NCBI GenBank assembly: GCA_016222805.1
Contig: JACRQG010000016.1
Coordinates: forward strand, 1 to 64,000
DNA: 64,000 nucleotides
Source: Verrucomicrobiota bacterium
Lineage (GTDB): Bacteria; Verrucomicrobiota; Verrucomicrobiia; Opitutales; Opitutaceae
Direction: 5' to 3'
How positions within the stretch are numbered: position 1 is the first letter of the stretch; every line of letters starts with the position of its first letter. Below the pieces are notes generated by a model. That model had not been told where the DNA came from and ran no database searches. It saw only the letters and a list, made by a program, of their open reading frames with translations. The translations under genes and the position numbers were made by a program. Positions 1 to 64,000 of the stretch are shown here, piece after piece.

Positions 1-217
1 GCCCGCTCCAGACGATGGAGCGCCCCTGCTCGTGCACCTCCATCATCTTGCGCCGCGCCGTCTGCTCGTCGAAGCCGAAGCCCTTTTTGAACACGAGGAC
101 CACGTACGACATGAGGCTCACCGGATCGTTGAGCACCACGACGCGCCACACGCCTTCGAGGGCGAGTTCGGTGCGGGTGGACTCCTTCGGGAGGACGTTG
201 GGCTTGGCGGTGGCCAC
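1..217 (-). CDS. clpS: ATP-dependent Clp protease adaptor ClpS (3' end outside window)
   Basis: ClpS delivers N-degron substrates to the ClpAP protease in the cytoplasm. The 72 codons present carry the family core: a strand followed by V-L-N-D-P, then L-M-S-Y-V-V-x-V-F, then F-x-x-x-x-A and M-x-x-V-H-x-x-G-R-S. The N-D pair contacts the substrate N-terminus in known ClpS proteins. The V-L-N-D-P-V-S-L-M-S-Y form resembles the actinobacterial type more than the enterobacterial one. The chosen start is GTG at 217, about 25 residues before the core; the frame stays open upstream, so a longer N-terminus is possible. The gene is cut by the window edge, so the C-terminal strand and any downstream clpA cannot be seen. 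Confidence 0.85.
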   Translation of the reverse strand, partial: MATAKPNVLPKESTRTELALEGVWRVVVLNDPVSLMSYVVLVFKKGFGFDEQTARRKMMEVHEQGRSIVWSG

Positions 218-416
218 GACCGGGAGTGAAGCCCGCCACCGGGCGCGTGCAATGCCGATCCGGCGGAATCCCTCCTTTCCTGCCGCCCGACCCGCGACGG
301 CCTCCGCGCCAACCCGCGCGCATTCTTCCACAAGACGTGCGGGGCCCCTCCGCCCCGCTCCGGTATAGTGGAAGGCGCTCCCTCCCTTCCCCGCCAGCCG
401 GCGGCTTCCCTCTCCC

Positions 417-3400
417 ATGTCGTTGCTCCGATCCGGCCTCTTCCGCTCCCTTGCCTGGGGCGTGGTTTCGTTCGGGCTGCTCGCCGCTTCCCGCGCGGGT
501 GAGCCCGGTCGATCCGGGGACACGGTTGGCGATGCGCGTTTCGACCTTCCCGGGCTTCGCCTCGCGATCGAGGATCTGGCGGCCACCTTTGGCGATCGCT
601 ACCCGCGGCGGGACGAGTTCCTCGCCGAACTGGCCGCCCTCGAGGCAATCCTGGCAACCCGGCCCCGCCCCCTCGATCCCGCAAGGGAGTCGGCCCTTGC
701 CGCGCGGGTCGATCACCTGCGCCGAACCGCGCTGCTCGCCAACCCGCTGCTGGACTTCGACCGGCTGCTGTTTGTGCGGCGCCGGGCCGAGACGCTGAGC
801 GACTACCGCCGCGGGCAGGCGATGCTCCACGAGATCGGCATGCCGTGCAACCACTGGTCCAACTCCAGCCTGCCGCGGGACGGCTACGAAAACCAGCTCG
901 CCGTCCTTTCGCCCGTGCGGCCGGACGGCCGCGTGACCCTTCTCCACCAACCTTCCGCAGGCGGTTACGTCGGCGAGATGGACCTCCACAGCGACGGCGC
1001 AAGGGTGCTCTTTGCCCAGAGCGACGCGACGAACTGGAAGATCTTCGAGATTGGGGTCGACGGCAGCGGACTGCGCCAGGTTTCCCGGATGCCCGATGAC
1101 GTCGACGCCTACGACCCCTGTTACCTGCCCGACGGCCGGATCATCTTCGGCTCGACCGCGAGTTTCCAGGCGGTGCCCTGCTGGAGCGGAATTCCCCATC
1201 GGGTCGCCAACCTCTACCGGATGGATGCCGACGGGAAGAACGTCCGCCAGCTCTGTTTCGACCAGGACCACGACCTTTATCCGACGGTCCGGGGTGACGG
1301 CCAGGTGATGTACAGCCGGTGGGACTACACCGGCATTCGCCACGAGTACCTCCGTCTGCAGATGACGATGAACCCGGACGGCACCGGCCAGCGTGCCCTC
1401 TACGGCACCAATTCGTGGTGGCCGAATGCCATCTACTTTGCCCGGCCCATCCCGGGCAACCCGGACCGGATGGTGGCGATCATCGGAGACTATCACGGGG
1501 TGCCCCGCATGGGCTGGCTCGCGATCTTCGACACCTCCCGCGGGTGGCAGGACGCCGACGGGGTCGTGCAGCTCATTCCGGGTCGCGACCGGAAGGTCGT
1601 GCCGGTCATCAAGGAGAAACTCGTCACCGGCACCTGGCCGCTGTTCCTGCATCCCTGGCCGCTGAGTGAAAAACACTTCCTCGTCGCCTGCCGACCGGCG
1701 CCCGAACGCGGGTGGGGTCTCTATCTGGCGGACGTGTTCGACAACCTGGTGCTCCTCCGGGAGGAACCGGGCTGGGCCCTGCTCGAGCCGGTGCCGGTCC
1801 GGTCGATTCCGCGTCCGCCGGTTATCCCCGACCGCATCGACCCCTCCGCGGGGGATGCGACCGTCTATGTGCACGACGTGTACACCGGGAAGGCCATGGA
1901 AGGGGTTCCGCGCGGCACGGTGAAGGCGTTGCGGTTGTTCGCCTATGACTTCGGGTATCCAGGCCTGGCGGGCAGCACGCGCGTTGGCATCGGCGGTCCC
2001 TGGGAAGTCAACCGCATCCTTGGCACCACTCCGGTGGAGGCAGATGGTTCCGCGTTTTTCCGGGTACCGGCCAACACGCCGCTTTCCCTCCAGCCCGTGG
2101 ATGCAGAGGGGCGCGCCGTGCAGCTCATGCGCAGCTGGTACACCGCGATGCCTGGAGAAAAGGTGTCCTGTATCGGCTGCCACGAGAGCAACCGGGAGTT
2201 GCCGCGCGGTCCCTCTGCCGGACCGCCGGGATCGCAGGCGGGAATTGTCAGCCGGGCCCTCCAGCGCGGCCCCGTGGATCTCACACCGTGGTTCGGTCCG
2301 CCGCGCGGCTTCGACTTTGAGCGCGAGGTGCAGCCCGTGCTCGATCGTTATTGTGTCGAGTGCCACCAGGGCGCTCCGCGGCCGGACGGCCTCCAGCCAC
2401 CCGACCTGCGGGCGCGAGCGCGGCAACCCGACTACCGCGGCTTCCCGGTCGCCCTCGGCGACTCGACCCTGGCCCGGCCGGAGGAGGACGTCCGCCGCCT
2501 GGAGGCCTGCATCGACCGCCAGGGCGTGCACCGCGATCTTCCGTATGGACGCCTGCGCTTCTCTCCCGCCTACGACGTCCTGTTCCGCCTCGTTCGGCGA
2601 CCCAGCGTCGAGGACGACGTCGACCTGCCCCGACCGGGCGAGTTTCTCGCCGATACGAGCCGCCTCGTGCAGATGCTCAAGCGCGGCCACCACGGGGTCG
2701 TTCTCGACGCCGAGTCGTGGAGCCGGATCTACACGTGGATCGACCTCAACGCCCCCTGCCACGGCACATGGGGTGAGGTCTATGCCATCCCCGGAAACGT
2801 CCATCAGCGGCGCCTTGAACTGCGAGCGCAGTACGGCGGACCGACCACGGATTACGAGCTGGAACCACGACGTCTTCCTCCAGTAGTTCTCGCTGCGCCC
2901 CCGCCGCCTCCGAAGAACCCCAAGACGGCGTCCGCGGCGAACCGGAAGCGCGCCGCCAACCCGGCGGCCCGCGCCAATCCCCTGCCCGACTGGACTCTCA
3001 CCGCGGACGAAGCCCGTCGTCGCCAGGCAGCGGACGGACCGGCAGAACGACTGGTCGATCTGGGTGGCGGGGTGTCGTTGAAGCTGGTCCGCGTGCCGGC
3101 CGGGTCGGCGGTGGTCACCGACGGCGGTACCTTTCCCTTCGCCCCCCGCGCGCCAGTTACGTTCAACCGGGGATTCTGGATGAGCGCCTGTGAAATCACC
3201 AATCGGCAGTACCAGGCCTTCGATCCGAACCATGACAGCGGCTACGCCCGGGACTTCCGCCGCCGTCTGCCGGTCACGGAGCGCCAAAGCCGCCCGTTGA
3301 ATGAGCCCGACCAGCCGGTCGTGAGGGTGTCGTGGCATCAGGCAGTCGCCTTCTGCGCCTGGCTTGGCGCACGAACGGGCCTGCAAGTGGCGCTTCCGAG

Positions 3401-3812
3401 CGAGGCGCAATGGGAGTACGCGTGCCGGGCCGGCACCGACACCCCGTTTCCCTTCGGCGCCCTCAATGCCGAATTTTCGCGCCACGCGAACCTCGCCGAC
3501 CAAAACCTTCCAGGGCTCGGGACTTCCCTGATCAACGATGGCGCCATCGTCACTGTCGCGGTCGGGCGCTACCTGCCCAACGCGTGGGGCCTCTTCGACA
3601 TGCACGGCAATGTCGCGGAATGGACCTCGGGGGAGACCTCCGCCGGAAAGGTGGTGCGGGGAGGCTCCTTCTACGACCTGCCCGCCGACGCGAGTGCGAC
3701 GGCGCGTTATGCCTATCCCGCGTGGCGCCAGCTTCATGATGTGGGTTTCCGCGTCATCTGCGAACCGGTGAACGCCGCGGCGGTAGCCGCGACCCCGCCG
3801 GTCGCCCGGTAG
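417..3812 (+). CDS. Exported beta-propeller / dihaem-motif protein with C-terminal FGE-sulfatase domain (HZS-alpha-like)
   Basis: This 1131-residue protein starts with a signal peptide (hydrophobic stretch up to about residue 27, probable cut after A-S-R-A-G), so it should act outside the cytoplasm. Residues about 150-450 look like TolB/WD-type propeller blades with repeated D-G-x-x-h-x-F-x-S patterns. Two c-type haem motifs follow: C585-I-G-C-H589 and C646-V-E-C-H650. After a Pro/Ala/Lys-rich linker near 825-850, residues about 880-1120 form an FGE/SUMF1-type domain, with E-I-T-N-x-Q-Y, L-P-S-E-A-Q-W-E-Y-A, D-M-H-G-N-V-A-E-W and R-G-G-S motifs. The propeller-plus-cytochrome part resembles proteins annotated as hydrazine synthase alpha-like in Planctomycetes and Verrucomicrobia; that name does not imply hydrazine chemistry. 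It appears monocistronic. The ATG directly follows a 12-base pyrimidine run. Confidence 0.8.
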   Translation: MSLLRSGLFRSLAWGVVSFGLLAASRAGEPGRSGDTVGDARFDLPGLRLAIEDLAATFGDRYPRRDEFLAELAALEAILATRPRPLDPARESALAARVDHLRRTALLANPLLDFDRLLFVRRRAETLSDYRRGQAMLHEIGMPCNHWSNSSLPRDGYENQLAVLSPVRPDGRVTLLHQPSAGGYVGEMDLHSDGARVLFAQSDATNWKIFEIGVDGSGLRQVSRMPDDVDAYDPCYLPDGRIIFGSTASFQAVPCWSGIPHRVANLYRMDADGKNVRQLCFDQDHDLYPTVRGDGQVMYSRWDYTGIRHEYLRLQMTMNPDGTGQRALYGTNSWWPNAIYFARPIPGNPDRMVAIIGDYHGVPRMGWLAIFDTSRGWQDADGVVQLIPGRDRKVVPVIKEKLVTGTWPLFLHPWPLSEKHFLVACRPAPERGWGLYLADVFDNLVLLREEPGWALLEPVPVRSIPRPPVIPDRIDPSAGDATVYVHDVYTGKAMEGVPRGTVKALRLFAYDFGYPGLAGSTRVGIGGPWEVNRILGTTPVEADGSAFFRVPANTPLSLQPVDAEGRAVQLMRSWYTAMPGEKVSCIGCHESNRELPRGPSAGPPGSQAGIVSRALQRGPVDLTPWFGPPRGFDFEREVQPVLDRYCVECHQGAPRPDGLQPPDLRARARQPDYRGFPVALGDSTLARPEEDVRRLEACIDRQGVHRDLPYGRLRFSPAYDVLFRLVRRPSVEDDVDLPRPGEFLADTSRLVQMLKRGHHGVVLDAESWSRIYTWIDLNAPCHGTWGEVYAIPGNVHQRRLELRAQYGGPTTDYELEPRRLPPVVLAAPPPPPKNPKTASAANRKRAANPAARANPLPDWTLTADEARRRQAADGPAERLVDLGGGVSLKLVRVPAGSAVVTDGGTFPFAPRAPVTFNRGFWMSACEITNRQYQAFDPNHDSGYARDFRRRLPVTERQSRPLNEPDQPVVRVSWHQAVAFCAWLGARTGLQVALPSEAQWEYACRAGTDTPFPFGALNAEFSRHANLADQNLPGLGTSLINDGAIVTVAVGRYLPNAWGLFDMHGNVAEWTSGETSAGKVVRGGSFYDLPADASATARYAYPAWRQLHDVGFRVICEPVNAAAVAATPPVAR

Positions 3813-3953
3813 GCCGGCATCCGCCCCTCCCTTTCCGGCGTACCCGGCGTCGGCAGCCTTGGCACGCCCCCATGGGGACAACTACGGGACAGGATTTCCT
3901 TAATTCGCGCCGGATCCTGCCGATGACGTTTGCGGGATTGGCTCGTCCCTTTC

Positions 3954-6581
3954 ATGCGAATTCTCGGGTTTCAGATCCGTGCCACCGGTCCTTCCGTCCC
4001 CGCGCGACGCGCCGGACGGCTTGTCTGGCTTGGCCTGCCCACACTCGCCGCCCTGCCGCTCGCCATCGGCACTCTCGCGGCGTCTGAGCCGGTCCGGCGG
4101 CTCCGGATCGGAGTCCAACGCGACTCGGCACCGCTCGCCTTCGTTAATACCGCCGGCCAACCGGACGGTTTCACCCCGGCCCTCCTGCAGGAAGCCGCCC
4201 GGATCGGAGGCTTCGAGGTGGAACTCGTTCCGGGATGGTGGCGCAACCTCCTAAGCGACCTCGCCGACCGGAAGATCGACGTGCTGGCCGACACCGTCAT
4301 CACTCCGGAGCGGAAGCAGACCATGGACTTCTCCATCGTCCACACCACCACCTCCGGCGTGGTCTATTTCCGGCCGGGCGCCACCCCGCTACGCCGCACG
4401 GAGGATTTCCGCGGACGGCGTCTCGCCGGTCTCGGGGGGACGATTGCCCTTGGGCATGCCCTTTCCCATCCCGAGTGGGGTGCCACCGTGGTGCGTTACG
4501 ACAGTCTCAAGGAAGTCCTCGATGCCACCGCGCGCGGCGACTGTGATGGCGCGATCTTCACCAGCATCCTGGGCGCCAAGGTCTCCGACACGACCGGCCT
4601 GCGGAAGATACTGGTGGAGGACATCGTCCACTCCTACCACCTCGCCGTCCCGAAAGGTGACAGCGAGACGCTGGCTCTGCTCAACGAAGCTCTAGCCCGC
4701 CTCAAGCACAACGGCACCTACGACCGGCTGTTCGCACGCTGGATCGGCCCCATCGAGCCGCGCCCCGTGCGCTGGACCGGGATCCTGACCTACGCCATTC
4801 CTGCGACCCTCCTGATTCTCGGTCTCGCCGGCGTAATCGCCTGGCAACGCCGGATGCTTGCCACCGTCGGCCGCCACGCGGCGGCCCTCCGCCAGAGCCG
4901 ACAGGAGCTTGAGGACACGAACGAGAAACTCGAGGAGGCCATCGCCCGGGCCAACCACATGGCCCTCTCGGCCGAACTCGCCAATTCGGCCAAGAGCACG
5001 TTTCTCGCGACCATGAGCCACGAGATCCGGACACCCATGAACGGCGTGATCGGAATGACGGGACTCCTGCTCGACACCCCGCTGACCGCCGAGCAAAGGA
5101 CCCTCGCCAACACCGTCCGCCAGAGCGCGGAATCCCTGCTGACCATCATCAACGACATCCTCGACTTCTCGAAGATCGAGGCCGGCCAGCTGAAGTTCGA
5201 AGCGAATCCCTTCGACCTGCGCGAGGTCATCGAGGGCTGCCTCGCGTCGATTGCGGAGCGGGCCCATTCCCGCAACCTCGAACTCGTCTGTCGCATTGCC
5301 GAGGATGTGCCCCTGCACCTGGTTGGCGACGCGGTGCGTTTCAACCAGGTCCTGCTCAACCTGGCCGGCAATGCCGTGAAGTTCACCCACCACGGCGAAA
5401 TCGTGGTGGCCGTCAGCCAGACCTTCCTTGGCGCCCGGAGGGTACGGCTTCGAATCGAGGTCCGCGACACCGGCATCGGTCTTTCGCCCGAACAGCAGGC
5501 CATCCTTTTCCGTCCCTTCGTGCAGGCGGATCGCAGCACGGCCCGCAAGTACGGCGGCACCGGGTTGGGCCTCGCCATCTCGCGTCAACTGGTTGAGCGC
5601 ATGCAGGGCGAGATTGGGGTCGAAAGCACCCCAGGGGTGGGTTCGACCTTCTGGTTCACGGCGGACTTTCCCCTCCAGGAATCCCCCCCGCCGACGACAG
5701 CGTTGCCCGCCGCGTCCGCCGGCACCCGTGCCCTGGTCGTCGACGACAACGCCTCGAGCCGGGACGCCCTCCTGGCACAGCTGCGGACCTGGCAGGTGCC
5801 GGCCGCAGCCTCCGCAGACGGTGCCGCCGCAGTGGCTGAACTTCGCCGCGCCGCCTCCACCGGCGAGCCCTATTCCGTGGTGTTCCTGGATCAGCTGATG
5901 CCCGGACTGGACGGCCTGGAACTGGCCCGCGCCATCAAGGACGCCCCTTCCTGCGGCCAGCCGCGCCTGGTGCTCTTGACGTCGCTGGGCCAGAACCTCG
6001 AACGGACGGAACTCGACCTCGCCGGAGTCGGGCGCTGCCTCGTGAAGCCGGTCCGCCATTCCCACCTGCTCGAGGCCTTGCGCGATGCCACGCCGGGCGC
6101 CAAGCCGTCTCCCGCCGTCATCGAGCAACCAACCACCCGCCAGTTGGACCTGAACGTGCTCGTGGCGGAGGACAATCCGGTCAACCAGAACGTCACCCGC
6201 ATGCAGCTCCGCAAGCTCGGTTGCCGCTGCGTGGTGGTCGAGAACGGCGCCGCCGCGCTCGCGGCGGTCCAACGGGGCGGATACGACGTCGTGCTGATGG
6301 ACGGCCAGATGCCGGAGGTGGATGGATTCGAGGCGACCCGGCGCATCCGGGCCTGGGAGCAGGAGCGGTCCCACCGCGGCGGCGCACCGGCCCCGATCCG
6401 GATCATCGCGATGACTGCCAACGCCATGATCGGTGATCGGGAGGAGTGCCTCGCCGCCGGCATGGACGACTACCTGAGCAAGCCGGTCCGGCCGGCCGAA
6501 CTCGCCGCCGCCCTCGCCCGCTCCGTGCCGCCGGCCCGCGAACGATCGGCGCTCCAACCAGCCGCGGTGGCGGCGGAGTGA
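3954..6581 (+). CDS. Hybrid sensor histidine kinase with periplasmic solute-binding sensor and two receiver domains
   Basis: About 875 residues. An N-terminal signal/anchor helix is followed by a family-3 solute-binding domain (about 40-260: L-R-I-G-V-Q at its start, a D-F-S-I-V-H region in the middle), a transmembrane helix near 280-300, a coiled coil, HisKA with S-H-E-I-R-T-P (phospho-His356), HATPase_c with D-T-G-I-G-L and G-G-T-G-L-G-L-A-I, then two receiver domains. The receivers place their phospho-Asp in V-F-L-D-Q-L-M-P (D646) and L-M-D-G-Q-M-P (D783), each with a later K-P. It is a membrane phosphorelay kinase reading a small periplasmic ligand, probably an amino acid or similar solute. 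There is no adjacent response regulator or Hpt gene, so its partner is unknown. ATG at 3954 is preferred; an in-frame TTG lies at 3930. Confidence 0.88.
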
Positions 6582-6640
6582 TTTCGGCCGCCTGCTCGGC
6601 GCCCCGGACGCGACACCTGGCCGAAGCGGACACTTTCACC

Positions 6641-6880
6641 TCAAGCCAGGCCCGGCGTGTTCCGATAGAAAATCTGTGCCGGTTCTTTCAGGATCACAAA
6701 ATAGGGCATACTACTCCGCGTAGGTGCCTCTGCTGCCACAACACAGTAGTCCCGCTCCCCCTCCTTGAGGCTGCGGAGGTCAATGGCGACGAAGGCTGGC
6801 AGCTAGGGATCGGCCACCGAATTGGTCGACTCGCCTGAAAGAACCGGCCTTTCCTTCCTCCCCTGGAAGACCCCTCCCAT
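6641..6880 (-). pseudogene. Coding-like 80-codon frame with an in-frame amber codon
   Basis: On the minus strand an ATG at 6880 opens a 25-codon frame ending in TAG (6803-6805). The same frame then continues for 53 codons to TGA at 6641-6643. The second part reads like a real protein: V-A-I-D-L-R-S-L-K-E-G-E-R, then Y-C-V-V-A-A-E, then M-P-Y-F-V-I-L-K-E-P and I-F-Y-R-N-T-P. About two-thirds of its third codon positions are G or C, lower than the neighbouring genes. It may be a decayed small gene (CAG to TAG would explain the break), or chance codons in a structured RNA. No family recognised. Confidence 0.25.
6678..6848. repeat. Perfect 15-bp inverted repeat enclosing 141 bases; possible structured RNA or small element
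   Basis: Bases 6678-6692 are exactly complementary to 6834-6848. Further pairing is nested inside: a 7-base G-C-T-G-C-C-A block against its complement T-G-G-C-A-G-C, flanking G-G-T-G / C-A-C-C blocks, an apical C-C-T-C-C / G-G-A-G-G stem, and a small C-T-A-C/G-T-A-G hairpin in the left internal loop. A rod with a long closing stem and an internal bubble is reminiscent of 6S RNA in shape and size (171 nt), but I recognise no conserved 6S sequence. No target-site duplication is visible, so a MITE is not supported. Strand and function are undecided. Confidence 0.4.
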
Positions 6881-6903
6881 CGAAGCCACCTCGCCTTCGC
6901 ATC

Positions 6904-7620
6904 TCACTTTCGGCCCGCGGCGGCGGGTTGATCCAGCAGGATCCGCGACTGCACTTCGAATGAACCCGGAGTGAAGGGAGGATAGAGAATCAGGAGGCCG
7001 CGTTGCTGGCGCCCGACTGACACCTTTCCCTCGTAGGACTGGTAGGTGCGCTGTTTGGCCATCGTGGTCAGCCGGACCTGGGCCGCTCCAGCCGACGGAA
7101 TAGGCGGGTTGAATCCGGCCTTGAGCGTCACCGACTGCTGGTTGACGGTGCCCGACAACGCCAGGCCACTCAGATTCAGGATCGCGAGGCTGCCGACTGG
7201 TTGCCTCGCCGGGCTGTCGTCGAGAACCGCCACCTGGTAGCGCAACTTGCCGTCCGCGGCAGCCGACGCCTTCTCCAGGGGCAGAAACAACAGGAGCACG
7301 TCGCGGAAGTCGGCGGGGATTGATGCTTCAGCCACCACCGCCCGGGTGTCGGGATCCACGAACCGCAGGGGCATTCCCCCGCGGTACTCATATCGCGGCG
7401 ATCGGGCATTCGGCAGGAACTTCACCGCCTGTGGTTCGGCCCTGGCCCGGGGGACGAAGGCCACATCGGTGAGGGGCCGCGAAGCGAAAACCGAGAAACG
7501 CACCGCCTGCAGTGGCGCAGGCGCCGTCTGCGCGGCGAGCGGCGTCAGCGCCACGGAAAGCAGGAGCAGGCCGACGGCGGCCCAGGACCGCGCCGTCAAA
7601 TGTCCGACCGCGTCAGCCAT
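6904..7620 (-). CDS. Exported protein of unknown function, last gene of the pseudopilin cluster
   Basis: 238 residues. A signal peptide covers residues 1 to about 30, with a hydrophobic L-L-L-L-S-V-A-L core and a probable cut after L-A-A-Q. The mature part is rich in beta-prone stretches, has no cysteine pair and no membrane segment, and ends without a recognisable anchor. I do not recognise the family. Its start codon lies inside the end of the upstream giant pseudopilin gene (25-base overlap), so the two are probably translationally coupled and it likely works with the pseudopilin system, perhaps as a periplasmic or surface accessory subunit. That role is inferred from position only. Confidence 0.6.
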   Translation of the reverse strand: MADAVGHLTARSWAAVGLLLLSVALTPLAAQTAPAPLQAVRFSVFASRPLTDVAFVPRARAEPQAVKFLPNARSPRYEYRGGMPLRFVDPDTRAVVAEASIPADFRDVLLLFLPLEKASAAADGKLRYQVAVLDDSPARQPVGSLAILNLSGLALSGTVNQQSVTLKAGFNPPIPSAGAAQVRLTTMAKQRTYQSYEGKVSVGRQQRGLLILYPPFTPGSFEVQSRILLDQPAAAGRK

Positions 7621-10600
7621 CGGAAGGAAACCACCTTGAACCGTCGTCCGTGCTGCCGGTTCACCTCGCTGGAAAGCGAATCCGGCAGGACCTCCGGGAT
7701 GTCGGCCAGCGGGTCGACATACTCAGGCACACGCTGCACGAGGGCCTCGCACCAGGCCCGACCTTCAACCGTACCGGTCGCCGGGTTGATCGCCTCGCCG
7801 TAGGTCCTTACCACGAAAGTGTCGGACCGTGGAAAAAGCACGGGAGCCAGTGCGGTCATGATGTCGCCTGGCGTGAGAAACTGGGAGCTGAACTCGGGCA
7901 CATCCTTGTTCAACTCCGCGTCCTCGATTGCCGCCTCAAGGAGGCTACGATCGCCGTTCGGCCCGGCGAAGATCGCCCGCGGAGCGAGAAAGTCCTCGAT
8001 CGACCGGAACGGTCCCGAATCCGCCAACTTGGCCTTCACCCAGCCGACGATCGCATTCGCCAGCCGTACGGTCTCTGCATCCGAAAGCGCCCGCACGCCC
8101 CGGCGGTAGAGGTGGGTGTTGGCGGCCGATGGCACATCCGGATCCGTCCCCGTCACGGTCGTGCTCGCCGCATAGGTCACCACCGTCTCCGTTCCCTCGA
8201 GGTTCATCACCACCGGCAAGTCCGCCTCATAGGTCTCCTGCGCCGACTGGGGGAAACGGAAAAAAGTCGCCTGCGTCGGCGTGGTCGACGCGACCGAGGT
8301 GTCGGAACCCGCCGTGCCGGTGGAACTGCTGGAGTTGATGTACCGAAAGGCCTCGCCATTCGCGAACCTCGAGCTGCGCAGGACCGCGATCCAGGCGAGC
8401 GCGCTGGTCGAGTTCACGTTGAAGGCGCCGCGCTGCAGCAGGTGTTTCGACGAGAAACCTTCCGAGGGTTCCTGGGTGGAGTTCTGGACGCCCAGGACAT
8501 CGCTCAACAGGGTTGCCGAGCCATCGGGCTTTCGCGGCAGGACCTGTAACAACGGGTTCGGCAGAGGAACCGTCACCGCGCTCCCCAGCAGCGAATCGAC
8601 GCCGGCCGTCACCGGCGCCGCGAGCCCGGAGAGGAAATATCGGTCGAAGATCGCGTTGGCCGGAACTCCTGAAGCGATCTCCTGCTGGCTGCCCCAAGGG
8701 TTGCCGACCGCGAATGGCCGCGCGCCGGGCAGGAGCAGATGCTGGAGCGACCCGAGCGACAACACCGGCGCCCGCGGAAGTTCGAAGACCGGGACGTCGC
8801 GATTGTACGAGCGCCCCGAGTTGCCCATCACGCGCTCGAGCAGGAGGTCGTTGTTGTACGGGGTCGGGACACCCGGATACGCGCTGGGCAGCGGACCATT
8901 CGCCCCGGGGACGAAGGCAGTGTCCGCGAGCGCCGGGTTGCGCGGATCCCGCCCGCGCTCGACCAGCCAGCCGGATGCACCGGCGGCGTTGAGCCGGAAC
9001 AGAAAGCTGAACTCGTAACCTCCATCGCTTGCTTTCGGCAGCACTTCCGGGTCCGCCTGCGGGTCGGTCGCAAAGAAGGCATCAAACGTCGGCGAGATGT
9101 AGGTACCAAGCGGCTCCGTGTCGTTTTTCCGAAAGACCTTCACCGTAAGCTGCGTCGGCACCGGCACCCGCCACCCACCAGGAGCCACCCCCGTGATCAC
9201 CGAGGGAGAGACGCGCGTGACTGCGTGGCTCGTTCCGACGAGGGACTTGTTGTAGAAATGTCCTTCATTGCCGTTCTCCGGCTCCTCGGTGTTGCCCTCC
9301 GATCGCCAATAGTACACCCGCCCCGGGAGCCAGGAGGCGACATCGGGCTTCGGCGTGCCATCATCCTGGAGGTCCGTCCGGTCGAATTCCCACGGCAGCC
9401 TCAGCCGCACAGGCGCGCCAAACATCGCGGACGGAGACACCGTGGCGAGAGTGGGCGAGCCCGGATCGGCGTCGGCGGCAAACTCCATCACGTCGGGCAG
9501 CCCGGTGATTTCGATGCGCAGATCCTCGGGGACGAGGGCGCTGGTGTAGGGGTTCCAGAGGCCGATGACCCAGCGGAGCCGGGTTTCGATCGGGGCCTCC
9601 TCATCGGTTCCACCGACGGTGCGGGAGTCGAAGTTCAGCATGCAGAACGCCAGGACCGGCGCCACGCGATGCGCCTGCTCTCCCTCCACGAGCGGCGGCG
9701 TAATCCGGTAGCGGCGGCGCATCGATTCGGCGGACGCAATCTCCGGCACCGCCAGCGGCGCCGAGGCCGCGGCCGGATCCGGCACCTCCATGTATGCCGG
9801 ATAGTTGACCCAGGCCGCAAAGGCACTTCCAAGCAGGTCCGGCCGTAGCGAGAGATCCCGCCGCAATCCGCCGTCCTTGGTATTCGCGAGCACCGCCTTG
9901 TTGTCCGGCGACCAGTGCTGGAAATAGGTGCGCAAGGTCCCAAGACCAATCGCCGCATTGGACGAGTTCTTCAGGAAGCCGAGTTGATTGAAGGCGAGGG
10001 TCCGGTCCGCCAGCGTGGAGTTCGGCGGGCTGGCCCCGGAACTCGTGCGCGGCTCGAAGACCGCCGCCGCCGCGGCATTGGCGGCGCCCGCGCCCATCGG
10101 CACCTGCTGGCGGATCCGGCGGCGAAGTTCGACCGCATCGTAGGGAACGTAGCTGACCGTCGTCGCCGTCGAAGCCGATGCTGCCGTGTCGAGCGCGCGA
10201 TCCTGCAGGGCGACCGGAGCCTTGACCCCCTGATCGCCCACCCACCAGCCGTACCGACCGATGGTAGGCCGGGCCGTCGCCGCAAAGCCCGGCACCCCGA
10301 TGGCTGTAATACCCTGCAACGGCACCACGACGTCGTTGGCGGTGGAAGTGTTGGAGCTGATCAGCGCCACCGTCGGCCCCGCCGTCGTCGCAGGCGTGAC
10401 GGAAAGGGGCGTGGCGACCCCAGCGGAGTCGTAGCGCTCATTGCCGCTCACGAGCCAGGTCACCGGGTCCTTTTCGCTGTTGGTGGAGTCCCACACGCCG
10501 GTGTACCACCTTCTGCCGCTCACCGGCGAAAATGCGTCCGCCGTCGCCGTCACCCGCCGATCCGATCCCGCGTACTTTTGCAACTGCCCGACCGCGATGT

Positions 10601-10814
10601 TCAGGGCCAGGAGGGCATTTTCCCGCGCTTGGGCCTGCCGCTGCATCGTTCCCGCCACCGCCGTCTCGACCCTCGTGTAGGCCGCGAGGCCCATGAGGAC
10701 GACCACGAGAAATGCCAGCAGCGTCACGGTGAGCAGCAGCGCGAATCCCCGCACCCGGCGGCCTGGCGGGTCGCCGCGGTCGGCGGGAGTTGGACTGGAG
10801 TGGCCGGTCTTCAC
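7596..10814 (-). CDS. Giant pseudopilin-like protein, Verru_Chthon cassette protein A type
   Basis: About 1072 residues from a GTG start 7 bases after the upstream stop; the frame is open further upstream, but into the neighbouring gene. A short charged leader ends in R-V-R-G23, followed by F-A-L-L-L-T-V-T-L-L-A-F and a single membrane helix, then a large exported domain. The mature N-terminus lacks the Glu5 of major pilins, as in GspK/PilX-type minor pilins. Size and position, last of four pseudopilin genes, match what I recall of Verru_Chthon cassette protein A (TIGR02600). It probably sits at the tip of a pseudopilus or in the envelope and would need a prepilin peptidase, which is not encoded in this window. 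Substrate and function are unknown. Confidence 0.78.
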   Translation of the reverse strand: MKTGHSSPTPADRGDPPGRRVRGFALLLTVTLLAFLVVVLMGLAAYTRVETAVAGTMQRQAQARENALLALNIAVGQLQKYAGSDRRVTATADAFSPVSGRRWYTGVWDSTNSEKDPVTWLVSGNERYDSAGVATPLSVTPATTAGPTVALISSNTSTANDVVVPLQGITAIGVPGFAATARPTIGRYGWWVGDQGVKAPVALQDRALDTAASASTATTVSYVPYDAVELRRRIRQQVPMGAGAANAAAAAVFEPRTSSGASPPNSTLADRTLAFNQLGFLKNSSNAAIGLGTLRTYFQHWSPDNKAVLANTKDGGLRRDLSLRPDLLGSAFAAWVNYPAYMEVPDPAAASAPLAVPEIASAESMRRRYRITPPLVEGEQAHRVAPVLAFCMLNFDSRTVGGTDEEAPIETRLRWVIGLWNPYTSALVPEDLRIEITGLPDVMEFAADADPGSPTLATVSPSAMFGAPVRLRLPWEFDRTDLQDDGTPKPDVASWLPGRVYYWRSEGNTEEPENGNEGHFYNKSLVGTSHAVTRVSPSVITGVAPGGWRVPVPTQLTVKVFRKNDTEPLGTYISPTFDAFFATDPQADPEVLPKASDGGYEFSFLFRLNAAGASGWLVERGRDPRNPALADTAFVPGANGPLPSAYPGVPTPYNNDLLLERVMGNSGRSYNRDVPVFELPRAPVLSLGSLQHLLLPGARPFAVGNPWGSQQEIASGVPANAIFDRYFLSGLAAPVTAGVDSLLGSAVTVPLPNPLLQVLPRKPDGSATLLSDVLGVQNSTQEPSEGFSSKHLLQRGAFNVNSTSALAWIAVLRSSRFANGEAFRYINSSSSTGTAGSDTSVASTTPTQATFFRFPQSAQETYEADLPVVMNLEGTETVVTYAASTTVTGTDPDVPSAANTHLYRRGVRALSDAETVRLANAIVGWVKAKLADSGPFRSIEDFLAPRAIFAGPNGDRSLLEAAIEDAELNKDVPEFSSQFLTPGDIMTALAPVLFPRSDTFVVRTYGEAINPATGTVEGRAWCEALVQRVPEYVDPLADIPEVLPDSLSSEVNRQHGRRFKVVSFRWLTRSDI

Positions 10815-10821
10815 GGAGGAT

Positions 10822-11883
10822 TCAGGGCGAGGTCGTGTTGACGATGATCCGGCGCGTGAAGACTCGGGAGTTGGCCAGAGCCAGATCCCACCAGAATTGC
10901 TGTGCCGACCGATCCGCGCGGGCAAAGAACCGCTGCGGCGCCGCCTCGTAGCCCGCAAGCTGGCTCGCGCCCTCGTCGGTCAGCACGCGCACCATCACGT
11001 CAATCACGTCCGGAAACACGTCGCCAGCCCCGACTGCCCTGGACGGCGCACGGGCCTGATAGGTCGCAGTCGAGGTGTTGTTCGCGGGATAGACCAGCCG
11101 CAAGCCGTCGGGGCGCGTGCTGTCGCGGACGTACATCCTCACGCCGAAATCAACCACGTTTTCGGCGATCACGCTGTTGATTGTCGGGTACCGAATCTCG
11201 GCCGGATCGTTGACCTGCCGCACCGTATTGCTGGAGGGCGCATAGGCCGAAGCGACGATGGAGAATCCGCTCTCGATGGTACCGGGCTGTGTCGAGGACA
11301 AGGTCGTCGGACGGACCTCTGTCCGGTGCAGCAGGTAGCGGCGGTCCGAACTGCGAGCCTCGTTGCCGGACGTCGCCCGGCGCACGATCTGGTACGCGAC
11401 CGCCACCGGCGCCGAAGCGGTGCCCAACACGCTCGTATTGCCCCGGCGCGTGGTGAAGAACCGCAGCCACACGCCCGCCACGCCGAAGCGTGCGTCGGAG
11501 AGGTTGCCCGTGGCTGCGGTTTGCAGCGATCCGGCGTTGTTGGCCGGCTTGATCGCCGAGCCGGTGGTGGCGGTCGAACTCCAGAGGCCGGTGTTCGCCG
11601 TGTTGCCGAGAATGGTCGCGGCGAGCCAGACATTGCCGTCGTCGCGGAACAGGGCCGACTGCAGGTCGAGGGTGAGCTGATCGAGGACAAACCGCCCCTG
11701 GGCTTCGGCCGAGACGCGGCCTGAGGTGCGCGACCAGAAGCCGGAGACATTGTTGACGATGACCAGGATGAACCCCACCAGCAGCGTCGTGATTCCGACC
11801 GCAATCAGCACCTCCAGGAGGGTGAATGCCCGCCGATCCGCTGGGCGCCGCGACGGCGGCGGGATGGTGCGAGGTGCCTTCAT
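10822..11883 (-). CDS. Prepilin-like protein, Verru_Chthon cassette protein C type (GspJ-like)
   Basis: 353 residues. The leader ends R-R-A19, followed by F-T-L-L-E-V-L-I-A-V-G and a hydrophobic helix, the class III signal of type IV prepilins. The residue before the cut is Ala rather than the usual Gly. The rest is a large exported domain with no recognised motif. Length and order fit cassette protein C (TIGR02599 as I remember it), comparable to the minor pseudopilin GspJ. The start overlaps the stop of the preceding gene in an ATGA junction, and the gene ends 7 bases before the start of the giant protein, so the set is co-translated. Confidence 0.75.
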   Translation of the reverse strand: MKAPRTIPPPSRRPADRRAFTLLEVLIAVGITTLLVGFILVIVNNVSGFWSRTSGRVSAEAQGRFVLDQLTLDLQSALFRDDGNVWLAATILGNTANTGLWSSTATTGSAIKPANNAGSLQTAATGNLSDARFGVAGVWLRFFTTRRGNTSVLGTASAPVAVAYQIVRRATSGNEARSSDRRYLLHRTEVRPTTLSSTQPGTIESGFSIVASAYAPSSNTVRQVNDPAEIRYPTINSVIAENVVDFGVRMYVRDSTRPDGLRLVYPANNTSTATYQARAPSRAVGAGDVFPDVIDVMVRVLTDEGASQLAGYEAAPQRFFARADRSAQQFWWDLALANSRVFTRRIIVNTTSP

Positions 11884-12569
11884 CGCGTGATTGAGCCGGT
11901 GAAGTGCAGCACCTGCTTGCGGCTGTGGTCGAAGCGTACCGAGGCGCTCGCGCCCAAGCCTGGCTGGACGGCCGTGGTGGCGGTATCGGCCACGAAGGCC
12001 GGCCAGCGCACGCGCGCCGTATAGGCGATTAGGTTGAGAGCCGGATCGACCGTGACCTTGCCGCTTTCGCCGCCCGCGGCATCGGCGGAGGGCTTTGGCG
12101 TAATCGCCTCGTTTCGCACCAGCGCAATCTCGAAGAATTTCTCCCCATCCCAGTTGCGGCGGGTCTGCGGATTGAGCCAGATATTGTCCGCGTAACGGCC
12201 GATCTTGGAGCCGTCGCGGCTGGCGAACAGCAATTGCGCATCCTGGGAGATGTCGTAGTCACCCTTGGCGTCGGCCTCGATGAGTTCGTGCCCGTTCTCC
12301 TTCGAGTTCTTCAACAGCGCGGCCACGTCGTCGAACGGCATCGTCTGCAGCCGCATCCGCAGCAACTCTGCCATCCGGGCCGCCGCTTCCGCGTCCGCGG
12401 ACTGCACGACGGAGCGCGCGATCGGCGAGAACAGCCCGAGGATGCCCACCATCGCGAACGCGAAGACCGCCACTGCCGCGACCACCTCGATGAGACTGAA
12501 GGCACGGGCGCGCCGACCGGAAGGACGTGCCGGTGACACCGGGACATGACTGCAGGCGAAACGGCGCAT
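11880..12569 (-). CDS. Prepilin-like protein, Verru_Chthon cassette protein B type (GspI-like)
   Basis: 229 residues. A basic leader ending R-A-R-A23 precedes F-S-L-I-E-V-V-A-A-V-A-V-F-A-F-A-M-V and the rest of an N-terminal helix: a clear prepilin signal with Glu5 retained but Ala at position -1. The remainder, about 170 residues, is the exported globular part. It fits cassette protein B (TIGR02598 from memory) and the minor pseudopilin GspI. The start shares one base with the upstream stop (TGATG) and the stop overlaps the next start (ATGA), so three consecutive genes are coupled. Confidence 0.75.
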   Translation of the reverse strand: MRRFACSHVPVSPARPSGRRARAFSLIEVVAAVAVFAFAMVGILGLFSPIARSVVQSADAEAAARMAELLRMRLQTMPFDDVAALLKNSKENGHELIEADAKGDYDISQDAQLLFASRDGSKIGRYADNIWLNPQTRRNWDGEKFFEIALVRNEAITPKPSADAAGGESGKVTVDPALNLIAYTARVRWPAFVADTATTAVQPGLGASASVRFDHSRKQVLHFTGSITR

Positions 12570-13270
12570 CAGAAGCTGTTGGCGTCGTTCACGAACGTGA
12601 TCCCGCCGGAGGGCCGGATTAGGATGCCGCGCGCCGCCCCGGCGTTGTTGAACTGCGGCTGGTCGTTGACCACGGTCGCGGTGGCCACGAGCAGGCGCGC
12701 GTAGGGCTGGGCACTGGGACTGCTCACCGTGCCATCGGGTGCAAACTGCAGGTAAAACGCCGTGCTGTTGGCGAAAAGGGTACCGGCGGGCTGGTTCACC
12801 CCCACCGGTCCCGCGAGCGACGACAGCAGCGGTGGGTTGGTCGGCCAGATGACGCCGGAGACCAGCAACCCGGAGACCGATGTCGGCACGACATAGATGC
12901 CGCGCGGCAGCACGAGCGGCTGTCCGACCGGCACGAAGTTGGAGGTCTGGTCCGGCGGCTCGGCCCGGAAGACCTGCATCAAGCGCAGGTACTTCTCCTT
13001 GTCACCCGAAGGCGGCCGCGTCGCGTAAATCATGAGCCGCGTTGCCGCCTGGTGAACCGCCGCCTGGGTACGCGCCGTGTTCACCATCGAGGCGAGTGCG
13101 GTCTGCCCCGACGCCAGACCGCTTCCCGCGGTGTCGCTGATCGCCAGCCCCAGGCCTCCGGCCACCAAGGCGATGATGGCCACGACCACGAGCAACTCGA
13201 TCAACGTGAACGCCCGCGACCGCGGCTGGCGCGGCGAGGCTGCGGGATGGGAGCGGGAGGAATCCGGCAT
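12569..13270 (-). CDS. Prepilin-like protein, Verru_Chthon cassette protein D type (GspH-like)
   Basis: 233 residues. The leader ends S-R-A20 and is followed by F-T-L-I-E-L-L-V-V-V-A-I-I-A-L-V, a textbook pilin helix except for Ala at -1. The exported part has alternating beta-prone stretches and ends near P-S-G-G-I-T-F-V-N-D, resembling GspH/FimT-like minor pseudopilins. Length and first place in the four-gene set fit cassette protein D (TIGR02596 from memory). An A-G-G-A-G-G stretch ending 13 bases upstream of the start overlaps the stop of the preceding gene and may help initiation, though it is rather distant. Confidence 0.75.
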   Translation of the reverse strand: MPDSSRSHPAASPRQPRSRAFTLIELLVVVAIIALVAGGLGLAISDTAGSGLASGQTALASMVNTARTQAAVHQAATRLMIYATRPPSGDKEKYLRLMQVFRAEPPDQTSNFVPVGQPLVLPRGIYVVPTSVSGLLVSGVIWPTNPPLLSSLAGPVGVNQPAGTLFANSTAFYLQFAPDGTVSSPSAQPYARLLVATATVVNDQPQFNNAGAARGILIRPSGGITFVNDANSF

Positions 13271-13280
13271 CGCGACGCCC

Positions 13281-14048
13281 TTACCTCCAGCTCATGATGA
13301 GCTCGTTCTCACTGGTGGCGCCTGGCGGCGCGCAATAGAAGACCACGCCGGCGTGCGTCCCGCCCGTCGTTCCGGTTGTCAGCACCGTCGTCGGACGAAT
13401 GGTCAGGGAACTGCCCGCCACCGTGGCGGCAGGAAACCCGCCGGAGGAGTCCCGGCCATTGATCACGCCGTCGAGGTTGGAGTCGGTGACAACGGCGATC
13501 GACGTGTTGTAGAAGGCGTCGCGGATGAAATAGAGCTGGTTGCTCGGAGCGTTCCCCGCGGTGACGTCCGCCGGCATCACGAAGTCGGCGTCGGTAAACG
13601 ACACGAAGCGGATCCGGCGGGTGTTCTGGCCAGCGGCGGGAGTCGGATTCCCGGTCGTGGCGGCAGGCAGCGATTGCCCGTCGCGACGCACGCCGGCCAG
13701 GATGTCATGGAAAAGATGATTGCCCGAAGGCGTGGCGGTGGCGCCGGTGTTCACGAACTTCTGCGTCGCGCTGGGATAAAGCTGCGGGTAGGAGCCGTAC
13801 TCTTGGCGGAACTGCTCGAACCCCGTCGCCCACTGGCTGAACTGGGCCCGGGTCTTGGCGCGCAGGGCCGCGCTCTTGGCGCTGCCGGCGGTGGGAATCA
13901 GGATCGCCGCCAGAATCCCCAGGAGCGCGATCACGGTCAGGAGTTCGATCAGGGTGAACCCCCGCGCGCCCCGGATGCGACCAGCCAACCTCAGGCTCCG
14001 GTGATGGGGGATGGAGAAGTCAGGGAGTCGCATAGAGGTTGTCGGCAT
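13281..14048 (-). CDS. Type II secretion/type IV pilin-like protein (GspG-like)
   Basis: 255 residues. The leader ends R-G-A-R-G30 before F-T-L-I-E-L-L-T-V-I-A-L-L-G-I-L-A-A, with the consensus Gly at -1. The helix continues into A-L-R-A-K-T-R-A-Q-F-S-Q-W and a short Y-G-S-Y-P-Q-L motif. That motif is typical of the alpha-beta loop of GspG-like major pseudopilins, so this may be the main shaft subunit of the structure built by this cluster. The start overlaps the end of the preceding gene by 29 bases; a second ATG at 14033 would shorten the overlap to 14 bases. It ends 10 bases before the next prepilin gene. Confidence 0.78.
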   Translation of the reverse strand: MPTTSMRLPDFSIPHHRSLRLAGRIRGARGFTLIELLTVIALLGILAAILIPTAGSAKSAALRAKTRAQFSQWATGFEQFRQEYGSYPQLYPSATQKFVNTGATATPSGNHLFHDILAGVRRDGQSLPAATTGNPTPAAGQNTRRIRFVSFTDADFVMPADVTAGNAPSNQLYFIRDAFYNTSIAVVTDSNLDGVINGRDSSGGFPAATVAGSSLTIRPTTVLTTGTTGGTHAGVVFYCAPPGATSENELIMSWR

Positions 14049-14733
14049 TTACGCCCGTGGTTTGCTGGGTTCCGGTGAATAGCCCCGTGCTGATCGAGGG
14101 CGCGATATGTTGCCCGTCCGGACCCACCGAATATAGCACGTAGGCCGGCGCCCGCCACTGGAGGCCTCCGGCGCCAGGCGCCTTGTAGTAGTACATGTAC
14201 CGATTGCCCCAGGGATCCAGCAGGGCGTTGGAGACAAATTGCTTCGAAGGAGGAATTCCCTGCGCTACGCCGAAATTGGCCGTGGTCGCGGCGGTGAGTT
14301 CGACCTCCAGGCGAAACTTCGAGACCTCGAGGAGCACCGGTCCGTTGAGGCGGGTCGAGAAGTTCGTGGGACCGTAGACACCAATCAGCGCGTTCAACAG
14401 GAGCGCCTGGGCCTGGAGATTGGTGATGGTGGCACCGACTGTCGGCGTGGCTTGGGGCGCATTGCCGGTCTGCGGGTAGTCCCCGTAGACCCGCCGGTAA
14501 TCCTCGAGCGCCTGCGTGAGCGCGGCGAGTTCACCTCGGGCACGCGCCACCGCCGCCCGCTGCTTGGCGGAATTGACCAGTCCGAAGCCGAGCGAAAAGA
14601 GCACCGCCATGACGGCGATGACCGAGACGATCTCGATGATCGTGAAGCCCGACCCACCCCGGCCATCCGCCCCACCCGTCGGACGACGGGCGGGCACGGC
14701 GGAGCGACAGGATGCGGGGCTCGCGTGCGGCAT
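14020..14733 (-). CDS. Type II secretion/type IV pilin-like protein (GspG-like), first gene of the cluster
   Basis: 237 residues. A leader ending G-G-S-G is followed by F-T-I-I-E-I-V-S-V-I-A-V-M-A-V-L-F-S: a class III signal with Glu5. Downstream, R-A-R-G-E-L-A-A-L-T-Q-A-L-E-D-Y and V-Y-G-D-Y-P-Q-T-G closely parallel the following gene, so the two are probably paralogues that share the shaft-type fold. The ATG is preceded by an 11-base pyrimidine stretch and no Shine-Dalgarno sequence. As first gene of the seven-gene minus-strand cluster, its upstream region (before the acs terminator) should contain the promoter, but I see no convincing -35/-10 pair. Confidence 0.76.
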   Translation of the reverse strand: MPHASPASCRSAVPARRPTGGADGRGGSGFTIIEIVSVIAVMAVLFSLGFGLVNSAKQRAAVARARGELAALTQALEDYRRVYGDYPQTGNAPQATPTVGATITNLQAQALLLNALIGVYGPTNFSTRLNGPVLLEVSKFRLEVELTAATTANFGVAQGIPPSKQFVSNALLDPWGNRYMYYYKAPGAGGLQWRAPAYVLYSVGPDGQHIAPSISTGLFTGTQQTTGVNADNLYATP

Positions 14734-14785
14734 GAAGGGAAAGGACGCGAGCTAAGCGCCGACGTTACATGCCCCGCAACAGGAA

Positions 14786-14813
14786 AGGTTTCCGCCCCTG
14801 CCGGCGGAAACCT
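14786..14813 (-). terminator. Rho-independent terminator of acs
   Basis: A perfect 11-bp hairpin (14803-14813 with 14786-14796, six-base loop) lies 6 bases after the acs stop codon. Reading along the minus strand, it is followed by T-T-T-C-C-T-G-T-T-G, a modest U-rich tract. It separates acs from the downstream pseudopilin cluster. Confidence 0.75.
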
Positions 14814-14819
14814 CCTCGG

Positions 14820-16778
14820 TCATTCCTCGCTCTGAAGGGCGGCCACCACGCTGAAGTCCTCCAGCGTGGTCGTGTCTCCCTTCACCTGCCCGCCCGCGGC
14901 AATCTCCTTGAGGATCCGGCGCATGATTTTTCCGCTCCGGGTCTTGGGCAGGCCGGAGGCAAAGCGAATCGTGTCGGGCTTGGCGAGCGAACCGATCTCC
15001 TTGCCCACGTGGTTGCGCAGTTCCTCCTTCAGATCGTCGGTGGCATTGATCCCGGCCTTGAGGGTGACAAAGACGCAGAGCGACTGCCCCTTGAGCTCGT
15101 CCGGGCGCCCCACGGCCGCGGCTTCCGCCACCGCCGGATGAGAGACGAGCGCGCTTTCCACCTCGGCCGTGCCGATCCGGTGCCCGGAGACGTTGAGCAC
15201 GTCGTCGATGCGACCCACGATCCAGAAGTAGCCATCCGCATCCTGACGGGCACCATCACCCGTGAAGTAGACGTCGTTGCGGCCCGGGAATTCGCTGAAG
15301 TACTGGCGCCGGAAGCGCTCGTCGTCGCCCCACAGGGTGCGCAGCATCGACGGCCAGGGCTGCGTGATGACCAGCTTGCCCCCGGTGTTGCGCGGGACCT
15401 CCTGGCACTTCTCGTCCACCACCTTGGGCACGACGCCGAAGAACGGCCGCGTCCCCGAACCAGGTTTGGTGGAGGTCACCCCCGGCATCGGCGTGATCAT
15501 GATCGAACCCGTCTCGGTCTGCCACCAGGTATCCACGATCGGGCAGCGCTTTTTCCCGATCATGTTGTGGTACCACATCCAGGCCTCGGGATTGATCGGC
15601 TCTCCCACGGTGCCGAGCAGGCGCAGGGAATCGAGCCGGTGCCGCAGCACGTAATTGTCGCCCCAGCGCATGAACGCCCGGATGGCCGTCGGCGCGGTGT
15701 AGAGAATCGTCAACCCGTGGCGGTCGATCATCTGCCAGAACCGGTCGGGCTCCGGATGGTTGGGGGCGCCTTCGTAGATGAACACGGTGGCGCCATTGGC
15801 CATCAGGCCGTACACGACGTAGCTGTGCCCCGTGATCCAGCCGATGTCAGCCGAGCAGAAATAGCGGTCATTCTCCTTCAGGTCGAAGACGTAGTGTGAA
15901 CTGAGCTTCGCCCCGAGGAGATAACCCGCGCTCGTATGGAGCACGCCCTTGGGCTTTCCGGTGGAACCGCTGGTATAAAGGATGAACAGCGGATGTTCGG
16001 AATCGAACGCCTTTGCCTTGTGGTAATTCGGCGCGCCGACCCAGGCCTCCTTCCACCAAACGTCCCGTCCCTCGCGCATGTTCACCGGGTTGCCGCAGCG
16101 CTTCACGACCAACACGGTCTGCACCGTCGGCGTGCTCTCAATCGCCTTGTCGACGTTGGCCTTCAGTTCGATGACCTTGCCCCGACGCCAGCCGCCATCG
16201 GCAGTGATCACCAGCTTGGCCTTGCAGTCGTTGATCCGGTCCTTGAGGGCCTCCGGGCTGAAACCTCCGAAGACGACCGTGTGGACCGCCCCCACGCGCG
16301 CACACGCCAGCATGGCGATCACCGCTTCGGGGATCATCGGCATGTAGATCGCGACCCGGTCCCCCTCCCCGACCCCCATGTTTTCAAAGATGTGGGCCAG
16401 TCGGCACACATGGAAATGCAACTGCTTGTAGGTGATAGTCCTGACGTCCCCGGGTTCACCCTCGAAGATCAGCGCGGCCTTGTTCTCCCGGTAAGTCCCC
16501 AAATGGCGGTCCAGGCAGTTCTCGGAAACATTGAGCTTCCCCCCGATAAACCACTGCGCGTGCGGAGGGTCCCACTTGAGGACTTTCTTGAAGGGTTTGC
16601 GCCAAACGAGGTGCTCCTTCGCCTGACGTTCCCAGAAGACTTCTGGGGTGTTGACAGACTCAGCGTAGAGCCTTTTGTAGGCAGCTTCACTCCCAAGATT
16701 CGCTTGGGCTTTGAACTCGGCCGAAGGCCTGAATTTCCGGTGCTCCCGGGATACTGAGGTAATCGTCTGGTCTGGCAC
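14820..16778 (-). CDS. acs: Acetyl-CoA synthetase (AMP-forming)
   Basis: 652 residues, the usual length for Acs. It activates acetate to acetyl-AMP and then acetyl-CoA in the cytoplasm. Visible family motifs are the P-loop-like [11 protein letters not shown], the W-W-Q-T-E-T-G motif, the hinge-region [13 protein letters not shown], and the C-terminal R-S-G-K-I-M-R-R, whose Lys is the classical acetylation site that switches the enzyme off. The N-terminal domain starts with an F-W-E-R-Q-A segment as in other Acs proteins. The start is GTG at 16778. The gene is monocistronic, divergent from rho, with a terminator hairpin immediately downstream. Confidence 0.96.
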
Positions 16779-16879
16779 GTGCGTGTCGGATTGTAGGGTT
16801 TAGGGTAGCAGAACGCGGCTCTTATCCTGTCCCGAGTTTCAAGCGTCAAGCACGGGACTGTCCTGATCTCACCCATCGT

Positions 16880-18115
16880 ATGGAAACGAAACCCGTGTCC
16901 GCCCCTGCGGACTCTTCTGCCGCCGCCGTTCCCCCGGCGAACACCCCTGCCGCGCCCGCCTCGGCCAATAGCGCGGCCGCCGCCCCGGCTCCAGTCGACA
17001 ACAGCATCCGCGTCGAGGGCGTGCTCGACATCGATCTCCAGCGCGGCGGCAACGGCCAGCTGATCGACATCACCCGCGGCTGCAAGCGCCGCCCGACCGA
17101 CACTTTCGTACCCAAGGAGCTGATCCGCCGCTTCAAGCTACGCGCCGGATCGATGATTGGCGGCACCGCGTTCCCCCCGGAAGGCCGATTCCCCAATCCC
17201 AAGATGCGTTTCATCGAAACGGTGGACGGCGTCCCGCTGGAGGATCGCCGGGCGCGTTTCGAATTCACCACCCTCACCACGATCTCCCCCAACCAGCACC
17301 TGCGGATGGAGATGAAGGATGGACGCCTGACCACCCGGGCGGTCGATCTTTTCTGCCCGATCGGCAAGGGCACCCGGGGTCTCATCGTGGCCCCCCCGCG
17401 CACGGGCAAGACCACCCTCTTGCGCGATATGGCCCTCGGGGTTCTGGAGAACAACCCGGAGTGCCACGTGATGATTCTGCTGGTCGACGAGCGCCCCGAG
17501 GAAGTCACCGACTTCCGTCGCAGCGTGGCCGCCGCCGAAATCTGGGCTTCGTCCAACGACGAACAGATTGAGAACCACATCCGAATTGGCGACCTCTGCA
17601 TCGAACGCGCCAAACGCCTCGTCGAGACCGGCAAGGATGTCGTCCTGTTTGTCGACTCCATCACCCGCCTGTCGCGGGCCCACAACACCGCTCGCAATTC
17701 CGGGCGCACGGGCTCCGGGGGCCTCGACGTCCGCGCCTTGGAAAAGCCCCGTCAGCTCTTTGCGACCGCCCGCCGCACGGAGGAAGCCGGCTCGCTCACC
17801 ATCGTCGCCAGCGTGCTGGTCGAGACGGGCAGCCGCATGGATGACGTCATCTTCCAGGAATTCAAGGGCACGGGAAACATGGAGCTCGTCCTGGACCGAA
17901 AGTGCGCCGAGATGCGCCTCTGGCCCGCCATCAACATCGGGGCCAGCGGCACCCGGAAGGAGGAACTGCTCATCGATGCCAAGACGCTGGAGGGCATCCA
18001 TTTCTTCCGGCGCGCGCTGGTCGCCCAGAAGATCGAGGAAGCCACCGAGACGATGATCGCCCGGCTATCCAAGACGAAGACGAACGCGGAGTTCCTGAAG
18101 TTGATCGCCCGCTGA
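16880..18115 (+). CDS. Short divergent paralogue of transcription termination factor Rho
   Basis: 411 residues. An Ala/Pro-rich tail of about 40 residues replaces the Rho_N helix bundle. An OB-fold-like region follows (G-V-L-D-I to R-R-F-K-L-R-A-G), then the hexameric RecA-type ATPase: Walker A P-P-R-T-G-K177-T-T, D-E-R-P-E-E-V-T with the catalytic Glu, Walker B-like V-V-L-F-V-D-S-I-T-R-L and the arginine-finger region S-G-T-R-K-E-E-L. Differences from canonical Rho are clear: the aromatic F-G-F-L-R RNA-binding strand is not recognisable, the usual P-K-A-G-K is P-R-T-G-K, and the Q-loop Lys-Gly-Glu is Ala-Ala-Ala-Glu with one extra residue. A canonical rho lies 11 kb away, so this one is probably specialised. 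It is the first gene after the acs divergent region. Confidence 0.85.
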   Translation: METKPVSAPADSSAAAVPPANTPAAPASANSAAAAPAPVDNSIRVEGVLDIDLQRGGNGQLIDITRGCKRRPTDTFVPKELIRRFKLRAGSMIGGTAFPPEGRFPNPKMRFIETVDGVPLEDRRARFEFTTLTTISPNQHLRMEMKDGRLTTRAVDLFCPIGKGTRGLIVAPPRTGKTTLLRDMALGVLENNPECHVMILLVDERPEEVTDFRRSVAAAEIWASSNDEQIENHIRIGDLCIERAKRLVETGKDVVLFVDSITRLSRAHNTARNSGRTGSGGLDVRALEKPRQLFATARRTEEAGSLTIVASVLVETGSRMDDVIFQEFKGTGNMELVLDRKCAEMRLWPAINIGASGTRKEELLIDAKTLEGIHFFRRALVAQKIEEATETMIARLSKTKTNAEFLKLIAR

Positions 18116-18216
18116 GCGATCGGCGAACTTCCCTCTTGCCCCGCTCCGGATTCTCTTGAAATTCAACGTTTCCTCCCGCGACCGTCGTTCGTCTTCTGCC
18201 ACTAGCAAACCACCGC

Positions 18217-19977
18217 ATGCATAGTTTTTCCGAGCAGTGTCTGGACATGGCCCGTTCAATGTTGGGCCAAAATCTCGAATCGATTCAACCTGACGGCACC
18301 GTCCTTCCTGCTCACCAGGAGCAATCGCGACCGGATGAACCCGGCCACGTTGCCTTCGCCCTCGGCGAATTCTACCGCGCCACCGGCGAAACCACCCTCA
18401 AGGGGCACGATCTCATCGACCTCGCGGCCCGCTGCATCACGGCGCAGATGTTCACCGAGCCCGCGGCGGAGAACGGCCTCGCCTACGCCGCCCTCGGATT
18501 GCTCGCCTTTGGCCCTTCCAAGGAGCGCAACCCCGTGTGGGAACGGCTCGTGGAGGAAACCCAGCAGCGGATCGACAAGGCCCTGCTCCATCGCAGCGAC
18601 TACGACAACCACTGGCAGGCCTTCAACATCGCGAAGGCCGTCGCACGATTCAGTTTCGGCCTCTCCAAGAAGGATGAAACGTCCCGCCTGATCGAGCGGA
18701 TGTGCGATCGCATCAACCAGACGAGCTCGGCCGGCTTCTTCGACGATTCCACCGCTGGTCTCGGCGGTAACTTCAACCTCTACGGTGTCTGGGCGTTTGT
18801 GTTCGCCCGCTCGGCCCTGCAATTGCACGCCAACAGCGGCGTGCGCGAGCGCAAGCTCCCCACCCTCCGCACCTACGGGGAAAAGTACATCAAGTTGATG
18901 CCGGATCTCGTCCGACAGGACGGGCTCGGCTGGGCGTTCGGGCGCGCCGCCGGTGCTTACGGCCAGATGCACTGCATCAGCCTCATCCTGCAGGGTCTGC
19001 GCGACGGCTGGATTCCGGACGAGCAGAAGATCAAGTACTACGACATCCTGCGCCGCCTGTTCATGTTCTTCTACGAGACCTACCTCGACCAGGAACATGG
19101 ATTCCTCGATCTTCGCGATGACGAGCGCACCGCCTACGAGCACCACACGACGCGGATGGCCAATTTCGACGCCGCCCGGTACCTGTGCCAGTGGGCGCGT
19201 CTCGCCAAGACGGTGCAGATGCCGCAAGGCGCTCCGAAGACCGAGCCGGTGCGCACCAGCGGCCGGTTTGTCATCTTCGACAAGTCCAACCGCAAGGAAC
19301 AGGGGCTGTTCCTCTATCGTGACGCCGAGTCCGGGCTGCACCTGCAACTCCCGCTCATCAGTTCCGGTTCGACGCTCACGAGCGATTCGCTGCCGTTCCC
19401 GCACTGCCCGGGCATCTTCGATTGGCCGAACAACACCTACCTGCCCGTCCTGCTGCCGGAGCTCACGTTTGGCGAAAACGTGACCATTCCCGCCTTTTAC
19501 GGGAAGAATTGCGTCACCGGCCTCGGACTGCGCAACAGCTTCTACTTCCGCTACGAGCAGCCGGACCTAATCAACCTCAAGGAGGAGTTTGTCCGCGGCC
19601 TGGGCAGCGTGAAGGTGCAATGGACCTTTGCCGGGAACAAGATCGGCTGCGAGTTCGCCTACACGGTGAAACAGCAGGTCACCCTCGACAAGTTCCGCTA
19701 CGCCCTCGCCATCGCGGCCCCGCACTCGAAGTACCATGGCACAGGTGCGCTCACCCTGGGCGCCCAAGGCCACCGCTGCAGCGTGGCCAAGGATGACTTC
19801 CAGGCCACGTGGCGTGAAACCGAAGTCGTCAGTGCGGATCCGACTTACCGAACGAACTACGGCAAGATCCACTACCTCCAGTACCTGGTCCGCGACCACC
19901 CGTTGATCATGCGCCCCGGTCACATCTACCGGCTGGCGGTGAACTTCGAGCCCGACGTCGCCCATCTGGACGCTTAG
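18217..19977 (+). CDS. Unknown cytoplasmic protein, probable alpha/alpha toroid plus beta domain
   Basis: 586 residues with no signal peptide or membrane segment. The first 350 residues or so look like repeated helix pairs, the pattern of an (alpha/alpha) toroid: for example, a helix pair around [11 protein letters not shown], then [12 protein letters not shown], then [16 protein letters not shown]. The last 230 residues are beta-rich, ending in [14 protein letters not shown]. This two-part arrangement is common in polysaccharide lyases, heparinase-like proteins and DUF2264-type proteins, so a carbohydrate-related role is possible, but I see no catalytic signature. It stands alone between rho and hisF on the same strand. 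Confidence 0.55.
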
Positions 19978-20053
19978 TTCCGCACCAACGCCGCGGCGCC
20001 GGCTCCCACTGGGCGAAGTCCGCCCGCCTGTTTGCGGGCGCTCTCTCCCTCGC

Positions 20054-20815
20054 ATGCTCTCCCGAAGGATCATCCCCTGCCTCGACGTCAACGCGGGCCG
20101 CGTGGTCAAGGGGGTGAAGTTCCAACAACTCCGCGACGCGGGAGATCCGGTCCAGTGCGCCCGCGCCTACGACGCCCAGGGCGCGGACGAACTCGTCTTT
20201 CTCGACATCACCGCATCGAGCGACAACCGCGCTATCATGCACGATGTCGTCGCCGCTACGGCGGAACAGTGTTTCATGCCCCTCACGGTCGGCGGAGGAC
20301 TCCGCACCGTGGCGGACATCGAAGCGATGCTGAAGAGCGGCGCCGACAAGGTATCACTCAACACCGCGGCCATCCGTGATCCCGAGTTGATTCGCCAATC
20401 CTCCGATCGCTTTGGCGTCCAGTGCATCGTGGTCGCGATCGACGCCAAGCGTGAGCCGGACGGCCGCTCCTGGCGCGTGTACACCCACGGCGGACGAAAC
20501 CCCACGGCGCTCGATGCGGTGGCGTGGGCCGAGCGAGCGGTCGCGCTCGGAGCGGGAGAGATTCTGCTCACGAGCATGGACGCGGACGGTACGCAGGCCG
20601 GCTATGACTGCGCGCTCACCCGTGCCGTAAGCGATGCGGTGTCGGTCCCCGTCATTGCCAGCGGCGGGGCGGGCACCTTGCAGCACTTTGCCGAGGTGCT
20701 CGACGCCGGACGCGCCAGCGCGGTCCTGGCGGCCAGCCTGTTTCACTTTGGCACGTTCAGAATCGCCGAGGTGAAGAGCTATCTCGCAACCCACGGCGTG
20801 CCCGTGCGGCAGTAA
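20054..20815 (+). CDS. hisF: Imidazole glycerol phosphate synthase cyclase subunit HisF
   Basis: 253 residues, full length. HisF is the (beta/alpha)8 barrel that uses ammonia from HisH to close the imidazole ring and release AICAR in histidine synthesis. The first catalytic Asp is in [10 protein letters not shown] and the second in [12 protein letters not shown]; the phosphate-binding ends G-G-G-L-R and A-S-G-G-A-G are also present. The ATG follows the pyrimidine-rich C-T-C-T-C-C-C-T-C-G-C. No other his gene is nearby, so the pathway is scattered in this genome; the partner hisH is expected elsewhere. Confidence 0.96.
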
Positions 20816-20852
20816 CTGGCCGGCGCACCTTCCCGGCGCCGCCTCTCGTCGC

Positions 20853-21434
20853 CTACGCGCCTTGACTGGGCGGTGCTGAATCTTCTGGGGGCGACGTTTT
20901 CGCCCCGTTCGCCTCCGGTGCTTCCCCTTTGGACTTCGGCACCCCCACCAGGACGCTGAGTTGCTCCTGCACCGCCACGAAGAACTCCGGCGTCAATTCT
21001 CCCGCCGGCACCTCGAACATCGCCTTCGATTTGGCGTGTTCGTATCGCACCCGCTGGCCGTCGACACTCTTACCCCGGGGACGAAGGATCTTCTTCCGCT
21101 CCAACATGAGCGCGAGAAACTGCACGAGTCGGGTGTTCTCGGGCGTGGGTTCCGTGGTAGGATCCGCGAGGGTGACGAATAGACTCTCGGCCGTCAACTT
21201 GAGCGCCCGGTCCGGATTTTCCCCGGCTCGCCGTGGCTTGTAGGCCTGAACCCATCGGCAGGCGACGAAGCCCTCCGGGGAAAAACCCGTCGCGTGACGT
21301 TCGAGGACATCATAACGCACGATCTCCAGCGCCGCTCCCACGCGCACGAGGTGACTCGTCACCCGGTCGCCCTCGCCAAACGGTTCGCCGGAAACAAAGC
21401 AGGTTGTTGCCAGCGGCTGGAGCTGAAGTTCCAT
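20853..21434 (-). CDS. Conserved-looking protein of unknown function
   Basis: 193 residues, soluble, with no signal peptide or membrane helix. The N-terminus has T-T-C-F-V-S-G-E-P-F-G-E-G-D, reminiscent of half a zinc-ribbon or treble-clef knuckle, but only one further Cys (V-A-C-R-W) follows, so metal binding is uncertain. The middle has R-L-V-Q-F-L-A-L-M-L-E-R-K-K-I-L, a helix typical of small regulatory proteins, and the last 30 residues are Pro/Ser/Ala-rich and probably disordered. ATG at 21434 is chosen because the frame upstream runs into the divergent hydrolase gene. I do not recognise a family. Confidence 0.55.
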   Translation of the reverse strand: MELQLQPLATTCFVSGEPFGEGDRVTSHLVRVGAALEIVRYDVLERHATGFSPEGFVACRWVQAYKPRRAGENPDRALKLTAESLFVTLADPTTEPTPENTRLVQFLALMLERKKILRPRGKSVDGQRVRYEHAKSKAMFEVPAGELTPEFFVAVQEQLSVLVGVPKSKGEAPEANGAKTSPPEDSAPPSQGA

Positions 21435-21495
21435 AGGGCTTTCTTGTTTACTCCCGGTCTCCCGGGAGGCTAGCACTTTCCGGACGATTCCCGCC

Positions 21496-22092
21496 GTGCC
21501 CTCCTCACCGTCCGCGCCGCCCGAAGACACTCTCCTGCTCTGCCTGGACCTGCAGCCCCCTTTCCTGGCCGCGATCACGGACGGCGCCGAGGTCCTGCGC
21601 CGCTGCGAGTTCGCTGTCGCCGGCGCCCGGACGCTCGGCCTGCCCGTGGCCTTCACCGAGCAGGTCCCGGAGAAGCTCGGCTCCACCGCCGCAACCGTGC
21701 TTGCCCTCGCCCCCGGAGCGCCCGTGTGGCCCAAGACCACCTTTTCGGCCTTGGCCGACGAACGCCTCCACGCCGCACTCCTCGCCGACCGTCCGGTTCG
21801 CCACCTCCTGCTCGCCGGTATCGAAACCTCCATTTGCGTCTTTCAAACCGCGCTCGGTGCCATCGCCGCCGGCCTCGAGGTCACAATCCTCGTTGACTGC
21901 GTCGGTGCGCGACGGAGTGGTGATGCCCAGGTCTGTCTCGAAGCGCTGGCGCGACACGGCGCCCACCTGCTCCCGAGCGAGACCGTGCTGTACTCGATCC
22001 TTCATGATACCGGGCATCCTTGCTTCCGCGAGTTCACACGGCTCGTGAAGGCACATCACGCGCCCGCCTCGCGGACCGGAACCGCCGATTGA
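21496..22092 (+). CDS. Isochorismatase-family cysteine hydrolase
   Basis: 198 residues from a GTG start. The fold and triad of the family are visible: Asp in L-C-L-D-L-Q-P-P-F, Lys in W-P-K-T-T-F-S-A-L, and the nucleophile Cys in G-I-E-T-S-I-C-V-F-Q-T. Members hydrolyse isochorismate, nicotinamide or other amides; the sequence alone does not identify the substrate. It ends only 5 bases before the next gene, the HD exoribonuclease, so the two are likely cotranscribed, though no functional link is obvious. It is divergent from the unknown gene at 20853-21434, leaving 61 bases for both promoters. Confidence 0.85.
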   Translation: MPSSPSAPPEDTLLLCLDLQPPFLAAITDGAEVLRRCEFAVAGARTLGLPVAFTEQVPEKLGSTAATVLALAPGAPVWPKTTFSALADERLHAALLADRPVRHLLLAGIETSICVFQTALGAIAAGLEVTILVDCVGARRSGDAQVCLEALARHGAHLLPSETVLYSILHDTGHPCFREFTRLVKAHHAPASRTGTAD

Positions 22093-22097
22093 AGCCC

Positions 22098-23102
22098 ATG
22101 GCCGAGGACACACCGTCCCTCACGATTCGGGAACTCAAGGCGCTCGATTCCGCCGCGAGCGGTCGGGCGTTCACCAGCATCCTCGTGGTGAAGAAGCTCG
22201 CGGCCAAGACCGCCGCCAACGGCAATCCCTTCTACAGCGTGGAACTGGGGGATCGCACCGGGTCGGTGAGTTGCACCGTCTTCGGCGACAGCCCCGTCTT
22301 CGAGGTCCTGAAAGCCGCGGGAGAGGGAGCGGTCGTCCGGGTGGAGGGCAAGGTCGATTTCTACCAGGGCCGCCACTCTCCTCGCCTGAACCGGGCGGTT
22401 GCGCTCGCCGAGGCCGAATTGAGCGCGCCCGGCCTGTTGGAGACGCTGGTCGAAGTGGCACCAGAGGACCCTGAAGTGCTCTGGGGCGAGCTAATCGCGT
22501 TTGTCGACACCCTTCGCCACGATGAACTTCGCCTGGCGGTCCGGGGGGTCTTCGAGGAGATCGGCGAGGTCTTTCGCTGGTCGCCGGCTGCCGTCGCCAT
22601 GCATCATGCCTACCGGCACGGGTTGCTCGAACACACCGTGCATATGGCCAGAGCCGGTCGCGCCCTCCTCCCGCTCTATCCCGAGGTGGATGCCGACCTG
22701 GCGATGGCCGGCCTGCTCCTCCACGACACCGGCAAGGCCATCGAGTATGAGGGAACCCTGGCGACCAAGCGCAGCCGCCGGGGCATCCTGCAGGGGCACG
22801 TCGTGCTTGGGTACCAGTTGGCCCGCAAACACGGCATCAAGGCACGCCTCGACGCGGATCGGCTCGAGCGGTTGGAACATATCATCCTGTCACACCAGGG
22901 AGAGCCCGAATGGGGAGCGGCCGTCTACGCGGCGACACCCGAGGCTGTCTTTGTGTCGATGATCGACAACCTCGATGCCCGGATGGGCATGGTTCAGCGC
23001 GCCCTCCGACAGGCCGGAGAACAGGACGAATTCTCCGAACGCCTGCCCGGATTGAACTCGGCCCTCCTGACCCGCCGACTCCCGCCGACCCCGGCCCGCT
23101 AG
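22098..23102 (+). CDS. OB-fold/HD-domain 3'-5' exoribonuclease, YhaM family
   Basis: 334 residues against about 310 in Bacillus YhaM. Residues about 20-110 form an OB-fold nucleic-acid-binding domain (P-F-Y-S-V-E-L-G-D-R-T-G, then G-K-V-D-F-Y-Q-G). Residues about 150-310 are an HD phosphohydrolase domain with metal ligands in H-H-A-Y-R-H-G-L-L-E-H, L-L-L-H-D-T-G-K and I-L-S-H-Q-G. This combination degrades RNA, and single-stranded DNA in YhaM, from the 3' end in the cytoplasm. ATG at 22098 directly follows the upstream stop and matches the family N-terminus; a longer open frame begins at 22020 inside the hydrolase gene. Confidence 0.85.
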   Translation: MAEDTPSLTIRELKALDSAASGRAFTSILVVKKLAAKTAANGNPFYSVELGDRTGSVSCTVFGDSPVFEVLKAAGEGAVVRVEGKVDFYQGRHSPRLNRAVALAEAELSAPGLLETLVEVAPEDPEVLWGELIAFVDTLRHDELRLAVRGVFEEIGEVFRWSPAAVAMHHAYRHGLLEHTVHMARAGRALLPLYPEVDADLAMAGLLLHDTGKAIEYEGTLATKRSRRGILQGHVVLGYQLARKHGIKARLDADRLERLEHIILSHQGEPEWGAAVYAATPEAVFVSMIDNLDARMGMVQRALRQAGEQDEFSERLPGLNSALLTRRLPPTPAR

Positions 23103-23135
23103 TCCACTTGGAACCTCCGGAGCTTCCGTCTCCGA

Positions 23136-24323
23136 TCAGGCGCTGAGGCTCTTGATCAGCTCAATCATCGGGAGGAACATCGCGATGACGATGATGCCGA
23201 CGCCCACGGCCATGAAGACGATCATCACGGGTTCGATGATCGACGTCAGCGCCGCCACGGCATTGTCCACCTCTTCGTCGTAGTTATCCGCAATGCGGAC
23301 CAGCATGTCCGGCAAGGCGCCGGTCTCCTCGCCTACCTCGATCATGCTCGTCACCATGCCGGGAAAGACCCTCGTCGATTCGAGCGGCTTGGCGACGTTG
23401 TCGCCTTCCTTCACGCGGTCATGCACCACGCTGATGGCATTGGCCACATGAACGTTGCCACTCGTGTCGCGCGTGATCGTGAGCGCCTGGAGGATCGGCA
23501 CACCGGAGGCCAACAGGGTGCCGAAAGTGCGAGTGAAGCGGGCGATTGCCGCCTTGAGGAGCAGATCGCCCAGCACCGGGATTCGCAACAGCACCCAGTG
23601 GATGACATAGGTGCCGAGTTTCGAGCGCTTGAAGACCCAGAAGAAAAACATCAATCCTGCCACGCCGGCCACGACCATCAGGATGTGCTGGCGCATCGCG
23701 TCCGCCACCGAAACCACCACCGACGTCAGCCAAGGGAGAGGTTTACCCTTCAGCATGGTGAGAAAGACCTCCTGGAATTTCGGCACCACGAAGACCATCA
23801 GCACCGTCATGATCCCGCCCGCGACCGTGCTGATGATGGCCGGATAGACCATGGCCGACACCACCTTGCTCTTAATCTTCACGGCCTTCTCCATGAAGAC
23901 GGATAACCGTTCCAGCACCGTGTCGAGCACGCCGCCCGCCTCTCCCGCCTTCACCATGTTCACGTAGAGGCGGTCAAACGTCTTGGGATGAGCTCCCAAG
24001 CCATCCGAGAAGTTGCCGCCGGAGCGAATCGTGTCGGCGCAGTCCTCGATTACCTGCCGGAAAGCCGGTCGCTTCTCCTGCCGGGCCAGCACCTCGAGGC
24101 TGCGGAGAATCGGCATCCCGGCCTTCACCAGCGTCGCCAGCTGCCGCGTGAATACCGTCAGCCCCTTGTCGTTGATCGGGCGCCCGAAGGAAAATCCCCT
24201 TCGTCGACGAGGCGCCACCGCTCCGGCACTGAGCGCAATGGTCGGACCACGACCCGAGGTCCGGCCGGAGGTGGGAATCGGCACCGCCGGGGTTGCTTTG
24301 GGACTGACGGAGAGTTTGGCCAT
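23136..24323 (-). CDS. pilC: Type IV pilus/type II secretion inner-membrane platform protein PilC (GspF family)
   Basis: 395 residues, the usual PilC length. Two GspF repeats are present, each a soluble helical bundle followed by membrane helices: F-T-R-Q-L-A-T-L-V-K-A-G-M-P at the start of the first, F-T-R-T-F-G-T-L-L-A-S-G-V-P at the start of the second, and hydrophobic helices near 185-210, 230-255 and at the C-terminus. PilC anchors the assembly ATPase and feeds pilins into the growing fibre. It is the last gene of the pil run, 26 bases after the pilB copy, and is one of the few genes here with a good purine-rich ribosome site (G-A-G-G-A-A-G, about 5 bases before ATG). Confidence 0.93.
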   Translation of the reverse strand: MAKLSVSPKATPAVPIPTSGRTSGRGPTIALSAGAVAPRRRRGFSFGRPINDKGLTVFTRQLATLVKAGMPILRSLEVLARQEKRPAFRQVIEDCADTIRSGGNFSDGLGAHPKTFDRLYVNMVKAGEAGGVLDTVLERLSVFMEKAVKIKSKVVSAMVYPAIISTVAGGIMTVLMVFVVPKFQEVFLTMLKGKPLPWLTSVVVSVADAMRQHILMVVAGVAGLMFFFWVFKRSKLGTYVIHWVLLRIPVLGDLLLKAAIARFTRTFGTLLASGVPILQALTITRDTSGNVHVANAISVVHDRVKEGDNVAKPLESTRVFPGMVTSMIEVGEETGALPDMLVRIADNYDEEVDNAVAALTSIIEPVMIVFMAVGVGIIVIAMFLPMIELIKSLSA

Positions 24324-24349
24324 GATCGCTTCCTCGATGGAGACGGGAT

Positions 24350-26047
24350 CTAAGTGTACTTGACGACCTCTTCGATGGTCGTGTTGCCGTCGAAAATTGC
24401 CCGGAGCCCGTCATCACGCAACGTGCGCATGCCCTGTTCGATCGCCTTCTGCCGGATGGCCAGGGTCGGCGCCCGCTGGGTCACGAGATCGCGCACCTGA
24501 TCGCTCAGCCGCAGCCACTCATAGATGCCCAGCCGACCCTTGTACCCCGACTGACTGCAGGCCGGACACCCCTTGCCGAAGGAGAACGGCCGATCGCCCA
24601 CCTGGTCCCGCGAGCTCCCCAGTTGCGCGACCACCTCCGGACCCGGGAGGTAGGAGGACTTGCACTGACCGCAGATCCGGCGCACTAACCGCTGCGCCAG
24701 GACGGCCTCCAGGGTGGAGGCGATCAGGAACGACTCCACCCCCATGTCGATCAGGCGAGTGATCGCCCCGGCGGCATCATTGGTGTGGAGCGTGGAAAGC
24801 ACGAGGTGACCGGTGAGCGACGCCTGGATCGAAATCTGCGCCGTCTCCAGGTCGCGAATCTCGCCGACCATGATGATATCCGGATCCTGCCGCAGGAACG
24901 AGCGCAGCGCCGAGGCGAAGGTGAGGCCGACGAGGGGGTTCACCGGAACCTGCATGATTCCCTCGATCTCGTACTCCACCGGATCCTCGGCCGTGAGGAT
25001 CTTCACATCCACGGTGTTCACCAGCCGCAGGCCGCTGTAGAGCGTGGTCGTCTTGCCGCAGCCTGTCGGCCCGGTCACGATGAAGATCCCGTTGGGCCGG
25101 CGGACGATTTCATGGATACCGTTGAAAACATCCTCCGGCATGCCGAGCTGGCTGATGTCGAGCCGCACCGCGGACTGATCGAGCACGCGCAGCACCACGC
25201 TTTCGCCGAACTGGGTCGGCAGGGTGGAAACGCGCAAGTCGACCGGCCGTCCGCCAATGTTGATCTTGATGCGACCGTCCTGCGGAATCCGCCGCTCGGC
25301 GATGTTGAGACTCGCGAGCACCTTGACGCGCGAGATGATCGGCAGCGCCAGCTGCTTCGGTGGCGGGGCCATCTCGTAGAGCGCCCCGTCGATGCGGTAC
25401 CGGATCTTGAACTCGTGCTCGAACGGCTCGAAATGGATGTCACTCGCCTTGTCACGGATGGCCTGCCCGATCACGAGGTTGACGAACTTGATGATTGGCG
25501 TCTGCTCCGCCATCGACTCGAGGTCGCGCTCGGAGAACTCCCGGTTGCCAGGATCGGCCGCCACCTTGCCCGTGCTGATTTCCTGGAGGAGATCATCGAT
25601 GCTCTCCTCGTCCTCGCCGTAGTGCTGCTTGATCTGAACCTCGACCTTGTCGGGATCGGCGAAAAACAGCCGCACATTCCGATCGAGCGCGAAGGTCAGG
25701 TCATCGACCGCCTGGGTGTTGAAGGGATCGGTGACGAGGAGATCGATGTTCTGCTCGTCCGCGCGCATGGGCATGACGCCATAATCCCGCGCCAGCTTGC
25801 CGGTGAGTGACGCGATCGCCTCGCCCGGAAACTGCACCGGCAACTCCGCGACGTAGTCGTAGCCCAAGTGCTCGGCGATCCGGCGCAGCAACTCGTCCTT
25901 CTCGACGATGCCGAGATCCACGACCACATCGGCCAGCGGTTTCCCCGTCGCCTTGTGTTCCTCGTTCAGTTCGTCCAGCTGCGCCGGCTCGACGAGCCGT
26001 TGCTCCTTGAGGAACTCGTAAATCGCGGGACTGTGCGACGGAAACAT
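24350..26047 (-). CDS. pilB: Type IV pilus assembly ATPase PilB (GspE family), copy 1
   Basis: 565 residues. The N-terminal MshEN/T2SSE_N domain (about 1-150) contains R-R-I-A-E-H-L-G-Y and D-L-L-V-T-D-P. The ATPase core has Walker [11 protein letters not shown], the Asp box [10 protein letters not shown], Walker [10 protein letters not shown] and the His box T-L-H-T-N-D-A. The zinc knuckle is C-G-Q-C ... C-P-A-C. The Cys in the Walker A loop is a minor variation of the usual Ser. It powers pilus or pseudopilus extension at the cytoplasmic face. It lies between pilT (13 bases upstream) and pilC (26 bases downstream). Confidence 0.93.
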
Positions 26048-26060
26048 GGTCCGGGATCGC

Positions 26061-27143
26061 TCAGAGTTCGCGCAGCTTCAGGCCCATCTGCAGGAACTTC
26101 TCGCGCATGATATTGGGATCCTGGGCCTTTTCCAGTGCCTCATCCGGCGCCACCAATTCCCGGTTCACCAGGCTCATCAGGTGCGTGTCCATGGTGATCA
26201 TCCCGAGGTGGGCACCCGTCTGGATGTCCGACGGGATGCGGAACGTCTTGTTCTCGCGGATCAGCGAGCCGATCGAGGTCGTGTTCACCATGATCTCGTA
26301 ACCGGCAATCCGCCCGCCGCCGATCTTCTTGCACAGCACCTGGGAAATCACCGCCACCAGCGAGGACGCCAGTTGGGTGCGGATCATGTCCTTCATGTTG
26401 GCCGGAAACGCGTCGACAATCCGGTCGACCGTCTTGGCGGCACTGTTGGTGTGCAGCGTGCCAAACACAAGGTGGCCCGTTTCGGCCGCGCTGATGGCAG
26501 CTTCGATGGTCTCGAGATCGCGCATTTCGCCGACCAGAATCACGTCGGGATCCTGGCGCAGCGCGCGGCGAATTGCCTCGGAGAAACTCGGCACGTCCAC
26601 ATGCACCTCACGCTGCGTCACCACGCAGCGCTTGTGATTGTGGTAATACTCGATCGGATCTTCGATGGTGATGATGTGGCCGTCCCGCGACTCGTTGATG
26701 TAGTTGATCATCGACGCCAGTGTCGTGGACTTGCCGGATCCGGTGGGGCCGGTGACCAGAATCAGGCCGCGCGGCCGGTAGAGAAGTTCGCGAATCTTAT
26801 CGGGGAGGCCGATATCCCGCAGCCCGAACATCTTGTACGGAATCTGGCGCAGAACCATCCCGTAGTTGGTCTTGGCCTTCAGCACCGACACGCGGAACCG
26901 CGCCTTTTCCCCGAACGCAAAGCCGAAGTCCGCTCCTCCGTTCAGCTTCACGTTGCTGACGTGCGCGTCCGGGGTGATGGAGAGCATCAGCTTCTCGGTG
27001 TCCCCCGGAGTCAGCGGCGGGCCGTCGATGGGGGTCATGCTGCCGCTCAGCCGGATGGTCGGCGGCTGCCCCACCTGGAGGTGAAGATCCGAGGCGCCCT
27101 GCTCGACCATCAGGTCGAGGAGATCGTTCATGTCGTAACTCAT
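26061..27143 (-). CDS. pilT: Type IV pilus retraction ATPase PilT
   Basis: 360 residues, typical of PilT. It lacks the long N-terminal domain and zinc knuckle of PilB. Motifs are Walker [11 protein letters not shown], Asp box I-E-D-P-I-E-Y-Y-H, Walker [10 protein letters not shown] and His box T-L-H-T-N-S-A-A. The C-terminal retraction-linked helix, A-I-R-N-L-I-R in enteric PilT, appears here as S-I-G-S-L-I-R-E-N. PilT depolymerises the fibre to drive twitching, adhesion or DNA uptake, so this locus encodes a dynamic type IV pilus and not only a secretion pseudopilus. It sits between the two pilB copies. Confidence 0.93.
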
Positions 27144-27239
27144 GGTTGGGGATTTCGTGGCCCATCCAAGAGCACGGAGGCGGTCCGGGGCTTCCGGAAG
27201 GACGGGCGGTTGGCGGGGAAGAAGTCCATTGCCGGGAGC

Positions 27240-29003
27240 CTAGCTCGCGTCGCCGACCGTGATCGAGACGACCTCCTCGATGGTCGTCAGGCCGGACGTC
27301 ACCTTCCGGGCTCCGTCCTCGCGCATCGTCCGCATGCCGAGCGAGCGGGCCCGTTCGCGGAGCTTGGCGGTGCCCGCGTTCTCGTAGATCATCTTCTGGA
27401 TTTCCTCGTTCACCACGAAGATCTCGAAGATGCCCATGCGCCCGCGATAGCCGGTCGAGTTGCAGTGTCCACAACCGTCGCCCTTGGCGAACGTGGCGCT
27501 GGCGGACTGCGCCGGGTTGATGTTGAGGGAACGAAGCTCCCGCGAATCCGGCACATACGGACGCCGGCAGTGCGAGCAGATCTTGCGCACGAGCCGCTGC
27601 GCCATCGCCGCGCGCAGGGACGTCGAAACGAGGAACGGCTTCACTCCAATGTCGATCAGGCGGGTCACCGCCCCAGGCGCGTCGTTGGTGTGGAGGGTGG
27701 AGAACACCATGTGGCCGGTGAGGGACGCGTTGATCGCGATTTCCGCGGTCTCCAGGTCGCGGATTTCACCCACCATGACAATGTTCGGGGCCTGGCGCAG
27801 CATGGCACGCAGGGCCGAGGCGAAGGTCATCCCGACATCGGCCCGCACCGGCACCTGGTTGATGCCGTTGAGTTGATATTCGACCGGATCCTCGACCGTG
27901 ATGATCTTCCGGTCCGGCTTGTTGATGAAGTGCAGGCACCCATAGAGCGTGGTGGTCTTACCGGAGCCCGTGGGCCCGGTCACCAGCAGAATCCCGTCCG
28001 GCAGGGAAATCAGTCGCTCGAAGGTCCCGGCGTCGTCGCTGAAAAACCCGAGTTCCGGCAGGCCAAGGGTGAGGCCCTCCTTGTCCAGGATACGCATCAC
28101 GATGCTCTCCCCGTGCACCGTCGGCAGCGAGGACACGCGCAGATCGAGCTGTTTGCCCCCCACCGAAATCTGGATACGTCCGTCCTGCGGAATGCGCTTC
28201 TCGGCGATGCTGATGTTCGCCATGATCTTCAGCCGGGAGATGATGGACAGCTGGAGACGCTTCGGCGGATTCTCCACTTCGATCAGGACGCCATCGATCC
28301 GGTACCGAACGCGAAATCGTTTCTCGAGCGGCTCCACATGGATGTCCGAGGCCCGCCGCTGGATCGCCTCAAGGATGATCTGATGAACCAGCTTGATGAT
28401 CGGGGCATCCGCCTCGGTCGTCGTCGCCTCTCCGCCAGCCCCGGTTTCGGTAGTCACCGCGGTGGTCTCCTCCGCCCCTTCCTTCACCGAAAGGTCGTTC
28501 AGGAGATCGTCGATCGAGTTGGCATCCTTGCCATAGAAACGATCGATCGCCGACGCAATCTCCTCGGGCGTCGCCACCATCGTCTCCAAGGGCATCTTGA
28601 CGAGGTAACCCAGGGCATCGATGCCGTCCGTGTCGAGCGGATCAGAGATGGCGACGCGCAACCGACCGCTTTCCCGCCCGAGCGGCAGCAGGCGGTGCCG
28701 CGCCGCCACCGCTCTGGGGACCAACTCCAGCGTATCGTTGGTGATGCGGACGTTCGTGAGATCGGGAGCCATCGGCATCCCGAACTCCGAGGCCAGCAAT
28801 TCCGCCACTTTGCGGGAGCTGAGGACTCCCTGGTGGATCAAGCCGTCCAGCAAGGTGGACGGCGGCACCCCACCCTGCCCGGCCAGCAGCGCGCGCGCGG
28901 CATCGATCTGGGCCTGCTGCAGCAGCCCGCGCTCCTGCGCGAGCTGGATCACGAACTCATCCGCAGCGGCGGTAAACGAGGTCGGAACGGAGGTGGGGGT
29001 CAT
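27240..29003 (-). CDS. Type IV pilus/type II secretion assembly ATPase (PilB/GspE family), copy 2
   Basis: 587 residues with the same architecture as the pilB copy 2.9 kb away: an MshEN-type N-terminal domain, a Thr/Glu-rich linker near 180-205, then Walker [37 protein letters not shown] and a zinc knuckle C-S-H-C ... C-G-H-C. The two copies differ along their whole length, so the duplication is old and each may serve a different fibre, one of which could be the pseudopilin cluster at 7.6-14.7 kb. It starts 18 bases after the rho stop and ends 96 bases before pilT. Confidence 0.92.
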
Positions 29004-29021
29004 GCGGTCGGCCCGGCCGGC

Positions 29022-31076
29022 TTATTTCGGTGCCAGGCTCAAGAGAAACTCGGCGTTGGACTTGGTCTTCTTCAGCCGGGTGATCAGCATCTCCATCGAC
29101 TCGATCGGCCCCAGTCCCTGCATGGCGCGCCGCAATCCATAGATGCGCTGCAATTCGTCGGGATGGTAGATCAGCTCCTCCTTGCGCGTGCCCGAACGGT
29201 CGATGTTGATGGCCGGGAAGATCCGGCGTTCCACCAATCCGCGGTCGAGGTGCAGTTCCGAATTCCCCGTGCCCTTGAACTCCTCGAAGATGATCTCGTC
29301 CATGCGCGATCCCGTATCGATGAGGGCGCTGGCAATAATCGTCAGGCTCCCGCCGCCTTCGATGTTGCGGGCCGAGCCGAAGAAGCGTTTGGGCTTCTGT
29401 AGGGCGTTCGACTCGAGTCCTCCCGACATCGTTTTGCCCTGGTTGCCAGTGAGAGCGTTGTAGGCCCGGGCCAACCGCGTGATGGAATCGAGTAGGATGA
29501 CGACGTGTTCGCCCATCTCGACCCGCCGGCGGCAGATCTCGATCACCATCTCGGCACAATGGACGTGGCTTTCCGGAGTCTCATCGAACGTCGACGACAC
29601 CACCTCCCCCTTGGTGTGGCGGCGGAAATCCGTCACCTCCTCCGGGCGTTCATCGATGAGCAGGAGGATCAACTTCACCTCTGGACTGTTCGCCGAGATG
29701 GAGTTGGCGATGTTCTGCAGCAGGATCGTCTTGCCGGTCCGCGGTGGCGCCACGATCAATCCGCGTTGCCCGAACCCGATCGGCGTGAGGATGTCGACGG
29801 CCCGCATCGAGACGTCCTTCACCACGCTGGGGTCCTCCAGCAAGATGCGCTTCAAGGGATAGTACGGCACCAACTCCTCGAACGGCGTGACCTTGTTGAT
29901 CTCCGCCGGCAGCATTCCCATCACCGAATCGACGCGCACCACTGAAGGGCAACGCTCCCCTTCGAGTGGCGCCTGCAGCGTGACCTCTACCCGGTGGCCA
30001 CGTTTCAGGCCATACCGGCGGAGCAAGGACTCAGGAAGGTAGGCGTCCTCCGGATAAAGCCGGTAGTTCACGTGCTCATGCACCACGAACGCGCCGCGAT
30101 CGTTCTGGTCGATGTAGCCACGGTCACGCAGTGGCCGCTTCTGCGCCCCGGCGAACTTGAACACCTCCATCAGCAGTTGTCGCTTGCCCGCCGCCGCATC
30201 GACCGGGATGCCCAGGCGACGCACAAACGCCCCCAAGTCGGCGATCGACAGCGCCGACACTTCGTGGACCCAAATCGTCTCGCCCTCGCCGGCGGCCAAC
30301 TGCTCACCAAGCACATCCAGCGCCGCCACGTCGGCAAACCGACTGGGATTGGGCAGGTCCCCGAAGACCGGCGCGTTGCTGGGCGGGGGCAACTGCGGCG
30401 GCAATGCCTCTCGTCCGCCCTGGCCTCCCCCACCTGGCTGCCAATGTCCTCCACCGTGGCGGCCGCGCTTTCGCTTCCCGTGTTTCCAAAAACCACGATC
30501 GCCGCGATCCTGGCCCTGATATCCCCCTTGGAACTGAGCGGGTGGCTGTCCCTGCGAATCGCTCCGCGCGGGCGGTTCGGCAGACGGACCAGTTCCGCCT
30601 GTCGGCGCCGCACCGGGAGCCGTATCCGGACCACGAACGTCGGAGGAAGCGGGCCGATCCGCGTTCACGGGGGAAGCTTCGCTTGCCCTCCCCCCAGGGC
30701 TTCCGCCTTCCTCTCCCTTGTCCACCGAAGGTGCTGGGGACCTTGATTCCGGCTCGGTCCCGCGGGGCGCGTGATCGATTTCCACTCGAACCACCCCCAC
30801 GCTTGAGGGCGCCTGTTCCCGGGCCGGCTCCGCTGGCGCCACGGACGCGGGTGCCGGCGCCTCCGCGGCAACGGGGGAGGCTTCCCCCGAAACTGACTCC
30901 CGCACTTCCGGACGCGAGACCTTGCGCGACCGTCCCCGGGGGGCCTTCTCCGTCTTTTCGCCCGCAGTTCGCGCCGGCCGGGACTTGGTCCGCGTCAGGC
31001 GCGATTTCTTCTTGGGATCGTCGTTGTCGGCACGGCCGGAGGTCGACGTGGGATCGTCGGAGGTGGGAGGAAGCAT
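29022..31076 (-). CDS. rho: Transcription termination factor Rho with long charged N-terminal extension
   Basis: 684 residues against about 420 in E. coli. Residues about 1-225 are a low-complexity region rich in Lys/Arg, Pro/Ala, Gly and Gln, likely disordered and RNA-interacting. Then come a Rho_N helix bundle (D-V-L-G-E-Q-L-A to R-Q-L-L-M-E-V-F-K-F), an RNA-binding OB fold with R-G-Y-I-D-Q-N-D-R and Y-L-P-E-S-L-L-R-R-Y, and a complete ATPase: P-P-R-T-G-K-T-I-L-L, D-E-R-P-E-E-V-T-D, Q-loop K-G-E-V-V-S-S-T-F-D-E, R-L-A-R-A-Y-N and S-G-T-R-K-E-E-L. This is the main Rho helicase. ATG at 31076 is chosen because the longer frame runs into coaE. Similar N-terminal insertions occur in Rho of Actinobacteria and Bacteroidetes. 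Confidence 0.94.
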   Translation of the reverse strand: MLPPTSDDPTSTSGRADNDDPKKKSRLTRTKSRPARTAGEKTEKAPRGRSRKVSRPEVRESVSGEASPVAAEAPAPASVAPAEPAREQAPSSVGVVRVEIDHAPRGTEPESRSPAPSVDKGEEGGSPGGRASEASPVNADRPASSDVRGPDTAPGAAPTGGTGPSAEPPARSDSQGQPPAQFQGGYQGQDRGDRGFWKHGKRKRGRHGGGHWQPGGGGQGGREALPPQLPPPSNAPVFGDLPNPSRFADVAALDVLGEQLAAGEGETIWVHEVSALSIADLGAFVRRLGIPVDAAAGKRQLLMEVFKFAGAQKRPLRDRGYIDQNDRGAFVVHEHVNYRLYPEDAYLPESLLRRYGLKRGHRVEVTLQAPLEGERCPSVVRVDSVMGMLPAEINKVTPFEELVPYYPLKRILLEDPSVVKDVSMRAVDILTPIGFGQRGLIVAPPRTGKTILLQNIANSISANSPEVKLILLLIDERPEEVTDFRRHTKGEVVSSTFDETPESHVHCAEMVIEICRRRVEMGEHVVILLDSITRLARAYNALTGNQGKTMSGGLESNALQKPKRFFGSARNIEGGGSLTIIASALIDTGSRMDEIIFEEFKGTGNSELHLDRGLVERRIFPAINIDRSGTRKEELIYHPDELQRIYGLRRAMQGLGPIESMEMLITRLKKTKSNAEFLLSLAPK

Positions 31077-31140
31077 GACAGGTTGCTGGGAAAGGAAGGC
31101 CGGCCGGCCAAGAAACAGACGTGCCGACCGTTGGGAAGTT

Positions 31141-31728
31141 TCAGGCCGCTTCCAGCGCGTGGGCCAAACGTCCGACTTGCGCCTCCAGAAACTCGGTGGA
31201 GCCCTGGTTCCAAAGGACAAAGTCAGATAGCTCGATTTTGCGCGTCAGCGGCAGTTGCTTGGAGATTCGCTGCCCGGCGAGCGCACGCGGCAGGCCACGT
31301 TGCTCCAGTCGGGCTAATTGAACTTCCGGAGCAAGGGCCACACATACCGTGAAATCAAACCAATTCTCCAAGCCTTTCTCGAAGAGCAGCGGTACCTCCA
31401 CGACCCAGCGGATCCTCCCCCCGCCCCGCGCCCAGTGGCGCTGCCAGGCCGCGACGACCCGGGGGTGCACCAGGTCCTCCAACCAGGCCCGCTCCCGATC
31501 GTCTTCGAAGACCCGGCGGGCGAGTTCGGGCCGGTGGACCGCCCCGCAGGCATCCAGCACCGCCGCGCCAAAGCGCTCCTGCAGGGCCTCGCGGACGACA
31601 GCATCGGCATAGACCTCGTCCCGGACGATTTGATCCGAGTCGAGCCGGTGAAATCCCCGGAGTTCGAACATCCGCGCGGCGGTCGACTTGCCGCAACCAA
31701 TGCCTCCCGTGAGTCCGAGCTTAAGCAT
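31141..31728 (-). CDS. coaE: Dephospho-CoA kinase
   Basis: 195 residues, the normal size. It phosphorylates dephospho-CoA, the last step of coenzyme A synthesis. The N-terminal P-loop is L-T-G-G-I-G-C-G-K-S-T, followed by the D-S-D-Q-I-V-R segment of the substrate site and the E-V-P-L-L-F-E-K-G-L segment of the lid region. ATG at 31728 puts the P-loop at residue 8, as in the family; the frame is open upstream to 31848 but that part is not conserved-looking. It ends 64 bases before rho and may be the first gene of the rho-pil run. Confidence 0.93.
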   Translation of the reverse strand: MLKLGLTGGIGCGKSTAARMFELRGFHRLDSDQIVRDEVYADAVVREALQERFGAAVLDACGAVHRPELARRVFEDDRERAWLEDLVHPRVVAAWQRHWARGGGRIRWVVEVPLLFEKGLENWFDFTVCVALAPEVQLARLEQRGLPRALAGQRISKQLPLTRKIELSDFVLWNQGSTEFLEAQVGRLAHALEAA

Positions 31729-31853
31729 GTCAAAAGCAAATCGCGGCAGGTTTGGTCTTGCTCCACTTTTCCGCAAACTCTTAATCCACGGGAAACAAAC
31801 GCCCTTGCGCTTCCGCCCTTTGCCCACTGTCCGGCTCCCCTGCCGCACCGGTT

Positions 31854-32720
31854 ATGTTTCCTCCCGTTGACACGAAGAACCTGCGCGCTGTCGAGGCGTT
31901 CGTTGAGGAAAAATTCGCCGTGATGTACGGGAAGGCGGACTTGGTCTGGCTTCGGACGATCTTTCGCGACATCGAGCACCTCTTTGCCGGGCGCCATCCC
32001 GATTACGCCGCCATCGACCTGAGGTACCACGACCTCGAACACACGCTGCAAGCCTGTGTCTGCCTCACGCTCCTGTTGGAAGGCCGACATCAGGCCGAGG
32101 TCGAGCCGCGGGTCGACGCCCGCCATTTCGAGTTGGCCCTTTCCGCGGTGCTCTTGCACGACGCCGGCTACATCCGACTGCGCTCTGACAATGTCGGCAC
32201 GGGAGCCAAGTATACGTTTTGCCACGTACTCCGGAGTTGCGCGTTTGCCGCCTCCTACCTTCCGGGCCTTGGAGCCAACGACTACGAAGTTGAAGCGGTG
32301 CTCGGTGCAATCAACTGCACGGGTCCGACCAAGGAGATCAGCCGCCTCTACTTCCGCGAGCCGGTGGAGCGCATCATCGGCTGCGCCCTCGCGACCGCGG
32401 ATTATCTCGGCCAGATGGCGGCGGCCGACTATCCCGATGAACTCGAAATCCTGTACCACGAGTTCAAGGAGTCGGATGACTTTCTCCATCTCGCCCCATC
32501 GCGCCGCGCCTTCAAGTCCGCCGAGGATCTCAAGCAGAAGACTCCGTTTTTCTGGCAGCAGTTCGTGAAGCGAAAACTGGAGAGCGATTTCCAGGCGGTG
32601 TACCGATTCCTTGCTCGCCCGTATCCGCACGGTCCCAACCCGTACCTCGAGGCGGTCGAAAAGAACATCGCGAAGATTAAGCGCCGCAACGCCGCCGCCG
32701 CCCGGGCCGCCCGCGCCTGA
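31854..32720 (+). CDS. HD-domain metal-dependent phosphohydrolase of unknown substrate
   Basis: 288 residues, soluble. A classic HD pattern is visible: Y-H-D-L-E-H-T-L near residue 63, the H-D pair in V-L-L-H-D-A-G-Y near 103, and a later Asp in A-T-A-D-Y-L-G-Q. These are the metal ligands of nucleotide or cyclic-nucleotide phosphohydrolases. The remainder is helical, ending in an Ala/Arg-rich tail that may be disordered. No known subfamily is recognised and the genomic context, between coaE and yifB, gives no substrate. It is divergent from coaE across a 125-base region. Confidence 0.75.
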   Translation: MFPPVDTKNLRAVEAFVEEKFAVMYGKADLVWLRTIFRDIEHLFAGRHPDYAAIDLRYHDLEHTLQACVCLTLLLEGRHQAEVEPRVDARHFELALSAVLLHDAGYIRLRSDNVGTGAKYTFCHVLRSCAFAASYLPGLGANDYEVEAVLGAINCTGPTKEISRLYFREPVERIIGCALATADYLGQMAAADYPDELEILYHEFKESDDFLHLAPSRRAFKSAEDLKQKTPFFWQQFVKRKLESDFQAVYRFLARPYPHGPNPYLEAVEKNIAKIKRRNAAAARAARA

Positions 32721-32759
32721 AGCGCTGCGCGTGGCTGGCGGGACGGATCTCCCCGGAAG

Positions 32760-34304
32760 ATGCTGGCGACGATTGCCTCGGCCGCGCTCCAGGGCATCGA
32801 CGCCGAGGCCGTCCACGTGGAGGTGAACGCTGGCGAAGCCGGCGAACCGAAGTTAATCCTGGTTGGCCTGCCCGACGCCGCCGTCAAGGAGTCGGACGAT
32901 CGGGTCTTCTCCGCGCTCAGCAACAGCGGATTCAAGCCGCCCCGCACGCGGACCACCATCAACCTCGCGCCCGGTCACCTGCGCAAGGAAGGCCCGTTCT
33001 ACGATCTCCCCATCGCGCTTGGCATTCTGGCGGCGACCGGCCAGCTCCATGCCCCGTCGCTCGATGAGTGGCTAATCGCGGGCGAGCTGGGCCTGTCTGG
33101 AGCGACACGCCCGGTGCGGGGTGCCCTGGCCATCGCCCGCCTGGCCCGCCGGCTCCGCAAGCGCGGGGTGCTGCTCCCGGCGGTCTCCGCCGAGGAGGCC
33201 GCGCTGGTGGAGGGAATCGAGGCCTATCGTATCGAATCATTGGATTCGGCGGTGCGATTCCTGCAGGGCGAGACGCGACTGGCCCCGGTGCCGCCGGAGG
33301 CCTTCCGGCGCCCGGGCCCGCCCCCGGGAGGTTCCGACCACGCGATCGACTTCGCGGAGATTCGTGGCCAGCAGGCCCTGCGGCGGGCGGTGGAAGTGGC
33401 GGTAGCCGGGGCGCACAATCTCCTGATGATCGGCCCGCCGGGATCCGGAAAGTCGATGGTGGCCAAGAGAATTCCGTCCATCATGCCGGCGCCGACCCTG
33501 GAGGAGCGGCTGGCCATTCTCGGGATCCACTCCGCGGCCGGACGGACCATCCAGGGTGAGGCCAGTTGGGAGACGCGCCCGTTTCGTTCCCCGCATCACA
33601 CGGTCTCGGATGTCGCGCTGCTCGGTGGCGGTTCCATCCCGGGGCCGGGGGAAATTTCTCTCGCCCACCATGGCGTGCTCTTTCTCGACGAACTGCCCGA
33701 GTTCAAGCGCTCGGCGCTGGAGGTCCTCCGCCAACCCCTCGAGGACGGCGAGGTGACCATCTCCCGGAGCGCGGGGCGCATCACCCTGCCGTGCGCCTTC
33801 ATGCTCGTGGCGGCGATGAACCCCTGCCCCTGCGGCTACCTCGGGTCCTCCCGGCATGAGTGCCGCTGCACTCCGACTCAGATCCAGCGCTATCGCGCGC
33901 GCATCAGCGGTCCGCTGTTGGATCGCATCGACCTCCATGTCGAAGCCCCTGCCCTTTCCCTCGCCGAGTTGCGCTCGGAGAAACCCGGCGAAACCTCGGG
34001 CGCGATGCGCGAACGCGTGGACGCGGCTCGCGCCCGCCAGCATGCACGCTTCCGCGGCTCGCCGGTTGTCGCCAATGCCCGGATGACCCAGGGCCAGATC
34101 CGCCGCCATTGCGCGATCGATGCCTCCCTCGGCGATTTGCTGCAGCAGGCCATGGAGCAACTGTCGCTCTCCGCCCGCGCCTATGACCGCATCCTAAAGG
34201 TGGCCCGGACTATCGCCGACCTGGCCGGCGCCGACACCATCGAAGCCCCGCATCTGCTCGAGGCCATCCAGTACCGGAGCCTCGACCGGAGCGTTTTCTA
34301 TTAG
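32760..34304 (+). CDS. YifB/ComM family Mg-chelatase-like AAA+ ATPase
   Basis: 514 residues, very close to YifB/ComM (about 506). Residues 1-170 form the N-terminal Lon-protease-like domain (A-L-Q-G-I-D-A-E, then T-I-N-L-A-P). The AAA+ core starts near residue 200, with Walker A G-P-P-G-S-G-K-S and Walker [11 protein letters not shown]. The Cys cluster P-C-P-C-G-Y-L-G ... C-R-C-T is typical of the family. ComM is a branch-migration helicase that widens recombination intermediates during natural transformation, which fits with the pil motor genes just upstream. It is followed by a strong hairpin. Confidence 0.92.
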
Positions 34305-34351
34305 TCGCGGCGCGGTTGCCCGTCGCCACCGCCCTGCTCCGAAAGCAACGA

Positions 34352-34373
34352 GGGCGGCCCTCCCGGGCCGCCC
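34352..34373. terminator. GC-rich hairpin between convergent yifB and YugP-like genes
   Basis: A 9-bp perfect G-C stem (34352-34360 with 34365-34373, loop T-C-C-C) sits between two genes that end facing each other. The T-tracts on either side are short (C-C-T-T-T-C on the plus strand, G-C-T-T-T-C on the minus), so it may stop transcription from both sides or stabilise 3' ends. Confidence 0.6.
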
Positions 34374-34411
34374 CCTTTCATCGTCCACCGGCGGTTACGG
34401 AGCCGGCCGAT

Positions 34412-35101
34412 TCACTCGTCATTGCGACCCGACAACTGCATGAGGATGTGCAGAAGGCTGCCGAGTGCCGAGACGAAGGCGGCGACATACGTCAGGGCGG
34501 CCGCGTCGAGCGTTTCATGGACGCCCGGCATTTCGTCGTCACCCAGGATTCCGAGTCGGACCAACTGCGCCTTCGCCCGACGGCTGGCGTCAAACTCCAC
34601 CGGCAGAGTGACCAGATGGAAGACACAGATCACCGCCAGGGCGATGGCGCCGATCATCAGGAGTTTCCCCCCGATCGCCGTGCTGAAGAGGAAGATCCCG
34701 GCGATCAGCACGATGTTGGCGACGCCCGAGGCGATCTGCGTGGCCGGTGCCAGCGACTGCCGGACGCTCATCATCGCATACCCGACCTTGTGCTGGATGG
34801 CATGACCAGCTTCATGGGCGGCCACCCCAAGGGCCGCCAGGCTGGTGCCGTGGTAGTTGTCCGAAGACAGCGCCAGGCGCTTGTTCAACGGGTCATAGTG
34901 GTCCGTCAGTTCGCCCTCCACTTCGACGATTTCCACGTCGTTGATGCCGGCCGACTGCATGACCGCCAGGGCCGCCTCAGCGCCGCGGATCTGTCCGCGC
35001 GAAGGGATCTCTACGTTCTTCGCGTAGGCGCTCCGAATCTTCATCTGCGCATACAGGCCGAAGAGCAGGGGGAAGATGATTAGGAGTATCCAGAGGAGCA
35101 T
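34412..35101 (-). CDS. YugP-type membrane zinc metallopeptidase
   Basis: 229 residues. An N-terminal membrane helix (W-I-L-L-I-I-F-P-L-L-F) is followed by a soluble domain with the zinc motif A-A-H-E-A-G-H-A-I-Q-H and two hydrophobic helices near 145-180. This is the neutral zinc metallopeptidase family of Bacillus YugP (PF04298 as I recall), with a third ligand expected in the P-V-E-F-D-A-S segment. The substrate is unknown; a role in membrane protein quality control is often suggested. The ATG follows a pyrimidine-rich leader. The gene stands alone, convergent to yifB. Confidence 0.87.
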   Translation of the reverse strand: MLLWILLIIFPLLFGLYAQMKIRSAYAKNVEIPSRGQIRGAEAALAVMQSAGINDVEIVEVEGELTDHYDPLNKRLALSSDNYHGTSLAALGVAAHEAGHAIQHKVGYAMMSVRQSLAPATQIASGVANIVLIAGIFLFSTAIGGKLLMIGAIALAVICVFHLVTLPVEFDASRRAKAQLVRLGILGDDEMPGVHETLDAAALTYVAAFVSALGSLLHILMQLSGRNDE

Positions 35102-35227
35102 GGTGAGGGAAGAAGGTGGAATGGTTGGTTGAGTCGTTGCTTCCGACCGTGGGGCCGGACACCCCGGACGTTAATCAAGTTCTCGGGTTTGCCAGCGCAA
35201 AAACACGCGTTTGGAAATCTGCGCCTG

Positions 35228-37306
35228 TCATTCCAAGGCCGGTTCCGATGCCTCGGACTCCAGACCGGATCGGACCAGCAGGGCCCGCAGGTCCGGCTCC
35301 CTTCCCATGAAGGCGCGGAAGAGCTCCGAGGGTTCCGCCGAGTTACCCTTGGTCAAGATCATGGCCACAAACTCCTTCCCGACCGCGGAATCGAGAATCC
35401 CGGCCTTCCGGAAGCGCGTGAAGGCGTCGGCCTCGAGCACTTCGGACCACTTGTAGCTGTAGTAGCCTGCCGCATACCCAATCGGATCCGCAAACAGATG
35501 CCCGAAGCGGCGCACAATCGTCGGAGCTTTCGGCTCAGTCGGAACCAGGCAGTCCTCCACGGCGGCGCGCGCCGCCGACTCCAGATCGACGGCGCCCATA
35601 AAGCTGTCCGCCTGGGTGTGCAGGAGCAAATCTAGCTTGGCGAACGACACCTGGCGCATGGTCGCGCAGGCAGCCCGGAATTTCCTGGCCGCTCGCATCG
35701 CCTCAAAAACCCCCGCCGGGATTGTCTGGCCGCTCTGATAGTGTCGCGCAAAAAGGTCCAAGGACTCCCGCTCCCACGTCCAGTTTTCCAACAACTGAGA
35801 GGGCAATTCCACGAAGTCCCAAGCCACGTTCACGCCGTTGAGGGATCGGACCTCCACATCACCCAGGAGGTGGTGCAGCAGGTGTCCGAACTCGTGAAAG
35901 ACGGTCTCCACCTCCCGATGCGTCAGCAAGGCCGGTTGGTCCCCTACCGGTGCGGTGAGATTGCCGCAAATCACCCCAAGGTGCGGCTCGCGTCCTCCCC
36001 CGCTCCGCGGTCCCCCGGTTACCAGATAATTCATCCAAGCACCGCCCCGCTTGGACTCCCGGGGATGCCAGTCGGCGTAGAAGGACCCAACGTGCCTTCC
36101 GTCCTCATCGTGCACCTCGTAGTACCGCACCTCCGGGTGCCAGATCTCGACTTCTCCGGGAGGTCGTGCCGACACCCGCACGCCAAACACCCGTTGGGCG
36201 ATCTCGAACATGCCGGACAGCACGCCCTCCAAAGGGAAATACGGCCGCAAAACTTCTTCGTCGAACTGGTAACGGGCGCGCCGGAGGCGTTCCGCCCAGT
36301 AAAGGAGATCCCAAGGTGCCAGCGGAGCCGGACGCCCGCCCATTTCCCCCGCCTTGAACTCCTCCAATTCCCGGCATTCCCCAGCGAATCTCGCCGCACA
36401 CCGCTGCTGGAAATCCAGGACGAACTGCAGCGCGCGCTCACTCGATCCCGCCATCCGCCGGGAGAGCACGCATTCGGCAAAGTGCCGCCGCCCCAGCAAC
36501 CGGGCCTTTTCACCGCGGAGCGCAAGAATCTGCCGAATGAGGTTCGTGTTGTCGTGGGGCGCCACACTGCCGACAGCCGCACTGGCCTCCCACGCCTGGC
36601 GGCGGAGGTCCGCGTCATGGACATAGGTCAAAAGGGGTTCAAGGGAGGGAGCATGTAGGGTGAACCGCCAACCCGGCCGGCCATTCCGCTGTGCGTTTTC
36701 GCGGGCTGCCGCCTCCGCTTGGGCCGGCAAGCCCTCGAGTCGCGTCCGCGCCTCGGGAGGAACTTCCAGATGCCAGGCGTTGGTCGCATCCAGGACATTT
36801 TCCGCGTAGCGCTGCGTCGCCCGTGCAAGTTCGGACTGAATCTCCTCCAGACGCCGCCGGGACTCTGGCGACAAATCCGCACCGGCGTCCTGAAAATCCT
36901 TCACCGTTTCCTCCAGAAACCGCCGATACACTCCGGATAATCCAGAGGCCGCCGGCGACCGGGATACGGCCCGCAATCGGCTCCACAGTTCCGCGTTCAG
37001 CGGGATGGCGGCAAAGAACTTCGTCACCTCGGGGAGAAGCGTATTGTAGGCCTCGCGCCACTCGGGAGAATCAGCCACCGACTGCAAGTGGACCACCTTC
37101 GCCCAAATTTCCCCGAATCGCTGCGTCGCATTTTCCAGGGCAAGAAAGGTGCTTTCGAAGGTAGTCTCGCTGAGTGGTTGGTTTGCCACCGTCTCCACCG
37201 CCCGCTGCGCCTGCGCCAGCGCCAGGCGCAATCCGGGCACCGCCAGCGATGGCTGTAGCGCCGACCAACGAACCGGAAACTCCGCAACCAGGAAAGGACT
37301 CTCCAT
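35228..37306 (-). CDS. M3-family zinc oligopeptidase (oligopeptidase A-like)
   Basis: 692 residues, typical of M3A peptidases such as OpdA/Dcp. The zinc site is V-F-H-E-F-G-H-L-L-H-H, and the third ligand lies in W-D-F-V-E-L-P-S-Q about 25 residues later. The N-terminal half is helical, as expected for the channel-forming lobe. It degrades peptides released by other proteases in the cytoplasm. ATG at 37306 is preferred over an in-frame GTG at 37321. It starts 54 bases after the stop of a TonB-dependent receptor gene in the same direction, so the pair may form a small peptide- or nutrient-uptake unit, though that is only positional. Confidence 0.93.
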   Translation of the reverse strand: MESPFLVAEFPVRWSALQPSLAVPGLRLALAQAQRAVETVANQPLSETTFESTFLALENATQRFGEIWAKVVHLQSVADSPEWREAYNTLLPEVTKFFAAIPLNAELWSRLRAVSRSPAASGLSGVYRRFLEETVKDFQDAGADLSPESRRRLEEIQSELARATQRYAENVLDATNAWHLEVPPEARTRLEGLPAQAEAAARENAQRNGRPGWRFTLHAPSLEPLLTYVHDADLRRQAWEASAAVGSVAPHDNTNLIRQILALRGEKARLLGRRHFAECVLSRRMAGSSERALQFVLDFQQRCAARFAGECRELEEFKAGEMGGRPAPLAPWDLLYWAERLRRARYQFDEEVLRPYFPLEGVLSGMFEIAQRVFGVRVSARPPGEVEIWHPEVRYYEVHDEDGRHVGSFYADWHPRESKRGGAWMNYLVTGGPRSGGGREPHLGVICGNLTAPVGDQPALLTHREVETVFHEFGHLLHHLLGDVEVRSLNGVNVAWDFVELPSQLLENWTWERESLDLFARHYQSGQTIPAGVFEAMRAARKFRAACATMRQVSFAKLDLLLHTQADSFMGAVDLESAARAAVEDCLVPTEPKAPTIVRRFGHLFADPIGYAAGYYSYKWSEVLEADAFTRFRKAGILDSAVGKEFVAMILTKGNSAEPSELFRAFMGREPDLRALLVRSGLESEASEPALE

Positions 37307-37360
37307 CTTGGGCGAAAGCACCCCGGGTCAGCCCACCGGTGTCAAACCGCAAACCGCCGA

Positions 37361-39244
37361 CTACCAGGCGTAGCCCAGACCCACGGACCACTGCCGCGGC
37401 GACGCCGGTACTGCCGGCACCTCCTGGTATGGGTCATCCCAGACGTTGTCCACGCGGGCTGTGAATTCCCAGCCCGGCCACCCTCGTGGGCGCACGACCA
37501 GACCGACGGAGCTATTCAGCGCCTGGCGGCCGCCCTGTGTTCGCAACAGATTCTCGGCCTGCCATCGAGCGGCGTTGTCGATCCGCAGTTCCACCCCTCC
37601 ACCCAACCGCGCGACTGCCGCGAGCGTCAGACGATGCCGCGCGTAATTCAGCGCATAGAAACTCGCATCGACTGCCGCCCCCCGGTAACTCGGATCCTTG
37701 TCGAGAGCCGTGTACCCGAGCACCAGGTCCAGGACCGTCCAACTCCGACGCGCGACCAATTCCAGGCCGGCAGTATCCACATCGACCGCGTTGGCGGTAC
37801 GGGCTACGACCCCGCGACGAAACGTCCAATCCACCAGCGAGCGATCCCGGCGGAAAAACGCCGCAGCTTCCAGCGCCCAGTGGTCGAGACTGCCTTCCAC
37901 TGCCACCTCCAGATTATGGCTCGCAGAGCGCCCCAGGTCCCGATTGCCACGAAACAACCCTGAAACTGCGCTGGAGTTCAAGGCGGTGTAACTCGGGACC
38001 TGCGTCGACTTCGCGTACCCGAACCGAAAACGGCGCAGACCCGCCGCAGAAAAGGTCCGACCAAACTCCAGCAGCGGAGTGACCGCGCCACCGCCCCGGT
38101 TCGTGTCGTCATACCCGACTCCCACTCGGACAGAACCCCTGCCACCGGCGGTGTCAGTCGCCCATTCATTCCGAACGGCCAGCGCTCCTCGGGCCAGCGA
38201 CCGGGACATGTACCTTCCTGCTGTCAGTGACGTCGACTGGAGTTGGTCCGCCTGCACCTCACCGCGGGCTTCCCACTCCAGTCCCATCCATTGGCGTCGC
38301 ACCTCCGCGGCCGCACCAGAGAGCCACGTGGTGTGCTGGAAGGGATGCACCGGTCCCACCGGGGCGAAACGGTTGAACGCGTAGTCATCCTTGTTTCGCC
38401 GGTGGAATGCCCCCATCTCCACCGAGCCGTCGGCTCCCTGGCCGACCCGGTGGTTAATCACCCAGAGCGTCGTCTGCAGGTTCTCCAGTTCGCTGGAATT
38501 GAACGGAGTGTAGAGGTTGGGCCAGCCAAACCGCTTGGCCTGGTAGCCGGCCAACGCATCCGTCTGCGCGCCCCCGTCCTGCCGCTGCAGACGCAGGTTC
38601 CCGCGGAAAAACTCGTGGTCTCCCCCCGGCAACGGACCGTCCGACTCGGACGTCGCCAAGGCGAGATCGCCAGCCCAACGCACCGCTGCACCTTCCCCCC
38701 CCCAACGCCTGCCCTGGTAGAGCTCAGCGCGCCGCAGTTGGGACTCTCCCGCGACCGCCACTGCCGCCCCGGCATTTCGGATCGGCCTCCACTCCTGGAC
38801 AATCGCGCCGACGGTCGCGTTCGTCGCCGCGAGGAAGAGCGAGGCGCCGGTGGCCACTTCCGGTGCGCCGAGCATCGCCGGAGCGATCGGCAGTTCCGCC
38901 AGATAGTGCCCGGTTTGGGGATCCCCCACGGTGAGCGCACCCACGCGAAAACCCGTGTTCTCAAAAGTCCCGCCCCGGACGGTGACATCCGATTGTCCTT
39001 CTGCGAGGTTCCGGCTCTGTAGATCCACCCTCGGTTCGTAGCGCAGAGCGGACACCGGCATGGCAAACGCCGCTGCCGAAGATTGATTGGCGACCCGAGT
39101 GGAATAGACCGTGACCGACGGCAACCCCACAACCCCGGCCGACTGGGCGCCAGCCGGACTGGCCAGCAAGAGTACGAGGAGCAGTGCTCCGGCACGTCTC
39201 CCCTGAAGGACAAACACGGACTTGTTTAGGTGGTGCGCAAACAC
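37361..39244 (-). CDS. TonB-dependent outer-membrane receptor (BtuB-like)
   Basis: 627 residues from a GTG start. A signal peptide (cut after S-P-A-G-A-Q) is followed by a plug domain of about 120 residues with R-N-L-A-E-G-Q-S-D-V-T-V-R-G-G, and then a beta-barrel made of alternating amphipathic strands such as E-W-E-A-R-G-E-V-Q-A and L-E-L-V-A-R-R-S-W. The last residues W-S-V-G-L-G-Y-A-W end in an aromatic residue, the usual BAM insertion signal. It is smaller than siderophore receptors and closest in size to BtuB. The substrate is unknown. No riboswitch is visible in the 78 bases upstream. The M3 peptidase follows directly. Confidence 0.86.
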   Translation of the reverse strand: MFAHHLNKSVFVLQGRRAGALLLVLLLASPAGAQSAGVVGLPSVTVYSTRVANQSSAAAFAMPVSALRYEPRVDLQSRNLAEGQSDVTVRGGTFENTGFRVGALTVGDPQTGHYLAELPIAPAMLGAPEVATGASLFLAATNATVGAIVQEWRPIRNAGAAVAVAGESQLRRAELYQGRRWGGEGAAVRWAGDLALATSESDGPLPGGDHEFFRGNLRLQRQDGGAQTDALAGYQAKRFGWPNLYTPFNSSELENLQTTLWVINHRVGQGADGSVEMGAFHRRNKDDYAFNRFAPVGPVHPFQHTTWLSGAAAEVRRQWMGLEWEARGEVQADQLQSTSLTAGRYMSRSLARGALAVRNEWATDTAGGRGSVRVGVGYDDTNRGGGAVTPLLEFGRTFSAAGLRRFRFGYAKSTQVPSYTALNSSAVSGLFRGNRDLGRSASHNLEVAVEGSLDHWALEAAAFFRRDRSLVDWTFRRGVVARTANAVDVDTAGLELVARRSWTVLDLVLGYTALDKDPSYRGAAVDASFYALNYARHRLTLAAVARLGGGVELRIDNAARWQAENLLRTQGGRQALNSSVGLVVRPRGWPGWEFTARVDNVWDDPYQEVPAVPASPRQWSVGLGYAW

Positions 39245-39266
39245 GGCTTAACAATATCTCCGGGCC

Positions 39267-39294
39267 AAAAAGAACCCCGACCGAAAGGTCGGGG
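39267..39294 (-). terminator. Rho-independent terminator of the ferredoxin gene
   Basis: A perfect 8-bp stem (39287-39294 with 39275-39282, loop T-T-T-C on the minus strand) is followed by T-T-C-T-T-T-T-T in the minus direction. It lies 28 bases after the ferredoxin stop and just upstream of the TonB-dependent receptor start, so the two are transcribed separately. Confidence 0.85.
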
Positions 39295-39322
39295 CAAAGC
39301 GGATGATCTTGGGAAGGTCGGC

Positions 39323-39559
39323 TTACTCTTCGCCGTCGTTGCCGATGGCCTCGACCGGGCAGCCTTCGAGAGCCTCCATGCACTGGCCGATCTCTTCCTC
39401 GGTGGTCGGCTGCTTGCTCACGTAAGAGTAGCCACCCTCGTCGTTCCTTGTGAAAAAGGCCGGAGCCGTCTCCCGGCACAAATCACAGTCGATGCATTGC
39501 TGATCGACATAGAACTTTCCCTGCACATTCGTGGGCCACTTTTCGGACTTGTTCGCCAT
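39323..39559 (-). CDS. Single-cluster 4Fe-4S ferredoxin
   Basis: 78 residues. A C-I-D-C-D-L-C run early in the protein and G-C-P-V-E-A-I near the end supply the four ligands of one [4Fe-4S] cluster. An extra Cys precedes the last ligand (Q-C-M-E-A-L-E-G-C). This is the short acidic single-cluster type seen in many anaerobes and verrucomicrobia, a small soluble electron carrier. ATG at 39559 is preferred; an in-frame TTG at 39574 would add five residues. It is monocistronic with its own terminator, so its redox partners cannot be read from context. Confidence 0.9.
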   Translation of the reverse strand: MANKSEKWPTNVQGKFYVDQQCIDCDLCRETAPAFFTRNDEGGYSYVSKQPTTEEEIGQCMEALEGCPVEAIGNDGEE

Positions 39560-39803
39560 ATTGAGCAGGGACAAAGAGAAGAACTGCCAAAAGTGTCAAG
39601 CGGGCTCCGGGGCTCGGCCGGGGGTTATGAGCGAACCCACTGCCACACGTGAAGGCCCTTCGGTCCTGACTCGACGTGTGCCCTGTAACGGTGGTCGCGA
39701 ATGCGGCGGAACCGTGCGGGAAAATCGGGACGAGCGCCGCTACGACTGCGCCGTCCGCCGCGCGGCGGCTTGAGTTTATGCCAGTCCCCCCTAGGCTGCG
39801 ACC

Positions 39804-40703
39804 ATGTTGGCGAGAAAGCCCCACCTGAGCGGCGACTATCAGCGGGAAACCACCCCGGTCGCGACGTGGCTCGTCTGTGCCATTGCCGGGGCGTTCCTGA
39901 TTCAGTTCGTCGCCGACTTCAGCACGGCGGGATCCGACTCCGGCCTGTTGGTGGCGCTCTCCCTGGGCGGCATGGACCTGCCTGCGGGACGCGTCTGGAA
40001 GATCCTGACCTTCTGGCTGCTGCACAGCACGTCAAACCTCTTTCATGTCGGAATCGTCATTGCCGGACTGCACTTCTTTGGGCGCGAGCTCGTGGGCAGT
40101 ATCGGTGCGCGGAGATTCGTGGAGGTAGTTGCGGTCAGCCTGCTTGGAGCCGCCCTCACGTGGAGCGTCTCTCACTGGGATTCGAAAGCGTTGCTCATCG
40201 GAGCCACCCCCGCGCTCTACGGGCTCGCCGCGATTCACACAACCGTTCACCCGTCGCGGCGGTTCAGCCTGCTCTTGTTCTTCTTCTTTCCCGTCACGAT
40301 TCGCCCACTGCAGCTGCTGGGCGCGGCGGTCGCCGGAGACCTGCTGGTAATCCTCCTCCGTGATGTCGCCGGACGGCCGCTGCCGTTCCAATACCACGCG
40401 ACAGCCCATCTGGGCGGACTCCTGGCGGGGTGGCTTTACGTTCGCACTCGTTCCGGCCCCTGGGTCAAGACCGCTCCATCCCTTGGGAATGCACAGGGAG
40501 AAATTCGGAATCCAGTGCCCCGAGGTTCCCGGCGCGCCCCCCCCGCCCTCCTACCTGCCGCGAATGCCCGTCCTCCGGAATCCGATCTGCGTGCCGCGGT
40601 CGACCGAATCCTCGACAAGATCAGCAGCCAGGGATTGGCCGCCTTGACTCCCGAGGAACGACGCATTCTGGATTCCGCCCGCAATCTCCCCCGCCGGCAC
40701 TGA
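39804..40703 (+). CDS. Rhomboid-like membrane protein lacking the catalytic serine motif
   Basis: 299 residues with about six membrane helices. Rhomboid landmarks include a first helix after a short cytoplasmic tail, the R-V-W-K-I-L-T-F-W-L-L-H-S region equivalent to the W-R/H-S-xx-H loop, and a late helix with A-H-L-G-G-L-L-A-G, which carries the catalytic-type His. The serine motif G-x-S-G is replaced by G-A-T-P (L-I-G-A-T-P-A-L-Y-G), so proteolysis is unlikely unless the Thr works instead. A C-terminal soluble helix after a Pro-rich linker (V-D-R-I-L-D-K-I-S ... L-T-P-E-E-R-R-I-L) resembles the DUF6576 tail of bacterial rhomboids. It is probably an iRhom/Derlin-like binding protein. Confidence 0.72.
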   Translation: MLARKPHLSGDYQRETTPVATWLVCAIAGAFLIQFVADFSTAGSDSGLLVALSLGGMDLPAGRVWKILTFWLLHSTSNLFHVGIVIAGLHFFGRELVGSIGARRFVEVVAVSLLGAALTWSVSHWDSKALLIGATPALYGLAAIHTTVHPSRRFSLLLFFFFPVTIRPLQLLGAAVAGDLLVILLRDVAGRPLPFQYHATAHLGGLLAGWLYVRTRSGPWVKTAPSLGNAQGEIRNPVPRGSRRAPPALLPAANARPPESDLRAAVDRILDKISSQGLAALTPEERRILDSARNLPRRH

Positions 40704-40778
40704 CACAGGGAGGCTCGCCGCCGCCTCTGGCTCCGGCCCGCACGAAACTTTTCCACCCACCGCCCATCTCACTCCCGC

Positions 40779-42992
40779 ATGAACCCACCTTCCGGCACGC
40801 TTGCCCGCCTCCTCTGCCTGGCCCTCGTTGCGCTTTTCGTTGGCGACGCGGGCGCAGCGACGGACCGTAAGCGTTTCACGACCTCCCCGACCCTGGCGGC
40901 AGAAGCCAGCATGCTCACCAAGCTGCTGGATGAACTGCACTATAACCGGGACGCGGTGCGCAGCGCCGACTACGCAAACGTGGTCGAGACCTACATGGGT
41001 GACCTTGATGGTCAGCGGCTGTTCTTCCTCGGCACCGATCGCGCGCGATTCATGGAGGAGTATAGCAAGAACGTCTACTACAACGCGGCCTTCCTCGGAA
41101 ACATCAACGCCGCCTACGAGATCTTCTACGTGTACCAGGAACGGGTCGAGAGCCGCATCGCCTGGATCTTTGCCGAACTCGGCAAGGAGTTCGATTTCAC
41201 CGCCAAGGAATCCTATCGAGCGGACCGGCAGAAATCGGAATGGCCCGCCAGCGCGACCGCCGCCGATGAACTCTGGCGACGGCGGCTGAAGTTCGAGCTG
41301 GTCCAGGAAATCCTCAACAAAAAGACCGTGGAGGAGGCCAAGACCCAGGTGCGGAAACGGTATGAGCGCATGCTCAAGAACCTCGGCGAGATCGAGGGCA
41401 ACGACCTGGCCGAGATCTTTCTTTCCAACATCGCCCGCCTGTACGACCCGCATTCGACCTATTTCTCCGCCGCCACCTACGAGGATTTCGGCATTCAGAT
41501 GAAGCTGCAACTGGTGGGAATCGGCGCGCTGCTCGGGGTCGAGGATGACGTCTGCGTCGTCAAGGAGATCGTGCCGGGCGGGCCCGCCGACCTCGGACGA
41601 GAACTCAAGCCCAACGACAAGATCATCTCGGTGGCCGAGAAGGGCGGCGAACCCGTCGAAATCATCGGGATGAAACTGCGGAAGATCGTCGACAAGATCC
41701 GGGGAAAGAAGGGCACGCAGGTTTCGTTGATGGTCCAGCCGGCAAATGCCACGGACAGTTCCGTCCGTCGCGAGATCGTCATTACTCGCGATACGGTGAA
41801 GCTGAATTCTGCCCGCGCCCGCGGAGCGGTGTTCGAGGTGCCCGAGGCGGACGGCAAGACGCAGCCGATCGGGGTGATCACCCTGCCAGCCTTTTATGGT
41901 CCAGCCGAGGAAGGCGACACCGATTCGGACCGGACCACTGCCTCCCGGGATGTGGCCCGCCTCATCGAGCAACTCAAGGCCCAGAATATCACCGGGCTCG
42001 TCCTGGACCTGCGCCGCAATGGCGGAGGCTTCCTGACCGAGGCCATCGAACTTGCCGGGTTGTTCATCGGGCGCGGACCGGTCGTCCAGGTCAAACACTA
42101 CAACGGAGAGATCCACGTCGACAGCGACCGCGACCCGAAGATCTCCTATGCCGGACCCTTGGCGGTGCTGGTCGATCGCTTCAGCGCCTCCGCGTCTGAA
42201 ATCGTCGCCGGGGCGCTGCAGAACTACGGTCGCGCCATCGTGGTGGGCGACAGCTCCACCCACGGCAAGGGAACCGTGCAGCAGGTCATCGAGATGAAGA
42301 ACGTCTCCCGAGCCCTGGCGTTGGCGCAGAAAACCGGGGCCGCGAAGCTCACGATCCAGAAGTACTACCTGCCGAGCGGAGCCTCGACTCAGCTGAAGGG
42401 TGTGGTCCCCGATATCGTACTGCCCTCGATTGAGGATTTCCTGCCCATTGGTGAGGGTGATCTCCCGCGGGCGCTGGTCTGGGATCAGATTCCGACCAGT
42501 TTCTTCGACGGGGAACCTCTCGACTCACGAATCCTGAATCCGCTCCGCCAGGCGAGCCTGGAACGGCAGGCCAACCTCGAAGAGTTTGCGTACCTCCGAA
42601 AGATCGTGGATCGCTTCAAGACCCGCCAGGAACAGAAGCTCATCTCCGTCAACCTGGAGGAGCGGCGGCAGCAGAAGGCCGACGAGGACGCCTTCCGCAG
42701 GGAGACCAAGGCGGAGAAAGAACAGATCGCCAAGAGCGACTTCTCCTTCAAGCCGTACTACCTCGGTCCGCCTCCCGTCCCGAAGATTCGCGCCCCGAAG
42801 AAGGACGCCGACGAGGACGACGAGCTGGCCGAAGTGGAAGAGGAGAATGAGACCTACGTGAAGGCCGACATTCACCTGCGGGAGACGCTCCGGGTGGTCC
42901 GGGACGCGGTGATCATGGGACGTAATCGCCCCCGGCACTCCCTACCAAACCGCGAGGATAAACCGATCGCGCCCGGTGAGGTCCTTCCGTGA
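40779..42992 (+). CDS. prc: Tail-specific periplasmic protease Prc (S41 family)
   Basis: 737 residues. A signal peptide (about 1-26) directs it to the periplasm. A helical N-terminal domain, a PDZ domain (about 240-330, I-V-P-G-G-P-A-D-L) and an S41 core follow. The active site uses a Ser in F-S-A-S-A-S-E (468-474) and Lys497 in G-K-G-T-V-Q. A C-terminal DUF3340-like helical region with a K-A-E-K-E-Q stretch and an acidic D-E-D-D-E-L-A-E-V-E-E-E-N-E segment closes the protein, as in E. coli Prc/Tsp. It trims or degrades envelope proteins, including cell-wall enzymes, from their C-termini. Its last 51 bases overlap the convergent prmC. Confidence 0.92.
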   Translation: MNPPSGTLARLLCLALVALFVGDAGAATDRKRFTTSPTLAAEASMLTKLLDELHYNRDAVRSADYANVVETYMGDLDGQRLFFLGTDRARFMEEYSKNVYYNAAFLGNINAAYEIFYVYQERVESRIAWIFAELGKEFDFTAKESYRADRQKSEWPASATAADELWRRRLKFELVQEILNKKTVEEAKTQVRKRYERMLKNLGEIEGNDLAEIFLSNIARLYDPHSTYFSAATYEDFGIQMKLQLVGIGALLGVEDDVCVVKEIVPGGPADLGRELKPNDKIISVAEKGGEPVEIIGMKLRKIVDKIRGKKGTQVSLMVQPANATDSSVRREIVITRDTVKLNSARARGAVFEVPEADGKTQPIGVITLPAFYGPAEEGDTDSDRTTASRDVARLIEQLKAQNITGLVLDLRRNGGGFLTEAIELAGLFIGRGPVVQVKHYNGEIHVDSDRDPKISYAGPLAVLVDRFSASASEIVAGALQNYGRAIVVGDSSTHGKGTVQQVIEMKNVSRALALAQKTGAAKLTIQKYYLPSGASTQLKGVVPDIVLPSIEDFLPIGEGDLPRALVWDQIPTSFFDGEPLDSRILNPLRQASLERQANLEEFAYLRKIVDRFKTRQEQKLISVNLEERRQQKADEDAFRRETKAEKEQIAKSDFSFKPYYLGPPPVPKIRAPKKDADEDDELAEVEEENETYVKADIHLRETLRVVRDAVIMGRNRPRHSLPNREDKPIAPGEVLP

Positions 42993-43790
42993 CTCCACGG
43001 AGGCAAACCCGCCCGTGCGCAGCCAACCGGCCAGTTGCGCGTGCTGGTCGATCCCGGTTTCGAGCGCCAGCAACCCGCCCTTGCGCAGGTGCGCGGGGGC
43101 ACCGGCAATAATCCGCTCAAGCTCCGCGAGCCCTTCCTTGGGTGCCGCCAGGGCCGTCCAGGGTTCAAACTCGCGGACCTCCGGAGCCGTCTGCGCCGCC
43201 TCCGCCTCCGATAGATACGGCGGATTCGATACGATGACGTCGAAAACTCCCCCGGGCACACCGGCGAACCAGTCGGCCTCCAGCACACTGACCCGGGAGG
43301 CCAGCCCAGACGCCACCACGTTCTCACGAGCCAAGTCCAGGGCCGAAGGGCTCCGATCGGTTGCGGTCACTTCGGCATCAGGGAGTGATCTCCCCAGGGC
43401 AACAGCAATGGCTCCGGAACCGGTACCAAGATCGAGCACCCTTTGCACGGGTGGGTGACCAGCACACCATTCCGCCACGGTCTCCACCAACAACTCGGTC
43501 TCGGGCCGCGGAATCAGGGCCCGCCGATCGACCTTCAACTTCACTCCGGCAAACTCCGTTGCCCCGGTGATGTACTGCACGGGCTCATGCTGGGCGCGCC
43601 GCCGGACCAAGGGGCGAATTCGCTCCAACTCGGATTCCACCAGCGGTCGCTCGAACTCCAGGTACAGCTGCATCCGTTTCCGCCCCAAGGCGTGGCCGAC
43701 CAGCAGTTCGGCATTCAGCCGTGCGTTGGCCACCCCTTTTCCTGCGAGGAAATCAGTGGTCCGTTTGATGATCTCGAGAACTGTCAGCAT
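42942..43790 (-). CDS. prmC: Release factor glutamine methyltransferase PrmC (HemK)
   Basis: 282 residues. It methylates the Gln of the G-G-Q loop of release factors to speed peptide release. The N-terminal helical domain binds the release factor; the SAM-binding fold has D-L-G-T-G-S-G-A-I-A and the signature N-P-P-Y (V-S-N-P-P-Y-L-S). ATG at 43790 begins one base after the prfA stop, so the two are translationally coupled, a widely conserved arrangement linking the methylase to its substrate. A longer open frame starts inside prfA but is not needed. The 3' end overlaps prc on the other strand. Confidence 0.95.
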   Translation of the reverse strand: MLTVLEIIKRTTDFLAGKGVANARLNAELLVGHALGRKRMQLYLEFERPLVESELERIRPLVRRRAQHEPVQYITGATEFAGVKLKVDRRALIPRPETELLVETVAEWCAGHPPVQRVLDLGTGSGAIAVALGRSLPDAEVTATDRSPSALDLARENVVASGLASRVSVLEADWFAGVPGGVFDVIVSNPPYLSEAEAAQTAPEVREFEPWTALAAPKEGLAELERIIAGAPAHLRKGGLLALETGIDQHAQLAGWLRTGGFASVESRKDLTGRDRFILAVW

Positions 43791-43791
43791 C

Positions 43792-44913
43792 TCACGAGTC
43801 GCCGTCACCGCCGCTCCCGCGCACCGGCGGGGATCCGCCAACCAGCGCCGCCATCTTTTCTTGGAAGTCAGCCTGCTGCAGGGCCTGTACCACCTCCTCG
43901 AGTTCCCCCTCCAACACCTGGGGAAGGTTGTAGAGCGTGAGCCCGATTCGATGATCGGTCAGGCGATTCTGCGGGAAGTTATACGTCCGGATCCGCTCGC
44001 TGCGATCGCCGGATCCAATCTGGCTCCGGCGTGTCGCCGCGTACCGGGCACGCTCCTCTTCCTCGCGCCGCTTTAGCAGCCGTGACCGCAGGACGGTCAT
44101 TGCCCTCGCCTTGTTCTTGAGCTGCGAGCGTTCATCGGCGCAGGAAACAATTAGCCCGGTCGGGCGGTGGAGGATCTGCACCGCCGAGTCCGTCGTGTTC
44201 ACCCCCTGCCCCCCGGGACCGCTCGCCCGACTGACGGTAATCTCGAGGTCCTGCGGGTTGATCTCGACGTCCACCTCCTCCGCTTCGGGCAGCACGGCGA
44301 CCGTGACCGTGGAGGTATGGATGCGGCCGTTCGCCTCGGTGACCGGCACCCGCTGGACCCGATGCACGCCACTCTCGAACTTCAGGTACCGGTAGACGTT
44401 GTCTCCGGTGATGAGGAAGATCACCTCCTTGAATCCTCCTCGCTCGGAAACACTGCTGCTCATCGGCTGAATCCGCCACCCGCGGCCGTCCGCGTACTTC
44501 GAATACATGCGGAACAGCTCGGCCGCAAACAGGCTGGCCTCGTCGCCGCCGGTGCCGGCACGGATCTCCATCACCGTGTTGCGGGAGTCGGACGCCTCCG
44601 GCGGAATCATGGCCTGCAGGACCGCCTCGCGTAGCCTTCCCCGCGCCCGCTCCAACTCCGGGATTTCCGCCAGCGCGAGCTCCCGGAGGAGCGTATACGC
44701 CGCCGAATCCCGTTCCAACTCCCGTGCCTCGGCGAGTTCCCGCTCGATCCGCCCCACCTGCCGATGATCCGACACCAATTGCGTAAGGCGCTGGTGCTCC
44801 CTGGTCACTTCCGCAGCCCGACGCGGAAGCGCGTAGAAGGACGCCTCGGCCATCTGGGCCGAAAGTTCGTCCAGCCGGCGCTGGAAGGGCAGAATGTCTG
44901 GGAGTTCGTCCAT
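43792..44913 (-). CDS. prfA: Peptide chain release factor 1
   Basis: 373 residues (family about 360). RF1 recognises UAA and UAG stop codons. The catalytic loop is G-P-G-G-Q-G-V-N; the anticodon-like tripeptide region lies in [12 protein letters not shown], containing P-V-T, the RF1-type P-x-T. The C-terminal helical tail is complete. ATG at 44913 gives the standard M-D-E-L start; the open frame continues upstream without family resemblance. The gene is followed immediately by prmC. Confidence 0.96.
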
Positions 44914-45023
44914 CTGGCGGGTGAAAAGGGTGGAGATTTGCGAATTGCGCGACCAGCCGGTTGCGCCGAGTATCGCAACCAGCATTACCCCGGGGCGGCA
45001 ACGCCTAGGGAGAAACACCGGCC

Positions 45024-46049
45024 ATGCCCACGACACTCTTCACGCAGAACACCATCGCGCTCATCTGGGATTTCGACAAGACGTTAATCCCGGAATACAT
45101 GCAGTCGCCGCTCTTTCGCCGCTTCGGCGTCGACGAGGCCACGTTCTGGCAGGAGACCAACAAGCTGGCCGAGCACTACCGGCAGCGCGGGTATCACCTC
45201 TCCCCTGAGATTGCCTACCTGAATCACCTCTTAACGTACGTCCGGGCCGGACAACTGGGCGGCCTGAACAACCGCATCCTCGCCGAATGCGGCGCGGATA
45301 TCCAGTTTTACGCCGGCCTGCCGGACTTCTTCGCCCAGGTGAAGTCCTTCGCGCAGGAAAAGCCGGAGTACATCAAGCACGACATTTCGGTGGAGCATTA
45401 CATCGTGAGCACTGGCATCGCCCCGATGGTACGTGGCAGCGCCATCGCCAGCCATGTCGACGGCATCTGGGCTTGCGAGTTCGTCGAGAACCCCCTGCAG
45501 CCAGGGTTTCTGAAGCAGAAGGAACTCCCCCTCGATGCCTCCGCTGAAATCGCCCAAATCGGGATGGTCATCGACAACACCACCAAGACGCGGGCGATCT
45601 TTGAGATCAACAAGGGGACCAACAAGAATTCCTCCATCGACGTGAACTCCAAGATGGCTCCGGAGGACCGGCGGATCCCGATCCCGAACATGATCTACAT
45701 TGCGGACGGCCCGAGCGACGTGCCCAGTTTTTCGGTCGTGAAGCACGGAGGGGGACGAACGTACGCCGTGTACAACCCGGAGAAGCCGGCGGAATTCGAA
45801 CAGAACGATCGCCTCCTTCAATCGGGCCGGATCCATGGGTACGGCCCGGCCGACTATCGCAAGGACTCCAGCACCTACCGGTGGCTGCGCCTGCATGTTC
45901 ATCAGATTTGCGACCGCATCGTCAGCGACCGCGAAGCGGCGGTTGCCAGCAAGGCGGCCAAACCGCCGCGGCACCTCAACGCCACGCCGGAAGAAGAGGC
46001 GGCAAAGAAGGCGCTTCGCTCTCCCAGACAAGCGACCTTCCTCGAATAG
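45024..46049 (+). CDS. HAD-superfamily phosphatase
   Basis: 341 residues, soluble. HAD motif I is W-D-F-D-K-T-L (nucleophile Asp and general acid Asp near residues 16-18). Motif II is a Ser/Thr in the segment I-V-S-T-G-I-A-P-M, and motif IV includes [11 protein letters not shown] cap-like insertion occupies the region between motifs I and II. Proteins of this kind are usually phosphoserine- or small-phosphate phosphatases; the substrate here is unknown. The C-terminus has an Ala/Lys-rich tail. It is divergent from prfA and followed by a bidirectional terminator. Confidence 0.78.
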
Positions 46050-46115
46050 GGCAGGGCTTTCGCAAACCGGCCGGCACGACTCACGCGGACGATCGGCCAG
46101 CACCCCAGAAACAAG

Positions 46116-46143
46116 AAACGCCGGCCTTGGATGGCCGGCGTTT
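46116..46143. terminator. Bidirectional terminator hairpin
   Basis: An 11-bp perfect stem (46116-46126 with 46133-46143, loop T-T-G-G-A-T) begins with A-A-A and ends with T-T-T, so both strands have a short T-tract. On the minus strand the tract continues as T-C-T-T-G-T-T-T-C. It separates the convergent HAD phosphatase and repeat-protein genes. Confidence 0.78.
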
Positions 46144-46168
46144 CAGAATCAAAGAGGAACGCCTCGCG

Positions 46169-46807
46169 TCAGCTGGAAGGACTCGTGTTCTGAGTCGGAT
46201 CCACTTGGTTCACGACGGGATTGCTCCCACCAGTTTGCGGCTGCGGTTGCGGAATCGTGGCAACGTTCTGGGTGACTTGGCTGACGGCCGCCGGCGCCGC
46301 CGCTGCAACAGTCGGGTTGGCCACAATTGAGGACGCTGTCTGCGCCACGGCGGCTACAATCGTCGGTGCAGCCTCGATCACCGCCGGAGCCTTGGCGATG
46401 TTCGTCGCCGCCACGGCAACCTGCGCCGCCACCGCCGGAGCGGCCGCAATCACGGCCGGCTGCGACGCGACGTTGGCGGCCGTCTGCGCCACCTGAGCCG
46501 CCACCGCCGGAGCCGCTGCAATCACCGCCGGAGCCGACGCAATCGTCGCCGCTGCCGCCGCTACCCGAGCGGCTCCCGCCGGATTCGTCGAGGCGAGCTG
46601 CTGGGCCGCGTTGGCCGCCGCTTGCGCGATCTGCGCTGCGGACTGCGGGTTCTGCTGCGCCAACTGATTGACCTTGTCGGCGTCGCCCTGACTCGCCGCC
46701 TGTTGCACTTGGCTGGCGAGCGCGTCGCTCATCGGGGTGTTCTGGGCGACCGCAAGAGCCGCGGAGAAACCAAAAAGTCCAGCAAGGAGGAGGGTGCGTG
46801 TTTTCAT
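46169..46807 (-). CDS. Exported Ala/Val-rich protein with four 24-residue tandem repeats
   Basis: 212 residues. A signal peptide (M-K-T-R-T-L-L-L-A-G ..., cut after L-A-V-A-Q) is followed by a Gln/Ala-rich region with two Q-Q-N-P/S-T-N-P type segments, then four tandem 24-residue units at residues 89-184. A consensus unit runs x-A-x-x-P-A-V-I-A-A-A-P-x-V-x-A-x-V-A-Q-x-x-x-N. The C-terminal 28 residues are Pro/Gln/Asn-rich. There are no Cys and almost no charged residues after residue 80. Such repeats suggest an extended or coiled surface or envelope protein; no family recognised. ATG at 46807 is chosen over an upstream in-frame alternative because it gives a clean signal peptide. Confidence 0.7.
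   Translation of the reverse strand: MKTRTLLLAGLFGFSAALAVAQNTPMSDALASQVQQAASQGDADKVNQLAQQNPQSAAQIAQAAANAAQQLASTNPAGAARVAAAAATIASAPAVIAAAPAVAAQVAQTAANVASQPAVIAAAPAVAAQVAVAATNIAKAPAVIEAAPTIVAAVAQTASSIVANPTVAAAAPAAVSQVTQNVATIPQPQPQTGGSNPVVNQVDPTQNTSPSS
46256..46543 (-). repeat. Four tandem 72-bp repeat units inside the exported repeat protein
   Basis: The DNA encodes four in-frame 72-base units (residues 89-112, 113-136, 137-160, 161-184). Units 1 and 2 are nearly identical in amino acids; units 3 and 4 diverge but keep the P-A-V/P-T-V and A-A-P spacing. The unit length is conserved without insertions, as expected for recombination-driven duplication. Confidence 0.8.
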
Positions 46808-47086
46808 TAAAGGTGAGTTGTTGACCCAGACAGGATTAACCAATGATGCAATTTCCCTACGAAATCAAGGCAGGAGGCAAAGGGTCCCACCGCTGACCGA
46901 ACCGGGAAACCACCTGATCGGTATCACTTGAGTCTTCTGTAGCAACAAAAAACTTCCGTATCCGGTAGGCCCTTCCCCACTTCCCACGTAGGATCAGTCG
47001 CTGCAGGACTTAGGCCGCAACCCGAAACTTCGACCAACAGGCTCGCCTTTTGCCTGCCCGCACCCAGCATCCCGCCCTGTTTTCTC

Positions 47087-49075
47087 ATGCCCCTTCAGCA
47101 ACTGACTGATGACCAGATCGCAACCTGGACTCGCGCACAGAAGGACCGGTGGTGGCTCGAAAACGTTTATCGAGGGGATGTGCCCCAACTGACGTTTCGG
47201 TCGGGTCTGACCGGGTTTATCCTGGGAGGGATCCTGTCGGCCACCGCCCTTTACATAGGTGGGAAAACGGGGATCTCCATCGGTGTCGGCCTGACTTCTG
47301 TCATCCTGGCCTTTGCGGTCTACCGTCTCCTGGCCAAGAGCGGCATCATCTCGGACTTCACCATCCTGGAGAACAACTGTACCCAGTCCATTGCCACAGC
47401 CGCGGGATACATGATTACCCCGCTGATTTCCAGCATGGCGGCGTACATGCTGGTGACTGGACGAATCGTGCCCTGGTGGCAAATCGTGATCTGGAATATC
47501 GTCATCGCTACCCTGGGGGTGCTGGTCGCGTTTCCGATGAAGCGGCGCTTCATCAACGAGGACCAACTGCCCTTCCCGGAAGGGCGCGCCTGCGGTGTCG
47601 TGCTCGATGCGCTCTACACGGGTCGGGCGGAGGCCGGGATGTTCAAGGCCCGCCTCCTGGCCATCACCGGCGTCGGCACCGGGTTTTATCAGCTCCTGGT
47701 CAGCGATGGCTGGATGCGGCTGCTCCAGTTCAATATCCTCCGCATGGACCGCTGGGCTGGGCTCAAGGAGCCCTGGCACCTGAGTGAGCGCCTCGATACC
47801 TACTACTACGCGTTGGCGGCCAAAGCACACTGGTGGACCCCGAAAATTCTGGGCACGGACATCCGCCAACTTGGTCTGCGCCTGACCCTCGACGCGGCGA
47901 TGCTCGGCGTCGGCGGGCTGATGGGCATCCGGGTGGCGACCAGTTGTGTCCTGGGGGCTTTCATCAACTTTGCCGTTCTTGCCCCGATCATGATCCAACG
48001 GGGGGACATCAAGGCGTACACCGCTCCCAGTGGCGCGACGATCGCCATCTCCCGGGCTGAGATCGTCAACCAATGGGCATTGTGGTGGGGCGTCACCATG
48101 ATGGTTGTGGGCTCAATGGTCAGCCTCCTGGCGAAGCCCGATCTGTTCACCAACGCGCTCAAGTCCCTGCGCCGGCGCAGCCCGGCTGCCGACGCCGGCG
48201 ACGATCCGCTCCGTCAGATTGAGCTCCCACTCTGGATGTCGTTTGTCGGCGTGCCGGTATTCAGCGTTTTGGGGGCGTGGGTGACCCACCAGTTCTTCGG
48301 GGTCCCGTGGTTGCTCGCGTTCATCTCCCTGCCGCTGATTTTCGTCCTGACGATTATCTGCACGAATTCGATGGCGCTGACTTCGTGGACGCCAACCGGA
48401 TCCCTCTCGAAGATCACCCAGTTCACCATGGGGGCCATCGATCGTTCGAATCCCGCGAGCAATCTCATTCCCGCCGGGATGACCGCCGAAATTTCCTCCA
48501 ACGCGGCAAACCTGCTTTCCGATATCAAACCCGGCTACATGCTCGGGGCCAAACCCCGGCAGCAAGCCATCGGCCACATCATCGGGGTCATCGCCGGATC
48601 CATTGCCGCCACCCCCCTGTTCTACCTGCTGTTCCTTCCTCCCGACAAGAACGGTGTCCGTTCGGTCTCCACGCTCGTCTCCGATCAGTTTGCCATGCCG
48701 GCGGCGCTGCAATGGAAGGGTGTGGCGGATCTCATTGCCAAGGGCTTCAACAATCTGCCTCCCTCCGCCGTAATCTCGATGGTGGTCGCCGCCGTGGCCG
48801 CCGTCGTGTTCGAAGTCCTGCGCCTGCGGACCAAGGGGCGGTTCCCCATCTCCGCGGTCTCGGTCGGGCTGGGCGTCGTGCTGCCACCGGAATCCTGTTT
48901 TGCGATGTGGGTGGGGGCCCTGATTTTCTGGTGGCACGCGCGCAAGAACCCAGCGCCAGGTTCCAAGGCTCACGAGTTGTGGGTGGAGGGCTGCGAGCCG
49001 ATTTGTGCAGGCCTGATCTCTGGGGCCGCCCTTGTCGGCATCGGCAACGCCATCGTCAACGTCCTGGTGGGCTGA
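47087..49075 (+). CDS. OPT-family oligopeptide/metal-chelate transporter
   Basis: 662 residues with about 14-16 hydrophobic segments across the inner membrane. Family signatures include F-I-L-G-G-I-L near the N-terminus, the E-N-N-C-T-Q-S-I-A-T-A-A-G-Y-M segment, and F-P-E-G-R-A-C. The loop N-S-M-A-L-T-S-W-T-P-T-G lies in the middle, and G-L-G-V-V-L-P-P-E-S-C near the C-terminus. OPT carriers import small peptides or metal complexes with protons. Prokaryotic members often have unknown substrates. The gene is monocistronic with a 279-base upstream region that shows no clear riboswitch. The ATG follows a T-T-T-T-C-T-C stretch. Confidence 0.88.
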   Translation: MPLQQLTDDQIATWTRAQKDRWWLENVYRGDVPQLTFRSGLTGFILGGILSATALYIGGKTGISIGVGLTSVILAFAVYRLLAKSGIISDFTILENNCTQSIATAAGYMITPLISSMAAYMLVTGRIVPWWQIVIWNIVIATLGVLVAFPMKRRFINEDQLPFPEGRACGVVLDALYTGRAEAGMFKARLLAITGVGTGFYQLLVSDGWMRLLQFNILRMDRWAGLKEPWHLSERLDTYYYALAAKAHWWTPKILGTDIRQLGLRLTLDAAMLGVGGLMGIRVATSCVLGAFINFAVLAPIMIQRGDIKAYTAPSGATIAISRAEIVNQWALWWGVTMMVVGSMVSLLAKPDLFTNALKSLRRRSPAADAGDDPLRQIELPLWMSFVGVPVFSVLGAWVTHQFFGVPWLLAFISLPLIFVLTIICTNSMALTSWTPTGSLSKITQFTMGAIDRSNPASNLIPAGMTAEISSNAANLLSDIKPGYMLGAKPRQQAIGHIIGVIAGSIAATPLFYLLFLPPDKNGVRSVSTLVSDQFAMPAALQWKGVADLIAKGFNNLPPSAVISMVVAAVAAVVFEVLRLRTKGRFPISAVSVGLGVVLPPESCFAMWVGALIFWWHARKNPAPGSKAHELWVEGCEPICAGLISGAALVGIGNAIVNVLVG

Positions 49076-49094
49076 GGCCCGAGCGCGACCGCTC

Positions 49095-49544
49095 CTACGT
49101 CAACCTCGACTGCACGAGGCGGCTCACCGCACCAAAGTCGATTAGCCCCGCATCCGGACGCTGTTTCAGCGCCGCAATGACGCGTCCGAGGTCCTTCCTG
49201 GTCTGCGCGCCGGTTTCCTGGATCGCTGCGACTACCAGCGCCTCCAGTTGCGCCGCGTCGAGGCCCTTTGGCAGGTAGCGCTCCAGGATTCGAATCTCCG
49301 TCTCATTGGCCGAGACGAGATCTGCCCGCCCTCCCCGCTCGAAATCCGCGCGCGCATCGGCGAGATTCTTCACGGCCTTGCGCAGGGTGGTCACCACCAG
49401 CCCATCATCGATCTCCCGGTTGAGGTCGATCGCCGCCCGCTTGATCGCGGCATCCGCCGTGCGCAGGGTCGTCGTGGTTGCCGCATCGCGGGCCTTCATC
49501 GCCGCGACGATGTCAGCCCGGAGAGTCTCGTGAAGGGTGGCCAT
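49095..49544 (-). CDS. yqeY: GatB/YqeY-domain protein
   Basis: 149 residues, the usual YqeY size. YqeY corresponds to the tRNA-binding tail domain of GatB, expressed alone. Motifs match the family: L-R-A-D-I-V-A-A-M-K-A-R-D near the start, E-T-E-I-R-I-L-E-R-Y-L-P in the middle and a C-terminal D-L-G-R-V-I-A-A-L-K. It probably aids tRNA-dependent amidation or binds tRNA; its cellular role is not settled. The gene converges on the OPT gene with 19 bases between them and is divergent from the DUF2237 gene. Confidence 0.9.
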   Translation of the reverse strand: MATLHETLRADIVAAMKARDAATTTTLRTADAAIKRAAIDLNREIDDGLVVTTLRKAVKNLADARADFERGGRADLVSANETEIRILERYLPKGLDAAQLEALVVAAIQETGAQTRKDLGRVIAALKQRPDAGLIDFGAVSRLVQSRLT

Positions 49545-49597
49545 GGCGCAAAGTCTAGTCGTGCATCGCCGGGCGCAACTGTGATTTCCTGCGCCGC

Positions 49598-49969
49598 ATG
49601 ACGCCGCTGCCCTCCCTCAATGTGCTTGGTGGTCCGCTCAAGCCCTGTTCGACCGAGCCGATGACCGGCTACTTCCGCAACGGCCGATGCGACACCTGCG
49701 CGGAGGACGGCGGCTGCCACACGGTCTGCGTGGAGGTGACGGAGGATTTTCTCGCGGCCAGCCGCGCCACCGGAAACGACCTTTCCACGCCGCGCCCAGA
49801 GTACGGTTTTCCCGGCCTGCGCCCGGGAGATCGCTGGTGTGTCTGCGCCGCACGCTGGCTCGAAGCGGTTGCCCTGGGCTCACCCGCACCGGTGGTCCTG
49901 GCGGCGACGCACCAACGCACCCTTCAAATCGTACCGATGGAACTGCTGCAGGCGCACGCCACCGCCTGA
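49598..49969 (+). CDS. DUF2237 family protein
   Basis: 123 residues, soluble. Typical DUF2237 landmarks are N-V-L-G-G-P-L-K-P-C-S-T near the start, T-G-Y-F-R-N-G-R-C-D-T, H-T-V-C-V-E-V-T, G-N-D-L-S-T-P-R-P-E-Y-G-F-P-G-L and G-D-R-W-C-V-C-A-A-R-W. Six Cys are spread over these blocks and could bind a metal or form a redox site, but function is unknown. The family is widespread and its members are often near stress or repair genes; here the ada/alkA-ogt pair follows 95 bases downstream on the same strand. Confidence 0.88.
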   Translation: MTPLPSLNVLGGPLKPCSTEPMTGYFRNGRCDTCAEDGGCHTVCVEVTEDFLAASRATGNDLSTPRPEYGFPGLRPGDRWCVCAARWLEAVALGSPAPVVLAATHQRTLQIVPMELLQAHATA

Positions 49970-50063
49970 GGGCGCTCCGGCGCTTTCCCCCGCCGATCCC
50001 GGATCGGAATTGCACCGGAGTAATCCGGAGGCAAACCGCGCGCGACAGGTGTATGCTCCCGTC

Positions 50064-51488
50064 ATGAGACTTTCCCACGCCGCCATGTACGCCCGTATCC
50101 TCGAGGAGGACGCGAGCTGCAACGGGCGGTTCTTCACCGGTGTCCTGACCACGGGCATCTACTGTCTTCCCGCGTGCAAGGCGCGCAAGCCGCGCCCGGA
50201 AAATGTCCGCTTCTTCCCCAGCTGCGAGGCGGCCCGAAAGGCCGGTTTGCGCCCGTGTCGCAAGTGCCATCCCGATGATTTCGCCCGCGGCGCTGATCCT
50301 ATCCTGGCCAACATCGAGGCGCTCGTGGCCGAGATCCGCTCCCGGCCAACCGCCTTCCCTGATGTCCGTGCCATCGTGAGGCGATCCGGATTCGGCTCCA
50401 CTCGCCTCTTCGAGCTTTTCCGCCTGCATTACCACCTGACACCGGCGGACCTCCTGGGACGCGCTCGTCTCGCGATCGCCCGCCAGCTGCTCCTGGCCAC
50501 CGACGCCGGTTTGCTGGACGTGGCGCAGTCCGCCGGATTCGAGTCGGCCTCGGTGTTTCACGATAGCTTCCGTCGGCAGCACGGGCTCACCCCTGGCGCC
50601 TATCGGGACCTCCGCACCGCCCGGTCCTTCGCGCTGCACCTGCCACCCGGGTTCCCACTCCCCTACCTGCGGCGACTGCTCGCTCGTGATCCCTTCAGCT
50701 TGTCCGAGCGTTTCCACGGCGACGACTTCACCTGCATTGTTCTCCACCAGGGTCGGCCCGCCCGACTGCAGCTTCGCCTGGCTCCCGGCATCCTCCACGT
50801 CTACGCCGACGGCGTTTCCGCCGACATCGCGCATGCCCGAGTGGCGGCACTGGTCGGATTGGAGCAGGACGCCGACGCCTTTTCGCGTCTCGCGCGAAAA
50901 CTCGGCCTGGCCCGCCTGGTGGCAGGTCGGGAGGGCCTCCGCGTCCCGCAGGTCTCCTCCGTGTTCGAAGGCGTTCTCTGGTCGATCCTCGGCCAGCAGA
51001 TCAATTTCCGCTTCGCCTGTCAGCTACGACGACGCCTCACCGAACTCGCCGGCACGCAAGTTGCCCCTGAGCTCTTCGCGCCGCCGACTCCCGAGGCCGT
51101 CGCCTCTCTGGATCCCGCGAAACTTCTCCCGCTCCAATTCTCCCGCCAGAAAGCCGACTACCTCGTCACGACGGCGCGGCTGATCGCGGAAGGTCGCCTC
51201 GATCTCGAGGCCCTCAAGGCGATGTCCGCGACCCGCGTGGAGCGGACGCTGCTGGCGATCCGCGGCCTCGGCCCGTGGTCGGTCAACTACGTCATGATGC
51301 GCGCGCTGGGCTTCGGGGACTGCGTGCCACTGGGCGACACCGGGGTTTCCAGTGGCCTGCAGACGCTCCTCCAACTCGAGGAGCGGCCGGACATGGATGC
51401 CACGCGCCGACTGATGGCCGTCTTCTCGCCTTTCCGCAGCCTGGCCACGGCACACCTCTGGCAAATCAACCAACCCATTCCCTCATGA
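50064..51488 (+). CDS. Ada-type regulator fused to AlkA-type DNA-3-methyladenine glycosylase
   Basis: 474 residues. Domain order: Ada metal-binding domain (1-75) with Cys pairs in Y-C-L-P-A-C and R-P-C-R-K-C that can accept a methyl group from phosphotriesters; an AraC-type helix-turn-helix (about 85-180, D-V-A-Q-S-A-G-F-E-S, then H-G-L-T-P-G-A-Y); an AlkA_N beta domain (about 190-290); and the HhH-GPD glycosylase with G-V-L-W-S-I-L-G-Q-Q, I-R-G-L-G-P-W-S and catalytic Asp in V-P-L-G-D-T-G. The protein should sense methyl damage, activate repair genes and excise alkylated purines. The start is ATG at 50064. Its stop overlaps the ogt start in an ATGA junction. Confidence 0.92.
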   Translation: MRLSHAAMYARILEEDASCNGRFFTGVLTTGIYCLPACKARKPRPENVRFFPSCEAARKAGLRPCRKCHPDDFARGADPILANIEALVAEIRSRPTAFPDVRAIVRRSGFGSTRLFELFRLHYHLTPADLLGRARLAIARQLLLATDAGLLDVAQSAGFESASVFHDSFRRQHGLTPGAYRDLRTARSFALHLPPGFPLPYLRRLLARDPFSLSERFHGDDFTCIVLHQGRPARLQLRLAPGILHVYADGVSADIAHARVAALVGLEQDADAFSRLARKLGLARLVAGREGLRVPQVSSVFEGVLWSILGQQINFRFACQLRRRLTELAGTQVAPELFAPPTPEAVASLDPAKLLPLQFSRQKADYLVTTARLIAEGRLDLEALKAMSATRVERTLLAIRGLGPWSVNYVMMRALGFGDCVPLGDTGVSSGLQTLLQLEERPDMDATRRLMAVFSPFRSLATAHLWQINQPIPS

Positions 51489-51985
51489 GTCTCTCCTTCG
51501 ACACCTTCCCGACTTCCTTCGGACCATTCTCCGTCGCCGTGGATCGAACCGGCGCGGTGGCGGCAGCGGCATTCGGCGGCCTGGATCGCCTGCGGTCGCG
51601 GGTGACCGCGGACACTTTCGTGGCCGATCCCGGCCACACCCGCGAAGCCCGCGAGCAGTTGCTGGCTTACTTCGCCGGTACGCGCCGGAACTTCACCCTC
51701 CGTCTGGCACCGCAGGGAACCGTCTTTCAGCAGCGGGTTTGGGCCGCCTTGCGCGCAATTCCCACCGGCGAGACACGCACCTACGGCGAACTGGCGACCG
51801 AGCTCGGTTCGCCGCGCTCCGCCCGGGCCGTTGGGCGCGCCAACGCCACCAACCCGATCTGCGTCATTGTCCCCTGCCATCGGGTAATCGGGGCGGACGG
51901 CTCCCTGACCGGCTTTGCCTTCGGGGAGGACCTGAAACGACGCCTGCTGGAGTTGGAACGGCCGTCCGCCGTCGCGTGCGCCTGA
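51485..51985 (+). CDS. ogt: Methylated-DNA-protein-cysteine S-methyltransferase (O6-alkylguanine transferase)
   Basis: 166 residues. It transfers the alkyl group from O6-methylguanine to its own Cys, in the motif I-V-P-C-H-R-V-I-G. The helix-turn-helix segment with R-A-V-G-R-A-N-A-T-N-P holds the arginine finger and precedes the active site. The N-terminal domain is short, as in Ogt. Translation is coupled to the ada/alkA fusion through a four-base ATGA overlap, so together they form a two-gene adaptive response operon. The gene converges on trpF with 22 bases between stops. Confidence 0.94.
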   Translation: MSLSFDTFPTSFGPFSVAVDRTGAVAAAAFGGLDRLRSRVTADTFVADPGHTREAREQLLAYFAGTRRNFTLRLAPQGTVFQQRVWAALRAIPTGETRTYGELATELGSPRSARAVGRANATNPICVIVPCHRVIGADGSLTGFAFGEDLKRRLLELERPSAVACA

Positions 51986-52007
51986 TTTCTTGCGACCGCT
52001 TCCTCGC

Positions 52008-52667
52008 TCAGCGGCCGCGGGCGGCCGCCTCTCGCAACGCCGCCGCCAACTCGCGGAGCTTGGCGGCGTCCTTGATGCCCGGCGAGGCCTCCACCCCGCT
52101 GTTGACGTCGACGAACCGCGCCCCGCTCACCGCCAGGGCCTCTCCGATGTTCCCGGGGGCCAGGCCGCCCGCGAGGATCCAGACCTGTTCCGGAAACGCC
52201 GCCCGGTGGCGGGCGAATTTCTCCCAGTCGCCCGGACGCCCGGATCCTCCGAATCCGCCGGCATGAAATGTATCCAGCAGGATGTGCCTCGCGTGCCGAC
52301 GCACGTCATCCGGCACATCCTCCGCCGGCGGCAGCTTTGGCGCGAGCCAGAGCCGATCCGGGCCGATTCGTTCGGACCAGCCACCGAGCCGGGCGAGGTC
52401 CCCCTCGAGGCGGAAGTGCACCTGGATGAAGTCAAATCCCGCCTCCAGCATCCGATCGAGGTCATCACCGGTGGGCTCGACGCAAACGGCAACCCGTCGT
52501 CGCTCCGGCAGGCGCGCTGCCATCCCCCGATACTGTGCCAGCGAAACCGCCCTCGGAGAGCCGGGATAGAGGATGAAGCCCAGATAGTCCGCCCCGGCCT
52601 GGTCCGCCAGTTCGGCATCGATCAAGGTGGTCAGGCCGCAGACCTTCAGCCGCACTCCTTCGATCAT
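52008..52667 (-). CDS. trpF: Phosphoribosylanthranilate isomerase
   Basis: 219 residues. TrpF catalyses the Amadori rearrangement in tryptophan synthesis, in a (beta/alpha)8 barrel. The general base Cys is in L-K-V-C-G-L-T near residue 9; the acid Asp is in I-L-L-D-T-F-H-A; phosphate-binding ends are I-L-A-G-G-L-A-P-G-N and V-D-V-N-S-G-V-E. ATG at 52667 is chosen because it places the Cys as in the family. It lies 23 bases after the DegT aminotransferase stop, at the end of the hemC-hemD-degT run; no other trp gene is present. Confidence 0.95.
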   Translation of the reverse strand: MIEGVRLKVCGLTTLIDAELADQAGADYLGFILYPGSPRAVSLAQYRGMAARLPERRRVAVCVEPTGDDLDRMLEAGFDFIQVHFRLEGDLARLGGWSERIGPDRLWLAPKLPPAEDVPDDVRRHARHILLDTFHAGGFGGSGRPGDWEKFARHRAAFPEQVWILAGGLAPGNIGEALAVSGARFVDVNSGVEASPGIKDAAKLRELAAALREAAARGR

Positions 52668-52690
52668 GGGCGGGAAATGCGGTCGGACGG

Positions 52691-53785
52691 TCAGAATGAA
52701 TTTACCGACGCGATCACGTGGTCGACCTGCGCGTCGGTGAGTTCCGGGAAGATTGGCAAACTCAGGCAGTTCGCCGCCGCGGCTTCCGCGATCGGATAGG
52801 AACCGGGACCGCGGCCGAGCCCGGCGTAGCACTTCTGCAGGTGCAGGGGCACGGGATAGATCAAGTCGGTGCCCACCTCGCAGCGCGCCAGGTGTTCACG
52901 CAGCGCATCGCGCCGCGGATGCCGCAAGGTGAACTGATGAAAGACCGACTGCCCGTAGTCCGGCTGGTCCGGCAAACGGACGTTCGTCAGCCTGATCTCC
53001 GCCAGATAGCGCCCGGCGATCTGCCGGCGGCGCGCGTTCCATCCGGTGAGATGCGGCAGCTTCACCGTCAGCAACGCCCCCTGGAATCCATCCATGCGGA
53101 AATTGCCGCCGATGATGTCATGATAGTAGCGGCGGTCGGAACCATGGACGCGGATGTGCCTCGCCCGGGTCTGCACCTCCTCATTTCGGGAGACGAAGGC
53201 GCCACCTTCACCGCACCCTCCGAGGTTCTTCGTCGGGTAGAAGCTGAAGGTCCCGCAATCGCCGATCAGGCCCACCGGCGTGCTGCGGTACTGTGCTCCG
53301 ACCGCCTGCGCGCAGTCCTCGATCACGAACAATCCGTGCCGACGCGCGACCGTCATGATCTCGTCCATGCGCGCCGGTTGGCCGAAAAGGTGCACGACGA
53401 TGATCGCCTTCGTCCGCTCCGTCACGGCGGCCGCCACCTTCTCCGGATCCAGATTGAACGTCCCCTCCTCGATGTCCGCAAACACGGGCGTCGCGCCGAC
53501 GTAACTCACGCCCCACGCCGAGGAGATGAACGTGAAGGGCGTGGTGATGACTTCATCTCCCGGGCCAAGGCCGGCAATCATGCAGGCAACGTGGAGCGGC
53601 GACGTACCGCTGTTCATTCCCAAGACCCGCGGATACCCGAGCAGGGCGCCAAAGCCCCGCTCGAACTCCTCGACGTCCTTCCCGAGGCAGAAACGGGTCG
53701 CATCGTACGTGGCGGCCAAGGCCGCCAGCGCGGGCTCGCGCAGGGCCCGGTGCTGCAGGGAGAGATCCAGGAATGGAACCTTCAT
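52691..53785 (-). CDS. DegT/DnrJ/EryC1/StrS-family PLP aminotransferase
   Basis: 364 residues. This is an aspartate-aminotransferase-fold enzyme that usually aminates keto-sugars for lipopolysaccharide or antibiotic sugars. PLP-binding Lys186 is in F-Y-P-T-K-N-L-G-G, and Asp157 of V-I-E-D-C-A-Q would pair with the pyridine ring. The segment C-G-E-G-G-A-F after the Lys is a family hallmark. The gene is unusual in its context: its start overlaps the hemD stop (ATGA) and trpF follows. No sugar-biosynthesis gene is nearby, so the substrate cannot be inferred. Confidence 0.9.
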   Translation of the reverse strand: MKVPFLDLSLQHRALREPALAALAATYDATRFCLGKDVEEFERGFGALLGYPRVLGMNSGTSPLHVACMIAGLGPGDEVITTPFTFISSAWGVSYVGATPVFADIEEGTFNLDPEKVAAAVTERTKAIIVVHLFGQPARMDEIMTVARRHGLFVIEDCAQAVGAQYRSTPVGLIGDCGTFSFYPTKNLGGCGEGGAFVSRNEEVQTRARHIRVHGSDRRYYHDIIGGNFRMDGFQGALLTVKLPHLTGWNARRRQIAGRYLAEIRLTNVRLPDQPDYGQSVFHQFTLRHPRRDALREHLARCEVGTDLIYPVPLHLQKCYAGLGRGPGSYPIAEAAAANCLSLPIFPELTDAQVDHVIASVNSF

Positions 53786-54573
53786 TGGGTCAGCCGTCCC
53801 ACCAGAGCCTCGATGAGGCTGTCAATGCCCGGGGTCTTGGCCTCGAAGTCGACGGGCATCCCGGCCTTGCGCATCGTCTCGCTGGTCTGAGGACCGATAC
53901 TTCCCGCCAGCGGCCGGCGGGCGCTTTTCGCCAACTGCAACGCGGCAGCCTGGTCCACAAACGACTGCACGGAGGAGGAACTGGCAAAGAGGATGGCATC
54001 CGCCCCGCGCGCGCGAAAATCGGCGGCCACCGGATCGGCCGCGAGATCAGTCTTCTCCGTCTGGTACACCTGCAGCCGATCCACGATTGCCCGGGCGGCC
54101 TCAAGCTTCGTCACCAGCACTTCGCGGTTGAGGTTGCCGGTGACGACGAGAATCTTGGAACTGTCGAGGCTGCCCATCGCCACCAGCGCATCTGCCAGGG
54201 CGTCCGCCGTCGCCACCTCCGGCTGGCACTCGACCTTGATGTGCTCCCGCCGAATTGCCGCGGCCGTGGTTTCTCCCACCGCCGCAAACCGCAGGAGCCC
54301 GAGCGCACGAATGTCATCGAAGAGGCGGTAGAACTCCTCAAAGAAGAACCGCACCCCGTTGACGCTGGTGAAGACGATCCAATCGTAGCTCCCGAGTTCG
54401 GCAACGACATCGGCCAGAGTCTCGGCATCCACCGCCTTGCGCACGGCAATCAGGGGGAGTTCCAGCACCTCGGCTCCGTACGCCGCGAGCTTGGCGCTGA
54501 GGTCCGACGCCTGATCACGCGACCGTGTGATCGCCACGCGCCGGCCGCGAAGGCAACCGGGTGCGGGGTTCAC
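53782..54573 (-). CDS. hemD: Uroporphyrinogen-III synthase
   Basis: 263 residues. HemD closes hydroxymethylbilane to uroporphyrinogen III while flipping ring D. Sequence conservation is weak in this family, but typical features are present: R-V-A-I-T-R-S-R-D-Q-A near the start, V-F-T-S-V-N-G-V-R-F-F near residue 85, A-V-G-E-T-T-A, and the late S-S-S-S-V-Q-S-F and S-I-G-P-Q-T-S-E-T. A GTG start at 54573 overlaps the hemC stop (GTGA) and leads straight into the fold. It overlaps the DegT gene by four bases at the other end. Confidence 0.9.
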   Translation of the reverse strand: MNPAPGCLRGRRVAITRSRDQASDLSAKLAAYGAEVLELPLIAVRKAVDAETLADVVAELGSYDWIVFTSVNGVRFFFEEFYRLFDDIRALGLLRFAAVGETTAAAIRREHIKVECQPEVATADALADALVAMGSLDSSKILVVTGNLNREVLVTKLEAARAIVDRLQVYQTEKTDLAADPVAADFRARGADAILFASSSSVQSFVDQAAALQLAKSARRPLAGSIGPQTSETMRKAGMPVDFEAKTPGIDSLIEALVGRLTQ

Positions 54574-55427
54574 GGCAACAGCCCCCAGCCCCGCAACAGC
54601 CGCGCCGCCGTATCCGCCGGCGCGGCAAAATCGGCGGGGGACAGCGTCGCCTGACGCGGTCCGCCCACCTCGTGGAAGACATGCAACACGTCCCCGCTGA
54701 CGTGGGCGGCAAACGCCGTGTGGCATCCACCCCCAAGGGCCGTCTGGAAGGCTCGCTCCATGGTCACGGCCCGCATCGTCGCCGCGTCAAACACCGCCCC
54801 AAACTTGGCCGCGTCGGCCTCGCGACACTGCACCGCAATCGCCCCCTGCCCGACGGCGGGCACCATCTGGTCGAAAGCCAGCGGGGCGAAATCCACGCCC
54901 GGCCACGTTTCGATGCCCAGGCGTTTCAGCCCCGCAGCGGCGAGGATCGTACCATCCGCCACATGCAGTTCGCCGATCTTCCGCAGCCGTGTATCCACGT
55001 TGCCACGGATCTCGGTGAACTCCACCGCCGGGAAGATGCGCTGCACCTGCAGTCGGCGCCGCGGGCTTCCCGTGGCGATCAGTCGGGGAAGTTCCAGCCC
55101 CTGACGAAGGACCAACACGTCCCGGGTGTCAGCCCGCGGCATATACCCGCCAATGGCGAGGCCGGCGGGCATGTCTCCCGGCAGGTCCTTGGTGCTGTGC
55201 ACCGCGACATCCGCCTCTCCGCGGAGCAACGCCGCCTCGAGTTCGCTCGTGAACAGCCCTTTTCCACCACGCTTCTCCAGCGACCATTCCGTCTGTCGAT
55301 CGCCGGTGGTGACAATCCGAAGGAGCTCAGTCTCGACGCCCAGGTGCGTGCGGAGGTGGGCTGCCACCATCTCGGTCTGGGCCAGAGCGAGGGGACTCTT
55401 GCGGGTCGCGAGGACGAGTTTCGACAT
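54570..55427 (-). CDS. hemC: Porphobilinogen deaminase (hydroxymethylbilane synthase)
   Basis: 285 residues, shorter than E. coli HemC (about 313), with the C-terminal domain trimmed. Motifs: T-R-K-S-P-L-A-L-A-Q-T at the start, T-G-D-R, H-S-T-K-D-L-P, R-G-N-V-D-T-R-L-R-K and the dipyrromethane-binding Cys in G-G-G-C-H-T-A-F. The usual P-I near that Cys is replaced by A-F, a local variation. It feeds HemD through a four-base overlap. Directly upstream is a terminator-like hairpin whose T-tract ends at the ATG, so expression from the ilv genes may be limited. Confidence 0.95.
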   Translation of the reverse strand: MSKLVLATRKSPLALAQTEMVAAHLRTHLGVETELLRIVTTGDRQTEWSLEKRGGKGLFTSELEAALLRGEADVAVHSTKDLPGDMPAGLAIGGYMPRADTRDVLVLRQGLELPRLIATGSPRRRLQVQRIFPAVEFTEIRGNVDTRLRKIGELHVADGTILAAAGLKRLGIETWPGVDFAPLAFDQMVPAVGQGAIAVQCREADAAKFGAVFDAATMRAVTMERAFQTALGGGCHTAFAAHVSGDVLHVFHEVGGPRQATLSPADFAAPADTAARLLRGWGLLP

Positions 55428-55469
55428 GGGAAAAGGAAAGGGCGCAGAGACCGAAACTCTCCGCGCCCT
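55428..55469 (-). terminator. Terminator-like hairpin between ilvC and hemC
   Basis: On the minus strand a stem of 7 bp, one A-C mismatch and 4 bp (55463-55469 and 55458-55461 with 55439-55445 and 55447-55450) is followed by T-T-T-C-C-T-T-T-T-C-C-C that runs right to the hemC ATG. It is placed as the ilvC terminator and may act as an attenuator for hemC. Confidence 0.75.
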
Positions 55470-55491
55470 CTCACCGCCAGGTGGCGGGAGA

Positions 55492-56520
55492 TCAGGAATA
55501 GGAAGCTTGAACGCCCTTGATGTTCTTCTTGGTCATCCAGGGCATCATCGAGCGGAGGTAGGCACCCGTCTTCTCGATCTTGTGCTTCTCCCCGTCCTTC
55601 AGCAGGGCGCGGTACTTCTTCAGTCCGCCCTTGTACTCCTTGACCCACTCCTGCGTGAACTTGCCGGTCTGAATCTCCTTCAGGATCTTCTTCATCTCGG
55701 CCTTGGTCTGCTTGTTCACAATCCGGGGCCCGCGGGTGATGTCGCCGTACTTTGCGGTCTCGGAAATCGAGAACCGCATCCCGGCGATGCCGCTTTCATA
55801 CATCAGGTCACAGATGAGCTTCAATTCGTGGAGGCACTCGAAATACGCCATCTCCGGCTGATAGCCCGCCTCGACGAGCGTCTCGAAGCCGGCCTGCACC
55901 AGCGCACTGGCGCCGCCGCAAAGCACGGCCTGCTCGCCGAACAGATCCGTCTCCGTCTCCTCCTTGAACGAGGTCTTGAGAACACCGGCGCGCGTCGAGC
56001 CGATGCCCTTGGCCCACGCCAGGGCGGTCTGGAGCGCCGCCTTCGACTTGTTCTGCGCCACGGCGACCAGCGCGGGCATGCCCTTGCCTTCGGCGTAGAG
56101 CCGCCGGACCATGTGACCGGGACCCTTCGGGGCCACCATGATGCAGTCGATTTCCGGATGCAGCTTGATGAGACCGAAATGGACGCTCAGACCGTGGGAG
56201 AATAGCAGCGTCTTCCCCTTCGCGAGGTTGGGAAGAATATCCGCAAGGTAGACATCGGCCTGCTTCATGTCCGGCAGCCCGACCATGATGACGTCCGCCC
56301 GGCGAACCGCCTCGGCAGTGTCGACCACCTCGAACCCGTGCTGCTCCGCGACGGTGCGCGACTTCGATCCCGGGTACAGGCCGATGATGACCTTGCAGCC
56401 ACTGTCCTTGAGGTTCAGCGCGTGGGCGTGGCCCTGCGAACCGTAGCCGAGGACGGCGAGCGTTTTGTTGGCGAATACGCCGAGATCGGCGTCTTTGTCG
56501 GTGTAGACTTTGGCGGGCAT
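55492..56520 (-). CDS. ilvC: Ketol-acid reductoisomerase
   Basis: 342 residues, the short class I form. IlvC isomerises and reduces acetolactate or acetohydroxybutyrate in valine/isoleucine synthesis, using NADPH and Mg2+. The Rossmann motif is [12 protein letters not shown], followed by the phosphate-binding loop with Gly-Ser-Lys-Ser; the catalytic region P-K-G-P-G-H-M-V and metal-binding D-L-F-G-E-Q are present, and the C-terminal knot domain is complete. ATG at 56520 is chosen. It lies 59 bases after ilvN; a hairpin follows. Confidence 0.96.
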
Positions 56521-56579
56521 GGGTGGAAAAGGAAGAGGCAGTGGCGAGGCTGGGAGCAAAGGCGCCGAATGCCGGGCCT

Positions 56580-57050
56580 TCAGCGCTTGAGCGCCAGGCG
56601 GCCGGTCCGGGCGAGTTCGAGGATCCCGAAAGGTTCGAGCAAGGCGAGAATGGCGTCGACCTTCTCATCCGACCCGGTGAGCTCGATGATCAGGTTGTCG
56701 GCGGCGAGATTGACGATCTTGGCCCGGAAGATGTCAGCGATCTGCACAATCTCCGACCGCGACTGGGCCGTGGCTCGCACCTTGACGAGCACCAACTCGC
56801 GATCGACCGCCTGTCCCTCCTTGAAGTCGACGACGTCGACCACGTTGACCAGCTTGCGCAACTGCTTGATGCAAAGATCCAGCTGGGCCTCATCCCCCTT
56901 CAGCACCGCCGTGATCCGCGACAAGGACGCGTCATGGGTGGGGGCCACGTTGAGAGTGTCGATGTTGAAGCCGCGGCCCGAGAACATTCCGGAGACGCGG
57001 GCCAGCACGCCGAACTTGTTCTCAACGAGGACGGAGATCGTGTGACGCAT
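56580..57050 (-). CDS. ilvN: Acetolactate synthase small (regulatory) subunit
   Basis: 156 residues. The N-terminal ACT domain ([16 protein letters not shown], then F-N-I-D-T-L-N-V) binds valine and makes the holoenzyme feedback-sensitive; the C-terminal part matches the ALS_ss_C domain, with K-I-V-N-L-A-A and I-E-L-T-G. The large subunit ilvB is not next to it; a tRNA gene and asd lie upstream, so the catalytic partner is elsewhere. The ATG follows T-T-T-T-T-C-T-C-C-T and no Shine-Dalgarno site. Confidence 0.94.
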
Positions 57051-57231
57051 AGGAGAAAAACGAAAGTGAGTAAGAAAACGAAACGGGATGCGAGCCGAAG
57101 TTGGGAGGAAAGAAACGGCACCGCCAGCGAGGGCCGCGTCCGCCGCCAGTGCGCCGGTCAGGGAGTGACGTCATGGCGCCGAAGCTGGCCTTCCGAGCCG
57201 CAGATCCGACACACCGCGGAGGGGCGAAGGC

Positions 57232-57308
57232 TGGTGGACGCTGAGGGACTCGAACCCCCGACCCCCTCGGTGTAAACGAGATGCTCTAACCAACTGAGCT
57301 AAGCGTCC
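57232..57308 (-). tRNA. tRNA-Val, anticodon TAC
   Basis: 77 bases including an encoded 3' A-C-C-A. The acceptor stem is G-G-A-C-G-C-T paired with A-G-C-G-T-C-C. The D arm is G-C-T-C / G-A-G-C with loop A-G-T-T-G-G-T-T-A; the anticodon loop T-T-T-A-C-A-C gives TAC, reading valine GTA and, by wobble, other GTN codons. The T arm contains T-T-C-G-A-G-T. All four helices pair properly. It lies between ilvN and asd on the same strand. Confidence 0.95.
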
Positions 57309-57417
57309 CCGACCGGAATTTCGCAGCAAGGGCCGCAAATGCGGCACTGACAAGACGGAACTGGAGGGGCCGCATCCAGACGAATCCGCGCCCCGGGAAC
57401 GCCGCTCGGACCGAGGA

Positions 57418-58455
57418 TTACCTGGCGCCCTTGCGCGACAGCAGGCCCTCACACACCATCAACTCCGCATTCTGAATCGCGTTCAGCGCGGCGCCCTTCC
57501 AGAGGTTGTCGCCACTGACCCACAAGGCCAGGCCGTTGTCGAACGCCGTATCGATGCGGATGCGGCCAACGCCGCACTTTACCTTGCGCGAGTAGTCGAG
57601 CGGCGTCGGGTACAGCCGCTTGGCCGGTTCATCCACCAGTTCCGCTCCGGGAAAGGCCGCCACCGCCGCCTTGGCCGCCTCGACCGAGACGGGACGTTCG
57701 AACTCCGCGTTGATCGAAATCGAGTGCGCCCGGACCACCGGCACGCGCACCGTGGTGGTGGAAACCTTGAGATCCGGCAGCCCCATGATCTTGCGGCTCT
57801 CGAGCATCATCTTGGTCTCCTCGCCCGTGTAGCCGTTCGGCCCGAACGAATCGACCTGCGGGATGAGGTTGAACGCGATCTGGTACGGATAAACCTTCTT
57901 CACGATCTCGCCTCCCTTCACGTGAGCCTGGATCTGGCTCTCGAGTTCGCGGATGGCTTCGGCGCCGGTGCCGGAGACTGATTGGTAGGTCGACGCGAAA
58001 TAACGCTTCAGGCCAAACGCCCGGTGCAGGGGCCAGAGGGCCATGAGAGTGACAGCGGTCGAACAGTTCGGATTGGCAATGATCCCCTTGTGGGTCCGAA
58101 GGCCCTCCGGGTTGATCTCGGGGATCACCAACGGGACATCCGGGTCCATGCGATAGTGCGAACTCTTGTCGATCACGAGGCAGCCCGCCTTGACCGCATC
58201 CGGTGCCAGCGCGCGCGTCACCGAGCCCCCGGCCGCAAAAAACGCCACGTCGACATCGCCGAACACCCCGGTCTTCGCCTCCTCGACGGTGTATTTCTTG
58301 CCACCGAATTCGACGACCTTGCCCGCCGACCGCGCTGAGGCAAAAAGCCGCAGCGACGCCATGGGGAAATTGCGATCGTGCAAGAGCTGAAGGAGCTCTT
58401 GACCGACGGCGCCCGTGGCGCCGACGATGCCGACATTGATGGATGCTTTGTTCAC
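57418..58455 (-). CDS. asd: Aspartate-semialdehyde dehydrogenase
   Basis: 345 residues. Asd reduces beta-aspartyl phosphate to the semialdehyde, the branch point for lysine/diaminopimelate, threonine and methionine. The NADP motif is V-G-I-V-G-A-T-G-A-V-G; the nucleophile Cys is in N-P-N-C-S-T; the active-site His lies in V-V-R-A-H-S-I-S. The start is taken as GTG at 58455, which puts the Rossmann motif at residue 8. This leaves only four bases to the proposed start of the divergent L,D-transpeptidase-like gene, so their promoters must lie within each other's coding region. Confidence 0.94.
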   Translation of the reverse strand: MNKASINVGIVGATGAVGQELLQLLHDRNFPMASLRLFASARSAGKVVEFGGKKYTVEEAKTGVFGDVDVAFFAAGGSVTRALAPDAVKAGCLVIDKSSHYRMDPDVPLVIPEINPEGLRTHKGIIANPNCSTAVTLMALWPLHRAFGLKRYFASTYQSVSGTGAEAIRELESQIQAHVKGGEIVKKVYPYQIAFNLIPQVDSFGPNGYTGEETKMMLESRKIMGLPDLKVSTTTVRVPVVRAHSISINAEFERPVSVEAAKAAVAAFPGAELVDEPAKRLYPTPLDYSRKVKCGVGRIRIDTAFDNGLALWVSGDNLWKGAALNAIQNAELMVCEGLLSRKGAR

Positions 58456-58459
58456 GAGT

Positions 58460-58999
58460 GTGTCTCCGGTGGAGCAGGTCAACAAAACCTGCGCCCGCTT
58501 GGGCATCAAGCCCGGAGAACGCCTGCTCGCGGTGAAAATCGGTACAGCGTCGCTCCAATTCTACCGCTCCGGTGAACTGGTTCGCAGTTACGGGATTTCG
58601 ACGTCGAAGCGCCCTCCCTCCAACGTGAAAAACTCCCTCGGCACTCCCCGGGGATTGCACGAAATCGCTGAACGCGTGGGAGCCGGTCAGCCGCCCGGAA
58701 TGGTCTTCAAGTCCCGCGTCCCCACCGGGCGACACTACTCCGAACTGCTCACCTCTCCCGATGGCTTGGCGGACAACCTCATCACTTCCCGCATCTTGTG
58801 GCTGCGGGGACTCGAGCCGGGCGTGAACCAGGGTGGAGACGTAGATACTTACGAGCGTTACGTCTACATCCACGGCACGAACCATGAAAGCCGCATAGGC
58901 GAGCCGCTGAGTTCGGGCTGCGTCCTGATGAGGAACCTCGACATCATCGAGCTCTTCGAGGAAGTGCGGACACGGGACCTCGTCTGGATTTCGGACTAG
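58460..58999 (+). CDS. L,D-transpeptidase-like (YkuD) protein without visible signal peptide
   Basis: About 179 residues from a GTG start at 58460. A YkuD fold is supported by L-A-V-K-I-G-T-A-S-L-Q-F-Y-R-S-G-E, T-P-R-G-L-H-E-I, the H-G-T-N motif (Y-I-H-G-T-N-H-E) and the catalytic S-S-G-C-V-L-M. In other bacteria these enzymes make 3-3 cross-links in peptidoglycan or attach proteins. No signal peptide is seen from this start; a second in-frame GTG at 58469 would be shorter still. Either the true start is upstream within asd on the other strand, or the protein is not exported by Sec. Start uncertain. Confidence 0.8.
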   Translation: MSPVEQVNKTCARLGIKPGERLLAVKIGTASLQFYRSGELVRSYGISTSKRPPSNVKNSLGTPRGLHEIAERVGAGQPPGMVFKSRVPTGRHYSELLTSPDGLADNLITSRILWLRGLEPGVNQGGDVDTYERYVYIHGTNHESRIGEPLSSGCVLMRNLDIIELFEEVRTRDLVWISD

Positions 59000-59134
59000 G
59001 GTCCGGAGCCCCCGCCGGGCCGGAGTGCCGAGGCCGTTTGTGGATCCGTTCCGACGCCTGTCCGCCAAGCCGCGACCGACCGCGCCCGGCCACGGTAACA
59101 TGGCCTCGCCGCCACCGCCTCCGTCCCACTCCGC

Positions 59135-59602
59135 CTAATTGGTTGCCATCGCCACCCGCGCTTGTCCTCCGCCGCTGGTGACCTTCACCCGGTCCCCATC
59201 CATGAACACGCCGGTAGAAACCTCCTGCACAATCGTCACGGTGCTTCCGTCATCGAGGCGGATGGTGATCTCCTGAGCCCGCTTACGAGTCGCTGCCTCC
59301 TCCACGGCTTGGCCAGCCACCGCCCCAACCACGGCGCCCGAGGCCTGGACAATGGCTCCGCCCACTCCTCTGCCGCCACTGGCGGCGGCCCCTCCGATGA
59401 GCCCGCCCCCGTACATGCCCAACTGGCTCTTCTGCCCTTCGATGTTTACCTCGCGCACACTCGTCACCACGCCGGTATCGCTGCGCTGCAGGACGTTGGC
59501 CTGGCCAGCCGGAATGGTCCGGCGCGAGGACGGGAAAGTGCAGCCGGCCAATCCGGCCGCCAGGAGGCACAGTGCAAACCCGGAAAGCAGCGGAGAGTTC
59601 AT
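59135..59602 (-). CDS. Glycine-zipper outer-membrane lipoprotein (SlyB-like)
   Basis: 155 residues. The signal peptide ends in the lipobox L-A-G-C20, so the protein is lipidated. Two short hydrophobic segments follow, both glycine-zipper: G-G-G-L-I-G-G-A-A-A-S-G-G near 68 and G-A-I-V-Q-A-S-G-A-V-V-G-A-V-A-G near 82-97. The C-terminal beta segment I-T-I-R-L-D-D-G-S-T-V-T is typical of SlyB/Rickettsia 17-kDa antigen-like proteins. The role is probably stabilising the outer membrane; no partner is evident. Confidence 0.85.
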   Translation of the reverse strand: MNSPLLSGFALCLLAAGLAGCTFPSSRRTIPAGQANVLQRSDTGVVTSVREVNIEGQKSQLGMYGGGLIGGAAASGGRGVGGAIVQASGAVVGAVAGQAVEEAATRKRAQEITIRLDDGSTVTIVQEVSTGVFMDGDRVKVTSGGGQARVAMATN

Positions 59603-59650
59603 GACGGGGAACGGGGTGGTTGGGTCTACGACGGGAGGCTCAGAGAGAAG

Positions 59651-61930
59651 TTACTCGTTGCGGCCGAAAAGCAACCGCAGGGAATTCAAGCAAACGACGA
59701 GGGTGCTCCCTTCGTGCGCCGCCACACCCACCGCGAGTGGAACCGCCCCCACCGCCGTCGCCAGCACCATCACGATCACCACCCCCAGCGAAAGGGCGAG
59801 GTTCTGGCGAATGACCGTGCGCGCCCTCCGACTCAGCCGTTCGGCCGCGAGGAAGTTCTCAATGCGATCATGCATCAGGATCACCTCGGCCTGTTCGAGG
59901 GCCGCATCGCTGCCGCGCGCGCCCATGGCCACGCTGACATCGGCCGCCGCCAGGCTTGGCGCATCGTTCACTCCATCGCCGACCATCGCCACGGTCCGCC
60001 CTTCCTGACGCAGCGCCTGGATGGCCGCCACCTTGTCCTCCGGCGAAAGGCCGGCCCGGACTTCGTCCAGGCCGAGTTCCCGGGCCACCGCCTCCGCCGC
60101 GTGACGGCGGTCTCCGGTAAGCATCACCGTCCTGATCCCCGCCTCCTTCAGCCGCTGCAAGACCTCCCGTGATTCGGCTCGGATCTGATCCTTCAGCAGC
60201 AGACGCCCCACCAGATCCCGCCCGAGGACCCACACCTCGCTCAGCTCCGCCGCAGCGGGTGGCAGCTGCTTGGCCCACTCGGCGAGCGGGCCGGTTTCGA
60301 GGAGTTCGCGCCGACCCAATAACAGGGAGGCCCCGTCCACCTTCCCCCGCAACCCATGGCCCGTGATCGACTCGAAATCCTCGAGGGCAAGTTCGGTCAC
60401 GCCCTCCGCCTTCGCGTGGCGCACGATGGCCCTCGCAATCGGGTGGTGGGATCGGGCTTCAAGGGTGTAGGCAAGTTGCAGCACCTCCCGCTCCCGACCC
60501 GGCGGAAAACTCTCGCACCCGACGACCGCGAGCTCCCCGGTCGTGAGCGTGCCGGTCTTGTCGAGCGCCACCGCATCGACCCCCGCCAGTTTCTCGATCG
60601 CCGCCCCACCGCGAAAGAGCACCCCGTGTCGCGCCCCCCACGCGATCGCCGCAAGGATTGCCGAAGGAATCGACAGCACCAGCGCGCACGGACTGGCCAC
60701 CACCATCAACGTCATCGCCCGATAGAAGGCCGACCTCGACTCCTCCGTGTTCACGAAGGCGGGAAGACCGAAGCCGAGCCACCAGACCAGGAACATCAGC
60801 GTCGAACCGCCGATCACGGCGTAGGTGTAGCCGGTGCCGAACCGATCGGTGAAACGCTCGCTCGGTGCCTTCAGTTTCTGCGCCGTCTGGATGAGGCGGA
60901 TGATCTTCTGCAGCGTGCTTTCCGACGGCAGTCGCACCACCTCGAAGTCCACCGTACCCCACAGGTTCAACGTGCCGCTGAAGACCTGATCGCCCACCGC
61001 CTTTTCCACGGGGTTGGCCTCGCCGGTGAGGTTTGACTCGTCGCTGGCGCTCTTGCCCGCCGCCACGACGCCGTCGGCCGCAAACGCCTCCCCTGGCTTC
61101 ACCCGCACCTTCTCCCCCACCCGCAACGCTTCCACGGCCACCTCCTCCTCCGTCCCGTCGGGCCGGAGACGCGTGGCCCGTTTCGGAGACGTCCGCAGCA
61201 ACGCGCTCACTTCCCGCTGGGTGCGGTCCAGCGCGTACTCCTCCATCGCGCCCGACGCCGAAAACAGGAAGAGCAGCAGCACCGCCTCGCCCCAGGCCCC
61301 GATGAAGATCGCCCCGAGCGCGACCGCCAGCATGAGGAAATGGATGTCGATCTCGCGCTTCCGGAGGTTCTCCCACGTGTCCACCGCCGCATCCCAGCCA
61401 CCGGCTATTACCCCGAGGAGAAACAGGCCGTGCGCCACCCAGGGAAGATCCGGGACAAGGCGCGACGCCAGGGCGCCGGCGATGCCGGCTCCGCCACAAA
61501 CCGCCGCGAGCCAGGCCAGCGTCCGCCACTCCTGATCCCCCGCATCCGGCTCCGCCTTGATCTCGGGCCACTCCATTTCCCGCCACAGCCAGAGTTGCTC
61601 GGCTGTCACGCAGGACTCGCGCCCCAGCACCGTCGCCCCTCCGCTCTGCCTGAGGGAGAATCCCGTCGGGGCCTTTCCGGTCGAGCGGGCCGCCACCTGC
61701 GCCTCGATCGCGGCGATCGTCGCCGCCAGCTTCTCCTCCAGACCCGGCACCGGCGCCCGGCCAATCGTCGCGACGGCAAGGCGGTGGGCGGAAGGGTCGA
61801 TCCGCACGGCGGTGACTCCCGGCTGCTCGCGCAGAAATTTCGCCAGGGTTTCCACCCAGTCACCCGACTCCGCCGTGCGTCCGCTCATGAGCGCGCAGTC
61901 TGCCGTGCGGCTAATACCCGGCAATTTCAT
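59651..61930 (-). CDS. P1B-type metal ATPase, P1B-4-like (SPC/HEGS motifs)
   Basis: About 759 residues from ATG 61930 (ATG 61888 is the alternative). It has eight predicted membrane helices, A-domain S-N-L-T-G-E, phosphorylation site D-K-T-G-T-L-T and hinge G-D-G-V-N-D-A. The membrane metal motif is S-P-C in helix 6 with H-E-G-S-T in helix 8; this is the P1B-4 pattern (S-P-C/H-E-G-G-T), linked to cobalt or iron and other divalent metals, unlike the C-P-C of copper or zinc pumps. The N-terminal 60 residues look like a metal-binding domain fold but have lost the C-x-x-C. It probably exports transition metal from the cytoplasm. Confidence 0.86.
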   Translation of the reverse strand: MKLPGISRTADCALMSGRTAESGDWVETLAKFLREQPGVTAVRIDPSAHRLAVATIGRAPVPGLEEKLAATIAAIEAQVAARSTGKAPTGFSLRQSGGATVLGRESCVTAEQLWLWREMEWPEIKAEPDAGDQEWRTLAWLAAVCGGAGIAGALASRLVPDLPWVAHGLFLLGVIAGGWDAAVDTWENLRKREIDIHFLMLAVALGAIFIGAWGEAVLLLFLFSASGAMEEYALDRTQREVSALLRTSPKRATRLRPDGTEEEVAVEALRVGEKVRVKPGEAFAADGVVAAGKSASDESNLTGEANPVEKAVGDQVFSGTLNLWGTVDFEVVRLPSESTLQKIIRLIQTAQKLKAPSERFTDRFGTGYTYAVIGGSTLMFLVWWLGFGLPAFVNTEESRSAFYRAMTLMVVASPCALVLSIPSAILAAIAWGARHGVLFRGGAAIEKLAGVDAVALDKTGTLTTGELAVVGCESFPPGREREVLQLAYTLEARSHHPIARAIVRHAKAEGVTELALEDFESITGHGLRGKVDGASLLLGRRELLETGPLAEWAKQLPPAAAELSEVWVLGRDLVGRLLLKDQIRAESREVLQRLKEAGIRTVMLTGDRRHAAEAVARELGLDEVRAGLSPEDKVAAIQALRQEGRTVAMVGDGVNDAPSLAAADVSVAMGARGSDAALEQAEVILMHDRIENFLAAERLSRRARTVIRQNLALSLGVVIVMVLATAVGAVPLAVGVAAHEGSTLVVCLNSLRLLFGRNE

Positions 61931-61973
61931 TTGCCGGAAATTAGTCTCCGCCTCTTCGTTGCCGCCCAAACTA

Positions 61974-64000
61974 ATGATCGGCCTCCGCGAAGAAACCGGC
62001 TCGCTGCCGCCCCCGCCGGGGCGCGCTCCCGAGCTCGCCGCCCAGATCTTCGCCGCCGGCGGCTGGCTGCAATCGGGTCTCAAGCTCGATCACCGGCCGG
62101 AACAGGAACAGATGGCGCGCGCCGTCGCGCGTGCGGTGGCAGAGGATACGCCCCTCCTTTTCGAGGCCGGCACGGGGGTCGGCAAGTCCCTCGCCTATCT
62201 GATTCCCGGCCTCATCCACGCAGTGGATCAATCGCGCCAGCTCATCGTCTCCACCCACACGATCTCCCTGCAGGAACAGTTGGAGTCGAGTGACCTGCCG
62301 AAATGCCGCCGCCTCTTCTCCTCGCGGCCCGACCTCCAGGCCTACGCGGGCTTCCGATCCGCCGTACTGGTCGGCAAGGCCAATTACCTCTGCACGACGC
62401 GGCTCGGCCACGCCCTGGCCGACCGGGCCACCCTCCTGGCCGACGCGGAGTTTGACGAACTGCAGCGGGTCGCCGCCTGGGCCGCCACCACGACCACCGG
62501 GCTCCGGCACGAACTGACGCCGCCGCCCCGACCGGAAGTCTGGGACCTCGTGAACGCCGACTCCTCGTCCTGCTCGCGCAAATACTGCGACTGCGACCAG
62601 TGCTTTTACCAGCGCGCCCGCGCGCGTCTCCGCGAGGCGCATGTCATCATCGTGAACCACGCCCTGCTGTTCGCACTCATCCGCGCCGGTGGACCGCAGG
62701 CTCCGGACTCCGAGAGTGAGGCGCGCGGAGTGCTGTTTCCGGACGATTTCGTGGTTCTCGACGAAGCGCATACCGTGCCCGAGGTCGCTACGGAGAACTT
62801 CGGCCTCGCCTTGTCGAGCTACGGGGTCGACCGGGCCCTGAAGTTTCTTTTCAACCCCCGCAACCAGCGCGGCCTGTTGCGCCGGCTCGGGGGCGCGGAG
62901 GCACGGCAAGCGGTGATCGACGCCCTCGACGCCTCCCGCCAGTTCTTCGATTTTGTGGGCTCCGCCCTGCTTTCGTCCCGGCCCGTGGCCCGGGTGCGCG
63001 AGCCCGGAGCCGCGGAACCGCTGCTGGATCGTCCCCTCGATGCCCTGACTCGTCTCCTCGGCAAACTTGCGGATCGTCTCGAGGACGGGCGCGAGCGGGA
63101 CGAACTGCTGGAGCAGCGCCAGCGGCTGAAGGGCCTCCAGGCCGGAGTGACCGAATGGCTGAATCTCGGAGATTCCGGACACGTCTACTGGGCGGAACGC
63201 ACCGGCCGGAGCCAGACCATCGTCACCCTGCGCAGCGCTCCCATCGAGGTGGCCCCCCACCTGCGCCGGCACCTCTTCGGCCGCGGCACCAGCGTCGTCT
63301 GTACCAGCGCCACCCTGGCGATTGGCGGACAGGTCGAGCCGTTTGCCGCCCGCGTCGGCGCCGAGGAAGCCCGTGCCGTGCTCGTGAAGTCCCCCTTCGA
63401 CTTCGAGCGCCACATGCGAATCTACGTCGCCGGCGACATCCCGCTGCCCTCCCCGCAGGATGCGAGCCTGGCGCTCGAGGCCCTCGCCGACTACATCGAG
63501 TTCTGCGGCACAAGGGTCGGGGGTGGCACGCTCGTGCTCTTCACGAGCTACGCCGACCTGCGCACGGTGGCGGGTCGCCTCGAACCAGCGTTTCGCGCCG
63601 CCGGACGGCCGTTCCTCATCCAAGGCGCCGATCTCTCCCGCTCCGAACTCACCGGGCAGATGCGCCGGCGCGGCAACGCGATCCTTTTTGGCACCGACAG
63701 TTTTTGGACCGGGGTCGATGTTCCAGGCGAGGCCCTGGCACAAGTCATCATCACGCGCCTGCCCTTCGATCCCCCCACGCACCCAATCACCGAGGCGCGC
63801 TGCGACCATATCCGTGAAGGCGGCGGCAACCCCTTCAACGAACTGACCCTGCCGGACGCGCTGATCAAGTTCAGGCAGGGAGTCGGCCGTCTGATCCGGA
63901 CCTCGACCGATCGCGGGCTGGTCACGCTACTGGACACCCGCGTGCTCGCCAAGTCCTACGGCCGCCTCTTTGTCGAATCCCTTCCGCATCCGGAATATTC
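61974..64000 (+). CDS. DinG-family ATP-dependent DNA helicase (3' end outside window)
   Basis: 676 residues fall in the window and the frame is still open at base 64000. It is an iron-sulfur XPD/DinG-type superfamily 2 helicase. Motif I is E-A-G-T-G-V-G-K-S, motif II V-V-L-D-E-A-H, motif VI Q-G-V-G-R-L-I-R-T. An Fe-S site is supported by Cys in Y-L-C-T-T and C-S-R-K-Y-C-D-C-D-Q-C. It unwinds 5'-3' on single-stranded overhangs and resolves structures such as R-loops. The ATG is at 61974, divergent from the metal ATPase with about 40 bases between start codons. Confidence 0.93.
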   Translation, partial: MIGLREETGSLPPPPGRAPELAAQIFAAGGWLQSGLKLDHRPEQEQMARAVARAVAEDTPLLFEAGTGVGKSLAYLIPGLIHAVDQSRQLIVSTHTISLQEQLESSDLPKCRRLFSSRPDLQAYAGFRSAVLVGKANYLCTTRLGHALADRATLLADAEFDELQRVAAWAATTTTGLRHELTPPPRPEVWDLVNADSSSCSRKYCDCDQCFYQRARARLREAHVIIVNHALLFALIRAGGPQAPDSESEARGVLFPDDFVVLDEAHTVPEVATENFGLALSSYGVDRALKFLFNPRNQRGLLRRLGGAEARQAVIDALDASRQFFDFVGSALLSSRPVARVREPGAAEPLLDRPLDALTRLLGKLADRLEDGRERDELLEQRQRLKGLQAGVTEWLNLGDSGHVYWAERTGRSQTIVTLRSAPIEVAPHLRRHLFGRGTSVVCTSATLAIGGQVEPFAARVGAEEARAVLVKSPFDFERHMRIYVAGDIPLPSPQDASLALEALADYIEFCGTRVGGGTLVLFTSYADLRTVAGRLEPAFRAAGRPFLIQGADLSRSELTGQMRRRGNAILFGTDSFWTGVDVPGEALAQVIITRLPFDPPTHPITEARCDHIREGGGNPFNELTLPDALIKFRQGVGRLIRTSTDRGLVTLLDTRVLAKSYGRLFVESLPHPEY

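Follow-up and report, generated by a model that had tools for sequence, protein, structure and literature searches.

A seven-gene Opitutaceae operon that probably encodes a type II secretion/type IV pilus-family fibre with a giant GspK-like tip

In the window, by which we mean the whole analysed stretch of 64,000 nucleotides from an Opitutaceae bacterium, six prepilin-like genes and a gene for an exported-type protein are packed tightly on the minus strand from position 14733 to position 6904 (Table 1), and these seven genes probably encode the complete fibre of one machine of the type II secretion/type IV pilus family, with a giant tip. This reading is based on the T2SSG domain of G1, the predicted folds of C and A, the gene order, its conservation and the co-occurrence of the cassette with assembly ATPases. 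G1 would be the main shaft pilin, of the GspG type, with G2 as a second shaft pilin or an accessory pilin, while D-B-C-A would be the counterparts of the minor pseudopilins H-I-J-K, which initiate assembly and then remain at the tip. Once a prepilin peptidase had processed the prepilins, fibre formation would be primed in the inner membrane by C, B and A; D would link C-B-A to G1, and PilB/GspE-type ATPases together with PilC would polymerise G1 beneath the tip. A, a putative GspK with a very large insertion, would cap the fibre with X as its exported partner, and the growing fibre would drive A, plus whatever A holds, toward a secretin. The product may act as a piston in secretion or extend as a pilus on the surface; passages of a published source describe the minor-pseudopilin tip complex as thought to bind substrates (PMC6211770).

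Table 1. Positions in the window of the cassette genes and of the nearby proposed motor genes.
Gene	Positions	Strand	Product	Domain match
G1	14020..14733	-	major-pseudopilin-like (GspG-type) prepilin, 237 aa	
G2	13281..14048	-	second prepilin, 255 aa	
D	12569..13270	-	GspH-position minor pseudopilin, 233 aa	
B	11880..12569	-	GspI-position minor pseudopilin, 229 aa	
C	10822..11883	-	GspJ/PilW-like minor pseudopilin, 353 aa	
A	7596..10814	-	putative giant GspK-like tip subunit, 1072 aa counted from GTG 10814	
X	6904..7620	-	exported-type protein, 238 aa, partner gene of A	
PilC	23136..24323	-	PilC/GspF-type platform protein, proposed partner	PF00482, 221.8 bits, two stretches
PilB2	24350..26047	-	assembly ATPase, GspE by NCBIfam, proposed motor	
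PilT	26061..27143	-	PilT-type retraction ATPase	PF00437, 186.1 bits
PilB1	27240..29003	-	second assembly ATPase, between PilB and GspE	

Within the cassette, G1 and G2 overlap by 29 nt, D and B by 1, B and C by 4 and A and X by 25, with gaps of 10 nt between G2 and D and of 7 nt between C and A if A starts at GTG 10814, a codon that sits right behind the stop codon of C (TTG 10958 is merely the mechanical start of the open reading frame). Since the gene order is conserved in relatives, these frames are not due to chance. The initial annotation of this DNA had described six consecutive prepilin-like frames and an exported-type protein, which was borne out, all of them lying on the minus strand; the span that it gave, 7596-14733, does contain the six prepilin-like genes but leaves most of X (7620-6904) outside. 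The prepilin motif [G/A]-F-[S/T]-x-x-E is found in five of the six prepilin-like proteins, the exception being A, which displays GFALLLTV at this position, without the glutamate; GspK likewise lacks that glutamate. A scan of positions 6500-15000 for promoter sites of the sigma-70 type found none.

The cassette was found in 45 of 61 family genomes, with ortholog calls made by judgement among the matches listed, where weak orthologs may be missed; two borderline genomes were scored as cassette-negative: G046, with a match at 7e-6 to the N-terminus, and G039, where a frame of 85 codons encodes a C-terminal fragment. Of 47 family loci, 31 (the window and 30 others) share the order G1-G2-D-B-C, and 11 more have one of the two front pilins. 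Because of this recurrence, we consider that the two front pilins, of which the first is GspG-like, belong to the cassette as originally proposed; the annotation had named front pilins unlinked to the cassette in relatives as a finding that would refute it, and this is not what the family loci show. As far as the sequences can tell, the genes in the window would follow the order of a full pseudopilin operon, G-(G2)-H-I-J-K, a reading that fits better than a Verru_Chthon cassette.

The putative major pseudopilin with a T2SSG domain is G1, which matches PF08334 with 33.4 bits (cut-off 21) and TIGR01710 with 48.4 bits, below the stricter cut-off of 88.85. PF08334 was detected at E <=0.01 in 13/13 aligned members of the G1 family, whose conserved stretches are DPWG, YxLYSxGPDG and DNxY. 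The GspG match of G2 (39.1 bits) is confined to its N-terminus, and an alignment of 12 sequences revealed a conserved D-x-N-x-D-G-type loop and an SW[K/R] C-terminus. PDB sequence profiles matched G2 and D to the N-terminal parts of pilins, together with a few chance rows for D, while none matched B. With 28.3 bits for D against TIGR01708 GspH (cut-off 80), PF12019 GspH found in one of 16 D family members, and 25.7 bits for B against XpsI (cut-off 150), the assignments of D as GspH and of B as GspI are putative and based mostly on position and order. C, on the other hand, is predicted to carry the GspJ fold: its AlphaFold2 model (pLDDT 73.8) superposed best on TTHA1219 (5g24, Z 11.2) and then on the GspJ-type chains 3cfi_E (10.7), 2ret_B (10.4), 5bw0_C (10.3), 3nje_B (10.3) and 3ci0_J (10.2), which are five entries from three organisms (EpsI-EpsJ, XcpV-XcpW, XcpW and GspKIJ entries), while Foldseek gave E 7e-3 at best. 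According to one published study, some minor pilins of type IV pili resemble their counterparts in the type II secretion system (T2SS) more closely in structure than they resemble other pilins (PMC5131608).

According to its predicted model (pLDDT 79.7, pTM 0.84), A is a GspK core with a very large insertion. This model superposed on GspK 3ci0_K with a Z of 14.1 (rmsd 3.2, 245 aligned residues of 280), the runner-up being at Z 4.0; the match emerged, far above the rest, only in a second structural comparison that followed Foldseek, which had returned no PDB match at E < 0.4. The curated GspK sequence model gave A 15.7 bits (cut-off 130). The main insertion comprises 476 residues and is missing from short relatives of ~410 aa, which share C-terminal residues with the large A. 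Seven of these short proteins were scanned: five matched the GspK model NF037980 weakly, at E <=0.004 (best L095, with 29.3 of the 130 bits), the GspK family of Pfam was found in none of the seven, and a PDB sequence profile of short A returned just two chance-level rows. Profile comparison aligned short and large A at 99.8% over 199 columns, in the N-terminal half of the large A. Since the short relatives match both the GspK model (weakly) and the large A (clearly), the extra part would be an insertion into a GspK core, which suggests that GspK, usually a small cap, can accommodate a very large insert and exist in multiple copies. Proteins whose nearest models, those of Verru_Chthon A-D, tell only where they occur would thus find their role within a known machine, A as GspK and C as GspJ. 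X, whose gene follows A in many relatives, matched nothing in NCBIfam, Pfam or the PDB.

The cassette resembles gspG-H-I-J-K operons (XcpT-U-V-W-X, GspIJK 3ci0) in its order, in the T2SSG domain of G1, in the predicted GspJ and GspK folds of C and A and in the absence from A, as from GspK, of the Glu5 found in other prepilins. It differs from them by its two front pilins, the main insertion in A, the extra X, B and D proteins too divergent for the curated models, and an operon without ATPase, platform or secretin genes. With the core minor pilins of type IV pili (FimU-PilV-PilW-PilX; Thermus TTHA1218/1219), it shares equivalent subunit classes, the superposition of C on TTHA1219 and the proximity of PilB-PilT-PilC genes, but unlike them it includes a GspG-type shaft pilin and the giant GspK-like A.

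The proposed motor genes lie 8-14 kb from the cassette, with the PilB/GspE-type ATPases ~10 kb off. PilB2 scores as GspE (TIGR02533, 635.3, over the cut-off of 630.25) rather than as PilB (TIGR02538, 615.9, under 675.65), while PilB1 stays below both cut-offs, with 628.4 for PilB and 627.0 for GspE; PilT was named from its size, sequence and neighbours. The cassette tends to occur with PilB1 and PilB2. Counting genomes with both, with the cassette only, with the ATPase only and with neither, the 61 genomes split 39/6/5/11 for PilB2 (Fisher p 7e-5) and 42/3/6/10 for PilB1 (p 2e-5), and the 51 better genomes 35/4/2/10 for PilB2 (p 4e-6), in tests that treat genomes as independent and ignore shared ancestry. 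Association with PilT was weaker (42/3/10/6, p 7e-3), and the ATPase of the other T2SS of the window's genome (L069) displayed no clear association among the matches listed (9/36/0/16, p 0.1). Neither PilB1 nor PilB2 was scored as present on the basis of partial matches of another ATPase (49-50%, in G017 and G038), and a 48% match adjoining PilT in G007 was likewise left out of the PilB1 count; flipping borderline calls either way kept the p values for PilB1 and PilB2 between 5e-6 and 4e-4. In the six genomes with the cassette and without PilB2, the absence holds among the matches listed; G015 (30 contigs, completeness rated at 100%) retains the greater part of the cassette, and PilB1, PilB2 and PilT were not found in it.

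The linkage of motor and cassette was considered as further evidence and rejected, as the 8 kb separating them holds housekeeping genes (Rho, HisA and others) whose order is equally conserved in relatives, and this linkage may be mere inherited order. Cassette and PilB genes lie within ~16 kb of each other in nine genomes (G000, G021, G023, G025, G031, G037, G040, G043, G047) and not in six others (G003, G005, G020, G041, G048, G049), many remaining genomes being uninformative with the two on different contigs. The syntenic block of the motor genes also holds a gene with Mg_chelatase domains, which we take to be ComM-like. No secretin was found among the seven cassette genes, the four secretin matches in G000, the window's genome, lying on contigs other than that of the window, and the GspC, GspL and GspM families of NCBIfam and Pfam matched none of the seven proteins.

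Could these genes instead build a retractable type IV pilus for adhesion, twitching or DNA uptake, with GspH-I-J-K-type minor pilins as an incidental feature and no protein export? We regard this as possible though not probable. A PilT-type ATPase is placed between the two assembly ATPases of the window, the ComM-like gene shares their syntenic block, and the best superposition of C is on a Thermus type IV pilin that its authors tie to competence (PMC5131608). PilT nevertheless tracks the cassette less well, occurring without it in 10 of 61 genomes and missing from three that have it, PilB2 scores as GspE and G1 is T2SSG-type. It is improbable, in turn, that the cassette is an alternative tip set, supplying pseudopilins to the ordinary T2SS (L069) that the window's genome also holds: all nine genomes with a listed L069-type ATPase do carry the cassette, but this ATPase was found in at least 9 of the 45 cassette genomes (among the matches listed), and the L069 system already has its own prepilin-like genes and GspK.

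Least probable of all, in our opinion, is the reading of the initial annotation, a genuine Verru_Chthon cassette to which two shaft pilins have been added, and Verru_Chthon membership is already contradicted. The like-named Verru_Chthon models are indeed the best NCBIfam matches of D, B, C and A, so that the naming has some basis, but when scanned with TIGR02596, TIGR02598, TIGR02599 and TIGR02600, as had been suggested, none reached the curated cut-off (D 31.7 bits of 70, B 28.1 of 51.4, C 22.5 of 256.5 and A 20.2 of 332.3), with matches that span ~60 N-terminal residues (residues 21-133 in D). For comparison, ten loci were used in which A scores above the TIGR02600 cut-off. Like the window, they belong to Verrucomicrobiota and possess prepilins resembling B, C and D besides an oversized A, and profile comparison found the two A families to be alike in their first 62 residues (94.6%), but their globular parts gave 0.8% and nothing significant. 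Moreover, their order is A-B-C-D (L165 and L171) or B-C-A-D (L168), with B, C and D identified there by above-cut-off models, and not G1-G2-D-B-C-A-X; in the remaining seven loci it was read from open reading frames and N-terminal matches (the B of L166 being also confirmed by its model). Five of the ten have a PEP-CTERM gene directly before A, no G1 or G2 was found in front of any of them, and searching these loci with profiles of the window-type proteins A, B, C and D, restricted to their globular parts, gave no match. The claim that the last four genes match the D-B-C-A cassette in order and size was not confirmed.

Returning to a fibre with a GspK-like tip, relatives suggest how A may be used. 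In the relative G041, neither A nor X forms part of the base operon; at least 15 A genes are found at other places, and X adjoins 14 of 15. A PEP-CTERM gene is present in 12 of these 15 stand-alone A loci, compared to 2 of 16 background stretches; the idea arose from 11 of the loci (9/11), and three of the four retrieved later also had one (against the same 2/16, p 0.03). A tentative and rather unlikely reading would be that A is an exchangeable, cargo-dedicated tip, that the base G1-G2-D-B-C takes alternative A-X units, each encoded beside the PEP-CTERM surface protein whose export it serves, and that this forms an outer-membrane route for PEP-CTERM proteins in Verrucomicrobiota. Beside window-type cassettes, PEP-CTERM genes are rare (2 of 42 loci), with none in the window; three stand-alone A loci from other families had none directly ahead, one of them (L182) having two, 6-9 kb off on the opposite strand. 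Published passages offer a precedent for C-terminally sorted surface proteins relying on a T2SS, in GlyGly-CTERM/rhombosortase and MYXO-CTERM/myxosortase (PMC11980579), with no particular T2SS subclass found for rhombosortase (PMC3237569). Unlike in those systems, for which these passages describe no dedicated tip, A-like tip genes adjoin single PEP-CTERM genes in relatives. If A-X units were cargo-specific tips, the exit of PEP-CTERM proteins from the cell and the choice of substrates by a T2SS-type piston would be testable by removing or swapping single genes. A single origin of the stand-alone A genes was rejected, since A genes would have had to switch at least four times between cassette and stand-alone places on the tree of A; this tree was built by a quick method, has 21 open forks and long branches, and omitted 12 of 40 cassette A rows (incomplete or with unclear start), one of which, L191, entered as stand-alone. 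Scoring 13 of 19 candidates from the genome that contains the window yielded one A, so that this genome would represent a single-tip form if tips are exchangeable.

In our best reading, the cassette is the fibre operon of a machine of the T2SS/type IV pilus family with a giant GspK at its tip. Its seven genes, running from the front prepilins G1 and G2 through D, B, C and the giant GspK-like A to the exported-type protein X, are tightly packed, with overlaps of 29 nt (G1/G2), 1 nt (D/B), 4 nt (B/C) and 25 nt (A/X) and intergenic gaps of 10 nt (G2-D) and 7 nt (C-A, counted from GTG 10814). This GTG, immediately past the stop codon of C, is likely the start codon of A. Acs, a putative acetyl-CoA synthetase named by eye, is located on the same strand, 86 bases upstream of G1. 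G2 carries a conserved D-x-N-x-D-G-x-I-like stretch, which we take to be reminiscent of a calcium loop.

Cassette, motor and Rho-like genes in the window
Gene	Coordinates	Strand	Remarks
G1	14733-14020	minus	prepilin with Glu5 signal
G2	14048-13281	minus	prepilin with Glu5 signal
D	13270-12569	minus	prepilin with Glu5 signal
B	12569-11880	minus	prepilin with Glu5 signal
C	11883-10822	minus	prepilin with Glu5 signal
A	10814 (probable GTG start)-7596	minus	GFALLLTV, prepilin signal without Glu5
X	7620-6904	minus	last gene of cassette
PilC	23136-24323	minus (cassette strand)	
PilB2	24350-26047	minus (cassette strand)	GspE model 635.3 over 630.25; under PilB cut-off
PilT	26061-27143	minus (cassette strand)	
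PilB1	27240-29003	minus (cassette strand)	below both GspE and PilB cut-offs
Rho-like gene	29022-31220		Rho RNA-binding and ATP-synthase-type domains
second Rho-like gene	16880-18115		putative, named by eye

The initial annotation had read the cassette as a Verru_Chthon-type D-B-C-A set extended by two GspG-like pilins. Scans of NCBIfam bore out the names but not the membership: the like-named model was the best match for all four proteins, yet each score fell under the cut-off (D, TIGR02596, 31.7 bits versus 70, residues 21-133; B, TIGR02598, 28.1 versus 51.4; C, TIGR02599, 22.5 versus 256.5; A, TIGR02600, 20.2 versus 332.3), and the matches of B, C and A covered only ~60 N-terminal residues. 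G1 passes the Pfam T2SSG cut-off (33.4 bits, cut-off 21), this family is matched by 13/13 aligned family members, and the GspG match of G2 is confined to its N-terminus. X gave no family match in scans of NCBIfam, Pfam and PDB profiles.

The front pilins proved to be linked to the cassette in relatives. C was matched strongly (E under 1e-15, our own threshold) in 44 of 61 family genomes, and A added G021, giving 45 cassette genomes; at E 1e-3, C reached 58/61 genomes, with weak matches arising through the prepilin N-terminus. Among 47 loci examined from these 45 genomes, 31 carried G1-G2-D-B-C in this order (four of them, L101, L103, L189 and L206, with one gene each recognised by a full-length profile only), 8 had G1 without G2, 3 had G2 without G1 and 5 were cut or partial, including one (L203) with space for front pilins and none detected. 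Considering this conservation over 47 family loci, G1 and G2 belong to the unit. In G015 (rated 100% complete, 30 contigs), locus L054 retains G2, B, C, A and X, and neither G1 nor D was found; no PilB1, PilB2 or PilT ortholog was found in this genome among the matches listed. In G060 and G016, an A gene (L063 and L064, with L185 and L186) is located upstream of a different prepilin-like gene set; the G060 cassette, on a separate contig, has no visible A, and the G016 cassette contig stops after C.

The D-B-C-A order attributed to Verru_Chthon cassettes did not hold in the loci examined. TIGR02600 was matched in 156/288 genomes across the phylum at E <=1e-3, but in only 7 above the model's cut-off, and ten loci from these seven genomes were examined. 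Two run A-B-C-D (L165, L171) and one B-C-A-D (L168), with B, C and D named by models above cut-off; the remaining seven agree with one or the other order by N-terminal match, some genes being unseen. These cassettes differ from G1-G2-D-B-C-A-X not only in order but also in that no G1/G2 relatives were detected in the ten loci. Profiles of the window-family globular parts found no match there either, and the two A families have their first 62 residues in common (94.6%), with nothing significant beyond. In L183, a locus outside the family and from another class, two G-like pilins precede genes resembling D, B and C and a frame the size of A, judged solely by N-terminal match.

For AlphaFold2 modelling, 15 proteins were aligned for C and 26 for A. 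The best superpositions of the C model (pLDDT 73.8) were with TTHA1219 of Thermus (Z 11.2) and with chains belonging to five GspJ-type entries, which come from three organisms (Z 10.2-10.7, rmsd 3.1-4.1, 144-153 residues). For the A model (pLDDT 79.7, pTM 0.84), the single outlier among 998 chains was the GspK 3ci0_K (Z 14.1, rmsd 3.2; next row Z 4.0), with 245 of its 280 residues aligned and spread over model range 36-1056. Foldseek by itself did not rank these GspJ-type and GspK matches as significant. Five relatives encode a short A, only 408-419 residues in length if the count begins immediately ahead of the prepilin motif. Model residues 303-778 of the window A form a block absent from at least 5/6 short A proteins compared, and residues absent in this way total 658. 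The homology of short and long A is clear at sequence level: profile comparison gives 99.8% across 199 columns in the N-terminal half, and C-terminal residues are also common to both. Since the model superposes on GspK and short homologues lack the block, A is a GspK with a large insertion.

The PilB/GspE ATPases encoded in the window would most likely drive the cassette fibre. Calling orthologs among the matches listed (identity ~49-50% or higher for the PilBs, 72% for PilT; partial matches belonging to another ATPase excluded from the PilB calls), cassette and PilB1 were both present in 42 genomes, the cassette alone in 3, PilB1 alone in 6 and neither in 10 (p 2e-5); the corresponding counts were 39, 6, 5 and 11 for PilB2 (p 7e-5), 42, 3, 10 and 6 for PilT (p 7e-3) and, among the matches listed, 9, 36, 0 and 16 for the ATPase of the other T2SS (p 0.1), all p values ignoring kinship. 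Altering single borderline calls kept p within 5e-6 to 4e-4 for PilB1 and PilB2. Physical linkage is weak evidence, because the conserved block (Rho-like gene, PilB1, PilT, PilB2, PilC, HD protein, HisA, DUF2264, Rho, Acs, cassette) also contains housekeeping genes. Its two Rho-like genes are <15 kb apart. Secretin searches of the window's genome gave four matches, none on the cassette contig, and a separate T2SS there has a GspK of ordinary size (PF03934, 43.7 bits, cut-off 24.2). Two secretin genes (L073 and L074, on contigs C51 and C39) have putative PilM/N/O-like neighbours, named by eye; that of L074 has TPR repeats, as described for Akkermansia PilQ in the available text of PMC4960237.

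Genes for A also occur alone, and some relatives carry many A genes. In G041, the base operon G1-G2-D-B-C (L107, G041:C1:140000-156000) is followed by a putative Mpl-like gene rather than by A and X. Fifteen A loci were identified elsewhere in G041 (L059, L068, L075-L083, L211-L214), a lower bound given that 13/27 candidates were scored. The cassette-A profile matched all 15, and an X relative immediately followed A in 14 (two of these at E 7e-4). PEP-CTERM genes, called by C-terminal pattern, were found in 12/15 of these loci versus 2/16 spaced background stretches that we chose apart from known A genes (p 2.4e-4); as the idea was formed on 11 of the 15, the four fetched afterwards were considered separately (3/4, p 0.03). 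A PEP-CTERM gene was directly upstream of A on the same strand in 4/15 G041 loci, 3/5 from G035 and G005, 0/3 stand-alone loci from other families and 5/10 loci with an above-cut-off Verru_Chthon A. The latter five frames (L165, L166, L167, L171, L172) span 828 to 2824 codons, and the four large genes scanned (all but L167) show TIGR02601 beta-strand repeats with PEP-CTERM tails at their ends. A PEP-CTERM gene occurred anywhere in the stretch in only 2/42 window-type cassette loci, a useful contrast. In the A tree, the proteins of L059, L068 and L077 group with cassette A proteins and most other stand-alone A form separate branches, requiring at least 4 changes of place.

The cassette product could be either a piston or a surface pilus. 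A GspK dedicated to PEP-CTERM cargo would be plausible, since substrate recognition is attributed to the T2SS tip complex in P. aeruginosa (available text of PMC6211770) and since MYXO-CTERM and GlyGly-CTERM surface proteins are reported to depend on T2SS (available text of PMC11980579). In the literature searched, which covered few subscription journals and no supplements, Verru_Chthon or TIGR02596/02598/02599/02600 were not mentioned and PEP-CTERM and pseudopilin were not found together. As far as the available text of PMC13274419 goes, Verruconatronum, which its authors compare with related Opitutales, over-expresses a set of genes on alginate that includes a pseudopilin; its alginate gene cluster contains a PulG-like pseudopilin for which 67 homologues are reported.
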